This document shows, one piece after another, positions 1 to 51,861 of a stretch of DNA of 51,861 nt; the stretch's first letter is position 1, and each line of letters begins with the position of its first letter. The DNA is taken from positions 1-51,861 of the IMG/VR virus record IMGVR_UViG_3300027710_000035. One strand, 5' to 3'. A model generated the notes under the pieces. It saw only the letters and a program-made list of their open reading frames with translations, ran no database searches and had not been told where the DNA came from. Position numbers and translations under genes: made by a program. The stretch is from a virus.

Positions 1-60
1 GAGGAAGACGGCCAGCCCGACGAAGCCCAAGAGTGGGAATCATTTGACCCAGACTGTTAA
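1..60 (+). CDS. C-terminal end of an upstream early gene (partial)
   Basis: An open frame enters from the left edge and ends in TAA at 58-60. The visible 19 residues are acidic and end in ...FDPDC. A Shine-Dalgarno AAGGAG follows the stop at once and serves the next gene, so the two are probably co-transcribed. The function cannot be told from this fragment. Confidence 0.6.
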   Translation, partial: EEDGQPDEAQEWESFDPDC

Positions 61-69
61 GGAGCAACT

Positions 70-321
70 ATGATCACAGCAGACACTATCGAAGTTCTAA
101 CTTCGTATTCACCGCAGTATCTAACCAGAGCCGCACAGTTGTCAGGCTACAAGGGTCCAAACTTCTTGGCCTGCAAGTTCCTAGGCATTACCAACGGCGG
201 ACAGTTCTGCTATCAAGCGGTCTTTCCTGTCAAGGACGGTACTGATAGTACTAAAGTATTCCTCAGCTATGACCACGATGAGGATAGGGTTATTGCTGAC
301 TATCAGTTGACAGAATGGTAA
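70..321 (+). CDS. Small early protein of unknown function (83 aa)
   Basis: ATG start preceded by AAGGAGCAACT, a strong ribosome binding site. The product is small and soluble, has no membrane segment, and ends in TEW. I do not recognise a family. It is the first complete gene of an early block on the same strand. The -35 box of the next gene's promoter (307-312) lies inside its last codons, so the coding end and the promoter share sequence. Confidence 0.7.
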   Translation: MITADTIEVLTSYSPQYLTRAAQLSGYKGPNFLACKFLGITNGGQFCYQAVFPVKDGTDSTKVFLSYDHDEDRVIADYQLTEW

Positions 322-335
322 AACCGTGTTATAAT
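307..335 (+). promoter_or_regulatory. Early sigma70 promoter
   Basis: TTGACA at 307-312, 17-bp spacer, TATAAT at 330-335, with an extended -10 TGT just upstream. It drives the gene at 368. The leader carries CACTAGGAGC, shared with the other early cassettes. Confidence 0.88.
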
Positions 336-367
336 TAACACTTACACAAACACACTAGGAGCATAAA

Positions 368-850
368 ATGGGAACACGAAGCACTATCGCATTGGAATTC
401 GCAGACGGTACAGTACAGCAAGTCTATTGCCACTGGGACGGCTATCTCGAACACAACGGCAAGATCTTGTTTGAGAACTACAGCAACCCGTTCATCTTGC
501 GTGACTTGATTGACTTGGGCGACCTGTCTAGCCTGCGTCCTACAATTGGTACCAAGCACGCCTTTAGCCAGTTTGACTTGCCTAAGGAAGAAGTTGAAGC
601 TTTCGTTAAGCTGACTGAAGATATGTGTACCTTCTACGGACGCGATCGCGGTGAGAACGGTGCAAGTGCCAAGAAGTTTAAGGACTTCGAGGACTACAAA
701 GCCAACCACCAGTATGAGGAATACGAATACATCCTGCGCAACGTCAACGGTGTTGCAACTTGGTTCGTATCTAAGCATGACGGCCCATATGTATCGTTGG
801 AAGAAGCGTTGGCAACTATTTTGAAAATTGAACAAGAGGAAACAGTATGA
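368..850 (+). CDS. Conserved phage protein of unknown function (160 aa)
   Basis: Starts MGTRSTIAL and has the CHWDGYLEHNG motif at about residues 21-31, followed by a GD-SSL stretch and GTKHAF. From memory this pattern recurs in many tailed phages as a protein without known role; the conserved Cys, His, Trp and Asp suggest a ligand or metal pocket, which is inference. The start is fixed by CTAGGAGCATAAA before the ATG and by the consensus promoter at 307-335. The stop overlaps the next start in ATGA, so translation of the two is coupled. Confidence 0.8.
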   Translation: MGTRSTIALEFADGTVQQVYCHWDGYLEHNGKILFENYSNPFILRDLIDLGDLSSLRPTIGTKHAFSQFDLPKEEVEAFVKLTEDMCTFYGRDRGENGASAKKFKDFEDYKANHQYEEYEYILRNVNGVATWFVSKHDGPYVSLEEALATILKIEQEETV

Positions 851-1029
851 GCGTGATGAAAGACCTAAGCTACGACATTCAAGAACTGTACATTGAGGGC
901 TTCAACAGCCGTGCAATCGCAGAAGAACTAGGGTGCCCCATTGAGATTGTTTTGGGTGCATTGGAAGCTATGAGTGTGGCAGATGCGCCACAGGAGGATG
1001 AGGTATACAGTCCATACTACGGCGCCTAA
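847..1029 (+). CDS. Small helix-turn-helix-like protein (60 aa)
   Basis: The ATG overlaps the upstream stop (ATGA) and is preceded by AGAGGAAAC. Residues 9-42 (IQELYIEGF-N-RAIAEELGC--E-VLGAL) look like the tri-helical HTH of sigma-region-4-like or resolvase-type proteins: a helix, 'SRAIAEELG' as the turn, and a second helix. An acidic tail follows. It could bind DNA or host transcription machinery, but this rests on pattern only. A second ATG nine bases downstream is possible. Confidence 0.65.
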   Translation: MSVMKDLSYDIQELYIEGFNSRAIAEELGCPIEIVLGALEAMSVADAPQEDEVYSPYYGA

Positions 1030-1042
1030 TTCAAAAAAATGG

Positions 1043-1071
1043 TTGACAACCAACCAAAATGGTTGTATAAT
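1043..1071 (+). promoter_or_regulatory. Early sigma70 promoter with a perfect dyad in the spacer
   Basis: TTGACA 1043-1048, 17 bp, TATAAT 1066-1071. ACAACCA (1046-1052) and TGGTTGT (1060-1066) form a perfect 7-bp inverted repeat that overlaps both hexamers. It drives the gene at 1133. Confidence 0.9.
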
Positions 1072-1132
1072 TAAAATATGGACAGCGCGGTGCTGCTCAT
1101 ATTACACACAGACATTCACATAAGGAGATTAT

Positions 1133-1540
1133 ATGTCTAAATCATTTACCCACGCTGGTGTTTCTAAGTTGGACGGTGAGTTCAAAGTTCGTTTCGCTAA
1201 TGATGCGATGCGTACTAAGGTCTTGATCAAGAACGGTCATACAGACATTGATATCATCGAACTAAAACACGCTATGAGCAAAGAAGACGCTCTTGCCTAC
1301 TTGATGAGCATCGACTTCGCCAATGGCAATGCTGAGGTGCAGGCTGCACTCGAAGCTGAAGTGACCAAGCGCAGTGATACGCCTAAGGCTGCTAACAAGA
1401 GCCCTGCTAAGAAGGAAGCTAAGAAGCCTAAGAAGGCACCAGCTCCTAAGCCTACACTGGAAGGCATCCGTGCCAAGGCAACTGTAAGCAAAGCTGAAGT
1501 CGTAGCCCAGTTGGCTGACTTGGAAGACGCTCCTTACTGA
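1133..1540 (+). CDS. Basic Lys/Ala/Pro-tailed early protein (135 aa)
   Basis: A strong AAGGAG site 6 nt before the ATG fixes the start. Residues 1-80 look globular; residues about 83-112 are a Lys/Ala/Pro-rich, histone-H1-like segment, and a short helical, acidic end follows. The basic tail suggests nucleic-acid or protein binding, which is inference. The gene is monocistronic behind its own consensus promoter, so it is likely abundant early. Family unknown. Confidence 0.75.
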   Translation: MSKSFTHAGVSKLDGEFKVRFANDAMRTKVLIKNGHTDIDIIELKHAMSKEDALAYLMSIDFANGNAEVQAALEAEVTKRSDTPKAANKSPAKKEAKKPKKAPAPKPTLEGIRAKATVSKAEVVAQLADLEDAPY

Positions 1541-1545
1541 TCAAC

Positions 1546-1571
1546 GAGGGGCAGTGCCAATAAGTCCCCTC
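1546..1571. other. Intergenic hairpin
   Basis: GAGGGG (1546-1551) pairs with CCCCTC (1566-1571) around a 14-nt loop, just after the stop at 1540. There is no U-tract, so it may be an attenuator or mRNA 3'-end stabiliser rather than a full terminator. Confidence 0.4.
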
Positions 1572-1592
1572 TAACACTATACCGGAGTAGAT

Positions 1593-1823
1593 ATGAAATT
1601 AATTACAGTGGCAATGGAAGTTAATCCTAAAGGTGAAGTCATTCGAGAAGCGTTTACTATGGTTCATCGTTCTGTTAAGAGCGCTGAGTCTTACGCTAAG
1701 TCTTTGCCTAGGGCTTTTTCTAACAGAACATACAAAACTCGTTGGGAAGCTCCAAGGGTAAAGGTTGCTGACTCTGTTATCAAACGTGGTAACAGTTTAG
1801 AGTTCAAGTCTTATTTGTTTTAA
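1593..1823 (+). CDS. Small basic early protein (76 aa)
   Basis: ATG preceded by CCGGAGTAGAT. The product is rich in Lys/Arg with the stretch MVHRSVKSAESYAKSLPRAF, and has no membrane segment. There is no promoter of its own, so it should depend on read-through from 1043-1071 past the hairpin at 1546-1571. I do not recognise a family. Confidence 0.6.
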   Translation: MKLITVAMEVNPKGEVIREAFTMVHRSVKSAESYAKSLPRAFSNRTYKTRWEAPRVKVADSVIKRGNSLEFKSYLF

Positions 1824-1831
1824 GGCTTATC

Positions 1832-2050
1832 ATGAGCAGATTACAATTATTTGGAAGACAGTGGGTCGTATTCGACGCACAGAACAAAGACCATCGCAAG
1901 TGGTTTGCCAACTTCAACAAGACAGGTGCTTGGGGTCGTTGCCCAGTTCGATTCGTAGTCAATGATGATCACGGTGATCTCATTACCCAAATTCAGCGCG
2001 AACTCATCGCTCATTACGTGGGCAAAGAGTTTGGCAAAATTAATAGTTGA
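1832..2050 (+). CDS. Small early protein (72 aa)
   Basis: Starts 8 nt after the preceding stop, with TAAGG as a weak ribosome site. The product has several aromatic residues (QWVVFDAQNKDHRKWF) and a basic centre, and no known motif. The next promoter's -35 box (2047-2052) overlaps its stop codon. It looks like a real small gene because frame, spacing and codon use match the neighbours. Function unknown. Confidence 0.6.
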   Translation: MSRLQLFGRQWVVFDAQNKDHRKWFANFNKTGAWGRCPVRFVVNDDHGDLITQIQRELIAHYVGKEFGKINS

Positions 2051-2075
2051 CCTTATAGGTTATCCTTGCTATACT
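2047..2075 (+). promoter_or_regulatory. Early sigma70 promoter (weaker variant)
   Basis: TTGACC 2047-2052, 17 bp, TATACT 2070-2075, with extended -10 TGC. One mismatch in each hexamer makes it the weakest of the early set. It drives the gene at 2117. Confidence 0.75.
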
Positions 2076-2116
2076 AGTAGCAACTGTTAAGAAACAGAAC
2101 TTATAAGGAAAACAAA

Positions 2117-2386
2117 ATGAAACATTTCAATCCAGAAACAAAGACATTCAAGTTGTTCAACGCAATGTACCACGGTGAAGCCGTTACTGCCAGTGCCGCT
2201 CAAAAGCGTTTTGGCATCAAGAACATCAGCGCTGAAGTAAGCCGCATCCGTCAGAACGGTTATGCAGTCTACGCTAACACTCGTATCGCTGGCAACAATG
2301 CCAAGGTCACAGAGTATGTGATCGGTAAGCCAAGCCGTGCAATCGTTGCCGCTGGTTACAAGGCTATGTCTTTAGGTCTAGTTTAA
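2117..2386 (+). CDS. Helix-turn-helix DNA-binding protein (89 aa)
   Basis: Start fixed by ATAAGGAAAACAAA. Residues about 16-49 (FNAMYHGEAVTASAAQKRFG--N-SAEVSRIRQNGYAV) fit a winged-helix fold: a first helix, a second helix at 'SAAQKRFG', a recognition helix at 'SAEVSRIR' and a wing 'GYAVYANTR'. From memory, such small proteins are common in phages and usually labelled helix-turn-helix domain proteins. It could regulate its own block, whose promoters carry dyads; that link is inference. Confidence 0.7.
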   Translation: MKHFNPETKTFKLFNAMYHGEAVTASAAQKRFGIKNISAEVSRIRQNGYAVYANTRIAGNNAKVTEYVIGKPSRAIVAAGYKAMSLGLV

Positions 2387-2402
2387 TAGATCGCTCCGAA
2401 GT

Positions 2403-2485
2403 CCTGGGGGTAGTGTCCCAGGCAAACCCCCGAACCCCGCCCATCGTGAGATGCGTGGGGTTCACCTTTGTTGTAAAAATACAAC
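2403..2485 (+). other. Structured intergenic RNA: three tandem hairpins
   Basis: Three dyads lie in this 163-bp gap. CCTGGG 2403-2408 pairs with CCCAGG 2417-2422. An imperfect 14-bp stem runs from GAACCCC at 2432 to GGGGTTC ending at 2463, with a GTGA loop. GTTGTA 2470-2475 pairs with TACAAC 2480-2485. The middle hairpin may end transcription from 2047-2075, but only a weak U-run follows. The next promoter starts at 2496. The arrangement resembles the stem-loop plus early-promoter (PeSL) cassettes known in T4-like phages. Confidence 0.5.
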
Positions 2486-2495
2486 AACAAAATGG

Positions 2496-2524
2496 TTGAC
2501 AAAGTGGTAAAACCTTGCTATAAT
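2496..2524 (+). promoter_or_regulatory. Early sigma70 promoter
   Basis: TTGACA 2496-2501, 17 bp, TATAAT 2519-2524, extended -10 TGC. The leader ends ACTAAGGAGCAAACACA before the ATG at 2550. Confidence 0.9.
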
Positions 2525-2549
2525 AGAGACATACTAAGGAGCAAACACA

Positions 2550-2843
2550 ATGGCTAAACTGTTAATCCAAACCCAAACATACGAAAACTACGGCGACATC
2601 GCCCAGCCCTATTGGAAGCCCAAAGGCGGTTCGGATTATGTGGTTAAGAAGTTCAAAGACTTCGGTAAGGTCACAGAGACCGTGATGGCCCTCCGCTCGC
2701 AGATCGAGTGCGACAACGAGTACTACAAAGAGAGCATCATCGGTTGGGAGATCGTTGCCGATGACTTCCTTACAGAGTTCGAACAGTCGCAGTTAGACTA
2801 CGAGGGTCAGATCCGCTTCCCTGCTAAAGAGTTGGTTTGGTAA
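2550..2843 (+). CDS. Conserved early phage protein (97 aa)
   Basis: Begins MAKLLIQTQTYENYG with PYWKPKGG at residues 20-27. I recall this 'YENYG ... YW-(F/P)KGG' pattern from other large phages, where it has no assigned role. The protein is acidic with aromatic residues and no membrane segment. Its own consensus promoter and AAGGAGC site make high early expression likely. Confidence 0.75.
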   Translation: MAKLLIQTQTYENYGDIAQPYWKPKGGSDYVVKKFKDFGKVTETVMALRSQIECDNEYYKESIIGWEIVADDFLTEFEQSQLDYEGQIRFPAKELVW

Positions 2844-2855
2844 TAACCCTAGTGG

Positions 2856-2884
2856 TTGACAGGACTTTAAAATCCTGTTATAAT
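2856..2884 (+). promoter_or_regulatory. Early sigma70 promoter with near-perfect dyad spacer
   Basis: TTGACA 2856-2861, 17 bp, TATAAT 2879-2884, extended -10 TGT. The 20 bases from ACA of the -35 box to the base before the -10 box (2859-2878) form a palindrome with 9 of 10 pairs matching. Confidence 0.9.
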
Positions 2885-2912
2885 ACAGACATACACTAAC
2901 AAGGAGCAGGAC

Positions 2913-3134
2913 ATGGGATACAAGGTACTAGCAGACAGAGTTGAGATGGACCAGATGCGTGTCAAGTATGGTCCACGCAAGGGCCTAGAAGGTCCGTTCA
3001 ACTTCTCCGGTCGTGTGTTGTATTATGACAACAAAGAAGGTCAGTACTACGATCCTAAGACAGACTTCTATGTTGAGCAGTCCGAGATGGACATGATCAA
3101 CCAATCACTGATGAACCGATTCTTTCAAGACTAA
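2913..3134 (+). CDS. Small early protein (73 aa)
   Basis: AACAAGGAGCAGGAC precedes the ATG. The product is rich in Tyr, Asp and Met, including the stretch GRVLYYDNKEGQYYDPKTDFYV, which looks like a beta hairpin. The family is not known to me. It is first in a three-gene unit (2913, 3148, 3380) behind the promoter at 2856-2884. Confidence 0.68.
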   Translation: MGYKVLADRVEMDQMRVKYGPRKGLEGPFNFSGRVLYYDNKEGQYYDPKTDFYVEQSEMDMINQSLMNRFFQD

Positions 3135-3147
3135 ACAAGGAGCAAAG

Positions 3148-3378
3148 ATGCTAGAAGCAATTACACAACACGGTTTCTATGATGAGCGTCACGGTGGTCC
3201 ATATGACCGTGGCACGGCAGACAGCTACTACATGAGAGAGTTCAATCCTCACTATTATGTAGGCGATACCTACAAGAGCCCAAAGATTGAGCTGGCGCAG
3301 ATGACAGCCGCAGAGATCGTAGCCTACACCGCAGGCTATACCAACAACGAAGCCAACGGCGATCACAAGGAGTATTGA
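3148..3378 (+). CDS. Small early protein (76 aa)
   Basis: Starts 13 nt after the preceding stop with its own AACAAGGAGCAAAG. The N-terminal half is rich in Tyr, His and Gly (YDERHGGPYDRGTADSYYMR), and the C-terminal half has a predicted helix (AQMTAAEIVAYTAGY). The pattern GG--DRG-AD-YY is one I associate with small conserved phage proteins, without known function. It is part of the 2856-2884 transcription unit. Confidence 0.7.
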   Translation: MLEAITQHGFYDERHGGPYDRGTADSYYMREFNPHYYVGDTYKSPKIELAQMTAAEIVAYTAGYTNNEANGDHKEY

Positions 3379-3379
3379 T

Positions 3380-3592
3380 ATGGAAATCCAATTCCGCACA
3401 GACGAGCAGAAGCGCATTGCAGACCTTATGTGGGCCTGCCAGACCAACGAAGAAGTCAATGTGCTACTCCGTGCCTTTGGCGTAGAAGCTTACATTGTGC
3501 GGGAGATGCTGATTGCCGCTACCTACGATGAAGTAGAAGATGTGGCTTTTGCACAACAAGTCCTAAAACCCTTTAGGTTGACAGGTCTTTAA
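3380..3592 (+). CDS. Small helical early protein (70 aa)
   Basis: ATG two bases after the previous stop; the ribosome site AAGGAG lies inside the end of the upstream gene (3366-3371), so translation is coupled. The product is mostly helical and acidic. The last codons (3578-3583) also form the TTGACA box of the next promoter. Function unknown. Confidence 0.65.
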   Translation: MEIQFRTDEQKRIADLMWACQTNEEVNVLLRAFGVEAYIVREMLIAATYDEVEDVAFAQQVLKPFRLTGL

Positions 3593-3606
3593 TTCTTTGC
3601 TATAAT
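3578..3606 (+). promoter_or_regulatory. Early sigma70 promoter
   Basis: TTGACA 3578-3583, 17 bp, TATAAT 3601-3606, extended -10 TGC. The -35 box lies inside the upstream gene. It drives the gene at 3638. Confidence 0.9.
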
Positions 3607-3637
3607 ACGTACACACTAACACAAAAGGGAGCGCAAC

Positions 3638-4024
3638 ATGTCTAAAGTAAATTATGATTCTTTCTCCAGCTTCGACATTAACGAATGCTGTGACCACTTT
3701 GATTCTGAGAAGCAGAGCAACTGGAAGAAGATCGGCAAGTTCATCGTTGCAGATGGACAGGAGTACAATGAGGTCATGCTCAAAGACTTCGACTACGACG
3801 AGGTCAATGAGGGCGAGTGGGAGGCCTTCCACGCAGGTGTTAAGTATGCCTTGTCTAAGATGAACATTGCCTTAGATGCCGCAGACCTGCCCTTAGAGAT
3901 AGCAGAAGTAGACTTGGTAGAGAGCTTTGGCTATATGTTAGTACGCACTGACGACACGCCCGAGAGCTTCGTCAAGCGGGTTATGAAGAAGCCCGTTGTT
4001 ATGGTAGAGAGCTGGGTAGACTAA
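3638..4024 (+). CDS. Acidic early protein (128 aa)
   Basis: AAAAGGGAGCGCAAC precedes the ATG. The product is strongly acidic with alternating charged and aromatic residues. Residues about 50-75 (DFDYDEVNEGEWEAFHAGVKYAL) look like a loop-helix. No known motif is visible. Acidic early phage proteins of this size often inhibit host nucleic-acid-binding proteins, but there is no direct evidence here. Confidence 0.72.
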   Translation: MSKVNYDSFSSFDINECCDHFDSEKQSNWKKIGKFIVADGQEYNEVMLKDFDYDEVNEGEWEAFHAGVKYALSKMNIALDAADLPLEIAEVDLVESFGYMLVRTDDTPESFVKRVMKKPVVMVESWVD

Positions 4025-4053
4025 TTGCCAGAGTGCCGGCCCCTGCCACTAGA

Positions 4054-4083
4054 CCCTGCAACTCGCCTGGGTACTTCGCAGGG
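4054..4083. other. Hairpin abutting an early promoter
   Basis: CCCTGC (4054-4059) pairs with GCAGGG (4078-4083); the -35 box starts two bases later at 4085. It may limit read-through from the upstream unit. Confidence 0.4.
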
Positions 4084-4084
4084 G

Positions 4085-4113
4085 TTGACACCGCGGCTTT
4101 TCTGTGCTATAAT
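4085..4113 (+). promoter_or_regulatory. Early sigma70 promoter
   Basis: TTGACA 4085-4090, 17 bp, TATAAT 4108-4113, extended -10 TGC. It drives the two-gene unit 4141-4501. Confidence 0.9.
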
Positions 4114-4140
4114 ACACACATAAACAAACAAGGACACACA

Positions 4141-4272
4141 ATGACACAGAAATCAATTCCGAGCTCCACAGGTGGAGTCATCACTTACACAAAGACTGGC
4201 TTGATCCACACCGCTGGTAAAGCCTACTCCGGCAAGATTGCCGCTCAAGAAGCTAAACAGAAAGGCAAATAA
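4141..4272 (+). CDS. Very small basic early protein (43 aa)
   Basis: The ATG at 4141 lies 28 nt after the -10 box, with AAGGACACACA upstream. A longer reading from 4033 would begin upstream of the promoter and is rejected. The protein is basic and Ser/Thr/Gly-rich with a lysine-rich end. Two AAs after the stop the next gene begins. No family recognised. Confidence 0.65.
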   Translation: MTQKSIPSSTGGVITYTKTGLIHTAGKAYSGKIAAQEAKQKGK

Positions 4273-4273
4273 A

Positions 4274-4501
4274 ATGAACAAGTATCAGAAACAAGCACTC
4301 CTAGATTTCGGTAAGGTCACATTGGTAGTGATCGCAGGTAGTTTGGCTGTGGCCGCAGTTACCTACATGGGCGTATCAGCAGGTGATCTAGTCGGCGCTC
4401 TAAGCCTGATTGCCATTTGCTATTGTGTCTACCAATTGTACCTCCTCCGTGTAGCACAATTGGAAAGCCTGGACCGCTTGAACGACATGGAACGCAAATA
4501 A
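4274..4501 (+). CDS. Small inner-membrane protein with two helices (75 aa)
   Basis: ATG at 4274, one base after the preceding stop; the longer reading from 4238 would sit inside the upstream gene. Hydrophobic segments span about residues 15-34 and 38-59, followed by a charged coiled tail (LESLDRLNDMERK). Two segments with short loops suggest a hairpin in the cytoplasmic membrane. Possible roles are superinfection exclusion or lysis control; neither is shown. Confidence 0.7.
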   Translation: MNKYQKQALLDFGKVTLVVIAGSLAVAAVTYMGVSAGDLVGALSLIAICYCVYQLYLLRVAQLESLDRLNDMERK

Positions 4502-4510
4502 CCTTACTGG

Positions 4511-4539
4511 TTGACAGGGCTTTGAAAAGACGTTATAAT
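4511..4539 (+). promoter_or_regulatory. Early sigma70 promoter
   Basis: TTGACA 4511-4516, 17 bp, TATAAT 4534-4539. The extended -10 TG is absent here (CGT). It drives the gene at 4572. Confidence 0.88.
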
Positions 4540-4571
4540 ACATACTTACAAACACTAAACAGGAGCGAAAG

Positions 4572-4919
4572 ATGACAGTAGCATTTGATTTGGACAAGGT
4601 ACAAGACGCTTGCAACGCCGCTGAGATGGCCGCTCGTACAGCCGCTAAACAAACCTATGCCGCATTGGGCGGTGACAAGGGTGCCTGTGGCTTTGCTTGG
4701 GTCAACGTTTGGGGTGTGCGTTCTAACAGCAAGTTGGGCAACGCATTGAAGGCCGCAGGCTTCCGCAAAGACTACACAGGTGCATTGAGCCTGTGGAATC
4801 CCAGCAAGGCCGCAGTCCAGAGTTTGGACATCTTGGAAGCTGGCGCCTATGCCTATGCAGAGGTGCTGAAAGAGAAGCTAGGACTTGAGAAGGTCTACGC
4901 TGGTTCAAGAATGGACTAA
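4572..4919 (+). CDS. Conserved early phage protein (115 aa)
   Basis: AACAGGAGCGAAAG precedes the ATG. The core reads GGDKGACGFAWV--WGVRSNSK-G-AL at about residues 33-60, a pattern I recall from unannotated proteins of other large phages. The Ala-rich helices flank a Gly/Cys/Trp-rich centre. No membrane segment and no catalytic motif are visible. It has its own consensus promoter. Confidence 0.75.
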   Translation: MTVAFDLDKVQDACNAAEMAARTAAKQTYAALGGDKGACGFAWVNVWGVRSNSKLGNALKAAGFRKDYTGALSLWNPSKAAVQSLDILEAGAYAYAEVLKEKLGLEKVYAGSRMD

Positions 4920-4926
4920 TTAGAAG

Positions 4927-4955
4927 TTGACAGGGCTCCGGCCCTGTGCTATAAT
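4927..4955 (+). promoter_or_regulatory. Early sigma70 promoter with a perfect dyad in the spacer
   Basis: TTGACA 4927-4932, 17 bp, TATAAT 4950-4955, extended -10 TGC. ACAGGGC (4930-4936) and GCCCTGT (4941-4947) form a perfect 7-bp inverted repeat with a 4-base centre. Confidence 0.9.
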
Positions 4956-4982
4956 ACAATTTTAAACACTAAAGGACACACT

Positions 4983-5852
4983 ATGGCAGCCACTAAAGCA
5001 AAGCCCAGCAAAGGTACTACAGTACTAGAGTTCGATACAGATGCTATCAAGCGTCGTGAAAAGGAAGTAGCCAAAGAGTCAGATCAAGAGATCCTGGCCC
5101 GCTTGGGCGAGCGTTTTGAGATCTTGGACGAGATGACCAAGGCTGTCAAGCAAGGCGATGTCCGTGCTATGATCGTCAGTGGCCCTCCAGGCGTTGGTAA
5201 GAGTTTCGGTGTTGAGAGCATCCTGCAAAAGGACGGCTTGTTTGACACATTGGCAGAGCGTAAGCCCAAGTATGAAGTGGTTAAAGGTGCTATGAGCTCA
5301 ATTGGCTTGTACGCTAAACTCTACGAGTTTGCCAAAGCAGGCAATGTTGTAGTGTTTGATGACTGTGACAGCATCTTGATGGAAGACCTGAGCTTGAACA
5401 TCCTCAAGGGTGCCTTGGACAGTTCCGCTCGTCGTTTCATTAGCTGGAACACGGACAGCCGCTTGCTCCGTAGTGAAGGTATCCCCGACCGCTTTGAGTT
5501 CTGCGGTGCGGCTATCTTTATTACCAACATCAAGTTCGAGCACGTGAGATCTAAGAAGCTTCGTGACCACTTGGATGCACTGGAAAGCCGTTGCCACTAC
5601 ATTGACCTGCAAATGGACACGAATCGTGAGAAGATCCTCCGTATCAAGCAGGTAGTTGGCAAGGGTGAGATGCTGGCCAAGTATGAGTTCCCAGAGTGCG
5701 TCAAGGACGAGCTCATTGAGTTCATCGACGCTAACCAGGACAAGCTTCGTGAGCTGAGCCTGCGTATGGTCCTGAAGATCGCTGATCTGCGTAAGGCTTT
5801 CCCAACAAGCTGGACAGCTATGGTTAAGACTACTTGTATGAAGCGAGCATGA
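4983..5852 (+). CDS. AAA+ ATPase (289 aa)
   Basis: ATP-driven remodelling ATPase. Walker A GPPGVGKS is at residues 67-74, Walker B VVVFDDCDS at about 122-130, a sensor-1-like FITN near 180, and arginines follow in RSKKLRDHL. The N-terminal 40 residues are basic to acidic and poorly structured. The fold is closest to MoxR/Bcs1-like AAA+ proteins, which extract or remodel protein complexes; the substrate is unknown. It heads a three-gene unit with 5849 and 6085, joined by ATGA overlaps, so a membrane partner (5849) is plausible. Similar ATPases are common in large phages without a settled function. Confidence 0.85.
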   Translation: MAATKAKPSKGTTVLEFDTDAIKRREKEVAKESDQEILARLGERFEILDEMTKAVKQGDVRAMIVSGPPGVGKSFGVESILQKDGLFDTLAERKPKYEVVKGAMSSIGLYAKLYEFAKAGNVVVFDDCDSILMEDLSLNILKGALDSSARRFISWNTDSRLLRSEGIPDRFEFCGAAIFITNIKFEHVRSKKLRDHLDALESRCHYIDLQMDTNREKILRIKQVVGKGEMLAKYEFPECVKDELIEFIDANQDKLRELSLRMVLKIADLRKAFPTSWTAMVKTTCMKRA

Positions 5853-6088
5853 CCATGCGTAATGTACAGCGTATCGCGGCTCTGGCTGCTATGTGGGCCG
5901 TGCTGTGGTACCTGTACTCAGACACGGACGTAGACTACGCTTGGGCAGTATGGTGTGTATGGGGTATTGCTCTAGTACTAGAACATCTAAGCCATCAAGC
6001 GGGCATTGCATTTGGCATAGAAGTCTACAGGGCTATGAGTGCAGAGCAGAAGGACAGCATCAACAAGATCATGGACGGTGAGCAATGA
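5849..6088 (+). CDS. Small membrane protein coupled to the AAA+ ATPase (79 aa)
   Basis: ATG at 5849 overlaps the ATPase stop (ATGA). The reading from 5834 lacks this coupling and uses an alternative start. Two hydrophobic, Trp-rich segments at about residues 8-24 and 29-45 indicate membrane insertion; the C-terminal 30 residues are soluble and charged. Tight coupling to the ATPase suggests they act together, but that is inference. Confidence 0.7.
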   Translation: MTMRNVQRIAALAAMWAVLWYLYSDTDVDYAWAVWCVWGIALVLEHLSHQAGIAFGIEVYRAMSAEQKDSINKIMDGEQ

Positions 6089-6348
6089 CTACATGTACAT
6101 ACATAGGAGCAGTAGAAGACTACAGTGTACTCAAGCCTACATGCTGTAACCCTACAGTGCCAGGGCGTAGCTATTGTGCTGATCACTTGTTTGTAGTCTA
6201 CAAGCAGGGCACAGCCGTTAACCGCCGCAAGGATAAGAGGATCGCTGAGCAGGTTTGGAACATCCAGGACGCATTCAACGAGGCTATAGCAGAGTTAGAA
6301 GCAGAGGGCTTCGACTGCTACGGTGACTCGGAGAGGCTGGAGGCCTGA
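6085..6348 (+). CDS. Cysteine-rich small protein (87 aa)
   Basis: ATGA overlap with the preceding stop. Cysteines at residues 4, 20, 21 and 31 plus the histidine of YCADH (residue 34) could bind one zinc ion in the first 40 residues. The rest is a charged helix (IQDAFNEAIAELEAEG). I recall similar 'C--CC----YC-DH' small proteins in other phages, but no function. It is last in the early block; the large inverted repeat follows within 10 nt. Confidence 0.7.
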   Translation: MTTCTYIGAVEDYSVLKPTCCNPTVPGRSYCADHLFVVYKQGTAVNRRKDKRIAEQVWNIQDAFNEAIAELEAEGFDCYGDSERLEA

Positions 6349-6355
6349 GGGGCAC

Positions 6356-6427
6356 CTGGGGTGGGGGGCATGTAAACTTGCAAGTTAGTAAGCGCTAACT
6401 TGCAAGCATGCCAAATAATCACCCCCA
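6356..6427. repeat. Long nested inverted repeat between convergent genes
   Basis: The innermost arms CTTGCAAGTTAG (6377-6388) and CTAACTTGCAAG (6395-6406) are perfect over 12 bp with a 6-base loop. Outside them GGCATG (6367-6372) pairs with CATGCC (6407-6412), with a TAAA bulge. Further out CTGGGGTG (6356-6363) pairs imperfectly with CACCCCCAG (6419-6427). No U-tract follows. It lies where the + strand early block meets the - strand gene at 6470, so it may end transcription from both sides or serve another structural role. Confidence 0.7.
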
Positions 6428-6469
6428 GTTAGACTAGATCACCAGGGGCCGAGATCTCTTCCCCTATTT

Positions 6470-6724
6470 TTAACTGCGCGGCAATTTTTGCCCTAGTGTA
6501 GACCCCTCGGGCTGTTCTTCATCGTTCAACTGTGCTACCACACTGTCAAAGCTGTCTTCAGCTTCCCAGGTTCCGTGTGGTGGACAGTGTAGGAATGTCA
6601 CTGGTTCCACAGTTCCGTCATCTCTCACTATAGTATTGTGGTGTACGCTGACCACTAGATCTCTGCGTATAGCCAAGGGTGTGCCTTTATGTGCCGGCGT
6701 GGCATTGGTTAATTTAATGTACAT
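6470..6724 (-). CDS. Small conserved protein (84 aa)
   Basis: ATG at 6724 gives MYIKLTNA; a GTG 18 bases upstream is possible but lacks a ribosome site. The product has alternating beta strands (LAIRRDLVVSVHHNTIVRDDGTVEPVTFLHCPP, described in pieces: LAIRRDLVVSVHH then TVEPVTFLHC), reminiscent of small FlbD-like single-domain proteins, and an acidic tail. Function unknown. It is transcribed away from the gene at 6870, with an AT-rich divergent regulatory gap between. Confidence 0.6.
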   Translation of the reverse strand: MYIKLTNATPAHKGTPLAIRRDLVVSVHHNTIVRDDGTVEPVTFLHCPPHGTWEAEDSFDSVVAQLNDEEQPEGSTLGQKLPRS

Positions 6725-6820
6725 AGTTGTTACAGTGTACACTATAAAACTACCACTGTATATACATTTTGGTGGTTTAAAATTTTTTTAGAAATTTTTT
6801 TTGTGTTGTATATAGAATTC

Positions 6821-6849
6821 TTGACATTTTGTATAAGTATGTATATAAT
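6821..6849 (+). promoter_or_regulatory. Sigma70-type promoter in the divergent gap 6725-6869
   Basis: TTGACA 6821-6826, 17 bp, TATAAT 6844-6849. It drives 6870-7900. The gap is very AT-rich and also holds a 10-bp palindrome AGTGTACACT at 6734-6743 next to a possible - strand -10 box (TATAGT, 6741-6746). No Shine-Dalgarno lies between the expected start site near 6856 and the ATG. Confidence 0.75.
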
Positions 6850-6869
6850 TGTTTTCAGTACTCAACACC

Positions 6870-7310
6870 ATGCTACACACTATCACCACACTCAACGATC
6901 CACTACTAGCCTTGATCAAGGATGATCCAGTACGCCCGGACATTCCTCCAGAGTTTAGAGTATCAGAACGTTGTTCAGTGTATGTGTTACTAGATGATGA
7001 ATATAGTAAGCCACAGGCTGTGGTCTGCGTAGCACGTAAGAGTTCAGTGCCCAAAGATGTCTTAGAGTTAGCCAGTGAGGACTTAGAATTACCCACTGTG
7101 GCTGTATTCTATACTATATGGTCCTACAGTCCGGGAGCAGGGCGTCGACTCATTCAAGAAGCCCAAAAGAGCATACGTGTTGAATACAAGGATATCAAGA
7201 CTTTTGTTACATTATCGCCACCCACTGAAATGGCACGTATATTCCATTTAAAGAACGGTGCTGGTATTTTATCAGTTAATCCGGACACAGTTAATTACAT
7301 ATATCAATGA
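6870..7310 (+). CDS. GNAT-like acetyltransferase-fold protein (146 aa)
   Basis: The ATG at 6870 is chosen because an in-frame TTG at 6849 overlaps the -10 box and precedes transcription. The layout fits the GNAT fold: N-terminal strands, then AVFYTIWSYSPGAGRRLI (about residues 84-101), where SPGAGRRLI resembles the acetyl-CoA pyrophosphate loop, then TLSPPTEMARIFHLKNGA like the final strand-helix. Known GNATs transfer acetyl groups to amines; the substrate here is unknown. The ATGA overlap with the next gene shows coupling. The short leader has no Shine-Dalgarno. Confidence 0.6.
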   Translation: MLHTITTLNDPLLALIKDDPVRPDIPPEFRVSERCSVYVLLDDEYSKPQAVVCVARKSSVPKDVLELASEDLELPTVAVFYTIWSYSPGAGRRLIQEAQKSIRVEYKDIKTFVTLSPPTEMARIFHLKNGAGILSVNPDTVNYIYQ

Positions 7311-7900
7311 ATACATTTTATCTAGACATGGACGGAGTTGTCGCAGATTGGGACACTGCCGCTAGTAAATTCCTAGGCCGTCCACAACGAGCTCCCAATG
7401 ATCTCACACACTATAAGAACACTCCCGAAGAGTGGTCACGTATTAAGACGCAACTGCGATTTTATCGTGATCTACCCTTGATGCCCAGATGTGCGGAACT
7501 AGTGGATCTAGCTCGACGTTATAGAGACGGGCTAGGTTGGGAATTGCTGTTTCTAACTGCTGTGCCCAAAGAAGATGACGTGCCCTGGGCCTACTACGAC
7601 AAGGTACTATGGGCTGGGGAGCACTTTCCCGATATACCTGTACACTTTGGACCGCATAGTTGGGACAAGTATAAACACTGTAAACCTGGTGATATCCTAG
7701 TAGACGATCGACCTGATAACTGTTCTAGCTGGATTGAGGCAGGAGGCCTGGCTGTCAAAGTAGACGGCAACGATCTAGGTGCGGCTATTACCCAAGTTGG
7801 CTTCGACTTTAACCGACGTATGAGTCTACGTAGCATGGCTAGTCTAAACGCCATGGCTGACGCTATTGTGGCCAACGGTGGCTTTAAAGTTGGTACTTAA
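7307..7900 (+). CDS. HAD-family 5'(3')-deoxyribonucleotidase-like phosphatase (197 aa)
   Basis: HAD motif I is LDMDGVVAD at residues 6-14, with nucleophile D7 and acid/base D9. Motif II is FLTAVP, and motif IV is ILVDDRPDN. This matches the NT5C-type nucleotidases that dephosphorylate deoxynucleoside monophosphates, which would adjust the dNTP pool or degrade host nucleotides. The length fits the family. The gene overlaps the GNAT-like one by ATGA. The Lys motif III may be the K after LTAVP. Other small-phosphate substrates are possible. Confidence 0.78.
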   Translation: MNTFYLDMDGVVADWDTAASKFLGRPQRAPNDLTHYKNTPEEWSRIKTQLRFYRDLPLMPRCAELVDLARRYRDGLGWELLFLTAVPKEDDVPWAYYDKVLWAGEHFPDIPVHFGPHSWDKYKHCKPGDILVDDRPDNCSSWIEAGGLAVKVDGNDLGAAITQVGFDFNRRMSLRSMASLNAMADAIVANGGFKVGT

Positions 7901-7977
7901 TAGGCTCTGAAATTTCTTTTTTACCGCTGGCGCTTCGCGCTGGCTTCGGGCCGTTCTCCTCCCTGATCTGCGTCAAG

Positions 7978-8006
7978 AAAAAACCCGGGGTTTTACGCTC
8001 GGGTTT
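7978..8006 (-). terminator. Intrinsic terminator for the - strand genes 8389-7993
   Basis: On the - strand AAACCCG (8006-8000) pairs with CGGGTTT (7987-7981) and a run of T follows. The first arm overlaps the last codons of the gene ending at 7993. On the + strand the T-run is weak (TTTCTCT), though it may also limit transcription from 7900. The gap 7901-7980 has a GC-rich CGCTTCGCG stem and nothing else I recognise. Confidence 0.7.
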
Positions 8007-8229
8007 CTCTGTACTTGGCCAATGCCAGTTGTCTAGCCAGCCATAATCTAAACTTCACACGATCTGATAATTCGTCGCTGTCTTCGACTAGTTTACCAAA
8101 CCGTTCAGCTACTCGATTACGGCCCCAGGTGAGTTCGTCATCGACTTCATACTCACCTTCTTCTAGACCTCCGGGATTACTTCTTGGCTGGCTCTGCAGC
8201 CTTTTTGTCGTCTTTCTTAGCAGGCTCAC
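7993..8229 (-). CDS. Small helical protein with an unclear start
   Basis: The part from about 8160 down looks truly coded: DDELTWGRNRVAERFGKL then a charged helix. The start is uncertain. The only canonical in-frame start is a GTG at 8229, deep inside the upstream gene, while a GGAGG site lies 6 nt after that gene's stop with no ATG, GTG or TTG following it in this frame. Possible explanations are a +1 ribosomal frameshift from the upstream gene, a non-standard start, or a sequence error. Function unknown. Confidence 0.5.
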   Translation of the reverse strand: MSLLRKTTKRLQSQPRSNPGGLEEGEYEVDDELTWGRNRVAERFGKLVEDSDELSDRVKFRLWLARQLALAKYRETRA

Positions 8230-8389
8230 TTTTAGTAGCTGGCGCTGTAACTGGAGCTGTTGCGGCCTGAGCTGGAGCAGCGGCTGCTGGTTTGGCTTCT
8301 ACTTTCTTTTCTTCTTTCTTAGCCGGTGCTTGAGCAAAAGCAGTAGCGGCAAATGCCAAAGTGGCGATCAAAGTTGCGATAGTTTTCAT
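8177..8389 (-). CDS. Exported Ala/Lys/Pro-rich peptide (70 aa)
   Basis: Residues 1-19 are a Sec signal peptide: MKT, then a hydrophobic stretch, with AFA-QA as the cleavage site. The mature part is low-complexity Ala/Lys/Pro/Glu and should be disordered in the periplasm. The ATG is preceded by AAAGGAAATTCAGAA. Such peptides resemble small Ala/Lys/Pro-rich exported proteins of betaproteobacteria, which hints at the host and at possible host origin. A role at the cell envelope is inferred; there is no catalytic motif. Confidence 0.72.
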   Translation of the reverse strand: MKTIATLIATLAFAATAFAQAPAKKEEKKVEAKPAAAAPAQAATAPVTAPATKSEPAKKDDKKAAEPAKK

Positions 8390-8480
8390 TTCTGAATTTC
8401 CTTTATATAAAAAGTAGAAGAACTATTCCCCTACATATATATAACGCGGTAGCCCCAGAACTCGTTTACAGGGTTGGACT

Positions 8481-9170
8481 TTATTTTAAGCTCAAACTTT
8501 GATCATGCAGATCGCCGATCATTTTCATGAGGTTTTCTATGATTTTGCTGTTACGCAGGGTCTTGTATACTAGGTTCTCAATACCGTATTCTCCGGTCTG
8601 TTTTAGGCCTAATTTGCGGTAATTTCGTAGCATTTTTAACACTTTTCTGCCGGTTTCGAGGTCATTTGATTCAATGGCTTGGCCTATGACTGTCCGCCAT
8701 ATTTTGCTCATTCTTACGATTTCTCGGGTGTCAATATCTGCGGGTTGACTGTCCGGTTTTTTCTTCCAACTACCTTGCCCTAGACTGTAAGTAGCACTGA
8801 CTGCGGGGAAGTTTGAGTCTTCAATATATACTTCTACGGGCACGCCGTGTATGCTAATATCGTATTGTTTCTTGTAGAGCAAGCGTTTGGTATCAAATAG
8901 TTCGGCGGCTTCTCGGTCACAGTCCACTGTGTTAAAGTCTACAATAATATGCAGATCTAAATCGCTGTGTTTGGTATAGTAATAGCCCAATTGACTTCCA
9001 GTTAATACTAGATCTTTAACTTCAAAAGGAACTTCAACATATTCGACAAAGTCTCGGGCTATCCTTAGCAGAGCCGCGTTGACTTCTGGTCGTAGTTCTT
9101 CACCCTGCCATAGTAGCGGGTTAAGTTCATTATGTTCTTCAAAACCTAGATCTAACTCAAGTATACGCAT
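8481..9170 (-). CDS. Pol-beta-superfamily nucleotidyltransferase (229 aa)
   Basis: The signature LTGSQLGYYYTKHSDLDLHI (residues 56-75) carries the GS motif and the metal-binding D70-x-D72 of the polymerase-beta nucleotidyltransferase fold; a third strand with VPVEVYIED may give the last acidic ligand. The C-terminal 110 residues are helical. Family members transfer an NMP to RNA, protein or small molecules; the target here is unknown. A late-type box GATAAATA lies 7 nt before the ATG with no Shine-Dalgarno, so the message may be leaderless. It is divergent from 9201. Confidence 0.8.
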   Translation of the reverse strand: MRILELDLGFEEHNELNPLLWQGEELRPEVNAALLRIARDFVEYVEVPFEVKDLVLTGSQLGYYYTKHSDLDLHIIVDFNTVDCDREAAELFDTKRLLYKKQYDISIHGVPVEVYIEDSNFPAVSATYSLGQGSWKKKPDSQPADIDTREIVRMSKIWRTVIGQAIESNDLETGRKVLKMLRNYRKLGLKQTGEYGIENLVYKTLRNSKIIENLMKMIGDLHDQSLSLK

Positions 9171-9177
9171 AGATAGA

Positions 9178-9194
9178 TATTTATCGATTAAATA
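9178..9194. promoter_or_regulatory. Divergent pair of late-type promoters
   Basis: - strand: GATAAATA (9185-9178), 7 nt before the ATG at 9170. + strand: TTAAATA (9188-9194), 6 nt before the ATG at 9201. The two start codons are only 30 bp apart. Both spacings put the expected start site at or within 2 nt of the ATG. Confidence 0.65.
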
Positions 9195-9200
9195 TGTTAT

Positions 9201-9761
9201 ATGATTGAACAGAATTACCGAGGCTATCTCTTAGCCGCTCATCCTAAAAGACCTGACCCGTATCTACGTAAAGGCGTCATGTTAGTACTTGATCACGACA
9301 GTGCAGGTGCTATAGGATTACAAATTAATAAACCCTACAGTGACAATGTTAGTTTTGACACTGTGATGCAGAATGTAGGCCTGCCCAATGACATAGAACA
9401 ACCACTGTACAATGGTGGTCCGGAAAGTACAAATCGAATACATGTAATACACAGTTTAGATTGGTACAGTTCCAATACAACCAAGCTCACTGATCAGATT
9501 GGTGTCAGCAATGACATCAGCGTGTTGGCCGCTATATCGGACAACCAAGGTCCCGAGTACTTTAGAGTAGTAGCAGGATATACCAGATGGTTGCCCGGGC
9601 ATCTAGAAGGTGAAATACTGGGAGAAGAGCCCTGGAATATTAATCATACCTGGACCTATGTACCCGCAGAAATTGAAACCTTATTTGGCTTGGACAACAT
9701 AGATCAGTGGCACACGGTCATCGCTGAAAGCGGCCGTATGCAGGTATCTAGTTGGTTTTAA
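9201..9761 (+). CDS. YqgE/AlgH (UPF0301) family protein (186 aa)
   Basis: The N-terminus GYLLAAHPKRPDPYLRKGVM and the following HD-AGAIGLQINKP match the UPF0301 signature (in bacteria: G-LLIA-P---DP-F-RSV, H---GA-GL-INRP). The GGP box follows at about residue 73 and the full length (about 185) is normal for the family. Bacterial AlgH/YqgE is a conserved cytoplasmic protein linked to alginate regulation and energy metabolism, but its biochemical role is unsettled. It is unusual in a phage and probably came from a host. The stop overlaps the convergent helicase gene by 4 nt. Confidence 0.85.
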   Translation: MIEQNYRGYLLAAHPKRPDPYLRKGVMLVLDHDSAGAIGLQINKPYSDNVSFDTVMQNVGLPNDIEQPLYNGGPESTNRIHVIHSLDWYSSNTTKLTDQIGVSNDISVLAAISDNQGPEYFRVVAGYTRWLPGHLEGEILGEEPWNINHTWTYVPAEIETLFGLDNIDQWHTVIAESGRMQVSSWF

Positions 9762-11242
9762 TCTCGTTCACTGTTTAGGCCGTCTAGCATATTTCTAATA
9801 GCGGCCACTTTTAGAACTCCACTCTTGGGCTTGCTCAAATCAAAGCCCTCTTTGGGACTGGCCCGTTCCCAACTACTAGTACCGCCAGACGCTTCGCCTT
9901 CAGTGGCTGTATTGATAGCACTAGTACGTTTTAGTCCTGCATAGACACTGCTACCACCGCTGTTATTTTGGCGCTGTTGGTTAAAGCTGCCTTCTTCCTC
10001 TTCACCTAGATCTGTGATACGGAGTGTTTCTACATTAAACTCTAGATCAACCTTTTGTCCAACACCTGAACTAGAACGTGTCTTCATAAACTGGATTTGA
10101 TAGCGTCCACGTTCTTTCATAGCACGTGACGTAAAGATACCAATCACATTATCCGCAGTCATAATCTTTGACAGACCACCTGAGATGTGACTGTGATCGA
10201 ATTCAATTTCTTCGACTGCTGAACGATTCAGCTGTGACGCTGTAACTGTGATACATTGTGTTTCCATGGCCAAGTTACGAATCTCTTCTGACACATACTT
10301 GTCTTTAACAAACAAATCACTAGGGCTAACTTTAACACTCAGCGGCATCATTAAGTCCAAATAGTCAATAAGAATAACGTCGGGCTTGCAACCTTTCTTA
10401 ACTTGATATTCTTTCAAGTAAGCACGAATGTCATTACAGTTCTTGCCTGATGGCATATACTTGACCTGCAAGTTACCTGCCTTCTTGCCCAACATCTTAA
10501 CCTTGAGTTCAACATCATCGATGCTCTTAAACACTTCACGAGTACTAATCCCTGTCATCATAGAGTCTAAACGCATACTCACTAGACCTTCACTCAATTC
10601 GAATGTTAGATACAATACGTTAAGACCTTGCAATGCCCAGTTCACACCCATGTTGGCTAAGAACAAACTCTTACCACCACCAGAGCCAGCACAGAAAATG
10701 TTTAACTCACCGCGATTAAAGCCGCCATATAGTTTCTTATCAATGCTAGGCCATCCTGTGCTGATCTGTCCATTGCCATCTTTTAACTTACTTAGACGTG
10801 CCCTAGGATCTTCAAAGTAATCTGTACCCATATCTTTGTTTAGGCTGATTTGAATAGCGTCCTTGATCAGCTTCTCAACTGGTCCGTAGTCGCCCGATTC
10901 TAACAAGTCACTTGAATCAATGATTGCTCGCTCAAGTCCTTTATGTCGACTAAAGTTTTCAAACTCATTCATTAACCATTCATAATTTTCTTTAGGCAAT
11001 TGTACAGGATTTAAATCGGAACCTGTGCTAGCATTAACAATATTTGCCTCAGGCATTACCTTGTATTCATCTACATATTTGGTAATAAATGATGCAATGT
11101 CTTGTAGTCGTTGATCAAAGTTTAGTGGATCAAAAATGTTTTGACAGCGAACAAATGTCTCTGCATCACTCATAAACATCTCGAGATATAGTTTCTGAAT
11201 GTCGTAGTTGTAATTTGGTTTGGGTGCTTTTTCTTTACTCAT
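9758..11242 (-). CDS. 41: Replicative DNA helicase, T4 gp41-like (494 aa)
   Basis: DnaB/RecA-fold hexameric helicase that unwinds duplex DNA 5'-3' at the fork with primase gp61. Walker A GSGGGKS is at residues 186-192, Walker B ends in VILIDYLDLM, and QLNRSAVE matches the DnaB H4/RNA-binding motif. The N-terminal domain (1-150) is helical. The C-terminal 90 residues are Ser/Gly-rich and then hold a conserved helix that could contact partners. The start overlaps the primase stop by 8 nt, which couples the two subunits of the primosome. Length fits gp41 (475 in T4). Confidence 0.93.
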   Translation of the reverse strand: MSKEKAPKPNYNYDIQKLYLEMFMSDAETFVRCQNIFDPLNFDQRLQDIASFITKYVDEYKVMPEANIVNASTGSDLNPVQLPKENYEWLMNEFENFSRHKGLERAIIDSSDLLESGDYGPVEKLIKDAIQISLNKDMGTDYFEDPRARLSKLKDGNGQISTGWPSIDKKLYGGFNRGELNIFCAGSGGGKSLFLANMGVNWALQGLNVLYLTFELSEGLVSMRLDSMMTGISTREVFKSIDDVELKVKMLGKKAGNLQVKYMPSGKNCNDIRAYLKEYQVKKGCKPDVILIDYLDLMMPLSVKVSPSDLFVKDKYVSEEIRNLAMETQCITVTASQLNRSAVEEIEFDHSHISGGLSKIMTADNVIGIFTSRAMKERGRYQIQFMKTRSSSGVGQKVDLEFNVETLRITDLGEEEEGSFNQQRQNNSGGSSVYAGLKRTSAINTATEGEASGGTSSWERASPKEGFDLSKPKSGVLKVAAIRNMLDGLNSERD

Positions 11243-12239
11243 CTTTTAGTGCTTCTAGTTTTTTCTTCATTAGATTTATTTTTATCTCTCCTGCGACTCT
11301 ATAGTGCAAGATTGTGGTTAACGCATAGAGCCTGCCATACTTTTTTACAGCATCTGCAACGTCCTTGATGTCGTCATCCCAAGGCGGCAAACTGGCACTC
11401 CAGCCATTATCTATAGCAGCCTTGAGCATCTTGGCTCCAGGCTTGTCTTTGTCGGGTACTACAATCACTTCTCTAGCTAAAGCATTTATCCTAGCAACCT
11501 GAGCTTCGTTTGGTTCATTAGTCATGATAGCTACTCCATCTACAGCAATAGCATCAAACTGACCTTCAGTGACAATAACAAACTTTCTATTATAGTCTTG
11601 CCTATCTATGTTAAACACATAACCACTTTGACTATCTGTAAGATACTTGGGCTTACCTGCGGTTATCTTACGTCCTGTGTAGCCTACCACTTTACCGTCT
11701 TGATAAAACGGTATTAACACCCTATCTACATATCCGGGGCTAGGACTCCACATCCAATTGTACCAATCAAGATCCATACCCCGACTTAAAATGTATTCTA
11801 CTATCTTGCCAATATCTTCTGCTACATCGGGTAAGTATCCAGTGTTAATCCATTCCATTACAGACATTGTTCCTTCAGGTAAGGATCTTTCTAGTAGTGT
11901 TAGATTAAATGCTTTCTTAAGTACTGGCTGATCATCTTTGATCTTCATAGTAGCCAGATTAAGTTTACCTATGTCTATCTCACTCATCCCAATCCATTGG
12001 AACAAGTTTCTTGTATTCTTACTTAACAGTTTACCCGGTGTCCAACCTGCGGCAAATCCGCAATTAAAGCAATGATAAACGAAACCGTCGTTTTCTATTT
12101 TCACGCCGCCACGAAGTCTGTCGTCTTGACGCTCACCTCTATGAGAACAGCAAGGCGCATTGAAACTTGTCCAACCACCGGATGTTAGTTTTCTTTTTGG
12201 AGGCAGTAATGCTAATAATGCAGATTGTATATCATTCAC
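11235..12239 (-). CDS. 61: DNA primase, T4 gp61-like (334 aa)
   Basis: Synthesises RNA primers on the lagging strand together with gp41. An N-terminal zinc site is formed by C30 or C31, H33, C57 and C60 (CC-H ... CFNC). The TOPRIM core shows the Glu of VTEGQFDA and the DKDKPG acidic motif, the metal-binding residues of DnaG-type primases. Length matches gp61 (342). The start is a GTG; the ATG nearby is out of frame. No clear ribosome site precedes it. Confidence 0.92.
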   Translation of the reverse strand: MNDIQSALLALLPPKRKLTSGGWTSFNAPCCSHRGERQDDRLRGGVKIENDGFVYHCFNCGFAAGWTPGKLLSKNTRNLFQWIGMSEIDIGKLNLATMKIKDDQPVLKKAFNLTLLERSLPEGTMSVMEWINTGYLPDVAEDIGKIVEYILSRGMDLDWYNWMWSPSPGYVDRVLIPFYQDGKVVGYTGRKITAGKPKYLTDSQSGYVFNIDRQDYNRKFVIVTEGQFDAIAVDGVAIMTNEPNEAQVARINALAREVIVVPDKDKPGAKMLKAAIDNGWSASLPPWDDDIKDVADAVKKYGRLYALTTILHYRVAGEIKINLMKKKLEALKDE

Positions 12240-12248
12240 ATATACAGT

Positions 12249-13085
12249 TTAACTTCTGTAGAGGATTTTGTCAACTGTTCCGGAGTAAGCAGTATTCCTA
12301 TTGTCCACATCAGTAGGACCTTTGGCAGGAACGTGCTTGATTCGAATATATGAATATACTCCGTTAAAATTGGCATAGTCAACTCCGGTATAACCATTAT
12401 AGGTTAAGGTACTGACCACAGAATAATTTTCACTGCTATCTGGAGTGTTGTCCAATGTAGCTTCAACATAAACGGTGCCTTTATATGCTGTCATGTAAAT
12501 GGCTACAGTATGTAATGCCGAATTTCCATTGAATGCCGGATCTGCATAAATGTTACCGCTGTAATTTTCATACAGGCTAATCTCATCGTTCCAAACTGGA
12601 TTGAATGTAGTAACTGTAGTGCTATCTTTGAGCACAGGATTCACGTCGTTACTTAAATGCAGGGTTCCGGCCATACCGTAATAAGTATTTGAATATGCAG
12701 GGGTGTAACTACCATCAGAGTCTAATAATTTTACGCTGTATTGGTAGCTAGTTCTATCTAAGTCCAGAGTATCGCTTTCGTTGAGAGTTAATAAAGCAAG
12801 CCCGCGGGTAGCAGTAGTACCAAGATCTAAAACATCTAATTCTTTCTCTACTATCAGTCGTTGGTTAACAGCATCAAACATACTGAATACAAATGTTTGG
12901 GTATTATGAATTGTAACCTTTTTCTGATCGCTGTTTTTAAACTGGACTCGAACTTGGTTCTTAATCCCTTTTTGTATTTTCAAGTCTCGTTGATACATAA
13001 CCTGGTTGACTCCCCTAGTAGTAGCGTCCAAATCTAATATAACGGCGAGTGTATTTGGATATAAATAGATTGGTAAATTTTGCAT
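12249..13085 (-). CDS. Probable virion structural protein (278 aa)
   Basis: The sequence is almost all beta, rich in Thr, Tyr, Asn and Ser, without enzymatic motifs. Residues about 1-130 (PIYLYPNT, then QRDLKI-KGI-NQVRVQFKNSDQK, then an Ig-like run) resemble the N-terminal Ig-like domain of baseplate or upper-baseplate proteins in other phages, and I recall similar unannotated structural proteins in marine T4-like phages. The late-type box AATAAATA 5 nt before the ATG, with no Shine-Dalgarno, supports late expression. The exact position in the virion is unknown. Confidence 0.6.
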   Translation of the reverse strand: MQNLPIYLYPNTLAVILDLDATTRGVNQVMYQRDLKIQKGIKNQVRVQFKNSDQKKVTIHNTQTFVFSMFDAVNQRLIVEKELDVLDLGTTATRGLALLTLNESDTLDLDRTSYQYSVKLLDSDGSYTPAYSNTYYGMAGTLHLSNDVNPVLKDSTTVTTFNPVWNDEISLYENYSGNIYADPAFNGNSALHTVAIYMTAYKGTVYVEATLDNTPDSSENYSVVSTLTYNGYTGVDYANFNGVYSYIRIKHVPAKGPTDVDNRNTAYSGTVDKILYRS

Positions 13086-13090
13086 AAGAG

Positions 13091-13098
13091 TATTTATT
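13091..13098 (-). promoter_or_regulatory. Late-type promoter, leaderless spacing
   Basis: AATAAATA on the - strand, 5 nt before the ATG at 13085. No ribosome site is present. Confidence 0.6.
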
Positions 13099-13106
13099 TA
13101 AAAATA

Positions 13107-13484
13107 ATGAGAGATCAGTTTCAAGAAAATTTTCCCTTTATATCCTGCGTTAAATCCAATGACAAGGAGTACGTAGGCATTGTTATCAACTTCGATGACT
13201 ATATTGCCAGTATCTACGATCTATCAATGATATTAGGTGAAGCAGAGCGTAAGCTATTTTTAGAAATGGGGGAAGTTTGGTGGTGGGAAAGTAATCGCAA
13301 AATACCAATAAACATTTTTCTAAAAACTGAAATGCAGGTATTTAGGCCATTTATAAAAACGTTTAATTCTAAAGATGCAGAATTAGTTTTTGGACCAACA
13401 GTTAATCTCAGTGAGATTGCAGAGAAACGTATTAAAAGAAAATCAATACAATTAGTTAGAGCAGTTAAGAGTAACCGTAACTAA
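13107..13484 (+). CDS. Unknown protein in a convergent pair (125 aa)
   Basis: The ATG at 13107 is preferred over a TTG at 13080 that would overlap the divergent gene's start. The product has a Trp-rich stretch GEVWWWESNRKIPINIF and a basic C-terminus (IKRKSIQLVRAVKSNRN). I do not recognise a family. The last 20 nt overlap the 3' end of the DnaE-like gene on the other strand, so the two messages are antisense to each other at their ends. No ribosome site is evident. Confidence 0.6.
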   Translation: MRDQFQENFPFISCVKSNDKEYVGIVINFDDYIASIYDLSMILGEAERKLFLEMGEVWWWESNRKIPINIFLKTEMQVFRPFIKTFNSKDAELVFGPTVNLSEIAEKRIKRKSIQLVRAVKSNRN

Positions 13485-14043
13485 TACCTTCGCAGATTAA
13501 ATTCATTTGTACTACTACAGCCATTGCATAGGCAACTGCATGGGCTTTCTTAAAGTAGTACTCACCATCCTCGGGCTTTGTCCAAATCGTCTCCATCACT
13601 GTCGTCCAATCTGTCCCAATCAAATGCCTCTTCGCGGGTCGTATCATAGCCAAAACGGCCGCTAGTTGGAGTATCGTCTTCGGTTTCATCTGCCTTAGAA
13701 TGGAACCGTGTCCGTTGACGTGAAATAGTAAATTGCTGAAATCGTCCTGCTCTAAAAGGTCCCATAGTGGTTCAGTGTCCATTAAAGTTTTGAGATGAGT
13801 TTCATCTCGCACATCTTTATATATGCCTACATTCAAAAAATCTATCTTAAAGTACCCTCTATCCTCAGCTTTTTTATATTCTATACTAGCTGTATCAGTT
13901 AACGGATTGTACGGGATAGAATGACAATATACTCCAGTATTGTGCTTTTTAAAAGTACTATTTTCTTTCATAGCCGCAGGGACATGCTGGATAACATCCA
14001 ATACTTTTTTTCTATCAGCAAAGTCAATATCAATATCCGGCAA
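13465..14043 (-). CDS. Miniature DnaE-like (C-family polymerase palm) protein (192 aa)
   Basis: Collinear with the catalytic core of bacterial DNA polymerase III alpha, but drastically cut down. PDIDIDF (residues 2-8) matches PDFDVDF, which holds the two catalytic Asp (here D5, D7). KHNTGVY (33-39) matches KHAGGVV. FKIDFL (65-70) matches FDFLGL with the third catalytic Asp (D68). FHVNGHGSILRQMKP and IRPAKRHLIG (107-143) match the ES-GM ... RPGPL region, and YYFKKAHAVAYA (162-173) matches GFNKSHSAAYA. PHP, most fingers, thumb, OB and tau-binding parts are absent. DnaE is over 1100 aa, so this cannot be a normal replicase. Start is TTG at 14043, overlapping the kinase gene by 14 nt. I believe similar short proteins exist in other marine T4-like phages, unassigned. 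Confidence 0.75.
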   Translation of the reverse strand: MPDIDIDFADRKKVLDVIQHVPAAMKENSTFKKHNTGVYCHSIPYNPLTDTASIEYKKAEDRGYFKIDFLNVGIYKDVRDETHLKTLMDTEPLWDLLEQDDFSNLLFHVNGHGSILRQMKPKTILQLAAVLAMIRPAKRHLIGTDWTTVMETIWTKPEDGEYYFKKAHAVAYAMAVVVQMNLICEGISYGYS

Positions 14044-14797
14044 TTCGAATCTCGTCGTAAGATGGTGCGTAGTTACCGCGGTGTTGAACAGTAATACCTG
14101 CGGCTATGTTAGCAAATATTATAGCTTTTTCTATGTCTTTTGTAAAGAGATATTGAGCAGTTAGTGCAGCCAAAAATGTATCACCACATCCACATACATC
14201 CATTACTTCAACAGCTTTTGTTGGACATTCTATGTCGTGATGCGGAACCTTTGCGCCTCGGTCACCTAATGTAACAATTAGTCCAGAACATTCACTTTTA
14301 AGTCTGCTATATTCTAATTCATTAACTTTAACCCAAGCACCTTGGAAGCGTTCCAAATCTGTTTTCTTTGTATCGATAAAAACAGGAATAGAACTTTCAA
14401 TAAGACTTTCAATATGTTCATAGGTTAAGAAACCTTTGTCATAATCTGAAATAACAATAGCATCATAAGAGTCTAATGAGTTAGGAAGTTTCCCTGACCA
14501 TTGAACAACATTGTCTTCGTCGTCAACTCTTAAAAGGTGCTGTCCTGATCTTTTATCTATGAATCTAGTTTTAGTAATTGAAGTTCCGTTATGCACAAAG
14601 TCGGCTTCGATGTTTAAGTTTACTAGGTTACGGTGTACGTTTGCACTCATACCGGGTAGTGAAAATGTTTCTACAATTTTAACAACGGGGACAGGAGCCT
14701 CTGGGCTCAATCTATCTACTGTACCTATATTATAGATATCAGTACAACTATCACCGATCAGTAATACGTTGTATGATGTTTGTTGTTGAGTATCCAT
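14030..14797 (-). CDS. Heptose-7-phosphate kinase-like PfkB protein (255 aa)
   Basis: PfkB/ribokinase fold closest to the kinase domain of HldE (RfaE1), which makes D-glycero-manno-heptose 1,7-bisphosphate in ADP-heptose synthesis. Evidence: the RLSPEAPVPV motif (29-38, RISPEAPVPV in HldE), PGMSANV (48-54, PGGAANV in HldE), and GCGDT (203-207) as the anion hole with catalytic D206. It is shorter than the bacterial domain (about 318). It overlaps the nucleotidylyltransferase gene by 47 nt, so the two HldE activities are split but adjacent. Other sugar substrates are possible. Confidence 0.85.
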   Translation of the reverse strand: MDTQQQTSYNVLLIGDSCTDIYNIGTVDRLSPEAPVPVVKIVETFSLPGMSANVHRNLVNLNIEADFVHNGTSITKTRFIDKRSGQHLLRVDDEDNVVQWSGKLPNSLDSYDAIVISDYDKGFLTYEHIESLIESSIPVFIDTKKTDLERFQGAWVKVNELEYSRLKSECSGLIVTLGDRGAKVPHHDIECPTKAVEVMDVCGCGDTFLAALTAQYLFTKDIEKAIIFANIAAGITVQHRGNYAPSYDEIRIAGY

Positions 14798-15146
14798 CTA
14801 CTAGTTCCACAAATTTAATTTCTTTACAATACTTGGCACCTACAATAGGTTTACCTCGGTAGTCACTGCCCTTGACCATTATGTCTGGTTGGTACATTTC
14901 GCAGATACGTTCTAGGTCTGCTTCGGAATCAAAGGTCCAAACTGCATCAACAGCTTTCAAACCATTCAACATAAATTGTCGGTCATTTTGATTATTGATG
15001 GGACGATCCTGGCCTTTAAGTTCTGCAACTCTTCGATCAGTGTCTATACATACTAGAAGAAATTCTCCTAGACTTTTAGCGTATTCAAGTAGTTCAATAT
15101 GACCTCGATGTAAGATATCAAACGTACCATTGACTATAATTTTCAT
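14751..15146 (-). CDS. ADP-heptose-type nucleotidylyltransferase (131 aa)
   Basis: Cytidylyltransferase-like fold. NGTFDILHRGH (residues 6-16) contains the HxGH motif that binds the nucleotide phosphates; the later MVKGSDYRGKPIVGA matches the RfaE2 domain of HldE, which adds AMP to heptose 1-phosphate. Glycerol-3-phosphate cytidylyltransferase is the main alternative, but the neighbouring HldE-like kinase favours the heptose pathway. The ATGA overlap with the cupin gene upstream and the 47-nt overlap downstream show one translated unit. The GmhA, GmhB and HldD steps are not in this window. Confidence 0.85.
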   Translation of the reverse strand: MKIIVNGTFDILHRGHIELLEYAKSLGEFLLVCIDTDRRVAELKGQDRPINNQNDRQFMLNGLKAVDAVWTFDSEADLERICEMYQPDIMVKGSDYRGKPIVGAKYCKEIKFVELVDGYSTTNIIQRITDR

Positions 15147-15502
15147 AGTTGACTATCACCTTTGGCAACACGATAATTATCTTCTACACTATCGGGTGTG
15201 CTAACTTCTATAAGTGTTCCTGCTTCTAAACAAATGACCTGATGTGGTAACAGTGGAGGATTATGCCACGTATCGTTTTCATTTAGAATATGTTCATACT
15301 GAGTTGCATTGGCTGTATTAATGCAGATAACTTTAAATTTTCCGTTCAATACATACCATGTTTCATCTTTTACACTATGGAAGTGCATACTAAATTTTGC
15401 ACCTGTGTTAAACTTTAAAAGTTTTCCGCAGTACTTATCGTTGGTAGCAAATATAAATTCACTGCCCCAACCTTTTTCTACAAAACCTTCTAATCGTGTC
15501 AT
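15143..15502 (-). CDS. Cupin, sugar-isomerase-like (119 aa)
   Basis: Single cupin barrel. Metal ligands are probably H40, H42, E47 and H87 (SMHFHSVKDETWYVLNGK ... PHQV). The pattern KGWGSEFIF at the N-terminus resembles the mannose-6-phosphate isomerase/GDP-mannose pyrophosphorylase cupin domain ('KPWG'). ATG at 15502 is preferred to a TTG at 15547: it has GGAGA upstream and overlaps the preceding stop in ATGA. Placed before the heptose genes, it probably acts on the same sugar, which is inference. Confidence 0.72.
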   Translation of the reverse strand: MTRLEGFVEKGWGSEFIFATNDKYCGKLLKFNTGAKFSMHFHSVKDETWYVLNGKFKVICINTANATQYEHILNENDTWHNPPLLPHQVICLEAGTLIEVSTPDSVEDNYRVAKGDSQL

Positions 15503-15675
15503 GCGGGCATCTCCAAAAATCTGTGTAGGAAACTTTCTAGGTAGCAACTATATTCTTTATCGGATCCGTGCTCACCGTAATAGACCCAGGTCTTTCCTTC
15601 TACCTCTACTACTGCTTTAACATAGAATGATTTAACGTGACCACTCCACCATTTACTACCAACCTTGGGTATCAT
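15499..15675 (-). CDS. Hidden 58-aa protein
   Basis: A short frame fills the gap between two coupled genes: ATG at 15675 (TAATG overlap with the upstream stop) to TGA at 15501-15499 (ATGA overlap with the cupin start). The product begins MIPKVGSKWWSGHVK and ends in LESFLHRFLEMPA, a compact beta-rich shape like small SH3-type domains. Because both ends are coupled to neighbours and the frame is full, it is very likely real. Function unknown. Confidence 0.7.
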   Translation of the reverse strand: MIPKVGSKWWSGHVKSFYVKAVVEVEGKTWVYYGEHGSDKEYSCYLESFLHRFLEMPA

Positions 15676-16058
15676 TATAATTCTCCGCTTTCTGCTAATT
15701 TTAAAATTAAGCTATATTGTTCGTAGGCTTTCTTTACCGCAGGATATTTGTTTTTCAAATACTTTTCATGTTCTTTTTGTTCCATGAGCATTTCAAACAT
15801 TTGATAATGCCCTTGTCGTTTCATGTTGTTAAAAACCTGCGCTTCAAAGTCTGCAATTTTTTCTAATTCACTTTCAGCAATCTCTACAGTATACAATGGC
15901 TCAGTATCATATACAATATCAAATCGATCCTGAACTATATTATAGTCAGCTGGATCCCTAAAGTAGGACATATTAACTTTATTGTAGCGATGTGCTCGTT
16001 TATTTGTATCAAGTACACGAATCTGATGCTGTTCACAAAACTTTTTTATATTTTCCAT
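15675..16058 (-). CDS. Unknown charged protein (127 aa)
   Basis: ATG at 16058 two bases after the upstream cupin stop; the stop overlaps the next start (TAATG). The product has an N-terminal basic part (KRAHRYNKVNMSYFRDP) and a long helical C-terminal half rich in Glu/Lys (MFEMLMEQKEHEKYLKNKY), perhaps coiled-coil. No family recognised. Its position in the operon links it to the cupins and heptose genes only by location. Confidence 0.68.
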   Translation of the reverse strand: MENIKKFCEQHQIRVLDTNKRAHRYNKVNMSYFRDPADYNIVQDRFDIVYDTEPLYTVEIAESELEKIADFEAQVFNNMKRQGHYQMFEMLMEQKEHEKYLKNKYPAVKKAYEQYSLILKLAESGEL

Positions 16059-16060
16059 AA

Positions 16061-16381
16061 TTAGACATAGACTTTATCATCTCCACCTGCGGGAGTTTTT
16101 ACTCCTATAACAAACGATGGTTCGAGATAATTTGAATCGTTTATTTCACCAGGCTCTAGAACAATGATATCACCTGCAATATACTTAGTGCCATGGATGA
16201 TACAGCTCCCTGAGATTATGAGTAAAGTCTCGGTACATTTAGTGTGATAGTGAGCCTTGATAGGACCAACTGGTTCCGGAGTATAACATACTTCGGCTAG
16301 ATCTGTTTGAACTGCGGCTTCAGAGAATGATCCAACAAACCAACCGCGTTCACCTGTATTTTCTAATTTAAAATGTTTCAA
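16061..16381 (-). CDS. Cupin-domain protein (106 aa)
   Basis: Conserved cupin with HYHTKCTETLLIISG (residues 44-58: H44, H46, E51) and a second part GDIIVLEPGE. Sugar isomerases and epimerases share this shape. The start is probably TTG at 16381: it overlaps the upstream stop (TTGA) and has the same GAGGTGGTC leader that precedes the ATG of the next paralogue block; GTG at 16387 is the alternative. It belongs to the coupled accessory operon. Confidence 0.68.
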   Translation of the reverse strand: MKHFKLENTGERGWFVGSFSEAAVQTDLAEVCYTPEPVGPIKAHYHTKCTETLLIISGSCIIHGTKYIAGDIIVLEPGEINDSNYLEPSFVIGVKTPAGGDDKVYV

Positions 16382-16680
16382 GACCACCTCAATATAAACA
16401 TTGTAGCATCTCTAGGATCTTCGAACAACCACTGCCCTTTAACTAACTTGTAATCGCCTTGAGCATTTAAGTGTATCCATTCTGCTGTACGACTATACCA
16501 GTCTTCAAATCTACCAGACAACATTCCTATGTCTGTAAACGCAGGGTTGACGGTGGTCTTGATCCAACCGTCATGTGTTAATACAGCAATCATCATATCA
16601 TCTAGCAGTGCTTTATCAATCTCACGAGCCATGTCTTTGCCCATCTGATCTAAAATCTCATCTTGCAAACTACTAGTCAT
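16378..16680 (-). CDS. F-LRW family protein, copy 1 (100 aa)
   Basis: ATG at 16680 overlaps the upstream stop (ATGA) with GAGGTGGTC as ribosome site. The C-terminus GQWLFEDPRDATMFILRWS is shared with the next two genes, so these are tandem paralogues. The N-terminal half is helical (MTSSLQDEILDQMGKDMAREIDKALL) and differs from its neighbours. From memory the DA-MF-LRW ending also occurs in other T4-like phages. Function unknown. Confidence 0.7.
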   Translation of the reverse strand: MTSSLQDEILDQMGKDMAREIDKALLDDMMIAVLTHDGWIKTTVNPAFTDIGMLSGRFEDWYSRTAEWIHLNAQGDYKLVKGQWLFEDPRDATMFILRWS

Positions 16681-16952
16681 GACCACCTCAAGATAAACAA
16701 TGTTAAATCTTTTTCATTCTTAAAGTAGAACTTGTCTTTCTTTTCAAACCATCTACTACCGCTATTCCCAAAACGCTCTTTGCACCATGCCTGTGCCTGT
16801 TCATTTAGATCCAGTGGTGTGCTTTCTGTGCGGGCAATTTCGATCCAGCTGTATTTCATACCCCAACCGGTTGCTTCGCCAGTTTTCATAGGACGCTGTT
16901 CGTGGTCAGACCCAATGTTTAATCCACCTATAACAGAACTAATACTAGTCAT
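16677..16952 (-). CDS. F-LRW family protein, copy 2 (91 aa)
   Basis: The ATG follows the upstream TAA without a gap, and its own stop overlaps the next start in ATGA. The end reads FEKKDKFYFKNEKDLTLFILRWS, matching copy 1 in the last eight residues. The N-terminal half is Gly/Ser-rich (ISSVIGGLNIGSDHEQ), followed by a Trp/Tyr-rich middle. The recurrence of the last strand with different N-termini suggests shuffled or diverging domains. Function unknown. Confidence 0.68.
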   Translation of the reverse strand: MTSISSVIGGLNIGSDHEQRPMKTGEATGWGMKYSWIEIARTESTPLDLNEQAQAWCKERFGNSGSRWFEKKDKFYFKNEKDLTLFILRWS

Positions 16953-17168
16953 TTAATCGCCCCACCTTAATGCAAACCAGGTTGCTAATTTTTCTTCGTA
17001 AAATCTAAATTCAACATTCTTAGGTATTTCACCAATCATTTCGTCCCACCTAGATTGATGATAGGCAAAATCAAAATCTTTGCCTTGTACCATTCCGTTG
17101 GCTCTCATTGAACGAACAATGTCTATAACTTCATTAGGATCTTTATCTAATAGTTTAATCACAGTCAT
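16953..17168 (-). CDS. F-LRW family protein, copy 3 (71 aa)
   Basis: ATG at 17168 overlaps the zinc-finger gene's stop (ATGA). The C-terminus EFRFYEEKLATWFALRWGD is a shorter version of the shared ending. The N-terminal part (DPNEVIDIVRSMRANGMVQG) resembles a helix with a turn, followed by a strand (KDFDFAYHQSRWDE). It is the smallest and likely the minimal unit of the family. Function unknown. Confidence 0.68.
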   Translation of the reverse strand: MTVIKLLDKDPNEVIDIVRSMRANGMVQGKDFDFAYHQSRWDEMIGEIPKNVEFRFYEEKLATWFALRWGD

Positions 17169-17860
17169 TTAACTCCTGCCTCGCTGAGTATCTCTTTAAC
17201 TAGTGCAACATCAGCAGGAAATTCTTTAAATTTCTTTAGCCAATACTTGATGTCAAACGCAGGAGCAATCATGGCTAATTGCTCATCATTCATCTTAGCT
17301 GCCATGTCTTTACCTGAGGTACAATTTAACAAAACCCAACAACTGATTTTGCCGTTAACAATATCATGAACTGCTTTATTAAGACTAACATAGTTAAAGT
17401 AATGTGCAAAATTTGCATTATGCTCATCACCCCATTCCATCATAGTTTGTAGAGTTCTTTGTACTGCGGCTTCGACTGGCTCAGTTTTTATCATCTCAAA
17501 TAGATACTGTTCATAGAGTTCATCTCTGCACCAGTGGTCTAACTTAACGCCACTCTTAATAACAAAGTCAATAAACTTAGCAGGATATAATGGATTTACA
17601 TTATTAACAAAACTGCCAAATTTTACAAAGGCATTATAGTAGGCGCTGTTACAAAAGTGGTCATAACTCTTAGGAACTTTAGCACCTTGCGTAAGTTGAT
17701 AGAATCTATTATAGGCCATAAAGCCTGCTTGAACTCTCTTCTCACTTTCTTGTAATGCTCTGCGTTTTCTTTCGCACATATGAGCAACAAGAGTCTTTTC
17801 TTTCATGAAACTCTTACTGCAATGTACACAAATAAAAGGCTGCTCCACAAGTGCTATCAT
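17165..17860 (-). CDS. Zinc-finger protein (231 aa)
   Basis: Residues 10-35 form a C2HC-type zinc finger: C11, C14, H27, C29 (FICVHCSKSF ... AHMCERKRR), followed by a basic stretch that could contact nucleic acid. The remaining 190 residues are helical and aromatic with no known motif. I recall related proteins in marine T4-like phages, always unassigned. Its position just downstream of the gp62-like gene with an ATGA overlap suggests a role linked to replication or late transcription, but this is inference. Confidence 0.75.
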   Translation of the reverse strand: MIALVEQPFICVHCSKSFMKEKTLVAHMCERKRRALQESEKRVQAGFMAYNRFYQLTQGAKVPKSYDHFCNSAYYNAFVKFGSFVNNVNPLYPAKFIDFVIKSGVKLDHWCRDELYEQYLFEMIKTEPVEAAVQRTLQTMMEWGDEHNANFAHYFNYVSLNKAVHDIVNGKISCWVLLNCTSGKDMAAKMNDEQLAMIAPAFDIKYWLKKFKEFPADVALVKEILSEAGVK

Positions 17861-18348
17861 TGATATTCTTTTCTATCTTTTTTATCAAAACCCATTTTGT
17901 CAAACAGCTCTATCTTTTCTTCATCTGTCATTACACTGGCTAACAATTTAATCTCATCCATCTTATATGTTGGATGTAGGATAGCCAACAACTTTTCAAA
18001 CTTGTCAAAGTCTGCCTTCATAGCAGGCAAGTATGGATGGTAACTTTTAATACCTGCGCCAGTGGCAGCATACAATAACCAAAGTAATTTTTCGTGGTTC
18101 TTACTCAATGTCCAGTGGTGCTTATTAACCATCTCATTGGTCATCTCAACAAACCATTCTTGAATATCTCTGTCATTAGATCCTACACTACTGACAAATC
18201 TTAACAGTACATACGGACTAAATTCTTTCAATTCTGCGGCAGTGAGATTGTCATAAAATTCGTAGTTCTTACTGTCAACAGCAGACAACACTCGAGTTAA
18301 ATCAAGTGCTCTTTTCTTTGGTTCTTTTTTAGGTTTTGCTGTTGCCAT
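17857..18348 (-). CDS. 62: Probable clamp-loader small subunit, gp62-like (163 aa)
   Basis: In T4, gp62 with gp44 loads the sliding clamp gp45. The central part SPYVLLRFVSS ... NEMVNKHHWTLSKNHEKLLWL follows the layout of phage gp62 (PY--NR-LS ... NEMN--HHLD---QY-FL), and the C-terminal ELFDKMG after a charged helix fits the same family. Length (163) is close to gp62 (187). Similarity is by pattern only; gp44 and gp45 are not in this window. The stop overlaps the zinc-finger gene's start. Confidence 0.6.
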   Translation of the reverse strand: MATAKPKKEPKKRALDLTRVLSAVDSKNYEFYDNLTAAELKEFSPYVLLRFVSSVGSNDRDIQEWFVEMTNEMVNKHHWTLSKNHEKLLWLLYAATGAGIKSYHPYLPAMKADFDKFEKLLAILHPTYKMDEIKLLASVMTDEEKIELFDKMGFDKKDRKEYQ

Positions 18349-18574
18349 GTTCTTTACTTAGATGATAAACGGTCATTAATTTTTCTAATGCAATTTTTAT
18401 TGCAGGATTAGTTTCGGCCATTTCCTGTATTTCGCGCCACTGTACATATTCTTCAATACGCATGCCGCCGCCAGGACTGGTAGAACCAATACCGAGATTA
18501 CCACTAGAATCAATACGCATAACAGCTTGCGGAAGAACTGACGCTACTTCTTGGGCAAAAAATCCATATGTCAT
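18329..18574 (-). CDS. Chimeric small gene with tail-fibre fragments (81 aa)
   Basis: ATG at 18574 overlaps the previous stop (ATGA); a TTG at 18586 is less likely. Residues 3-15 (YGFFAQEVASVLPQA) match an S74-type chaperone, and residues 18-33 (RIDSSGNLGIGSTSPG) match the tail-fibre repeat upstream of such chaperones, but in the reverse order. The rest (EEYVQWREIQEMAETNPAI ... YHLSK) is a paralogue of the end of the 18571-18873 gene. It looks like a small gene that captured tail-fibre pieces by recombination. Possibly not functional as a whole. Confidence 0.6.
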   Translation of the reverse strand: MTYGFFAQEVASVLPQAVMRIDSSGNLGIGSTSPGGGMRIEEYVQWREIQEMAETNPAIKIALEKLMTVYHLSKEHGNSKT

Positions 18575-18873
18575 ACCGGATGCCAATCTACTGTTTCCTT
18601 GTTCTTACTTAGATGATATATTATTATACACTGTTCTAAGGCTTTTTGCAAGGCAGGGTTTGTCCGGGCTTCGCGGCGTATATCGCCCCAAAGTTTATCT
18701 TCTTTGATATGTTCGTACAATGGCCGCCCATCTGGTGTCCTTGGGTCTTTTTCATTTTGATATTGATAGCCGATTAATTTTCTAGATTGGACTGGAGCAC
18801 CTACTTCTCTGGCGTAGATCTCTTCGCCATTGCGTTCATAGATATATGTAGCGCCTGGTGTTAATGTACCCAT
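18571..18873 (-). CDS. Conserved phage protein (100 aa)
   Basis: The N-terminus LTPGATYIYERNGEEIYAR and the RKLIGYQY part are a pattern I recall from small proteins of marine T4-like phages. The C-terminal helix WGDIRREARTNPALQKALEQ then YHLSK is duplicated in the next gene. Function unknown; beta N-terminal plus helical C-terminal halves. The ATG starts 3 nt after the upstream stop without a clear ribosome site, so it depends on coupling. Confidence 0.7.
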   Translation of the reverse strand: MGTLTPGATYIYERNGEEIYAREVGAPVQSRKLIGYQYQNEKDPRTPDGRPLYEHIKEDKLWGDIRREARTNPALQKALEQCIIIYHLSKNKETVDWHPV

Positions 18874-18876
18874 AAT

Positions 18877-19380
18877 TTACCAACATTTAGTATAATCTAC
18901 AATTTCACTTTGACGGCTCACTTCTTTGACAAAGTAAGCACACATCGGTTTGTCACCACCGGTTAGGGGAGTGCATAATAGTTGTCCAGGTTTCATTTTA
19001 GGGAAGTACCATTTAACATCTGGATATATGTCTATGATATCTATCTCATGAAACTCTGGCCTAAATCCACTAATAGGATTAAAACAGTAGGTCTTAAATC
19101 CACGATCATTTAAACTTGTAAGTGGTAACACTTCCATGTCTGGACCTTCTGGATCACCGACGACTGTACACCAATCTAATGGCATGGTAAGTTCATATGG
19201 TCCAATCTTCAGTACGGCTGCTGGCCCTGTAAAACTCTCAAGGAAGATAAGAGGAATAAAGAAATAATCAGGATTTTGATTATCGCTGTTATCTAGTACT
19301 GAGAATCTTAGATCCTCATCTACTTCCTCTGGTAGGTCATTGAGATAGAATGTTTTGTTTTCTAATGTTAAAATTTGCAT
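18877..19380 (-). CDS. Conserved protein next to UvsW (167 aa)
   Basis: Start overlaps the UvsW stop (TAATG). A mostly beta protein with conserved aromatic and Pro residues (GPYELTMPLDWCTVVGDPEG; LTSLNDRGFKTY; WYFPKMKPGQLLCTPL). It is found next to UvsW in related phages as far as I recall, but no function is known. No enzymatic motif is visible. Its fixed place hints at a role in late recombination or regulation, which is inference. Confidence 0.7.
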   Translation of the reverse strand: MQILTLENKTFYLNDLPEEVDEDLRFSVLDNSDNQNPDYFFIPLIFLESFTGPAAVLKIGPYELTMPLDWCTVVGDPEGPDMEVLPLTSLNDRGFKTYCFNPISGFRPEFHEIDIIDIYPDVKWYFPKMKPGQLLCTPLTGGDKPMCAYFVKEVSRQSEIVDYTKCW

Positions 19381-20843
19381 TATTGATATTTCACTTTTTG
19401 AATTTCGAACGGATACTTGGCTTCTTTATAAAACTTCTTGCGTTCTGTAAGATGCCTCTTCGCGTACTTTGTAGATGCCGTAAGGTCCCAGATTTGGACG
19501 AAGTCCTTGTCGTCTGCTTTTCTAATGCCTCGCCCAATGCTTTGTATAACCCGGACAAAGCTCTTTCCGGGCTCAAGAAGAACCATATTAAAAATACGGG
19601 GGATATTAATACCCACAGCGGCCACACCGTAAGTCGCCACAATAATCTTGTTGTCAGCAGTTTTAATTTCGTCATACTCGTCTTTTCTATCTTTGGTTTT
19701 CATAGAGCCCGAGACAAAAACGCTGTCTGGAATATTGTTAATGATTAATTGACCGGACTCAATTCTATCAACTAATACTAGAGTGTTGCCTGTTTCTGCA
19801 ATGCCATTAATAAGATTGCTGATCCAATTCATACGTGTTTCGTCGGTGACTAGATATTTTAATTCACCTGCATAGCTTTCAAATTCTTTCCACTCTGCTG
19901 TCTGAATAACTGTTACATGACAATCACTGAGCACACCTTTTTCTTGAAGTTCGTGTGCTTTAACACGATGTACAACTTCACCTAAACTGGCACGTAGAGC
20001 CTGAAATTCGTGGTCTGCTTTAGGTACTGTTCCTGTTAATCCCCAACGTATGGGTGCGTTGGACAGATTGCGTGTTAAAAGATTCTTTAACACTTCTGCC
20101 TTGGCCATATGTACCTCATCAACCATAACACAGCTGACACCGTCTAACAATTCAGCTAGACGTAACAGTTGTTCTTCACCGTCAAATTCCTTGGAACCTT
20201 TGTCTAAAATGTTCAAACTTTGCCAGGTGCAGATTGTATGAGTTTTGTCTAAGTTCTTTCTGTCGCCGTAGTAAACACCTACGTCTAATCCGCAGTTAAG
20301 AAAGTCTTCTTCAGTTTGTTCGACAAGACTCTTGTTAGGAACAATGGTTATTGTTCGACCATATTTTTCACAAATTTTCGCCAAAGTTGCGGTAGTAATC
20401 GTCTTGCCAAAACCGGTGGCAATTTCTTGTATGCACTGGGGATTTTCTAAAAACTTATTGATAACTTCAACTTGGTCATCACGCAGTCTAATCTTTTCTC
20501 CGGCAAATCGATGACCTACAGGCCATGTTTGATCACCCCAAAATTCCTCAGAAATTTCAGGGAAACTTAGGGCTGTTGGACGTCGATGATCTTCTAACTC
20601 GATGTAATAATTCTTTGCTTCAAGATATTCAAGGACCTGCGGCAGCATACTCATATAGGTAGTACCACCGAGACCAAAAAAGCTGATGCTGCCATCCCAT
20701 CTTCCTAGCTTGTAAGCTGGTCTATACCGTGCAGTAGGGTCTTCATACTTGAATTTTTTGACCAAAGCCTTACGTGCATCAAGATCTAAATTTTCAATCT
20801 TAACGTTAACTTCGTCTTTAATAATTATTTTGCAGGAGGCCAA
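19380..20843 (-). CDS. uvsW: UvsW-like DNA/RNA helicase (487 aa)
   Basis: Superfamily 2 helicase that in T4 unwinds R-loops and branched DNA and helps switch from origin to recombination replication. Walker A ATGFGKT is at residues 142-148, the DEVH Walker B at about 245, and LTGTVPK is motif III. The C-terminal RecA domain ends with the QSIGRGIRK motif VI. The N-terminal 90 residues carry the KLGRWDG substrate-binding fold typical of UvsW. The start is TTG at 20843, 26 nt inside the preceding gene; no ATG fits. Confidence 0.92.
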   Translation of the reverse strand: MASCKIIIKDEVNVKIENLDLDARKALVKKFKYEDPTARYRPAYKLGRWDGSISFFGLGGTTYMSMLPQVLEYLEAKNYYIELEDHRRPTALSFPEISEEFWGDQTWPVGHRFAGEKIRLRDDQVEVINKFLENPQCIQEIATGFGKTITTATLAKICEKYGRTITIVPNKSLVEQTEEDFLNCGLDVGVYYGDRKNLDKTHTICTWQSLNILDKGSKEFDGEEQLLRLAELLDGVSCVMVDEVHMAKAEVLKNLLTRNLSNAPIRWGLTGTVPKADHEFQALRASLGEVVHRVKAHELQEKGVLSDCHVTVIQTAEWKEFESYAGELKYLVTDETRMNWISNLINGIAETGNTLVLVDRIESGQLIINNIPDSVFVSGSMKTKDRKDEYDEIKTADNKIIVATYGVAAVGINIPRIFNMVLLEPGKSFVRVIQSIGRGIRKADDKDFVQIWDLTASTKYAKRHLTERKKFYKEAKYPFEIQKVKYQ

Positions 20844-22014
20844 AATCTAAGGTCCTTGTTTTGTTGTTGTCTAATACATTAATCACGTTATGGTGCCAAT
20901 TTAGCAAATTTTTGATGGAATAGTGAATATTATAAAAATTAAAATTCACTACACAATTAAATTTTATTTTTTTGTCGAGAATTGTCTTAGGAACTTTACT
21001 ACTGATAAACACTGCCTTAGTTTTTTCACTAATGCTAGAATTTAATTTCTCTTCTCTAACAAAATTATTGAATTTTTCACCAGTTTCGTTGGGTAGCCTA
21101 AACAGCACACTAATTTCTTCATTAGAAATTTCATTAACTTTTAAAAAGTCTAAAGATTTTTCTAATTTTTCTATTTCACTGCCGCCTGGAATTACGAACA
21201 AAGCCGGACCCATAAATTTTACAATATCTTTGAGAGAAAAAATACCATTTTCTTCCAAATTTATTGACATATTTTCACCAGGATCAGTTTGTAAGAATTT
21301 TTTAACCACAGGATCCGCATTTTTCCACTCATCAGTTTGTTCAATGGTTTCGTCCCAGGTAAAAATTCCTAATTTTCTTGCCTTGAACAAATTTTCAAGG
21401 ATGTTTGAATTAGTGGGTTGAGCTATTTTTTCAGAAATATTCAAAAATTTCAGATTTTTGCCATCGAATGATAACATAGGAATGTATTGCTCAATGTTAG
21501 CTTCAATTTCTCTGATTTGATTTTGATAATTTTCAAATTCTTCATCAACTATGAAATTTTCTTCAATAGCAACACGACCTAAAAATGTCAATGACCGCTC
21601 ATCTAGTGAAAAAATCCATGCTTTATGCTCGGGATCCCATTGTGCCATGTTTAGCTTGGGCTTTTCTTCTCTAATTCTTGCCAGCAGTGATTCGTTAAAT
21701 GGAAATTCTAATTTAATTGTTTTTCCAAAGTTGGAATGTTCAAACATAGCAATACGTTTGAAGGAAGACACTAATCTTCTTGCCAGTCTAAATGACGGAT
21801 TTTCCAAAAATGGCAAAATATCCTTGCCAAAGATAGAATTTAACTTTGCTACCTGTCTTTTAAGAATTTTTACAGACAATAATTCTTGCTTTTCTGTAAA
21901 ACCTGAGCCCCGGGATATTTGATCGTGAAAACTGTATATCAATTTTGAATCATATGGATTCATTGACACATTACGGCTAATGGCAAGGGCAATAATTAGG
22001 TCTTCAATATACAT
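20818..22014 (-). CDS. Unknown conserved protein, possible UvsW partner (398 aa)
   Basis: The sequence is rich in Phe, Asn, Lys and Glu and its codons are more AT-rich than the neighbours. Residues about 108-150 (PKLNMAQWDPEHKAWIF then L-FLGRVA) resemble the small DNA-binding HARP-like fold of SMARCAL1-type annealing helicases, but only faintly. Its 26-nt overlap with UvsW suggests that they work together. A TATAAT 6 nt upstream of the ATG and no Shine-Dalgarno predict a leaderless mRNA. Confidence 0.65.
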   Translation of the reverse strand: MYIEDLIIALAISRNVSMNPYDSKLIYSFHDQISRGSGFTEKQELLSVKILKRQVAKLNSIFGKDILPFLENPSFRLARRLVSSFKRIAMFEHSNFGKTIKLEFPFNESLLARIREEKPKLNMAQWDPEHKAWIFSLDERSLTFLGRVAIEENFIVDEEFENYQNQIREIEANIEQYIPMLSFDGKNLKFLNISEKIAQPTNSNILENLFKARKLGIFTWDETIEQTDEWKNADPVVKKFLQTDPGENMSINLEENGIFSLKDIVKFMGPALFVIPGGSEIEKLEKSLDFLKVNEISNEEISVLFRLPNETGEKFNNFVREEKLNSSISEKTKAVFISSKVPKTILDKKIKFNCVVNFNFYNIHYSIKNLLNWHHNVINVLDNNKTRTLDFGLLQNNY

Positions 22015-22020
22015 AAAGTT

Positions 22021-22049
22021 ATTATAACATAAAATAAAAAGGAGAGCAA
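22021..22049 (-). promoter_or_regulatory. Sigma70-like promoter fused to a terminator hairpin
   Basis: - strand TTGCTC (22049-22044), 17 bp, extended TGT-TATAAT (-10 at 22026-22021). The -35 lies inside the terminator hairpin 22036-22060. The ATG at 22014 is 6 nt after the -10 box, so transcription should start on or next to it. Confidence 0.6.
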
Positions 22050-22060
22050 GTCTCCTTTTT
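22036..22060 (-). terminator. Intrinsic terminator, both strands
   Basis: AAAAAGGAGA (22036-22045), loop GCAAG, TCTCCTTTTT (22051-22060): a perfect 10-bp stem with A and T tails on both sides. It ends the UvsX/UvsY unit, whose last gene stops at 22063. Confidence 0.85.
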
Positions 22061-22062
22061 GA

Positions 22063-22518
22063 TTACAGCACTACGTCTTCTAGTCCAGCTGTTCGAAGTT
22101 TGATGATATTACTCAATTGCCATTGTTTTATATCCAAAGCCTTGACAATGCCCAACCACTGATTTCGTAGCATGGCAAATTCGTTGATAATTTTTTCCAT
22201 ATCAACAACATCTGCTTCACCATCGACATATTTTTCAACGTCTCGACTGCTTAGTGCTCTTTGATAATTCTCTAGATATTTTTTAAATGCTTTACTACGA
22301 GTACGTCTTAATTCAATGTTCAAATATTCCAATACAGCTTCGATTTCTTGAAGTTGATTGAAACGTTGTTCAACAATACCGGGTAAATGGGCTGAGGCTT
22401 TTTCCACGTTGCCGTGAATCTTAACCTCATACCTTGCAGAATCTAGTTCTTTATAAAAGTGCTCTATGCAGTCAGGAAGGAACGATATGTCTTTGCTTAC
22501 TTTAGAGTACCATGACAT
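22063..22518 (-). CDS. uvsY: UvsY-like recombination mediator (151 aa)
   Basis: In T4, UvsY loads UvsX onto gp32-covered single-stranded DNA. The family signature appears here as YQRALSSRDVEKYVDGEADV (residues about 86-105) followed by helical segments. Length (151) is near T4 UvsY (137). It lies downstream of UvsX and one small gene, with a 2-nt gap, as in other T4-like phages. A terminator follows at once. Confidence 0.88.
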   Translation of the reverse strand: MSWYSKVSKDISFLPDCIEHFYKELDSARYEVKIHGNVEKASAHLPGIVEQRFNQLQEIEAVLEYLNIELRRTRSKAFKKYLENYQRALSSRDVEKYVDGEADVVDMEKIINEFAMLRNQWLGIVKALDIKQWQLSNIIKLRTAGLEDVVL

Positions 22519-22520
22519 AC

Positions 22521-22772
22521 TCAGTCCATGTCTTCACCGTAGTCGTAGTCTTCTTCGTCGATGTCTTCTTCGTCATCTTTGTTTTCATCTACAACTAACT
22601 GGATTGCATTGTCTAAGTACGTATCATATCCCATCAAACTTTCAAGGACTGACAACTCAACATCTTTACCTAACAAAAAGTCAACGTATTGATTAGCGGC
22701 AACTTCTTTGTTTTTATCAGAGACATATTCTCTGAATGTATCCCATACTTCTATGATTAGATCTTCTTCCAT
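22521..22772 (-). CDS. Acidic small protein between UvsX and UvsY (83 aa)
   Basis: Start overlaps the UvsX stop (TAATG). The N-terminal part is helical (EEDLIIEVWDTFREYVSDKNKE), followed by a second helical part (SVLESLMGYDTYLDNAIQL) and a very acidic tail (DDEEDIDEEDYDYGEDMD). Related phages often keep a small gene here, as I recall, but its role is unknown. The acidic tail could mimic DNA or bind recombination proteins. Confidence 0.75.
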   Translation of the reverse strand: MEEDLIIEVWDTFREYVSDKNKEVAANQYVDFLLGKDVELSVLESLMGYDTYLDNAIQLVVDENKDDEEDIDEEDYDYGEDMD

Positions 22773-23839
22773 TATGCCTCCTCGGTGTCTTCACTTACTA
22801 CTGGATCTACGGACTTTTCACCATTCTTGGAAATGTCTTCCATCATAATGGACAAGCCTTCTTTCTCGTTCTTTTCCCATGCCTTGCGGAACTGTTTGAT
22901 GACTTCGCCATCTGTAGTTGTGTAAACAAGACTGTTGCCTTCTTTCTTCAACATACCTTTGGCTTCGAACAAGTCAACTAAACCGCTATGTGGACTCATA
23001 CCTGTTGAATACGGAATCTCAACTTGTACAGCTTCGAAAGGTTTAGCATAACGAGTTTTCATAATCTTACAAGCAGAACGAATACCGTTAACTGTAGTAG
23101 TCTTATTACCATCTGCATCTGTTTTCAATTTCAACTTACGCATAGCAACTACAATAGAGCTTGCATAGATGAAACCTTGTCCACCGCTAATCTTATCGTC
23201 TGGATCAAACATGTCTTGCGATGCATAAGTGTGATTTGTACAAACCATACCCACGTTCCAAGAACCAAACATGTTAACACAGTTACGAACAAGACTTGTA
23301 AGTGCCTTAGGCTTACGGCCCATGTCACCTTTCATTTCACCTGCTTCGAACTGATTAACGTCTGTAGGAGTTAACAACATACCCAAAGAGTCGATTACAA
23401 ATAATACCTTAGGACGAACGTCCTCAGCCATTGTTTTATACTCTTTCATGAATTCAGAAATAGTTTTAGCTACGTCATCAATCATGGCCATGTTAAGTTT
23501 TAGAAGTTTATCTTCACTGGTGTCAACACCTAGATCCTCTAACCATTTCTGATCAAGAGCATTTTCACTGTCAACTAGAACAACATAGATACCTTGTTCC
23601 TGTGCCGCTTTAATAATGTTACCGGAACAGATATATGATTTACCTGCTCCTGATTCGCCCGCAAAAACTGTTACTTTGCCCAGGGGAACTCCCTTGTAGA
23701 AGTCCCCTGAGATAAGATAGTTCAGGGCGTAGTTACCGGTTGAAATCCAATCGGTAGGGTCATTAAACCCAATTCCTAAGCCATCAATACTTTTAGTGAT
23801 AGACTTACGGAACTTCGATATATCGAAGGCCTTTCCCAT
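22772..23839 (-). CDS. uvsX: UvsX RecA-like recombinase (355 aa)
   Basis: Forms filaments on single-stranded DNA and drives strand exchange. Walker A GESGAGKS is at residues 61-68, Walker B ends in VLFVIDSLGML, and the L2-like loop carries ISGGQGFIYASS. The C-terminal 30 residues are acidic, as in other UvsX proteins. Length fits the family (about 390). The ATG is preceded by GGAGATAGAC. Co-transcribed with the small acidic gene and UvsY. Confidence 0.95.
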   Translation of the reverse strand: MGKAFDISKFRKSITKSIDGLGIGFNDPTDWISTGNYALNYLISGDFYKGVPLGKVTVFAGESGAGKSYICSGNIIKAAQEQGIYVVLVDSENALDQKWLEDLGVDTSEDKLLKLNMAMIDDVAKTISEFMKEYKTMAEDVRPKVLFVIDSLGMLLTPTDVNQFEAGEMKGDMGRKPKALTSLVRNCVNMFGSWNVGMVCTNHTYASQDMFDPDDKISGGQGFIYASSIVVAMRKLKLKTDADGNKTTTVNGIRSACKIMKTRYAKPFEAVQVEIPYSTGMSPHSGLVDLFEAKGMLKKEGNSLVYTTTDGEVIKQFRKAWEKNEKEGLSIMMEDISKNGEKSVDPVVSEDTEEA

Positions 23840-23851
23840 GTCTATCTCCTA

Positions 23852-24862
23852 TTAAGTACTTTGACGATTGCGAATCATCGCAATGATATCTGCGGCTCTG
23901 CTAGATGCTTCACCACCTGCGCTCTCAGCTTTTGCGGCTGGAGGAGTGAATGATTTCTCTGCTGTTGCAACTTCTTCTTCCCAGGGTGCAGCCTCTTCGG
24001 CTACAGGTGCTGGTGCTGCCTTAGGAGCAGGTGCGGCTGCTGGTGCTGCCTTAGCGCCACCTTCATCTGCATCGCGGCCACCAAAGCCTGCTGGCTTAAA
24101 GTATTGGCTCCAACGATCTGGATCATATGCTTCGCCATCAACTGATGCTTCAAACATTTCTTTGATGACTTTAAGTTCAACTGCGCCTGGCTTCTTAGGT
24201 AAGAAGTCTGACAATTTGAACAAACCGTGTTGTGCAATAGCCGCTTGTTCTTCTTCGCTCAATGCACGTTCACGACGAGCCCAAGTTGAAGTAGAGTAGT
24301 CAGCGTAACCACCTTTGCTAGTTTTAGCAATCTTAAAGTCCAAACCACGAACGTAGTCTGTTGGCAATTCTTCGATCTCTGCATCCATTAGTGCGTTCTT
24401 AACAATGTTAAAAATCTGGCTACCAATGATGAATCGACGAATTGGATTCTCTGGAGTACGGTCTTCTTTGAACTTGCTGTCAACAACAAATCCTTGGAAT
24501 AAGTAAGACTTTTTCTTCCAGTACTTACGACCCATATCTTCCAAGCTCTTGTCTTTGAACCAAGGACGAACCTCAGTAAGAATTGGACAGGTCTCACCCC
24601 ACATTTCCATACATGGGACTTGCACAGTCACGGGCTTAGAATTTGTTTCACCTTTAATTCCAGCAAAAGGCAATTTGATCATTGCTCGCTCTAACCAGAA
24701 AAAAGTGTTGTTTGTGTCGCCATCGGGCAAGAAACGAACTGTTACGTTTGTGTTTTCTGCGATGTTCCAGTGTGGAAAAATTGCGTTGTCGCCGCCGGAT
24801 TGTCCGCCGGTTTGTTGTGCGCTCTGTTGAAGTTTTGCGCGAATTTCTGCTAACGTTGCCAT
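23852..24862 (-). CDS. 32: Single-stranded DNA-binding protein gp32 (336 aa)
   Basis: Coats single-stranded DNA and recruits replication and recombination proteins. The N-terminal basic region is MATLAEIRAKLQQSAQQ; the core has WLERAMIKLPFAGIKG and CMEMWGETCPI, where the two cysteines may form part of the zinc site of gp32, though the full CxxC set is not obvious. The linker is Ala/Pro/Glu-rich (AAPAPKAAPAPVAEE). The end is not the usual acid tail but RAADIIAMIRNRQST. Start site AAGGAAACATTATT. It precedes UvsX by 12 nt. Confidence 0.9.
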   Translation of the reverse strand: MATLAEIRAKLQQSAQQTGGQSGGDNAIFPHWNIAENTNVTVRFLPDGDTNNTFFWLERAMIKLPFAGIKGETNSKPVTVQVPCMEMWGETCPILTEVRPWFKDKSLEDMGRKYWKKKSYLFQGFVVDSKFKEDRTPENPIRRFIIGSQIFNIVKNALMDAEIEELPTDYVRGLDFKIAKTSKGGYADYSTSTWARRERALSEEEQAAIAQHGLFKLSDFLPKKPGAVELKVIKEMFEASVDGEAYDPDRWSQYFKPAGFGGRDADEGGAKAAPAAAPAPKAAPAPVAEEAAPWEEEVATAEKSFTPPAAKAESAGGEASSRAADIIAMIRNRQST

Positions 24863-24922
24863 AATAATGTTTCCTTAATAAAGTTTTATGTGCCGCTTTC
24901 TTAAAGCCAACTGACTAAAAGA

Positions 24923-24956
24923 AAAACTGTGCATAGAGTTAACTATACACAGTTTT
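24923..24956 (-). terminator. Intrinsic terminator
   Basis: A 14-bp stem with one mismatch: AAAACTGTGCATAG (24923-24936) pairs with CTATACACAGTTTT (24943-24956), 6-base loop. On the - strand TTTTTCTTTT follows. It ends transcription from the 715-aa gene. Nothing else was seen in the 132-bp gap except the gp32 leader. Confidence 0.85.
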
Positions 24957-24994
24957 ATTTATGTTTGCAACCTAAAAGGTGCAGATAATATGGT

Positions 24995-27142
24995 TTATTT
25001 TGCCAATCCGGATAATTTCATAATTGATGAAAGTTCTTCACTCATTCCCAATTCTGCCTTCTTACGGGCTAGACCTGCTGAGCTTGTTGGGCTATTGGTT
25101 TTTTCTTTTTCTAAATCTTTGGTAGACATTTTCCAGTCGCCGCCTTGTTCCTTGCGCTTGTATGCAGGAACTTGACTCTTGTCTGGACCACTTTCATTTG
25201 GTCCGCGGTCGTCTGGAACGCCAGCGGCCTTCAATGCATCTGCTCGATCACCGTAACCTTTAACACCTGGCTTGATATCTTTAGATGCCTGTCTAATCGC
25301 TGCCTTTTCTGTGTCAGAGGCATTGCTAGCATCAACGTGCTTCATTGTTGTAGAAGCTTGATGACTTTCTCTACCTTCAACTTTTGCCTTAATGTTGCCC
25401 ACAAGTTCTTTTAGTCTTGCTAATCCGTCATCACCGTTAACTTGTGTGCCATGACGTTGTTGCCATTCTTGTGTTAGTTTGTTCATAAATTGTTCTGCCA
25501 TTTGAGCTGCTTGTTCGCCTGCTTCTTCTCCAAACTTTTCACTGATAGATTTCTTAACATCTAGTACAATGCCTTCGCCACCGCGGAATGGTCCAACTTC
25601 TGGGTTGTCACGATTATAAAAACTCTTAACAATCTTAGCAACTTCTTGTACCATTGAGCTAGTATCTTTACCTTCAGCTACTGGAGGTTGTGCAGGAAGC
25701 GCCTCAGGAGCAGGTGGTGGCACTTCTGCTGGTGGTTGTTCTTGTCCTGAACCAGTTAGGCCTAGTGCTACTAACAGTTCTGGGTAGCTTTCTTGAGCCC
25801 ACATTTTTAAAACTTCCATAGGATCAGCAGATGGATCTAATTCAGATGCTGATTTAAATTTATCTTCTAAGTCAGAATCAGTTAGACCCAAGCCGCTGAA
25901 AAATTGCCATGCTGTTTGACCGTCAGGACCTAATTCTAGTTCGCCGTTAGGCAGTTCATTCATTGCTTGTTTTAATGCTTGAATTTGATCATCAGTTAGT
26001 TGACCTTGCTCAGTTGCTTCTGCCCATTCTTCAAATTTGCTAAATGCATTTTCTTTAACACCAGTTCCGCATACGCAAGGGTCTTCCTTGCAATCTGGAC
26101 AAATGTCTGTTTCTTCATTTACATATTCTTCTAGGTCTACTGTATTTGTTTCTTGCATGATTTTGTGGATCAATGGAAAGAAACTTGCTAGGTCTTCTTT
26201 GAAATTTGTTTCTGTAAATTTTGCCTTGTAGGTTTCCATAGTTACAGGATCTAGTTCCATTAGGTCATCGCCCTGGTCTACTCCTGCTAATTCTGTTACC
26301 CATGATTCATAATGATGACGCTTGCTTAGTGCTTCGATAGTTGCTTTTAGTTCGTTTAATCGGCCTACGGCCCTTTGTGTAATTCCCATAGCGTCATCAT
26401 GCAAACTTGTGTGTTGTACTTGTCTTTGGAATTCTTGTAGTTGAGCAATCTGTTCACTCATACGAACAATAGCCTTGCCGGCCGGGTCGTGCGGAACACC
26501 ACCATGGTCAACGTGTTGAGCCATAGCAAATGCGCCAGCCGGATGAATGAACGGATATTTGAATCTTTCACCGTCTCTGTTTTGAATATAAATTGCCTTG
26601 ATGTTTTTACGTTGGCTGCGAGCACCTGGATACATTTCGTCAACTGCTTTGTGATGTCTTACAATGACTTCAGTTGCGCCCTTAACTGCGCGGCTAGTTT
26701 TCTTAGAACTCTTTTGGTTCCAACGTGATTCGTTCATGTTCATAGTAGGGTCTTCTTCCTTAGGGGCTTGCGTGGCAGCAAGATGTTGAAAATCGTTTCT
26801 GTCAAGATTTGTCTTAGCGATGTCGCGTGTGTCAAACCGCAGTAATCTACGCATGGCAAACATACGCATTTCTTTTAAAAATCCGTACCAAACTTGTTTG
26901 CTAGGATCGTCTTGATTTTCTGTAATACCTTGGCTGTAATAAATCTTTAAGCTACCTAGGTCGTTTAGGCTGATGCTAACACGACCTAAATTCACGCCTT
27001 CGTTGACAAAGTCAAAATCAAAGAAACGTGCTTCTGCAGGGTCAATAGTAACTGCTCCTGTTTCATCGCCCATTTCTAAATTAGTGAAACGGCTGCGAAC
27101 TTTGTCAAACAGGTCTTGAGAGATTAATTGGATAGCTTTCAT
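24995..27142 (-). CDS. Large protein of unknown function, likely virion-related (715 aa)
   Basis: Long, mostly helical and polar. Residues 1-140 look globular (beta-rich), and the middle has HPAGAFAMAQHVDHGG and a Cys cluster CPDCKEDPCVCG (about 352-363) that could bind zinc. The C-terminal third is low-complexity (Pro/Ala, then Lys/Asp-rich linkers ending in GLAKK). It lies between terminase and gp32 in the same place as unassigned large proteins of marine T4-like phages. Internal head protein or packaging accessory is possible. A late box is 6 nt before the ATG. Confidence 0.65.
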   Translation of the reverse strand: MKAIQLISQDLFDKVRSRFTNLEMGDETGAVTIDPAEARFFDFDFVNEGVNLGRVSISLNDLGSLKIYYSQGITENQDDPSKQVWYGFLKEMRMFAMRRLLRFDTRDIAKTNLDRNDFQHLAATQAPKEEDPTMNMNESRWNQKSSKKTSRAVKGATEVIVRHHKAVDEMYPGARSQRKNIKAIYIQNRDGERFKYPFIHPAGAFAMAQHVDHGGVPHDPAGKAIVRMSEQIAQLQEFQRQVQHTSLHDDAMGITQRAVGRLNELKATIEALSKRHHYESWVTELAGVDQGDDLMELDPVTMETYKAKFTETNFKEDLASFFPLIHKIMQETNTVDLEEYVNEETDICPDCKEDPCVCGTGVKENAFSKFEEWAEATEQGQLTDDQIQALKQAMNELPNGELELGPDGQTAWQFFSGLGLTDSDLEDKFKSASELDPSADPMEVLKMWAQESYPELLVALGLTGSGQEQPPAEVPPPAPEALPAQPPVAEGKDTSSMVQEVAKIVKSFYNRDNPEVGPFRGGEGIVLDVKKSISEKFGEEAGEQAAQMAEQFMNKLTQEWQQRHGTQVNGDDGLARLKELVGNIKAKVEGRESHQASTTMKHVDASNASDTEKAAIRQASKDIKPGVKGYGDRADALKAAGVPDDRGPNESGPDKSQVPAYKRKEQGGDWKMSTKDLEKEKTNSPTSSAGLARKKAELGMSEELSSIMKLSGLAK

Positions 27143-27148
27143 ATTAGT

Positions 27149-27156
27149 TATTTATT
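27149..27156 (-). promoter_or_regulatory. Late-type promoter, leaderless spacing
   Basis: AATAAATA on the - strand, 6 nt before the ATG at 27142. It overlaps the stop codon of the terminase gene. No ribosome site. Confidence 0.62.
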
Positions 27157-28735
27157 AATAATTGCTGATGTAGATGGGCATGGGCATGATAAACTCGTCC
27201 TCGCGTTCTTCTCGCATTTTGTCGTAGATAGCAGGATCCCACTCCTGTAGCATCAGGGCCATGCGTATAACCAACAATGTAGCACTAACTAGGTCGTCGT
27301 GTAGGCCTACTTTAGCTTCAAAACTAACGCCTTTTGCAATGTATCCTTTAAGTTCGCTGATTAACGGCTTACTTCTAACTCGGAATCTTTTGCTTTCTAT
27401 TAGGTGCTTTAGTTTGGCACAGGCATTAATTTTACTCGAGTTTGTAGTGTTAAATCCTTTACGGAATCTACGTACATGCCCTTTCTTAATAGGTTCACTT
27501 AAGAACAGGCCCGGGATACTCTCTTCGCCAATTTCTTCAATGGCAACTAGAGCAGCCTCGCCAATGTTGTTATTTTCTACTGAATAATATATGCTAGACT
27601 GAACACCCTTAGCGGCACATTCATCGTTAATAAAGTTAGCAAGATCTCTAAGAATACGCACCTGACCTTGAATAGTTGTTAAGTTATGTTGCCACTCTCC
27701 TACTTGTTCAAAGCTAGGTATTTCTAAAATCTGTATAGCTGCAGGGTCACCGCCTGTACCTAGGCTAGGATCTAATGCTAGTAAATAGGTACTCATTGGA
27801 TTAACTTTCTTATACCAACGAGCTTGACCCATCTTCATAATGGGTTCGTCACCTTCTAGACCTGCAAGACAAATACTGTTAATCAATGTTTCATCAAAGA
27901 CCAAGAATTCACAATCGTGTTCTCGTTTAAAACGTTCTTCACCAATACGACTACGTTCTTCATTGGCCCAGTTTTCATCACGATCAGGGTGCTCATTCCA
28001 GTATGCACGGAATGGAAAAAATCCGTTGCGTCCTAGAGTCTGCTCGTTACCAAACTCATCAAACTTATAATTTGCTTCTTTCCAAATATTAGCAAACTGG
28101 TCTTCATCACTGTTAGGAGTGCTTGTAATAATCGCTTTACCACCAGTGGCTAGTGTAGGCGAAATAGAAGTCCAGAATTCAACGGCAATGTTAGGTTCAA
28201 CGAACGCAAACTCGTCAGCATATAGTAATGACAGTGACAAACCTCGACCAGTTGTTTCAGTTGTTGTCTGTGCAATAATACGGCTTCCGTTATCGAATTC
28301 AATACTTTGTTTGTTGTAACTCTTTACACCGCAACGAATATGATTAGGACAAAGTTCGTAAGCATATCGAATACGTGACATAATTTCTTGGGCACCTGTA
28401 AACTTGTGCGCGGCAACTAGAACAGTTGCATCAGGTACAAACATAGCGTACCACAACAAATATCCTGCGGCTGTTGTTGTCTTACCTGTTTGGCGAGGGA
28501 GTAAGTTTACGTTAAATCGATTTCCATGATAACTGTCAATTAGCCTGCGTTGATATTCAAAAGGCTCGTACTGTAACTTACCTTTAGTAGGGTGTTGAAT
28601 ATAAAAAAAGTTATCAAGAAAATAGTGAGGTCCGTTAGTTGGGTCCGTGCATTTCAGCAGATCTTCAATATCTTTTTCAGTATACTTGTCAGCGCTGTAT
28701 GCAGTCTTAACTAGTTTGTTATCCGTATATGCCAT
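27155..28735 (-). CDS. 17: Terminase large subunit gp17 (526 aa)
   Basis: DNA-packaging motor and nuclease. Walker A PRQTGKTT is at residues 80-87, Walker B LLYADEFAF at about 172-180, and the coupling motif is STPNSDEDQ. The nuclease domain has LALDPSLGTGGDP with its first metal Asp and a later HDDLVSATLL with the last one. Length (526) is close to cyanophage gp17 (about 550) but shorter than T4 (610). The late box 5 nt before the ATG predicts a leaderless message. Confidence 0.95.
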   Translation of the reverse strand: MAYTDNKLVKTAYSADKYTEKDIEDLLKCTDPTNGPHYFLDNFFYIQHPTKGKLQYEPFEYQRRLIDSYHGNRFNVNLLPRQTGKTTTAAGYLLWYAMFVPDATVLVAAHKFTGAQEIMSRIRYAYELCPNHIRCGVKSYNKQSIEFDNGSRIIAQTTTETTGRGLSLSLLYADEFAFVEPNIAVEFWTSISPTLATGGKAIITSTPNSDEDQFANIWKEANYKFDEFGNEQTLGRNGFFPFRAYWNEHPDRDENWANEERSRIGEERFKREHDCEFLVFDETLINSICLAGLEGDEPIMKMGQARWYKKVNPMSTYLLALDPSLGTGGDPAAIQILEIPSFEQVGEWQHNLTTIQGQVRILRDLANFINDECAAKGVQSSIYYSVENNNIGEAALVAIEEIGEESIPGLFLSEPIKKGHVRRFRKGFNTTNSSKINACAKLKHLIESKRFRVRSKPLISELKGYIAKGVSFEAKVGLHDDLVSATLLVIRMALMLQEWDPAIYDKMREEREDEFIMPMPIYISNY

Positions 28736-28740
28736 GCATT

Positions 28741-28747
28741 TATTTAA
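28741..28747 (-). promoter_or_regulatory. Late-type promoter, leaderless spacing
   Basis: TTAAATA on the - strand, 5 nt before the terminase ATG (28735). It directly follows the terminator at 28754-28777. Confidence 0.65.
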
Positions 28748-28753
28748 TGAAAA

Positions 28754-28777
28754 AAATAGACCCCGAAGGGTCTATTT
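28754..28777 (-). terminator. Intrinsic terminator with UUCG loop
   Basis: AAATAGACCC (28754-28763), tetraloop, GGGTCTATTT (28768-28777). On the - strand the loop reads TTCG between CCC and GGG, a very stable tetraloop, and TTTTTTT follows. It ends the unit that stops at 28795. Confidence 0.88.
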
Positions 28778-28794
28778 GGTAAAGGTAAAACTTA

Positions 28795-29454
28795 TCAGTT
28801 TTCGCTGACAAACCTTTTGTATTGTGCAAATAGATCTGTTACTGCTTCGTTCATATCTGCGTATGCTTTTGGACTTGTTCCGTCCATTCTATCGCCTTGC
28901 CCTGGCTGATTCTCTTGATGTGCAAACTGGTTTGCATCGAACTCATTCTTTTTGTTAGGGTCAGATGGAGTGTTGTCATACTCGTCAACTGGCTCTTTCT
29001 TTTCCATGTCATGATCATCCATGTCGTGATCACCGTCATTGTCTAGGTCGCCGTGTGCTTTGTTAACATCATCACCGCCTTCGTCATCGCCATCCATTGG
29101 ATTTAACTTGTCAATAACACTACGCATAGTATCTGCTGGGCTTCCGCTGCCTGCTGGCTCTAGTGTTCCCGGTGCTGGTGGTGCATTGTCTAATGGAGGA
29201 GATGCTGATACAGGTTTGTTTTGACCTGCAAGTTGCATGATAGTAGCTAACATGTTGCTTAGTTCATCACCGCTGCCTGCTGACATGTTAATGCTTGCTG
29301 GCATAGATGGCTTCTCTGGAGCAATGTCCATGCCCATTTCTGGAACCATACCTGGCATCATACCACACTCTTCAACTTGCTGACTTTCCTTGATAATGTT
29401 AGGATTGTCGGCATCTAGTTCTGCCAATCTTTTTAGTACGTCAATCATTTGCAT
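28795..29454 (-). CDS. Acidic low-complexity protein (219 aa)
   Basis: ATG at 29454 is preferred over GTG at 29472: AAGGAAAATAAT precedes it. The N-terminal part is helical (MIDVLKRLAELDADNP), then Met/Pro-rich (MMPGMVPEMG), then very acidic Asp/Gly-rich (about residues 120-165). The last helix is EAVTDLFAQYKRFVSEN. Such compositions occur in prohead-core or internal proteins, but here the role is inference. It precedes the terminase gene. Confidence 0.65.
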   Translation of the reverse strand: MQMIDVLKRLAELDADNPNIIKESQQVEECGMMPGMVPEMGMDIAPEKPSMPASINMSAGSGDELSNMLATIMQLAGQNKPVSASPPLDNAPPAPGTLEPAGSGSPADTMRSVIDKLNPMDGDDEGGDDVNKAHGDLDNDGDHDMDDHDMEKKEPVDEYDNTPSDPNKKNEFDANQFAHQENQPGQGDRMDGTSPKAYADMNEAVTDLFAQYKRFVSEN

Positions 29455-29455
29455 A

Positions 29456-30043
29456 TTATTTTCCTTTGCCACTTATAGGGCCAATGTTTCCTGGTTCTGC
29501 ATCTGTATTGAACTTGGCAGGACCGTCTGTGGGAATTTCTTCTCCACGCTCGCGTCTTTGTAATTTCAAGATATCATTCAATTCTTTGACAAATCCACTG
29601 TTGTATTTGTCACCGTAAAAATCTTCCATTTGAGCATTAGGAGCTTCTTTGTAATCTGGATCAGCTAACAAAGCGCCTTCTCTTTTAGGTTCAATATTTT
29701 GATATTCTTCAGTAGGTTCCATAGGACTGCGAACTACTAAATGTTGTTTACCTACACCAAGACCTGAACTTAGATATTCTGTTAGTTCAAATTGTGTAGT
29801 TGGATAGTCTAATACAACTTCATAGATATTAACTTCGCAATTTTTAACTTGGGGGAAATCTAATGGTAGCGCTTGAATAGGAGTCTTTGATTTTTTGAAT
29901 CCTGCTGGAGCATTGCCTGTAGTGAAACGGCTTAGTAAGCTCTTCATAGTATCTTCTTGCTCAGTGGTCATTTCGCCGGCAATTTTGATACGGAAGTCAT
30001 ACTTCTTTTTAGATTCGGTTAGGTGTTCTTTGAATGATTTCAT
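29456..30043 (-). CDS. Conserved phage protein (195 aa)
   Basis: The N-terminus MKSFKEHLTESKKKYDFRIK is like the start peptides of prohead or internal proteins in T4-like phages. A ferredoxin-like strand-helix pattern follows (FRIKIAGEMTTEQEDTMKSLLSRF, given as pieces FRIKIAGEM and EDTMKSLLSRF), and the C-terminal 60 residues are charged and flexible. The late box AATAAATA lies 7 nt before the ATG with no ribosome site. Likely virion-related but unassigned. Confidence 0.65.
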   Translation of the reverse strand: MKSFKEHLTESKKKYDFRIKIAGEMTTEQEDTMKSLLSRFTTGNAPAGFKKSKTPIQALPLDFPQVKNCEVNIYEVVLDYPTTQFELTEYLSSGLGVGKQHLVVRSPMEPTEEYQNIEPKREGALLADPDYKEAPNAQMEDFYGDKYNSGFVKELNDILKLQRRERGEEIPTDGPAKFNTDAEPGNIGPISGKGK

Positions 30044-30049
30044 AGTGTA

Positions 30050-30529
30050 TTATTTATTAAGATTCTTTAGTTTCTCCAGGATGCTATTACGATCTGTAAT
30101 AATATATCCTTCGCCCTCAACGGTATTTCCGCTACCTTCACCGTGTTTTTTGTCTATGGCCAGCTTCTTAAGCTGTAAATCAACCATCTTTAACTTCTTA
30201 TCGATTTTGTTAGTTTTAGCTGTGATAGCGGCATTCATCATCTGTGCGGCTACTTCAAACATACGAGAACCGTAGCGTGCTTCTACGTTCATTCCTAGGT
30301 CCATTAAGTCATCGTAGGCTTTTTCAGCTTTGTCTGCAAGTGCATCTAGCTCTGCATCACTGATATCTCCCAGCCCTTTTACACGAGGTAACGCGGCTGC
30401 AATCTTATCAAATTCTTCTAACTTTTCTTCTAGATTAATTGTAGGCACTGGACTTACATCAACTGCTTCTGCTTGAATAACAGGCTCAGCTGGTTCTATG
30501 TTTAAGAGTTCTTCTAACTTTTTTGTCAT
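30050..30529 (-). CDS. 16: Terminase small subunit gp16-like (159 aa)
   Basis: ATG at 30529 is chosen; the longer frame to 30685 lies inside the gp4-like gene. Residues about 85-150 (NVEARYGSRMFEVAAQMMNA then KIDKKLKMVDLQLKKL) match the central long-helix pair of phage gp16, which assembles as a ring and regulates gp17. The flanks are disordered, as in gp16 (164 residues in T4). It lies 4 nt after the gp4-like gene and two genes upstream of gp17. Confidence 0.82.
   Translation of the reverse strand: MTKKLEELLNIEPAEPVIQAEAVDVSPVPTINLEEKLEEFDKIAAALPRVKGLGDISDAELDALADKAEKAYDDLMDLGMNVEARYGSRMFEVAAQMMNAAITAKTNKIDKKLKMVDLQLKKLAIDKKHGEGSGNTVEGEGYIITDRNSILEKLKNLNK
30051..30058 (-). promoter_or_regulatory. 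Late-type promoter, leaderless spacing
   Basis: AATAAATA on the - strand, 7 nt before the ATG at 30043. It overlaps the end of the small-terminase gene. Confidence 0.62.
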
Positions 30530-30533
30530 ATTT

Positions 30534-30980
30534 TTACTTATTCCGTTTTCCACCATTCTGGAAAATATCGCTTTCGTTGACAATCCTAAACTTAATGCCC
30601 TGCTGACTGCACCAATCTGCGGCTGCTGACCATTTGGCTTGATTCTTAATAAACTGTGCTTGATTGTAGGGGTTTTTACCCACACGTTCTTTTAGGGTTT
30701 GATTAGCAGGTTTTATTTCTACAATCTCAACGTGCTTTTTCATATTCTTATCGACATAAGAAATTAAGAAATCAGGAACGTATATTGTATGCTTGCCAGT
30801 TAATGGATCTCTATAAGGTATCTTTACACTTTCACTGGCCCACTGCTGTATGCTAGGATTGTTATCGCAGAAAGTCATAAATGTGAATTCCCAAGAACTT
30901 CTATACCTAGGAGCACCTTGTCCTATATATTTTTCGGGATTTTTTATTTTATAAACACCCTGACTAAACTTTAAGCTCAT
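30534..30980 (-). CDS. 4: Head completion protein gp4-like, nuclease fold (148 aa)
   Basis: T4 gp4 is needed to finish the head before tail joining. The pattern G-YKIKNPEKYIGQGAPRYRSSWE, SE-VKIPYRDP, YVPDF and VEIKP matches gp4 and the TnsA-like endonuclease fold (acidic PDF and ExK residues). Length (148) equals the family (150 in T4). Start overlaps the upstream stop in ATGA (30977-30980). Confidence 0.87.
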   Translation of the reverse strand: MSLKFSQGVYKIKNPEKYIGQGAPRYRSSWEFTFMTFCDNNPSIQQWASESVKIPYRDPLTGKHTIYVPDFLISYVDKNMKKHVEIVEIKPANQTLKERVGKNPYNQAQFIKNQAKWSAAADWCSQQGIKFRIVNESDIFQNGGKRNK

Positions 30981-31345
30981 GCTACAATGTTTCTTTGAAT
31001 TTCAGGATGTGTTTGGAATTTTTCAGCGTAACCTAGACTGCTACTTTTAAATCTATTGTAATTTAGTATCTCAGAAACTAGTCCAGATAACTGTACGTTG
31101 TCTAATCCTTTTAGTGTATCTAAAATTTGCATAGGATTATAGCCGTCTTGTTTGGCCTGTCTAATAATTGTAACAGCAATAGATTCTGCGGCTACTTCGC
31201 CGAAATCTCTATTAGTAAAATAGCCCTTCATAGCGGCTAGTACAGATGAATTAATTTCAACTGGTGCACTCATATATGAGTCAAATGCTTGTACTGTTGA
31301 GTCTTGAGATTTACTAACAGGGATGTTAGAATAATTTTGATTCAT
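30977..31345 (-). CDS. Helical phage protein between gp48-like and gp4 genes (122 aa)
   Basis: Mostly helical (AMKGYFTNRDFGEVAAESIA; ILDTLKGLDNVQLSGLVSEIL) with a disordered N-terminus. ATG at 31345 has AGGAGG-type spacing (TCCTCC complement: CTTTTAGGAGG just inside the upstream end). I recall small structural proteins at this position in marine T4-like phages but cannot name this one. Possibly a baseplate or head component. The stop overlaps the gp4-like start. Confidence 0.65.
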   Translation of the reverse strand: MNQNYSNIPVSKSQDSTVQAFDSYMSAPVEINSSVLAAMKGYFTNRDFGEVAAESIAVTIIRQAKQDGYNPMQILDTLKGLDNVQLSGLVSEILNYNRFKSSSLGYAEKFQTHPEIQRNIVA

Positions 31346-31347
31346 AA

Positions 31348-32493
31348 TTACCTTTTAGGAGGAAATATAAGTGCGGCAGGATTTGCTCTAATCTTCCCGT
31401 CAACACTGGTATTAAACGCTTTGAAGATGTTGATACCCACCCCGCCTGGCAAATTGAACACTCCTGGATTGTATTCCGTGCTTGGAGGTGTATAATATTT
31501 TCCTGGAGATGTTTTAGTTAGAGCACCAAGTGCTCCGCTGGCAATATTATAACCTGTAGCCTTGGTTCGAACAATACCTTTAGTGTTTACATAATTCTTA
31601 GCAAGGATTGTAGCAATATCTAACAGTGGGTTAGGCGAATTATATTGGCCGCCTACTTTGCCAAACACTCGCTGAGCGCCCGGTTTATCAAAGCCTGTTT
31701 CTTTTTTAACATAGTAGGGATTGTTTATAGGGTTGCCGGCAATCTGCAGTGGACTTGGCGTCTTATCATAATACACTGTTGTAAAACCTGGAGGATTAGT
31801 TTCTGCAACAATCTGACCATAATCATAAAGGACGTTTTCATAGGCAACCTGCATTCTATTCTGCATAGTCTTGCTGCCTTCACTTTGATTTAAACTATCA
31901 TGTGCCCATTCTGTAATCTTAGGATTAATCAAAGTTACCTGCGTAAAATTCTGTTGATGTAGACTATAAATTTCTATAGAAGTTAAGAAAGGAACTTTGA
32001 CATTGTTATCGTAGATACCATATTGATAATCTGTTTCACCGTACTTAGTATCTCTAAATTCTACAGGTACTTCGCCATTTGTTCCGTAACTACTGTCTGC
32101 AAAATAATGTTTGTAATAGTTGATCCATAGTTTATTAATGATATCGATGTTGTCATCATGGAACTCAACCCCCACTGGAGTATAGGTTAATTTAGTAGGT
32201 ACTACTGTTTTTCTATTGTACTGATTTAATGTCTCAGTAGCAATGGTAAATTTAGGAAGGTCGACTTTTTTAACCAACAGCCCAACATCCATTGAACTTT
32301 TATTCCTCCATTCTTGATCTATAATAGCATTAGGATTGATATTGAATACTACATAGTAGAGGAAACCAACTTTGGGAGAATATGCATAATTATCGTCAAC
32401 ATAAAGTCGACTAGCATGTTGGTAGTCTTTTAAATTAGGATAACCACTAGTATATCCTGTTGACGCTAAAAAGTTATTGAACGCATTACTCAT
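31348..32493 (-). CDS. Baseplate/tail-tube-associated protein, gp48/gp54-like (381 aa)
   Basis: Residues 20-100 (NLKDYQHASRLYVDDNYAYS then PKVGFLYYVVFNINP, LVKKVDLPKFTI, LNQYNRKTVV, VEFHDDN) follow the tube-like beta fold shared by gp19, gp48 and gp54 of T4-like phages, which build and cap the tail tube on the baseplate. The C-terminal half is Pro/Gly/Asn-rich. It is just downstream of the gp19 gene, fitting a tube initiator or cap. Which of the two T4 genes it corresponds to is unclear. The late box is 5 nt before the ATG. Confidence 0.72.
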   Translation of the reverse strand: MSNAFNNFLASTGYTSGYPNLKDYQHASRLYVDDNYAYSPKVGFLYYVVFNINPNAIIDQEWRNKSSMDVGLLVKKVDLPKFTIATETLNQYNRKTVVPTKLTYTPVGVEFHDDNIDIINKLWINYYKHYFADSSYGTNGEVPVEFRDTKYGETDYQYGIYDNNVKVPFLTSIEIYSLHQQNFTQVTLINPKITEWAHDSLNQSEGSKTMQNRMQVAYENVLYDYGQIVAETNPPGFTTVYYDKTPSPLQIAGNPINNPYYVKKETGFDKPGAQRVFGKVGGQYNSPNPLLDIATILAKNYVNTKGIVRTKATGYNIASGALGALTKTSPGKYYTPPSTEYNPGVFNLPGGVGINIFKAFNTSVDGKIRANPAALIFPPKR

Positions 32494-32498
32494 ACAAA

Positions 32499-32505
32499 TA
32501 TTTAG
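32499..32505 (-). promoter_or_regulatory. Late-type promoter, leaderless spacing
   Basis: CTAAATA on the - strand, 5 nt before the ATG at 32493, and just after the terminator at 32512-32542. Confidence 0.65.
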
Positions 32506-32511
32506 CCAAAT

Positions 32512-32542
32512 AAAAAGCCCGGGTTTTTATGCCGAGCTTTTT
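32512..32542 (-). terminator. Intrinsic terminator after the tail tube gene
   Basis: AAAAAGCCCGGG (32512-32523) pairs with GCCGAGCTTTTT (32531-32542) with one or two mismatches; a T-run follows on the - strand. The tail tube gene ends at 32560. Confidence 0.8.
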
Positions 32543-32559
32543 GATAGTTAATTTAACTA

Positions 32560-33210
32560 TTAACCTGTACTTAGACCTTGTGCGCCTGCCGGACGTACTA
32601 CACGACCTACGTCGATACCAATGCCGCTGGCTGCACCACCTGGAGCATCTAGTTGAATAGCATTATCATAAGTGATAGTTAGTGCAATATCCATTGGGTT
32701 AGTTGCATCTGCGTAGTCACCGCCTTGATAAGTAGCCTGCTTAATAAAGCATCCTAAGAATTCAAAACTTTCTAGTGTAACTGGTTCAAATTGACCGTTA
32801 CCACCGTCAAGCATTTCAACACGCATTCTGAACTTATAATCAATACCGCTAGCAGCACCGCTTTGTTCAAAGAAGTCAAATTGTTTCTGTAGTTGCTCAC
32901 CTACCTTGCGACTAACAACACCGCTCGCGTCATCACGGATAGTTAATTTTGCATCTGCAAAATTGTGCTTACCTAATAGCTTAACTGTGCTGTTGTAAAC
33001 AGGTAATTTGATTTCTTCAAAACTAACTTCAGGACGGCTAACGTTCATTACCTGTTTAGTTAGTTCAGTTGTAGGTTGCCCTGGAACACCAAAACTGTCT
33101 AAAGTAACACGGAAGCGGTACTTTAGTTTTGGCATCAACAGACCCTGTGTAGTGGAAGCCTGACTTCCACTAATAGGTACTGTAAATCTTGATAAACTTG
33201 CGATTGGCAT
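32560..33210 (-). CDS. 19: Tail tube protein gp19 (216 aa)
   Basis: Forms the rigid inner tube of the contractile tail. Pattern MPKLKYRFRVTLDSFG then V-RPEVSFEEI-LPVYNS, LTIRDDASG and FDFFEQ matches phage gp19. The family length is about 163 in T4 and about 210 in cyanophages. Start: AAGGAGCATTTAT before the ATG, with a GGTAAATA late box 21 nt upstream. It is directly downstream of the sheath gene, as in T4. Confidence 0.93.
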   Translation of the reverse strand: MPIASLSRFTVPISGSQASTTQGLLMPKLKYRFRVTLDSFGVPGQPTTELTKQVMNVSRPEVSFEEIKLPVYNSTVKLLGKHNFADAKLTIRDDASGVVSRKVGEQLQKQFDFFEQSGAASGIDYKFRMRVEMLDGGNGQFEPVTLESFEFLGCFIKQATYQGGDYADATNPMDIALTITYDNAIQLDAPGGAASGIGIDVGRVVRPAGAQGLSTG

Positions 33211-33231
33211 ATAAATGCTCCTTATTCTTTG

Positions 33232-33239
33232 TATTTACC
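33232..33239 (-). promoter_or_regulatory. Late promoter with normal leader
   Basis: GGTAAATA on the - strand with a 21-nt leader that carries AAGGAG. This is the leadered type, in contrast to the 5-7 nt spacing at other late genes. Confidence 0.65.
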
Positions 33240-33241
33240 TA

Positions 33242-36187
33242 TTATAGTCCGGCTGCAATGTCACCAGTATTTTTCAAGCGTAGTGGAATATAAATGTATT
33301 CAATAGCTTTTACTGGCTCAATGGCAATGTCAACATACAACTCATTTCTGTCAATTCTAGAAGGAGTGTTGTTTGTCTCATCGCAGACTACAACATAATC
33401 ATATAGTGCTCTTTGTCCTACTAACTCAAGCATTAGACTTTCGGCTGCTGCTTTAATTTCGCGACGTGTCTGAGCATCGTTAGGTTCAAACAAGAATGGT
33501 CTTGCAAGAACATCTAGTTGTTTACGTAGATAGCAAACTAAACGTGCTACGTTAATTCTATCTAGTGCGCTGGCATTTCTAGCACGAGTACGCTGACCAT
33601 AGGCCAATACGCCAACACCAGTTAGTGTAGCAATTGGGTTAATCTTAACATCGTCAAGTACGTCACGTAGACCTTGTGGCAATGCAGTAGTCTTGAACTC
33701 GCCTTCAGCATTGATATAACCAACACTAGTTGCATTGTCAACACCACCACGACGTGTTCCTGCTGGAGCAAACCATGGGTAGCTCTTAGCATCACTGTTA
33801 ATGATTGTACGCAACATCATGTGACTTGGTGGAACAACAATCTTGTTGCCTGTGTTGTCAGTAGCATAGCCACTTGGGTAGTACATGGCCATGTATTCGT
33901 CATAGCTTGTAGCACCTGCATCACCGTTGTCTAATGCACCAGCAGTGTTTAAACCCCAAGCATTCAACGCAGTGCCAGTTGGCTCTAAGCGGAATGGTGT
34001 ATCACCTACAACAAACGCAGTAATACCGCGATCAGTGTTCAATCCAATCATGTTCTGAATAACTTCAGGATAACCAGGAGTTGCTAGCAAATTAAATCCT
34101 AGCGTGTCATTATCACGGATACTTTGATTAGTATCAATTAGAGATTTCATAGCCTCAATTACTTGTGCTCGTTGACTTAGTCTACCAAACTGCGGACCAC
34201 CGTCAGCGGCTACAGCATTCTGTGATACCCAGCGATCAGCTGCATATGAAGACATGCTAGCATTGTTAAGTCGAGGGTTTGTTTCAGTAACATCGATGTA
34301 ACCAGAAACATATCTCTTAACGTTGAATCCGCTACGGCGTGTGTTCCATAGACGCATACCTTTTGGATACAATGCTGGATCTGGTGCATCTGGATCTAGG
34401 TTGTTACTGCCTAACAATCTTGAAATGCTAGATGGTGTAGAGCTAGAACCTTGCTCTGCCCAACGTGCATCGGCAAACAACCATCCATCTGGTGTTGATT
34501 GATCTGTTACATCTTGTTTGACCCACTCAGTACCGCTGTAAACATAAATGTTTCTACCATACTGATCGATATCACTAGTGTCAACCCAGATATCGCCCGT
34601 GACTAGTGCTGAACCATCAGATTGTCCTGTAGTTTTGTCAGGCTCTGTGGCACTAATGATTGGACCAGCTGGATCAGCGTTAGGGAATGAGTTGCTATAG
34701 CCAACCCATGTTGTACCGTTGTGATACATAACATCCACTTCATCGACAACACTGTTGTACCATAATGCTCCGTCTGCAGGAACTGTATATGGAGCAGTTG
34801 GAGTTGCTTCATAGACTAATGACTTCCAAGCAGTAGCAATATAGTTGAATTGTGTTGTGCCAAAGACAAAATCATTGGTAGGTGTTGAATATAGATTTGC
34901 AGTTGACCCTAGGGCAAAGAAGTTTCCTAATGGGGTATTAGTATCGTCGTATAACTCAAAAGCGCCACCACCAGAGTGTGTGATAGATAACACGTTTGTA
35001 GTGTTATCCCAGGTTGCGCTTAGGTAAGTTAAACCTGCCGCTGAAAGAGCTGCTGGAATTAATGATCCTAATTTTAGTCCGGTATTTAAGGTGTTAACAG
35101 TTACAGTTTGTGTGCTACTCCAAGTACCAGATAATGTTGTTTCTCTTACAACAAATTTATAATCTGTTGAAGGATTTGCAATGTTACCACTAGCTGATCC
35201 AGTGATTGTTGTAACACCTGTTACAGCTTTTCTCCAAACTTTAAAACTAGCAGATTCAGTAACACTGTGATCGTAGTTAGATTCAATGAATAACGATCCT
35301 ACTGGAATATTTTTACCGCCGCCTGTAGCATCTAATGCATAGTTAGCACTAGGGATATTAGAATAAATCGGTGTAGTTACAGTAGTCCAAGACTGACTTG
35401 AACTATTGTATAATTTGATTGACCAGTTTGCACCATTTGCAGGAGTGGTTGTTGTTACCCAAACGCTGCCAGTAGCAGTACTACCGTTAAAGTTTGGATA
35501 AGAATAGTGTTGACTAATTGCAACTTGTTTACCGCTATCAAAACCATCAGCTACTGCTGTCCAAGTGTTATTTGATCTCTTGTAGTATAACTGATTTGTA
35601 TTGTTGCTGGTTACAACCATGCAATAATCACCAATCTGACCAACACTGGCTGCAGGGGCACTTCCGTCAAAGTTAGCTGCCTGTGAATTATCATCTAAAA
35701 CAATAGGAGTCTTAGCAGTAAATTTCTGTGTAGTTGCATTCCACTCTTTGACACCAAATACTGACGATGCAGTATCTACCCAATATGTTCCGCTAACTGG
35801 TGCGCCTACTGGTTCTGTACTAGTCGGTGTTAACGCAGCTAGGTCCATGTCTGCACGTACTATGTATGCACGTGAGCTTACACCTAATGCACTATAGGCA
35901 GCTTGTAAGCCATATTCGTTTAATTCATTACCGTGTAATGGATTGCCACTGCTGTCAGTGTAGAACAAAGGTGTTCCGAATGTATCTGTTAGATCACGTT
36001 GACTTGTGATTAACCATACTTTACCTGCATTAGCGGCTGTGGTACCCAAAGCTGTTGTTCCGCTTGGGTTTGTTTTATCTTCTTGTGTGGCTACAAATAG
36101 CATCGGCACCGTGCCGGGGGCTGACGGAGTGTAAAAACTCTCGTCAATAACGCTTACTTGTACGCCTGGTGAATTCAATGTTGCCAT
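33242..36187 (-). CDS. 18: Tail sheath protein gp18 with a large repeated insertion (981 aa)
   Basis: Contractile sheath subunit. The N-terminal part (SPGVQVSVIDESFYTPSAPG) and the C-terminal part (GGVDNATSVGYIN; ALDRINVARLVCYLRKQLD; GQRALYDYVVVCDETNN) are typical of gp18. T4 gp18 has 659 residues; here residues about 125-560 hold an insertion of at least six related beta modules (about 132, 186, 240, 296, 472, 531), each with a G-xWV start and a Trp or Tyr end. The insertion should decorate the outer sheath surface. SD GGAGACAG; a GGTAAATA box lies 30 nt upstream. Confidence 0.93.
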   Translation of the reverse strand: MATLNSPGVQVSVIDESFYTPSAPGTVPMLFVATQEDKTNPSGTTALGTTAANAGKVWLITSQRDLTDTFGTPLFYTDSSGNPLHGNELNEYGLQAAYSALGVSSRAYIVRADMDLAALTPTSTEPVGAPVSGTYWVDTASSVFGVKEWNATTQKFTAKTPIVLDDNSQAANFDGSAPAASVGQIGDYCMVVTSNNTNQLYYKRSNNTWTAVADGFDSGKQVAISQHYSYPNFNGSTATGSVWVTTTTPANGANWSIKLYNSSSQSWTTVTTPIYSNIPSANYALDATGGGKNIPVGSLFIESNYDHSVTESASFKVWRKAVTGVTTITGSASGNIANPSTDYKFVVRETTLSGTWSSTQTVTVNTLNTGLKLGSLIPAALSAAGLTYLSATWDNTTNVLSITHSGGGAFELYDDTNTPLGNFFALGSTANLYSTPTNDFVFGTTQFNYIATAWKSLVYEATPTAPYTVPADGALWYNSVVDEVDVMYHNGTTWVGYSNSFPNADPAGPIISATEPDKTTGQSDGSALVTGDIWVDTSDIDQYGRNIYVYSGTEWVKQDVTDQSTPDGWLFADARWAEQGSSSTPSSISRLLGSNNLDPDAPDPALYPKGMRLWNTRRSGFNVKRYVSGYIDVTETNPRLNNASMSSYAADRWVSQNAVAADGGPQFGRLSQRAQVIEAMKSLIDTNQSIRDNDTLGFNLLATPGYPEVIQNMIGLNTDRGITAFVVGDTPFRLEPTGTALNAWGLNTAGALDNGDAGATSYDEYMAMYYPSGYATDNTGNKIVVPPSHMMLRTIINSDAKSYPWFAPAGTRRGGVDNATSVGYINAEGEFKTTALPQGLRDVLDDVKINPIATLTGVGVLAYGQRTRARNASALDRINVARLVCYLRKQLDVLARPFLFEPNDAQTRREIKAAAESLMLELVGQRALYDYVVVCDETNNTPSRIDRNELYVDIAIEPVKAIEYIYIPLRLKNTGDIAAGL

Positions 36188-36217
36188 TTAACTGTCTCCT
36201 ATATGGATTACTTGAGT

Positions 36218-36225
36218 TATTTACC
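36218..36225 (-). promoter_or_regulatory. Late promoter with normal leader
   Basis: GGTAAATA on the - strand with a 30-nt leader that includes GGAGA before the sheath ATG at 36187. Confidence 0.65.
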
Positions 36226-36248
36226 AAGATGATGATAAAAACTCCTGG

Positions 36249-36255
36249 TTAAATA
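36249..36255 (+). promoter_or_regulatory. Late-type promoter for the HNH-like gene
   Basis: GG-TTAAATA on the + strand with a 30-nt leader to the ATG at 36286; a G-rich AGGGCGGGG precedes the start. It is divergent from the sheath promoter. Confidence 0.5.
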
Positions 36256-36285
36256 CGTAACAAAAGGGCGCAAAAAGGGCGGGGT

Positions 36286-36621
36286 ATGAGAAATTTATGT
36301 AGAATATGTAAACAAAGACCTGTAGCAGTTAACTACTACAAAGAAGGTCGTGCATTCTACAGGTCAAAATGCGACCACTGTGCTAATAATCGAAGTGACG
36401 GTACTCCAAAGTGGGAGTTAGCTGGTTACAAAAAGAAAACTGTCTGCGATAAGTGTAACTACACTTCTAAATACAGTGAACAGTTTAATGTGTTCTACGT
36501 TGATGGAGACCCTAGTAATTGTAGATATACAAATTTAAAAACAGTGTGTGCTAACTGCCAACGACTATTGCACAGGCTCAAGCTACCTTGGAAACAGGGC
36601 GATCTTCGACCAGATTTTTAA
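36286..36621 (+). CDS. HNH-like zinc-binding protein (111 aa)
   Basis: Four Cys pairs: C5/C8, C29/C32, C54/C57 and C88/C91, enough for two zinc ribbons. The C-terminal stretch YVDGDPSNCRYTNLKTVCAN resembles the last half of an HNH nuclease (D-----N---L--C--C), but the usual first His is not clear. So it may be a nuclease or a structural zinc protein. Its last 44 nt overlap the 3' end of the kinase gene on the other strand. It is the only + strand gene within the gp19-gp13 structural block. Confidence 0.7.
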   Translation: MRNLCRICKQRPVAVNYYKEGRAFYRSKCDHCANNRSDGTPKWELAGYKKKTVCDKCNYTSKYSEQFNVFYVDGDPSNCRYTNLKTVCANCQRLLHRLKLPWKQGDLRPDF

Positions 36622-37216
36622 TCTGCTCAAATAAGTCGTCTATGGATGAATTGTTCTGTATAGTGTAGTCGATGTCTTTGCCCACCCATGCAGTTTCGCT
36701 GGCATGCACGCCTAGTGCTTTAAGTTTTTCGGCGGCAAACGTATCACCATTATTTGCTTTGCCAGCCATAATATGCCAGCTAGGTAATTCACCACGTTGC
36801 ACCCAGATTACTTTTCCGCCTGCATTATGAATAGCCTTAATTTCGTTAGGAAAACGTACATCACTGATAACAATGTTGTCAGTGGTTTTACGCATTTTGT
36901 TTTCTACTGAAGCAATCCAAATATCGTCGTGGAAACCTTGACGGCAAACTTCAGTGCCCCAGTATTGTAAAATCCAACGGGGAGTTAACTGCGGCATATC
37001 TAAGCGTTTTGCCCACCAAGGATCTACTTGTTCACGCCATTCACGAGCTTCTTTGGTACGGCCTTCTAGGAGTGTGCGGTCCCATCCAAACACTGCGGCT
37101 ACAGCATCTTTAAGAGTATTAGCAAACGAGTCTCGACGAAATCCGTGAAAGTTAACCAAATAATCTGCGGCAGTGTCTTTGCCAGAGCCAATAAAACCCA
37201 CGAATCCGATAATCAT
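36578..37216 (-). CDS. 1: dNMP kinase gp1-like (212 aa)
   Basis: Phosphorylates deoxynucleoside monophosphates for DNA synthesis. The P-loop FIGSGKDT is at residues 8-15, followed by LVNFHGF and the TPRWILQYWGTEVCR motif that is characteristic of T4 gp1 and its phage relatives. Length (212) fits (241 in T4). SD AAGGAGATGCT. It overlaps the convergent HNH-like gene by 44 nt and probably uses the promoter-like site at 37240-37266. Confidence 0.9.
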   Translation of the reverse strand: MIIGFVGFIGSGKDTAADYLVNFHGFRRDSFANTLKDAVAAVFGWDRTLLEGRTKEAREWREQVDPWWAKRLDMPQLTPRWILQYWGTEVCRQGFHDDIWIASVENKMRKTTDNIVISDVRFPNEIKAIHNAGGKVIWVQRGELPSWHIMAGKANNGDTFAAEKLKALGVHASETAWVGKDIDYTIQNNSSIDDLFEQIKNLVEDRPVSKVA

Positions 37217-37239
37217 AGCATCTCCTTGCGATACTATAA

Positions 37240-37266
37240 TTTATAGGTTTTTTACTGCGATGTCAA
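37240..37266 (-). promoter_or_regulatory. Possible promoter for the dNMP kinase
   Basis: TTGACA (37266-37261) and TATAAA (37245-37240) on the - strand, but with only 15 bp between them; a TATAGT 22 bp away is the other choice. The dNMP kinase start is at 37216. Confidence 0.4.
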
Positions 37267-37274
37267 GATTTTTA

Positions 37275-38033
37275 TTAACCAATTACGAATGTAAGTGGTG
37301 TGCCGCCGTCTTTGTAGTTTACTAGATCCATCTCTAGTGTTTCCATTTCGGCTTTGCCTTCGCCTTTTAATGCAGTACCGTTTAGAGCGGTGCCGCCTTG
37401 CGGACTAGCAATCTGATTGAATTTTTCACGGGCTTCACCTAGCATCATCTTGCAGGTAGCCAGCGAATAGTCCTTGAGCCACTGGTTAGCAAAAGGGTCC
37501 TGTAATAGATTAAAGTCAGGACGATAGTTGAACAACCACAGAAGCACTTCTTCTTCACTTCTAGGACGTTGCATGATAGTTAGTTTTTTAGTAGTTTTAT
37601 TAAATGTAAAATTAATATCACTACCGAACATTTTGCCTACTTGCTTCTGATATGAAGCAAAAGCATAATAGGTAGCTAAGCCGCCCATGTTCGAAGAAGT
37701 TAATAGATAGGTATTTGAATACGCTAAATTAAATGGTTCAAACAAAGTTCCACCTTGTCCGCCCCCTGACCTAGAACCGATACTGCGTCTAAAGATTTGA
37801 CGTACATTTGTTACTTCTTGAGGCAAAATGTAGTCGTTTTTATCAATTTCTATCATTAAAAAGCCGAAACTTTCTTCTACCGCATTACTGCTACGTTGAC
37901 GGAACTTATTTAAAGCACGGTCAATGGCAGTGTTATAGTGGGCAGGATCTAGCTCTACGTCAACCATGCCATCACCTAGCATCAGTTTGCAATAGTCTAT
38001 TACTTTTTGGCGTTCGTTTTCGTTCTCAGTCAT
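37275..38033 (-). CDS. 13: Neck protein gp13-like (252 aa)
   Basis: Head-tail connector. The N-terminal part VIDYCKLMLGDGMVDVELDP then A-DRALNKFRQRS, plus the beta part NDYILPQEVTNVRQIFR, match neck protein gp13 of marine T4-like phages (often 250-300 residues). The C-terminal third has an EM-TLEMDLVNYKDGG helix-turn. It starts on the - strand and its ATG is only 28 bp from the ATG of the gp14-like gene. The late box is 5 nt upstream. Confidence 0.78.
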   Translation of the reverse strand: MTENENERQKVIDYCKLMLGDGMVDVELDPAHYNTAIDRALNKFRQRSSNAVEESFGFLMIEIDKNDYILPQEVTNVRQIFRRSIGSRSGGGQGGTLFEPFNLAYSNTYLLTSSNMGGLATYYAFASYQKQVGKMFGSDINFTFNKTTKKLTIMQRPRSEEEVLLWLFNYRPDFNLLQDPFANQWLKDYSLATCKMMLGEAREKFNQIASPQGGTALNGTALKGEGKAEMETLEMDLVNYKDGGTPLTFVIG

Positions 38034-38038
38034 ATCAA

Positions 38039-38054
38039 TATTTAGCTATAAATA
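38039..38054. promoter_or_regulatory. Overlapping divergent late promoters for gp13 and gp14
   Basis: - strand CTAAATA (38045-38039), 5 nt before the gp13 ATG at 38033. + strand TATAAATA (38047-38054), the exact T4 late box, 7 nt before the gp14 ATG at 38062. Together they form TATTTAGCTATAAATA. Confidence 0.75.
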
Positions 38055-38061
38055 GTAGACT

Positions 38062-39249
38062 ATGCCAAGACTTTCTCTTTACCGTCCCGAAAAGGGCAAT
38101 GATTTTAAATTTCTAGATCGTACAATCAACGAGCAATTTCAGGTTGGCGGCACTGATGTATACCTACACAAATATCTAGGAGCAGTAAATCCAGCAGAGG
38201 GCGAAAGTAGTCCTACAAAACCAGCAAACGTTGCTGAAGCAGGCGAGCTAGGCATTCAAGATGTACTATTCATGGAAAACAGGGATCGGCATTATGATCC
38301 TGATGTTTATGTTATCCGTGGAATTTATACACTACAAGACATTGATTTTAACCTAAGCCAGTTTGGGTTATTTTTACAAAACGATAATATTATGATCACA
38401 TTCCACTTACGTGGAAGTTATGATTCTATAGGTAGAAAAATCATGGCAGGTGATGTCATTGAACTGCCGCATCAGAAAGATGAGTATGCACTAGATGACA
38501 GTCTAGTAGCACTAAAAAGATTTTATGTAGTCAGCGAAGTAACTCGTCCTGCTAGCGGTTACAGTCAGACTTGGTACCCGCACTTAATTCGTGCTAAATG
38601 TCAACCGCTTGTTGATACTCAAGAATTTAAAGAAATACTTGACGGAGATTCTGGAGCAGGCGATGGTAGCACTCTACGAGATCTGTTGTCCACATACCAA
38701 AAGAATATTGATATTAATGATCAGATTATAGCACAGGCACAAGAAGACACTGGTGCTAGCGGTTACGTAACAAACCAATTTTATGTAATCCCTAAAGATG
38801 AAAACGGACTAGTTGATGTTGAAGATGTTGCCAGTGGTGAAGTCGATGTTAGCTCAACTGCTTTAGATGCCAGTGCAGTCCTTTCAACTCCTGATAAGAA
38901 TTATTACCTAGGATACCTAACAGGTGACGGCGTTCCGCCAAACGGTGCTCCGTATGGTTTTGGTATAGCATTCCCAGGTGGCGCTATACCCGGACAGTTT
39001 TATCTTAGAACTGATTATTTGCCAAACAGATTGTTTAGATATGATGGTAAGAATTGGATCAAGTTTGAAGATAATGTAAGAATGACTAATAGTATGTTGG
39101 GCGAAACGCAGACTGCAGACTCTACTAAAGTAAGAAAAACACAGAAGTCAGGCTTTGTTAATAACACATCAACTGCAACTATAGGCGGTGAAGTTGTTCA
39201 AGAAAGACAGGCATTGAGCAAAGCATTAAAAGCAAGGGCAGATAATTAA
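38062..39249 (+). CDS. 14: Neck protein gp14-like (395 aa)
   Basis: The N-terminal half (SLYRPEKGNDFKFLDR, then FHLRGSYDSIGRKIMAGDVI and ELPHQKDEYALDDS, FYVVSEVTRPASGYS, W-PHLIRAKCQPL) is the typical neck protein gp14. T4 gp14 is 256 residues; the 130-residue extension is a beta-rich domain (YLGYLTGDGVPPNG ... RFRYDGKNWIKFED) found in marine relatives as I recall. The late box TATAAATA is 7 nt before the ATG. The stop overlaps the gp15 start. Confidence 0.82.
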   Translation: MPRLSLYRPEKGNDFKFLDRTINEQFQVGGTDVYLHKYLGAVNPAEGESSPTKPANVAEAGELGIQDVLFMENRDRHYDPDVYVIRGIYTLQDIDFNLSQFGLFLQNDNIMITFHLRGSYDSIGRKIMAGDVIELPHQKDEYALDDSLVALKRFYVVSEVTRPASGYSQTWYPHLIRAKCQPLVDTQEFKEILDGDSGAGDGSTLRDLLSTYQKNIDINDQIIAQAQEDTGASGYVTNQFYVIPKDENGLVDVEDVASGEVDVSSTALDASAVLSTPDKNYYLGYLTGDGVPPNGAPYGFGIAFPGGAIPGQFYLRTDYLPNRLFRYDGKNWIKFEDNVRMTNSMLGETQTADSTKVRKTQKSGFVNNTSTATIGGEVVQERQALSKALKARADN

Positions 39250-40649
39250 TGGACTATTTTTACGACGGGCAAGTAAGAAGATACTTGTCACAGTTTATAC
39301 AGATTATGAGCAACTTTGCTTATAAAGATGCCAAAGGGCAGTTAGTTCGTGTACCTGTACGGTATGGAGACATGACTAGACAAGTTAGTCAGATTCTTAA
39401 AAAGAACAGCGAGAACACAATTCCCAGTGCTCCTTTTATTTCTTGCTACATTAAAGACATGCAATATGATCTTAGTAGATTACAAGATCCTACATTTGTC
39501 AGTAAAGTCCATATTAGAGAACGTGCGTTCGATGAAGACAACAACGAATACTTAAACGTTCAGGGTAATAATTATACTATTGAGCGTATAATGCCTAGTC
39601 CTTATAAGATAACATTTTCTGCAGACATATGGTCAACTAACACTGAACAAAAACTACAAATATGGGAACAGTTAGTTGTATTTTTTAATCCTAGTTTTGA
39701 AATTCAAACAACAGACAACTATCTTGATTGGACAAGTTTATCAACTATAACATTGGAAAATCAAACGTGGAGTAGCAGAACAGTCCCACAAGGCGTCAAC
39801 GAAGATATTGACATAATGACTATAACGTTCTCTGCACCTATATGGATCACTCCACCTGCTAAAGTTAAAAAATTAGGTATCATTACTAAAATTATTTCTA
39901 ACATGTTTGCTGAAACTGTCCAAGGTACTATACATACTGAATACAGTGATGTAAATGCCGCAGAGATGTTTGAGAACGCAAGTCCGGATGCTACTATAAC
40001 AGTTACTCCTGGAGACTTTGATTTATTAGTGCTTAATAACACAGCAAGATTGATTTCTAGAAATGGTCAAGGTGATGACATAGACGTTGCTAATCCAAAC
40101 AATATTTCTTCATGGCCTAGATTATTAGACATGTATCCTGGCAAGTTTAGAGCCGGGCTAAGTCAATTGAGATTTACACAACCTGCTGGCAACGATGTTA
40201 TTGCTTATCTCAGCTTAGATCCCAGCGATGATTTTGCCATGAGATTAAGTATCGACAACGATACGATACCAAGCAATACTACCATTTCAGGTAGGGGTAC
40301 AGTTGATGCCGTTATAAATCCAGAAACATTTAATCCCACAGGAGTTGCTAACGGTACAAGGTATCTAATCTTAGAAGATATTAATATTAACAGTCATTAC
40401 GGGCAACCAGGTTACGATGGTCCAGACGCTTGGAAGAACACAGACCTCAGTGATTTTCAAGCACATGCTAATGACATCATAGAATGGAATAGCGGTGCAT
40501 GGAGCATTGTATTCGATTCTGCAGCCGCTACGGAAGTAACTTACATAACTAACTCATATACAGGAACACAGTACAAGTGGAATGAAGGTTCTTGGAGTAA
40601 GAGTTATGAAGGTATCTACGAAGCAAAACTATGGCGACTAATTCTTTAA
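39249..40649 (+). CDS. 15: Tail sheath stabiliser gp15-like (466 aa)
   Basis: gp15 caps the tail sheath and joins it to the neck. YFYDGQVRRYLSQFIQIMSNF (given as YDGQVRRYLSQFI) and RVPVRYGDMTRQVSQI, FISCYIKDMQYDLSRLQDP and SPYKITFSADIWSTN match gp15 well. T4 gp15 is 272 residues; residues about 250-466 are an extension with a repeated 'WN-GAWSI' / 'WNEGSWSK' ending. Start overlaps the gp14 stop. The Nudix gene overlaps its end by 19 nt. Confidence 0.87.
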   Translation: MDYFYDGQVRRYLSQFIQIMSNFAYKDAKGQLVRVPVRYGDMTRQVSQILKKNSENTIPSAPFISCYIKDMQYDLSRLQDPTFVSKVHIRERAFDEDNNEYLNVQGNNYTIERIMPSPYKITFSADIWSTNTEQKLQIWEQLVVFFNPSFEIQTTDNYLDWTSLSTITLENQTWSSRTVPQGVNEDIDIMTITFSAPIWITPPAKVKKLGIITKIISNMFAETVQGTIHTEYSDVNAAEMFENASPDATITVTPGDFDLLVLNNTARLISRNGQGDDIDVANPNNISSWPRLLDMYPGKFRAGLSQLRFTQPAGNDVIAYLSLDPSDDFAMRLSIDNDTIPSNTTISGRGTVDAVINPETFNPTGVANGTRYLILEDININSHYGQPGYDGPDAWKNTDLSDFQAHANDIIEWNSGAWSIVFDSAAATEVTYITNSYTGTQYKWNEGSWSKSYEGIYEAKLWRLIL

Positions 40650-41071
40650 ATCAAGTTATATGCAGTGGCGGGATCTTTCTTGCCAAAGATACTCGTCGAT
40701 TTTTATTTCTACTACGCACACAAGGTAAGACAGCTGGTACTTGGGGTCTTGTTGGCGGCAAGAAAGAACCCACTGATAACACTGCCTACGATGCGTTAAC
40801 AAGAGAAATAGAAGAAGAAGTAGGAAAAGCTCCTACTATTAAAAAGATTATTCCCTTAGAACTGTTTGTTAGCAATGATCAACACTTTCAGTATAACACC
40901 TACGTGTTGTTAGTTGATCGAGAATTTACCCCAACACTCAATGAAGAACATTCAGGGTATGCTTGGTGCGATTACGAAAACTACCCTAAGCCCTTGCACC
41001 AGGGCGTTAAGAACTCTTTTACAAATAAAATTATTAGAGCTAAACTAGAATTGCTGTTAGATTTAATCTAA
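40631..41071 (+). CDS. Nudix hydrolase (146 aa)
   Basis: Hydrolyses a nucleoside diphosphate linked to another group. The Nudix box is GGKKEPTDNTAYDALTREIE with EEVG: REIEEEVG is intact but one extra residue sits between the first Gly and the RE. GLVGG is the preceding strand. The metal-binding REIxEE residues are present. T4-like phages carry Nudix enzymes (T4 NudE), but this one is unassigned. Its start lies inside the gp15 gene and the end overlaps the glycosyltransferase by 9 nt. Confidence 0.8.
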   Translation: MATNSLNQVICSGGIFLAKDTRRFLFLLRTQGKTAGTWGLVGGKKEPTDNTAYDALTREIEEEVGKAPTIKKIIPLELFVSNDQHFQYNTYVLLVDREFTPTLNEEHSGYAWCDYENYPKPLHQGVKNSFTNKIIRAKLELLLDLI

Positions 41072-41719
41072 CAAATCTACGTTAAATGCGTATGTGCCAA
41101 GATGATGCAATTCTTGACTTAATGTTGTATCAACTTTAACCGTATATCCAGCGTTGGCTATTTTTTGACATAGGTACATGTCTTCACCGAGAAAATCATT
41201 TGACTCAGGACTCCACTGGAAATCAAACCAGGGTTTGCTAAGTTCTTTAAAAATGCTGACTTTGGTTAATATACATCCCATACCTATACCTGCAACTGGA
41301 ACTAGTTCGTCTTGCACATCAAATGATAGGGGATTTTCCCAGTCGCCGATAGTTTCGTAGGCAACACCTTTGTAAGGTTTTTGACGTCGAACATAGTTAG
41401 CCGCCACTACAGGTTCATTATGACTCATAAGTCTAACTGCTGTGGTTGCAGGGAATACCATGTCGCTGTCTAACCATAGTGCATATTCTGCATCCAATTC
41501 GACTGCGGCAGTGGCTAAACGTTCTCGTTGTGTGAGCAAAATAGTACTGGCATCCATAAACACATGAGTGTCTATGTTATTCATTGTATTAAATTTAACC
41601 AGTTCAGCTAGTGCAAGGGCGTGAGCAGAATGCAGTGTATCTCTACACGGAATTAATACTGCTAACTTACCTTTTTTATTTGACCAACTGCTTGATGAAA
41701 ATACGCTTTTATTCTTCAT
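41063..41719 (-). CDS. Glycosyltransferase-like protein (218 aa)
   Basis: GT-A fold. LAVLIPCRDTLHSAHALAL is the first nucleotide-binding strand and helix, and LWLDSDMVFP (82-91) contains the metal-binding D84-S-D86. GEDMYLC and ELHHLGTY are typical of later motifs of this family. Such genes are common in phages, and could glycosylate the virion, DNA or surface sugars. It is last in the three-gene - strand unit coupled by ATGA overlaps (42413, 42189, 41719). Substrate unknown. Confidence 0.8.
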   Translation of the reverse strand: MKNKSVFSSSSWSNKKGKLAVLIPCRDTLHSAHALALAELVKFNTMNNIDTHVFMDASTILLTQRERLATAAVELDAEYALWLDSDMVFPATTAVRLMSHNEPVVAANYVRRQKPYKGVAYETIGDWENPLSFDVQDELVPVAGIGMGCILTKVSIFKELSKPWFDFQWSPESNDFLGEDMYLCQKIANAGYTVKVDTTLSQELHHLGTYAFNVDLLD

Positions 41720-42189
41720 GTGCCTGCAACATCCATACTAAGTGTTTCACCCTTGATAACCAAACTTTGGATAGCATTGATTAAATCTTGAGTGCGTTTA
41801 GCACATAGTATAAAGTCAGTAGGACTCAATTTGCAAGCGGTATTCATTGATTCAAAGCTGATTTTTCCTCCAGTTAAGATTTCAATGGCGCTAGTTCTTG
41901 CTAGGTTTTCGATAAATGAAGTTTTGTGGTCTTCTTCAGTTCTGCCTAAAAGTTCTAAACATTCTTCTTCGTCTAGGTCTTCTAATAATTGAACAAGGTA
42001 TTCAAGTTCTTGTTTTTCCTCAGCAGTTGCTTTAGTTTTTAAACTTTGAAGGTCTTGAATTCTTGTTAAAAATTTAGTTAACGTTTGGAGATTGGATGTT
42101 CTATCGTAGTAAGTGATAGAATCTAATTCCCATTTACTTGGTCCGACGATAATTTTAGGCAGTATGTTTTTTATTTGTGTTAATTTCAT
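41716..42189 (-). CDS. Helical phage protein (157 aa)
   Basis: Almost fully helical, Leu/Glu/Lys-rich, with SLKTKATAEEKQELEYLVQL and a likely coiled coil at about residues 45-78. Both ends are ATGA-coupled to neighbours. I recall no family for it. Location next to the tail-fibre gene suggests a fibre-associated or chaperone role, which is inference. Confidence 0.65.
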   Translation of the reverse strand: MKLTQIKNILPKIIVGPSKWELDSITYYDRTSNLQTLTKFLTRIQDLQSLKTKATAEEKQELEYLVQLLEDLDEEECLELLGRTEEDHKTSFIENLARTSAIEILTGGKISFESMNTACKLSPTDFILCAKRTQDLINAIQSLVIKGETLSMDVAGT

Positions 42190-42413
42190 GGTACGTAAGG
42201 ATTTGGAGTAACTTTGCCACCAAGAGTTGAGGAGAACGGAATTGATGCTCCAGCTACTTTACCGCCATAGTTAACACCAAGCACTGCACTTAACTTAACG
42301 TTCTGTGTACCTGTAGGGGCATTACCTCCCGTTCCTGGGGTTACGTTATTAAATGCTTGTTGGACCTTGCCCATGGCAATTGCTGATCCTGTTGCTGGTA
42401 AAATTCCTGGCAT
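42186..42413 (-). CDS. Small Gly/Pro/Val-rich protein (75 aa)
   Basis: AAGAGAACTT precedes the ATG. The product has no charged motif and is rich in Gly, Pro, Val and Thr (PGTGGNAPTGTQNVKL; SSTLGGKVTPNPYVP), so it is likely a virion component exposed or interwoven with the fibre. It follows the tail-fibre gene by 20 nt. ATGA overlap with the next gene. Confidence 0.6.
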   Translation of the reverse strand: MPGILPATGSAIAMGKVQQAFNNVTPGTGGNAPTGTQNVKLSAVLGVNYGGKVAGASIPFSSTLGGKVTPNPYVP

Positions 42414-42433
42414 AAAGTTCTCTTGCGGCCTCC

Positions 42434-44053
42434 TTATTTAACGGCCATGTTTTGCAGCGCCTGTGAGATCTGATTAATTTGGCGTTGCTGATCCTTGACA
42501 GCTTCGATTAACAAAGCTACAAGCTTCTCGTATTTAACCACTTTTGTACCGTCGTCTCTTGTGGCTACAATTTCCGGAAGCACTGCTTCTACTTCTTGTG
42601 CTATAACACCTATGTCATGTTTCCTTACAAAATACCCATCTTCGCCGCCGCGCTGTTGGATATGTTCATCTTTCCAATCGTAGCTTACTCCACGAATCTG
42701 TTCTAACTTACCCAGAGGATCTACAATTAATTTAATATTTTCTTTTAAGTTAATATCTGAACTATAGTAGGCTGTGATTTCATTAGATGCTCGAATTTCT
42801 CCTGCAACACCATCCGATGCTGTTCCTACACTAAGACCCCCTGCGTTACTTAACCGCATTTTTTCAGACATTGTTAGCGCAGAACCAATTGCTATGTTTT
42901 GACTCGATCCTGTATACCATTTTACAGAATCACTCATATTCATTGCTGCTCTACCGATTGCTCCTGCATTATATGATGAGAAAAATGCTCCAGCTCCTGC
43001 ATTTGATGGATAACACGCATACCCAATAGAAGGCCCGCCACTGCTATATTCTGTACCAAAGTTTGTTAACGCACCATTAGATCCGTAATAACCTTGCAAC
43101 ATAATAGTGCCGTTAGTACTTGCAGACGATCCTGAAACAATACTTCCATTGACTGTTAATTTATGAGTAAATCCAGTGTTTAACTGAGCAGTTGTTGCAA
43201 CAAATACATTACCGCTTGAATCGATATCAACTGCTCGAGTAGTACCTGCGCTGCCTGCGTACCATGCATGATTTAGTCCATAACTAGTAATTGGGGTGTA
43301 GGCTGCACCACTGCGATTATAAGAAATAATAGCAGGTCCTGAACTTAATCCACCAGTTGGTGCGATTTCTAAACCAGCTGCACCACTATTACTAACGACA
43401 AATTTATTTGCAGGACTAGTGTTACCGATGCCTACATTACCGTTACGATAGATAGTCATTACTGCATCGGACAAGGTTACAGGGTTAGTATTATTGTCAT
43501 TACGCATTAAGAATTGGAAATCTCCGATATTCCAACCAGTGCCATTACTTGTATAAACTAGAGCGCCCTTTGTGTATGTTGTATCACCGTCTGTTAGAAA
43601 CCCTATTCCTGTAGAAGATCCTGATTGATAAAACCCTGGGTTGATTGTAAGAGGAAGTGTTAGCGCACCTTGTACTCCATATTTTATTTCCAGCCTCGAA
43701 CCGGGAGATGTTGTGCCGATACCAACTCTACCACTCTGTGGATTAATTACAAAGCTACTTGTAGTATAGAATAATTCTCCGGTTGCTGTTGCATTATTAG
43801 CATCAACAAATGTCGGATAATAACTTGCATTAGCTGTTTGTAATATAGTATTAGTACTAGTACTTGACCCGCTAGATCCACCGCTAGACACTGCCCAATA
43901 AGGTGCTGATCCGTTACTAGTTAATACATAACCGTTAGTACCGATAGCTAAAAATGTAGTAGCACTCGATGCTGTTTGATAGGGGATTGAGCCCGCGGCT
44001 CCGGCTAACAAGGATGTCGCGGTTGAAAACGATAGTTGACTAGCTATGCTCAT
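42434..44053 (-). CDS. Tail fibre protein with S74 intramolecular chaperone (539 aa)
   Basis: Receptor-binding fibre. The N-terminal half is Ser/Thr/Gly-rich beta repeat with RVGIGTTSPGSRLEI and NVGIGNTSPANKF as the standard fibre repeats. The C-terminal 110 residues are the S74 chaperone: SSDINLKENI (autocleavage Ser before Asp), GVIAQEVEAVLPEIV, then KYEKLVALLIEAVKDQQRQI. In other fibres the chaperone trimerises the fibre and then cuts itself off. The start carries a late box AATAAATA 20 nt upstream and a GGAA site. Confidence 0.9.
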   Translation of the reverse strand: MSIASQLSFSTATSLLAGAAGSIPYQTASSATTFLAIGTNGYVLTSNGSAPYWAVSSGGSSGSSTSTNTILQTANASYYPTFVDANNATATGELFYTTSSFVINPQSGRVGIGTTSPGSRLEIKYGVQGALTLPLTINPGFYQSGSSTGIGFLTDGDTTYTKGALVYTSNGTGWNIGDFQFLMRNDNNTNPVTLSDAVMTIYRNGNVGIGNTSPANKFVVSNSGAAGLEIAPTGGLSSGPAIISYNRSGAAYTPITSYGLNHAWYAGSAGTTRAVDIDSSGNVFVATTAQLNTGFTHKLTVNGSIVSGSSASTNGTIMLQGYYGSNGALTNFGTEYSSGGPSIGYACYPSNAGAGAFFSSYNAGAIGRAAMNMSDSVKWYTGSSQNIAIGSALTMSEKMRLSNAGGLSVGTASDGVAGEIRASNEITAYYSSDINLKENIKLIVDPLGKLEQIRGVSYDWKDEHIQQRGGEDGYFVRKHDIGVIAQEVEAVLPEIVATRDDGTKVVKYEKLVALLIEAVKDQQRQINQISQALQNMAVK

Positions 44054-44073
44054 TTAATGTTCCAATTATAAGC

Positions 44074-44098
44074 TATTTATTAAGAGTTAAACTCTTAT
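44074..44098 (-). promoter_or_regulatory. Late promoter next to an 8-bp palindrome
   Basis: AATAAATA (44081-44074) on the - strand precedes the tail-fibre ATG by 20 nt. TAAGAGTT (44081-44088) and AACTCTTA (44090-44097) form a perfect inverted repeat with one central base. It could be a terminator end or a binding site; no long T-run follows. Confidence 0.5.
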
Positions 44099-44121
44099 TA
44101 GCCTACAGGAAATGAGCTAAA

Positions 44122-44886
44122 TTACTTCTTTTTCCAGAAGCTAAATGGACAAGTTTTCTGCGGTTTGTCTAGGTTAAAGTGCTCTTCGTAGAGTCTTTTA
44201 ATTCTAGGTCTGTTTAGCATATAGCTCATACCATTGACAAATCTACGTTTTAGAGACCATTCTTCATCGTGCGGTGTTTTATCCCGTACAACCAGTTCAA
44301 AATTTTCTTCTGATAAGGGTATAAGCTGTGCCAGCGGAGTACCTGCACGAATAACGTGCGTACCTGCAGGGACATGCCAGTCTAATTGTATGTTAATTTC
44401 AGTACTAATTCCAGGATCTAATATACCGTTCATGGCTTGAAATTCAAAACTATCAGGGTAAGGGGCATGTGTTATTAAAAACTTAACACCCTTAGGAGCA
44501 ACTACATGCCAAGGTGTGTTTAATTTTAGTACACTAGGATGTGCCCAAGGTGGTCTAGGCAAATGTTTAGCAGTAGTTCTGTGGCTGTGTGCCTGTGCCA
44601 GTTGATTAGCACCCATTAAAATTTGCAGTTCTGCACTAGGCAATTCCCAGCCGTAGTTTTCACCGTCAGTTTTTAGAGTAATATCGTGCCAGGCAGTAAC
44701 AATGTAGCCCGTGGTAAACAGATCAAATACTCCCGGACAACGATATAGATGTGACTTTTCTTTGGAATTTTGTTTGTAATCTGCTCTTAGAGTATTAACC
44801 CATTTAGGCAGTGCTTCACTGGTTTTTAAAATAGGTACTGTACTTGTTAACCCGTGTATATCGCTATAGAATTCTATTTTTTTCAT
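44122..44886 (-). CDS. Conserved phage protein (254 aa)
   Basis: ATG at 44886 is taken; a TTG at 44898 lies inside the upstream gene. The middle (WHVVAPKGVKFLITHAPYPDS, then NIQLDWHVPAGTHVIRAGTPLAQLIPL) is a pattern I recall from proteins of marine phages in the same operon type (DUF6065-like). A jelly-roll shape is likely. The end has basic and Pro-rich KTCPFSFWKKK. Function unknown; it may act with the oxygenase upstream on virion or capsule chemistry. Confidence 0.68.
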   Translation of the reverse strand: MKKIEFYSDIHGLTSTVPILKTSEALPKWVNTLRADYKQNSKEKSHLYRCPGVFDLFTTGYIVTAWHDITLKTDGENYGWELPSAELQILMGANQLAQAHSHRTTAKHLPRPPWAHPSVLKLNTPWHVVAPKGVKFLITHAPYPDSFEFQAMNGILDPGISTEINIQLDWHVPAGTHVIRAGTPLAQLIPLSEENFELVVRDKTPHDEEWSLKRRFVNGMSYMLNRPRIKRLYEEHFNLDKPQKTCPFSFWKKK

Positions 44887-44890
44887 ATTA

Positions 44891-45493
44891 CTAATCAAAG
44901 TTTCCTGGAGCGGTAAATCTAATGTTTATCGCAATGTTTATTCTATGGCGGTCGGATGTGTTTACTTCAGTTTCGTGAGGTAGCCAAGCTGGCCACAAAT
45001 ACAAGTCTCCGTCGTTGGGACTAAACGCTATAGGACTTACAAAAGGAGCATAAGGATTACAACCTTCTAATACATTGTTAGGATTAGAAAATACAATATC
45101 GCCTGTACCAGTACCTTGCAGATAGTAGACTGCTACATAATGGTATAGTTTGTGATCATGTAAAGAATTCCTGCTGCCGGGTTTGTTAATATTAGTCCAG
45201 TACTTGATTTCAGGAGCAATAAAATGAGTGGTCTTTTCTTTGTAGATAGGATCCATTGATTGATAATGTATTCCTGCTTCATTGACTAGCAGTTTTAGTT
45301 CATTCATGAACCAGTCTAAATTCTTGTACTTAAAATAACTGCGCCAGCTGCCTCTATTACTAAAGCTCATTTCAGCATCGTTGGCCATAAATGCACCCCA
45401 TGCCTCGTCTAGTAATTGCTGTCGTTGTTCAGATGTACCAACATTTGTTTTAGCAAATACATCTGCTGCTACTATGGGAAATTTTTTAATCAT
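44891..45493 (-). CDS. Putative 2OG-Fe(II) oxygenase (200 aa)
   Basis: Double-stranded beta-helix type. NSLHDHKLYHYVAVYYLQ (109-126) carries H112 and H114 where the first iron His and Asp are expected, and LPHETEVNTSDRHRINIAIN (171-190) has the second His (H173) with R184, the 2OG-binding Arg. These enzymes hydroxylate proteins or small molecules. The exact HxD motif is not standard (HDH), so activity needs proof. The start overlaps the end of the 45486-47105 gene by 8 nt. Confidence 0.72.
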   Translation of the reverse strand: MIKKFPIVAADVFAKTNVGTSEQRQQLLDEAWGAFMANDAEMSFSNRGSWRSYFKYKNLDWFMNELKLLVNEAGIHYQSMDPIYKEKTTHFIAPEIKYWTNINKPGSRNSLHDHKLYHYVAVYYLQGTGTGDIVFSNPNNVLEGCNPYAPFVSPIAFSPNDGDLYLWPAWLPHETEVNTSDRHRINIAINIRFTAPGNFD

Positions 45494-47105
45494 TTTTTTG
45501 TACTACAACTATGTACAATCCGTTCCACCATTGACCTTTGTTTTCTGGAGAATTTAACATCATCTTTTTATAGATAGGAGTTAACTTTGCCAACGATATT
45601 CCCATATCTGCGCCCTGTACTACACCTTTCCAATTTGCATCATCAAAGATTAGTATTGCTGTTTTTGCTAGACATTCTGAATAGTACTTTACTGCTCGGA
45701 CTGTGGCATTAACATCATGGGGACCATCATAGAAGAACAAGTCTACATCTTTAATCTTGCTGAGATCTGTGGCCATCATATCATTATCGTGAATGTGTGC
45801 GTTGTATCCTTTGATATTATTTAAGAATTCATCTTTAGTATTATCGGGCAAAGTGAATTCATGACTCATAGGCTGTACATTTTCGCCCCAGTTGTCTACG
45901 CAATGAGTTTCAACTCCGGCTGTTAGGGCTGCAATTGCCGTTGCACCTAAAGCACTGCCTACTTCTAGATATTTAGAACTACGCTTTGCTAGGGCATATA
46001 TTAATTTTTGAACTCTAGGAGATGTTAATCCTTGCACGTCTGAACTAAAATCACTGTTAACAGAATTTACCAGTTCTTCTGTTACTGCTAATACTTTAGG
46101 ATCTGCGGTTATTTTAGATTTGACAGCATATAAGTTATCGCAAAAATTACAGTCCCAGCAATCAAACTTACAATTTTTAATTTTCTTACGCCAAGCGTCA
46201 ATCGGGCGATCTTTTAAATTTGTATCTGTTAGGTATTCATTGAATGTATCAAACAATATTTCTTCATTCTTTTTATAACGTCTAACAATATCCATAGTTT
46301 CATAGAGTCTAGACACTGACTCGCGACCGTGCATTTTAATAACATCAACAAATTCTAATAATTCAACCCAATCTTCTCTCCAAGGTGTAAAGTTTGCAGT
46401 CTTTAATGGAGTGCTAGGATCTTCGTAGTCCCATTTAGTACAACTCACTCTACTGATTGTATCATTAAAGTACTGTGCTCCATCTGGACCTCTAGTGTTG
46501 TTGAATTGAAAGTGTTCGTCCATTACAGCACAACCACCTAGACAGCCTTCATTGGCTAATAGACTTAATTTAATACCGTACTTGTCTTTGACCTTTTTCA
46601 TCTTAATGAGAGCATCTCTGTCTCTCATTAAGTCTCGATCAAGGTTTACATAATGGAAGCCTGCTTCTGCTAGTTTGGCTGCATCATTGGCTTGTACAAC
46701 ATTCCTTAGAATTGTATTCTTAATGAACAGGTCGGGGAATGCCCGCTGTATTTGTCCTGTAGCAATCCAATGCGTGTGGGGAATAGTTGCAGAACGCACC
46801 CCTGCATCGTAGAGCATTTTAAAATTATGTATAAACAAGTCAAGATTTTCTTGACTAGGTCTAACCATGATATTATTAAAAGTTGCTGATACAGGGATGC
46901 CTAGCGTATTTTGAATATACAAGGCCGCTTCGATAGGTGCAGTATCATTGATGTCGAAAACATCGCCCATGGCATCCTGCACAAACGGAGGCATTCTCGA
47001 AGTAAAATAAAGATCATGTATAACATCTTTATGTTCACTTAGGAAGTCGTAAAATTCTTTAAATTGTTTTTCGTCTAATTTGAAGTTAATTGGTATGGAG
47101 AACAT
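45486..47105 (-). CDS. U32-like hydroxylase/peptidase domain fused to a methyltransferase (539 aa)
   Basis: Residues 1-330 resemble the U32 family (UbiU/UbiV, RlhA, TrhP): LLANEGCLGGCAVM (182-195) places C188 and C192 like the U32 cysteines, and VIKMHGRESVSRLYETMDIV (255-274) matches the family signature 'KIEGR-KS--YV---V--YR'. C222 and C312, C316, C319, C322 could complete an Fe-S cluster. Residues about 375-535 are a class I SAM methyltransferase: LEVGSALGATA (380-390), then THCVDNW and a DLFFYDGPHD motif. U32 proteins hydroxylate tRNA, rRNA or ubiquinone, or act as proteases; the substrate here is unknown. Confidence 0.75.
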   Translation of the reverse strand: MFSIPINFKLDEKQFKEFYDFLSEHKDVIHDLYFTSRMPPFVQDAMGDVFDINDTAPIEAALYIQNTLGIPVSATFNNIMVRPSQENLDLFIHNFKMLYDAGVRSATIPHTHWIATGQIQRAFPDLFIKNTILRNVVQANDAAKLAEAGFHYVNLDRDLMRDRDALIKMKKVKDKYGIKLSLLANEGCLGGCAVMDEHFQFNNTRGPDGAQYFNDTISRVSCTKWDYEDPSTPLKTANFTPWREDWVELLEFVDVIKMHGRESVSRLYETMDIVRRYKKNEEILFDTFNEYLTDTNLKDRPIDAWRKKIKNCKFDCWDCNFCDNLYAVKSKITADPKVLAVTEELVNSVNSDFSSDVQGLTSPRVQKLIYALAKRSSKYLEVGSALGATAIAALTAGVETHCVDNWGENVQPMSHEFTLPDNTKDEFLNNIKGYNAHIHDNDMMATDLSKIKDVDLFFYDGPHDVNATVRAVKYYSECLAKTAILIFDDANWKGVVQGADMGISLAKLTPIYKKMMLNSPENKGQWWNGLYIVVVQKND

Positions 47106-47834
47106 TTACAAATTATACACTGAACTTCCTTGATATCCAAGAGCTTCTTGCTGTTTTACAGGCATATTATAACCAAATCTCTGATGTATTAATATGTTTA
47201 AATCACTTATATTTTGGCAAGCCTTAATTTCAGCCTCAACAGTCTGTTTGGATGCTAACATGTTGGCTACTTGTGCATTGTAGTTGTTAGATGCGGCAAT
47301 TACCTTTACAGCCATTTCAGATACTGTAATTCCTCTGGCGGTTGCAAGAGCGTCTAAAGTCGGAGTCGGTTTGGTATTATCAAGTTGAAATGCCTGGGCT
47401 TCAGACAATTGGGCCGCCCACGTTTTTGTTTCTAATGTAGATACTTCGAGATTTAGTTGTTCGAGTCTGCGATCATAAACTTCGTCAAGAATTTTTCTTA
47501 GAGCAATTTTCATAAACTTAGCAGCATTTGTTTTGTCATCATCAGTTAAGTAATACTTAACTTTTATAGCATCGGGCTCTGCGCTAGAAATAATATTTAA
47601 CTGGTCATCGGCTAATGTATTTGCTCTAACTGTTACATACCCTGCATAGTTTCCTACAAATTTCCATGCTAATGCTACTGCTTCATCTTCTATTATTGTT
47701 GCATCCAAATGAGAAATTGGAACAATATCCTTAACTGAATCATCGAGAAATCCCACTACATAGTCAAGATAGTCGCCAACACGTTTAATTATTCCCTGTC
47801 GTTGTTCTCCTGGATTTTTAAATAGTAGGTACAT
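47106..47834 (-). CDS. Tail-associated protein, DUF4376-like (242 aa)
   Basis: ATG at 47834 has GGGAGAATAAA before it; the longer start at 47873 overlaps the upstream gene. The central helical part TKTWAAQLSEAQAFQLDN then LDALATARGITVSEMAVKVI resembles the DUF4376 helix pair found in tail-fibre assembly-type proteins. It sits in the tail-fibre cluster. Whether it is a virion part or an assembly factor is unknown. Confidence 0.68.
   Translation of the reverse strand: MYLLFKNPGEQRQGIIKRVGDYLDYVVGFLDDSVKDIVPISHLDATIIEDEAVALAWKFVGNYAGYVTVRANTLADDQLNIISSAEPDAIKVKYYLTDDDKTNAAKFMKIALRKILDEVYDRRLEQLNLEVSTLETKTWAAQLSEAQAFQLDNTKPTPTLDALATARGITVSEMAVKVIAASNNYNAQVANMLASKQTVEAEIKACQNISDLNILIHQRFGYNMPVKQQEALGYQGSSVYNL
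47112..47140 (-). promoter_or_regulatory. Possible sigma70-like promoter, leaderless spacing
   Basis: TTGGAT (47140-47135), 17 bp, TATAAT (47117-47112) on the - strand, 6 nt before the ATG at 47105. It lies inside the end of the upstream gene. Confidence 0.45.
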
Positions 47835-47835
47835 T

Positions 47836-48582
47836 TTATTCTCCCTGTTGTGAAACAGATATTTGCTGTCCATTGAATACTAACTGTGCTGTTAGTGCGG
47901 ACGGTGGCAGTCTATTTGACATTAATGCTTCGTTAGTAGCATTCAATAATGCTGTTGTTCTATTTTCATTTCTAATGAAGAACTCGCAGGCCATCTTCAT
48001 TACATCCATTTGTTGATCAGGTTCTAACATAGTTACGGCTTCCATATTACCCACTCCAGCACGACCATAGGCAATCATGTCCATAGCTGTTTGTTTTGCC
48101 AATCGTAGTGTCCAGTGTTCTCTTTCTAACTGTTCGCATGTTATTGGATCATCTAATACGTCCATTAACCGACGACCATCAGGCAGAGTGGCTTCGGGGC
48201 TGTTATTAAAATCTTCAATCACTTTTATATACAAGTCTCTTTCTGCATACGTATCACGCAGACGATACGAAGATTTTTCAAACATAGTTGTTAATTTAAA
48301 TACTTCTAACTCGTGTAATTTTCTTTTAGCAGGACTATCTGCTAATTCTGCAAATTCTTTTTCTAGTTCTATCTGTAATTGTAACTTACTGTGCTCGTAT
48401 TCCATGTTTTCAACTGCAGATTGTCGTCCGCTTAATTCAGTTAAGTACTGCTTGAGTTTAGCATACGGTGTAATCTGAGCATTGCCCACAAAGTTTTTAA
48501 TTTTAAATTCGGGCATAGTCCAAGATCTGCTAATAGACAAATTTATTAAATTATCGTGTTCTGTGGTTAATTCTTTTGGCAT
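47836..48582 (-). CDS. Helical tail-cluster protein (248 aa)
   Basis: AAGAGGAAGTAA precedes the ATG. The N-terminal 60 residues are mixed; residues about 55-110 form a long charged helix (ENMEYEHSKLQLQIELEKEF), likely coiled-coil. The end is QLVFNGQQISVSQQGE. It is coupled to the following gene (stop 47836, start 47834). I recall relatives in marine T4-like phages near tail fibres without a named role. Confidence 0.66.
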   Translation of the reverse strand: MPKELTTEHDNLINLSISRSWTMPEFKIKNFVGNAQITPYAKLKQYLTELSGRQSAVENMEYEHSKLQLQIELEKEFAELADSPAKRKLHELEVFKLTTMFEKSSYRLRDTYAERDLYIKVIEDFNNSPEATLPDGRRLMDVLDDPITCEQLEREHWTLRLAKQTAMDMIAYGRAGVGNMEAVTMLEPDQQMDVMKMACEFFIRNENRTTALLNATNEALMSNRLPPSALTAQLVFNGQQISVSQQGE

Positions 48583-48611
48583 TTACTTCCTCTTTTGTAT
48601 GTATATAATTA

Positions 48612-49685
48612 TCATTTCCAGACACAGTGGCCAGAACTTCCGCCTGGTACTCCGGTTCTGATAGAACCGGCTCCTAGTTCAAATCCAGAATCTGTAGCAT
48701 AGGTAAATTTCCAACCGCGGTTATTTTGTCCAGCGGAGTTATACATTCCCATCATATATTGCCAAGCCTGTCCCATATCAAAGTTTTCTTCGCCGGAATC
48801 ACCTATGGGTTTGGCTACAGTAGTGTATGTTTCGGTTGAGATCACATATCTTCGAAGATTGTAACCTCCGTTGTAAGTTCCTTCGTTGCCAAAATAGCCA
48901 CGGCCTAATTTAGAGTTAATACCTTTCTGCTGTCCACTAGTTTGATTGGCGCCTCCACCAGGAGTAGATATAGTGTAACTTGTGGCATTTGCAAAATTAA
49001 TCTTCCTGGCAGATGTTGACAAGAAATATCCTACAGTTTCATCATTTATTGATGTTATAGCACCTTGTTCATCGCCGCCAACTCCCGGACTAGTTGCTCC
49101 AACACTCATTGTTTCTGTGGTTAAATTAAATAAATCTAATGATCCGCTGCCGCCGCCTGTGATATACGCATACAAATGTTCTTTAAAACAAGTACCGCAA
49201 TCGTTGCGACCCGTGCTCATATTCCAAGCGCTGTTAATGCCAGCATTTGTTTCAGTAGCAAGGTTGATTGCCACAGTTTGTGCGCTAGTTCCTGGCCAAC
49301 TATCATCAGCACTCCATAGGAAACCTCTAGTTAAGCTGTTTACTCCACTGGTATAAACTCCAGCATATGATAATAAGTCCCCTAAGTTAGTCGTAATGTC
49401 TGTAGAATGGACCATGCGGTTTACGTTTTTCCACGGGCTGAGATCTTTATAACCTCCCATGACATAGCTAGACGTTATAATTTGTCTATACAAGAATGCG
49501 CCTCCGCTAACGTTTTGCGTAACGTCTTTCCATAACCCCTGGTCATAGATTTCCATGAAGTTTGTTTGTGTGTTGTAAATTATCTGACCGGTTACTGGAC
49601 TCGCTGGGCGCCCTGATGATACAAACGTAGGAACATTAATTCCCGTAGTATCCATAATTGTTGTATTATTGATCTTAAATGCCAT
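48612..49685 (-). CDS. Tail-fibre-like protein, paralogue A (357 aa)
   Basis: GGAGATAAC precedes the ATG. It begins with a short fibre motif (RPASPVTGQIIYNTQT-FMEIYDQGLWKDV, given in pieces RPASPVTGQIIYNT and EIYDQGLWKD), as in many fibre N-termini, followed by beta-rich repeats with Gly/Asn/Ser turns that resemble kelch or propeller blades (HLYAYITGGGSGS-DLFNLTTETM). It ends RTGVPGGSSGHCVWK, shared with the next gene. An adhesin or fibre knob is likely. Confidence 0.75.
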   Translation of the reverse strand: MAFKINNTTIMDTTGINVPTFVSSGRPASPVTGQIIYNTQTNFMEIYDQGLWKDVTQNVSGGAFLYRQIITSSYVMGGYKDLSPWKNVNRMVHSTDITTNLGDLLSYAGVYTSGVNSLTRGFLWSADDSWPGTSAQTVAINLATETNAGINSAWNMSTGRNDCGTCFKEHLYAYITGGGSGSLDLFNLTTETMSVGATSPGVGGDEQGAITSINDETVGYFLSTSARKINFANATSYTISTPGGGANQTSGQQKGINSKLGRGYFGNEGTYNGGYNLRRYVISTETYTTVAKPIGDSGEENFDMGQAWQYMMGMYNSAGQNNRGWKFTYATDSGFELGAGSIRTGVPGGSSGHCVWK

Positions 49686-49697
49686 GTTATCTCCAAA

Positions 49698-50855
49698 TTA
49701 CTTCCATACGCAGTGGCCGGAGCTCCCGCCGGGTACTCCTGTTCTCAGTGAGCCCGTGCTTAATTCAAATCCGTTATCTGTGGCATAGGTAAATTTCCAT
49801 CCACGATTATTTTGTGCTCCATCATACATGCCCATCATATATTGATGAGCTTGTCCCATATCGAAATTTTCTTCTCCACTATTACCTATAGGTTTAGCCA
49901 CCGTGGTATAAGTTTCAGTACTGAATACAAATCTTCGTAGATTATAGCCGCCATTATATGTACCTTCATTGCCGCCATAACCTTTACCTACTTTACTATT
50001 GATGCCTTTTTGTTGGCCATGAGCTCCCGGAGATACATTTAGATTAGATCCCGATCCGTAGTATGTTTGTCTAATATATTCAGGTCCAAACAATGTTCCA
50101 CCACTGCCCAAGCCTGTGTTTCTATCCAGCGCTCGTTGTGTTTGATCATAATAATAAGTGTGAGTGTTAAAAATAAATTTAGTAACAGCGCCGCTGTCTC
50201 CCCAGAAGTAGCAACATTTTTCATCGCTGATTGCACTTGCGCCAGTTCCTGCGCCTACATAACTAGCTTGACTGAGATTTGACAACATAGTTTCGTTGGT
50301 CAAATTGAATACGTCAACAGCAGTAGTTCCACCACCTGTGATATAGGCATACAGATGTTCTTGAAAACCTGTGCCCATATCATCACGACTGTTCCTTATA
50401 TCCCAAACACTGTTAGTTCCTGCTGAAGTTTCAGTGGCAAGATTTATAGCGCAGGTTACTGTACCGGCACCAAACGTATTTGTACCCCAAATAAATCCTT
50501 TGGTTAAACTACATGCACCGCTGGTGTAAACTGCAACATGGGTTAATAGATCGCCCAAATTGGTGCAGATATCTGTAGCGTGTACCATTCTATTAACATT
50601 ACGCCAGGGACTGCTATCTTTGTAGCCTCCCATAACGTAACTAGTTGTGATAATTTGTCTATATAAGAAACCAGAAGAAGTTGCATTGTTATTAACAGGA
50701 CGCCATGCACCGTTAGCATATACTTCCAATAGTTGATTAGAAGTATTGTAGATTATCTGTCCCTCAATTGGACTGCTGGGTCTAGTAGCTGTTGTAAATG
50801 AAGGGGCAGTAACACCGGTTGATCCTGCATTAGCGCCACCTATAATAAATGCCAT
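49698..50855 (-). CDS. Tail-fibre-like protein, paralogue B (385 aa)
   Basis: GGGAGTAGAATAAC precedes the ATG. Full-length paralogue of the 48612-49685 gene: the same start (RPSSPIEGQIIYNT), the same central core (SSPWRNVNRMVHATDICTNLG), the same blade (LYAYITGGGTTAVDVFNLT), and the same end. A 28-residue insertion (about residues 225-275) with LDRNTGLGSGGT and GPEYIRQTYYGSG makes it longer. The pair probably gives two receptor specificities or forms one complex. Confidence 0.76.
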   Translation of the reverse strand: MAFIIGGANAGSTGVTAPSFTTATRPSSPIEGQIIYNTSNQLLEVYANGAWRPVNNNATSSGFLYRQIITTSYVMGGYKDSSPWRNVNRMVHATDICTNLGDLLTHVAVYTSGACSLTKGFIWGTNTFGAGTVTCAINLATETSAGTNSVWDIRNSRDDMGTGFQEHLYAYITGGGTTAVDVFNLTNETMLSNLSQASYVGAGTGASAISDEKCCYFWGDSGAVTKFIFNTHTYYYDQTQRALDRNTGLGSGGTLFGPEYIRQTYYGSGSNLNVSPGAHGQQKGINSKVGKGYGGNEGTYNGGYNLRRFVFSTETYTTVAKPIGNSGEENFDMGQAHQYMMGMYDGAQNNRGWKFTYATDNGFELSTGSLRTGVPGGSSGHCVWK

Positions 50856-50856
50856 G

Positions 50857-51861
50857 TTATTCTACTCCCAACTTGCTTTTCAGTTCTGCTAGTTCTTTCT
50901 GTAGTAGTTCAATCATAGTTTGTTGTTCTTTAGTTGCTTCAATTAATAACGGTACCAGTCTTTCGTACTGTACAGTCATGTACTCTTCCGATAGTGGACT
51001 TGTATTTACAACTTCGGGTACAACCTCTTTAACACTTTGAGCACTTACGCCAATCTTGCGACCTTTGCTTGCTCCCAGTTCTAATGCTGTTTCGTTGGCT
51101 TCGTAGTAGAATGTTTCAATTGCCTGTACTTTATCTACAGCACGTTCTATCTTACCTACAACAGTTTTTAATCGTAGATCAGAATAGCTAGAATAAACGT
51201 CACCTGCACAATAGAATGCACCACGCTGCCATACTCTACCGTCGTACAATTGGAGAGTCCAGTCTGTTCTACCATTACCTACAAATACTAGTTCGTTGGG
51301 ATTAGTACTGTTACTCCAGATATTACCAGGGCCGCCTGTACCGTTGGTACCGTAGGCAGCACTTTGATTTCCTGCCCAGAATATACCCCAGCCGTTAGAG
51401 CTACCACTAGATCCTGCAAACATTGTTGCCCAACCACTGTAGTCTTGGCTGAATAATGTTGCTACGTTATTATCGCCAGAGCCGCTACCATTCGGTATAC
51501 CAACAGTTAAAGTATTTGTAAATCTACCTGTACCACTGACATCTAATTTGTAAGTCGGCGATGTTTGTCCAATACCGACGTTACCCGCAGAACTGATACG
51601 CATTCTTTCTCGCGTGTAAGTTAAATCTACGGCGGCGTCTTCGTGTGTGTAGAACGATAAATGTGTACCCCAGGTCGATGCACTTGCAGTTCTTTGTCCA
51701 CTAATGCCGCTCCAGTGACTTCCAGGTCCAGTGCTAAACCAAAGACCAACTGACTCGTCTCCGTTAAGCGCATTGTTAACCATGATACCCTTCATGGAAG
51801 TACCGTTAATAGCATTGCCACCGGAGATAGTTGCGCCTGTTTCTTGAACGTGCAATCTAGT
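50857..51861 (-). CDS. Tail fibre with S74-type chaperone tail (partial at right edge)
   Basis: The frame stays open to the right edge, so the N-terminus is missing. The visible part has NAINGTSMKGIMVNN, NVGIGQTSPTYKLDVSGT (the fibre repeat) and, at the C-terminus, SDLRLKTVVGKIERAVDKV with IGVSAQSVKEVVPEVV and YERLVPLLIEATKEQQ, the S74 chaperone in its canonical order. The end is a coiled-coil (IELLQKELAELKSKLG). Its chaperone is distinct from that at 42434. Confidence 0.85.
   Translation of the reverse strand, partial: TRLHVQETGATISGGNAINGTSMKGIMVNNALNGDESVGLWFSTGPGSHWSGISGQRTASASTWGTHLSFYTHEDAAVDLTYTRERMRISSAGNVGIGQTSPTYKLDVSGTGRFTNTLTVGIPNGSGSGDNNVATLFSQDYSGWATMFAGSSGSSNGWGIFWAGNQSAAYGTNGTGGPGNIWSNSTNPNELVFVGNGRTDWTLQLYDGRVWQRGAFYCAGDVYSSYSDLRLKTVVGKIERAVDKVQAIETFYYEANETALELGASKGRKIGVSAQSVKEVVPEVVNTSPLSEEYMTVQYERLVPLLIEATKEQQTMIELLQKELAELKSKLGVE

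Follow-up and report, generated by a model that had tools for sequence, protein, structure and literature searches.

An environmental phage gene encodes the predicted C-terminal half of a split, minimal C-family DNA polymerase

Introduction

C-family DNA polymerases are, to our knowledge, the replicases of all bacteria, and they are known as very large single-polypeptide enzymes. A split, minimal form of the DNA polymerase III alpha subunit (Pol III alpha) was described in group 2.2 jumbo phages by Iyer et al. in 2021 (PMC7824862). Examples are RaK2 ORF124 with ORF162, 121Q gp16 with gp56, and the corresponding pairs of Atu_ph07, PA5oct and Phosso. In these phages the partner half is located elsewhere in the genome and a family B DNA polymerase is present. 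Phages of group 3.2 (phage G and c-st) encode a full-length DnaE-type enzyme that includes a PHP domain and replaces the family B polymerase (PMC7824862). We found no functional test of split minimal Pol III alpha in the open-access literature.

Here we analyze a gene within a 51,861-nucleotide stretch of viral DNA (IMG/VR record IMGVR_UViG_3300027710_000035; hereafter, the window) that belongs to the split minimal Pol III alpha kind. An earlier note on this DNA had treated the gene as a novelty. Because the kind was reported in 2021, the window adds a member rather than a new system. What is new is a residue-level map that includes the steric gate, models of both halves on adjacent DnaE ranges, invariance in approximately 200 sequences, a set of conserved neighbors, many environmental members, the near-adjacency of the two halves in one phage, and the presence of the pair in a complete 141-kb non-jumbo phage.

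Results

The gene under study, which we refer to as B, was singled out in the earlier note for its 192-residue product and for four motifs that follow one another in DnaE order, and all of these features are present as described (Table 1). The PHROG_11778 profile (‘DNA polymerase’) matches residues 3-185 of the protein with E = 6.9e-66. Homologs spanning at least 80% of the window protein were found in 63 phage records, with 33-53% identity to annotated phage homologs, and more than 550 IMG/VR stretches carry such a homolog among the matches listed. Consistent with the TTG codon representing the true start, each of the 76 relatives matched from residue 1 onward has a start codon at the aligned position (ATG in 70, GTG in 3, TTG in 3). 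Comparison of B with near relatives gave dN/dS values of 0.055-0.15, indicative of purifying selection. Based on the family match, the homologs, the supported start and these dN/dS values, we conclude that the open reading frame is a real gene that is strongly selected and maintained.

Scanning bacterial and archaeal genomes for B returned a single match, on a 3.7-kb contig assigned to an archaeal MAG; we read this contig as phage DNA. A phmmer search of PDB sequences with the single window protein gave no match, and a Pfam search with the same protein gave sub-threshold matches only. The family profile of B does pick up DnaE structures (Mtb DnaE 5lew, E 4.9e-4) – a family profile is thus needed to reach them.

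The AlphaFold model of B (m5d40c622005c) has a mean pLDDT of 93.0 and a pTM of 0.84. When this model was structurally aligned to PDB chains using VIA-align 2, the 14 best rows were all C-family polymerases and the next unrelated row had a Z of 3.0. Against Taq DnaE in its ternary complex (3e0d_A), the top row, 188 residues aligned (Z 9.8, rmsd 3.5), and the range of Escherichia coli DnaE covered by the model is 400-781. The earlier description of B as a DnaE-like core is thus borne out by both the PHROG_11778 match and the superposition of the model on a C-family palm. The predicted fold identifies B as a C-family (DnaE/PolC) polymerase core.

Within this core, B comprises palm segments two and three, the beginning of the fingers, and the O-helix, which bears the steric-gate histidine. 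The gene had previously been called palm-only, a description that does not hold – the aligned DnaE range extends into the first part of the fingers and takes in the O-helix, making B more than a palm, and the other half of the palm is encoded by a second phage gene (see below). The GRGS-bearing first palm segment is missing from B, whose first residue corresponds to E. coli 399-400. The PHP domain, the thumb and (HhH)2 are likewise missing, with 188 of the 192 residues aligning to palm and fingers only, as are the OB and tau parts. Two spacings are consistent with these losses: D7 and H34 are separated by 26 residues in B versus 105 in E. coli, a gap that, from the domain boundaries, we take to correspond to the thumb; and RPAK and FKKAH are ~26 residues apart in B versus ~115 in E. 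coli. Alignment and spacings therefore agree with the earlier statement that B is without PHP, thumb, most of the fingers, OB and tau parts. In other C-family enzymes the thumb holds DNA. With the thumb and much of the fingers gone, template-primer binding would have to come from elsewhere, or would be weak.

We mapped the residues of B against the sequence of E. coli K-12 DnaE (Table 1), with the correspondence between KHNTG and KHAGG assigned by eye in a motif alignment. In E. coli, D401, D403 and D555 are catalytic metal ligands that are absolutely conserved in the C family, while D405 is conserved in DnaE and replaced by Asn in PolC (PMC3919608). H760 has been modelled as a steric gate that touches the sugar of the incoming dNTP (PMC8485763). 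The D401/D403/D555 triad is matched in B by D3/D5/D68, which, by homology, are the predicted metal-binding aspartates. The three catalytic aspartates that had been reported for B are thus all kept, though the set given for them (D5/D7/D68) was shifted by one: the correspondence with E. coli corrects it to D3/D5/D68 and makes D7 the counterpart of D405.

Using a set of 201 unique B-homologous sequences, we found D3, D5, D7, H34, G37, K66 and D68 in all 200 sequences that cover them. R135 was kept in 198 of 198 covering sequences and H168 in 197 of 197. Conservation of the aspartates across related phages, which had been proposed as a check on the palm assignment, is therefore complete among the covering sequences.

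Table 1. Features of the window around the B gene, with residue equivalents in E. coli DnaE.
Feature	Position	Strand	Remarks
Split Pol III alpha C-terminal half (B)	13465..14043	-	192 aa, TTG start; PHROG_11778, E 6.9e-66
PDIDIDF, residues 2-8	14020..14040	-	D3 = E. coli D401, D5 = D403 (catalytic), D7 = D405
KHNTG, residues 33-37	13933..13947	-	Counterpart of E. coli KHAGG 510-514; H34 and G37 invariant
FKIDFL, residues 65-70	13834..13851	-	K66 = K553; D68 = D555, third catalytic Asp
IRPAK, residues 134-138	13630..13644	-	Counterpart of E. coli FRPGP, fingers start; R135 = R639
FKKAHAVAYA, residues 164-173	13525..13554	-	O-helix; H168 = E. coli steric gate H760
Convergent gene, unknown function, phrog_11637	13080..13484	+	3' end overlaps the B 3' end by 20 bp
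Virion structural protein, phrog_14467	12249..13085	-	Conserved neighbor, 80 loci
DNA primase, phrog_47	11235..12239	-	Conserved neighbor, 81 loci
DnaB-like replicative helicase, phrog_19	9758..11242	-	Conserved neighbor, 70 loci
UvsW-type DNA helicase, phrog_16	19380..20843	-	Upstream, same replication/recombination block
UvsY-like mediator	22063-22518	-	Upstream of B
UvsX-like recombinase	22772-23839	-	Upstream of B
ssDNA-binding protein	23852-24862	-	Upstream of B

In C-family active sites, the GRGS segment sits just before the DxD strand. We identified a second small gene, A, in the 12 genomes searched; it encodes a protein of ~170 amino acids that matches positions ~360-429 of PHROG_405, a full-length DnaE-type profile. 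The positions matched by B on the same profile are 577-697 and 773-809, with a weak match from 437. On this profile the end of A falls at 429 in almost every genome, with three exceptions at 430-437, and the start of B falls at 437-438. A proteins end in GVGRGSS...EFL[RK], with the GRGSS invariant in more than 80 A sequences. Consistent with A supplying the segment missing from B, the A profile falls on E. coli DnaE 318-393 and stops there.

The model of A (pLDDT 92.9), aligned in the same way as that of B, matches E. coli 272-393 and other C-family chains. Its 13 best rows are C-family polymerases (best Z 10.3, next unrelated 2.5), and its first 60 residues are without a counterpart in C-family chains. 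On the same structures, the models of A and B thus fall side by side without overlap, in E. coli at 272-393 and 400-781. We conclude that A carries the GRGS-bearing first segment of the palm and ends ~5 residues before the start of B, and that A and B are complementary halves of one C-family core.

We also considered intein-mediated rejoining of the two halves. The C-terminus of A mostly lies 1-2 residues past the [ED]FL motif and B begins at PDIDIDF; with A stopping and B starting right at the split, no space is left for intein halves, and these end points rule rejoining of this sort out.

A search of the window for the partner gene found none within the 52-kb fragment. Across other genomes the two halves go together: A accompanied B in 12 of the 12 genomes first tested, both were present in all eight IMG/VR contigs of at least 345 kb, and an accession comparison placed A in 59 of 60 B-bearing phage records among those listed. 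The one listed B record that lacks A (PP728206, 109 kb) comes from a group with ~350-kb genomes. Several IMG/VR contigs of 142-296 kb have B and no A; they could be fragments or genuine B-only genomes. A family B DNA polymerase was present in 14 of 14 relatives tested, and no family A polymerase was found in the 12 relatives searched.

Two phages extend this distribution. Alishewanella phage Slicko01 (OQ508956.1, L331) has a complete, circular 141-kb genome that encodes both halves and a family B polymerase, showing that the pair also occurs outside jumbo phages. The family B matches of Slicko01 are spread over two open frames of 578 and 322 amino acids, which may be one split or interrupted gene. 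In a 161-kb contig (L330), A and B lie at 2158-2718 and 7188-7766, ~4.5 kb apart and with GroES-like and clamp-loader genes between them; elsewhere the distance is tens to hundreds of kb. Genes for a topoisomerase, a co-chaperonin and a clamp loader are also found near A in 121Q and RaK2.

We next examined the genomic context of B. Among relatives with enough flanking sequence, the primase and DnaB-like helicase genes lie downstream of B in nearly all (counts in Table 1). The small convergent gene was beside B in 87 loci, on the opposite strand every time and with the 3' ends overlapping or abutting. This order of convergent gene, structural gene, primase and DnaB recurs around B across named relatives and loci, and RaK2 has UvsW in the same order relative to B. 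The B gene thus sits between UvsX/UvsY/UvsW and primase/DnaB. The earlier note had placed it in an operon with a sugar kinase and a nucleotidylyltransferase and not with replication genes; this does not fit the primase and DnaB genes downstream, the UvsX, UvsY, UvsW and ssDNA-binding protein genes upstream, or the finding that pfkB is upstream of B in only 21 loci.

The sugar genes themselves form a sugar-nucleotide cassette at 14030-15547 (minus strand) that encodes a PfkB kinase, a cytidylyltransferase-like protein (phrog_7878, HldE-type) and a cupin. The cassette is upstream of B in only about a quarter of loci, its genes being near B in some 20, so we dropped the sugar genes as candidate functional partners of B. 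They are a local insertion.

Other open reading frames on the minus strand of the window also drew our attention. A 398-residue ORF between UvsW and UvsY (20818-22014) has no PHROG match at E 1e-5. Among the replication-region genes, a short ORF at 18329-18586 with FAQEVASVLPQAV...GNLGIGSTSP resembles a fragment of a tail-spike or fibre chaperone domain. Next to the tail-fibre genes, adjacent ORFs at 48612-49685 and 49698-50855 match phrog_1417, a family of unknown function, and more weakly phrog_1325 at the N-terminus; they are probably a tandem duplication.

Discussion

We propose that B is the C-terminal half of a two-polypeptide, stripped-down C-family DNA polymerase that is active when A and B combine and elongates primers alongside the family B polymerase. 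Judging from the alignments and models, we regard this as rather probable. It is the likeliest reading because catalytic and sugar-selecting residues are kept in both halves, while parts that serve processivity and host contacts are gone. A and B would associate without splicing and rebuild one C-family active site that is devoid of PHP, thumb, most of the fingers, HhH, OB and tau-binding parts. With a primer terminus and an incoming dNTP bound at the rebuilt site, extension would proceed by two-metal catalysis. Both halves are encoded among genes for the primase, helicase and clamp loader, and this machinery could recruit them. The pair might then contribute short or assisted stretches of synthesis, at the phage fork or during repair, leaving bulk synthesis to the phage family B polymerase. 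That the pair is specifically a heterodimeric, thumb-less, dNTP-specific C-family polymerase working beside the family B replicase at the fork is a further step to which we give about an even chance. Possible tasks at the fork include primer hand-off, synthesis of one strand, and gap filling.

Other roles could be imagined for the pair. A or B, or both, might be non-catalytic mimics that use the fold for binding only and block or redirect the host Pol III holoenzyme (through clamp, tau, epsilon or primase) or the phage replisome. The loss from B of parts required for processive synthesis fits such a role, as does the fact that phages of this kind already have a family B polymerase. However, the three aspartates, K66 and the steric-gate histidine are invariant over ~200 B sequences and the GRGSS over more than 80 A sequences – invariance that would be unexpected for a binding decoy. 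Moreover, the DnaE parts that have been lost (PHP, clamp-binding, OB and tau-binding) are the host-contact ones, and we consider mimicry unlikely. Small representatives of the Pol beta nucleotidyltransferase fold, which includes the C-family palm, have many activities of that kind. This membership, and the reduction of the thumb and template-side fingers in B, would suit an active but non-templated nucleotidyltransferase with an active site drawn from both halves, such as a terminal transferase or a modifier of RNA ends or proteins. Yet an O-helix whose steric-gate histidine contacts the dNTP sugar is kept without exception, and the neighborhood of B is one of replication, making this role quite unlikely in our estimation.

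The remaining alternatives concern B by itself. Its confident model in isolation would be compatible with B being a complete minimal enzyme, the palm-only form that had been envisaged. Such an enzyme would be without the GRGS segment of C-family active sites, though, and a partner gene encodes GRGS in every complete genome tested; we think a self-sufficient B very improbable. Finally, the large deletions relative to DnaE might point to a decaying remnant of a captured host dnaE. The earlier note had argued against decay from the retained aspartates, rightly so: dN/dS is 0.055-0.15, the start codon and catalytic residues are kept over ~33-53% identity, and the same deletions are found across the family. 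Decay is already contradicted by these conservation data, and we give it almost no credence.

If the active two-polypeptide polymerase is real, it would represent a natural minimal C-family enzyme, with an active site built from two unspliced polypeptides, in jumbo phages and in some smaller T4-like phages. From a conserved, natural, two-piece version of ~360 residues one could read which parts C-family catalysis truly requires. It would also leave to be explained why a second polymerase core is retained by phages that have a family B replicase of their own. With the residue map and the complementary split, a reconstitution test is direct.

Comparison with known systems clarifies where the window gene stands. 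Bacterial DnaE1, DnaE2, DnaE3 and PolC share with B the aspartate triad, KHxxG, RPG/RPA, FNKSHAxAYA, the palm and part of the fingers. However, the bacterial replicases are single chains of ~900-1200 amino acids with PHP, thumb, full fingers and (HhH)2, whereas phage A and B are two polypeptides of ~170 and 192 amino acids that are devoid of those domains. Cyanobacterial split DnaE resembles A and B in being a C-family polymerase that derives from two separated genes. There, a split intein joins the two halves and restores a full-length enzyme. In contrast to this intein split (noted in PMC3919608), the A/B split lies between GRGS and DxD and lacks intein halves. The group 3.2 enzymes (PHROG_405) are, like A and B, phage-encoded members of the C family, but they are full length and stand in place of a family B polymerase, whereas A and B stand beside one. 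The closest system is the split Pol III alpha of group 2.2 phages, with which the window shares the protein, its size, its motifs and PHROG_11778, as well as the B neighbors – convergent small gene, structural protein, primase and DnaB helicase. Relative to that group, the window phage is a diverged environmental member that carries a heptose-type kinase, a nucleotidylyltransferase and a cupin upstream of B.
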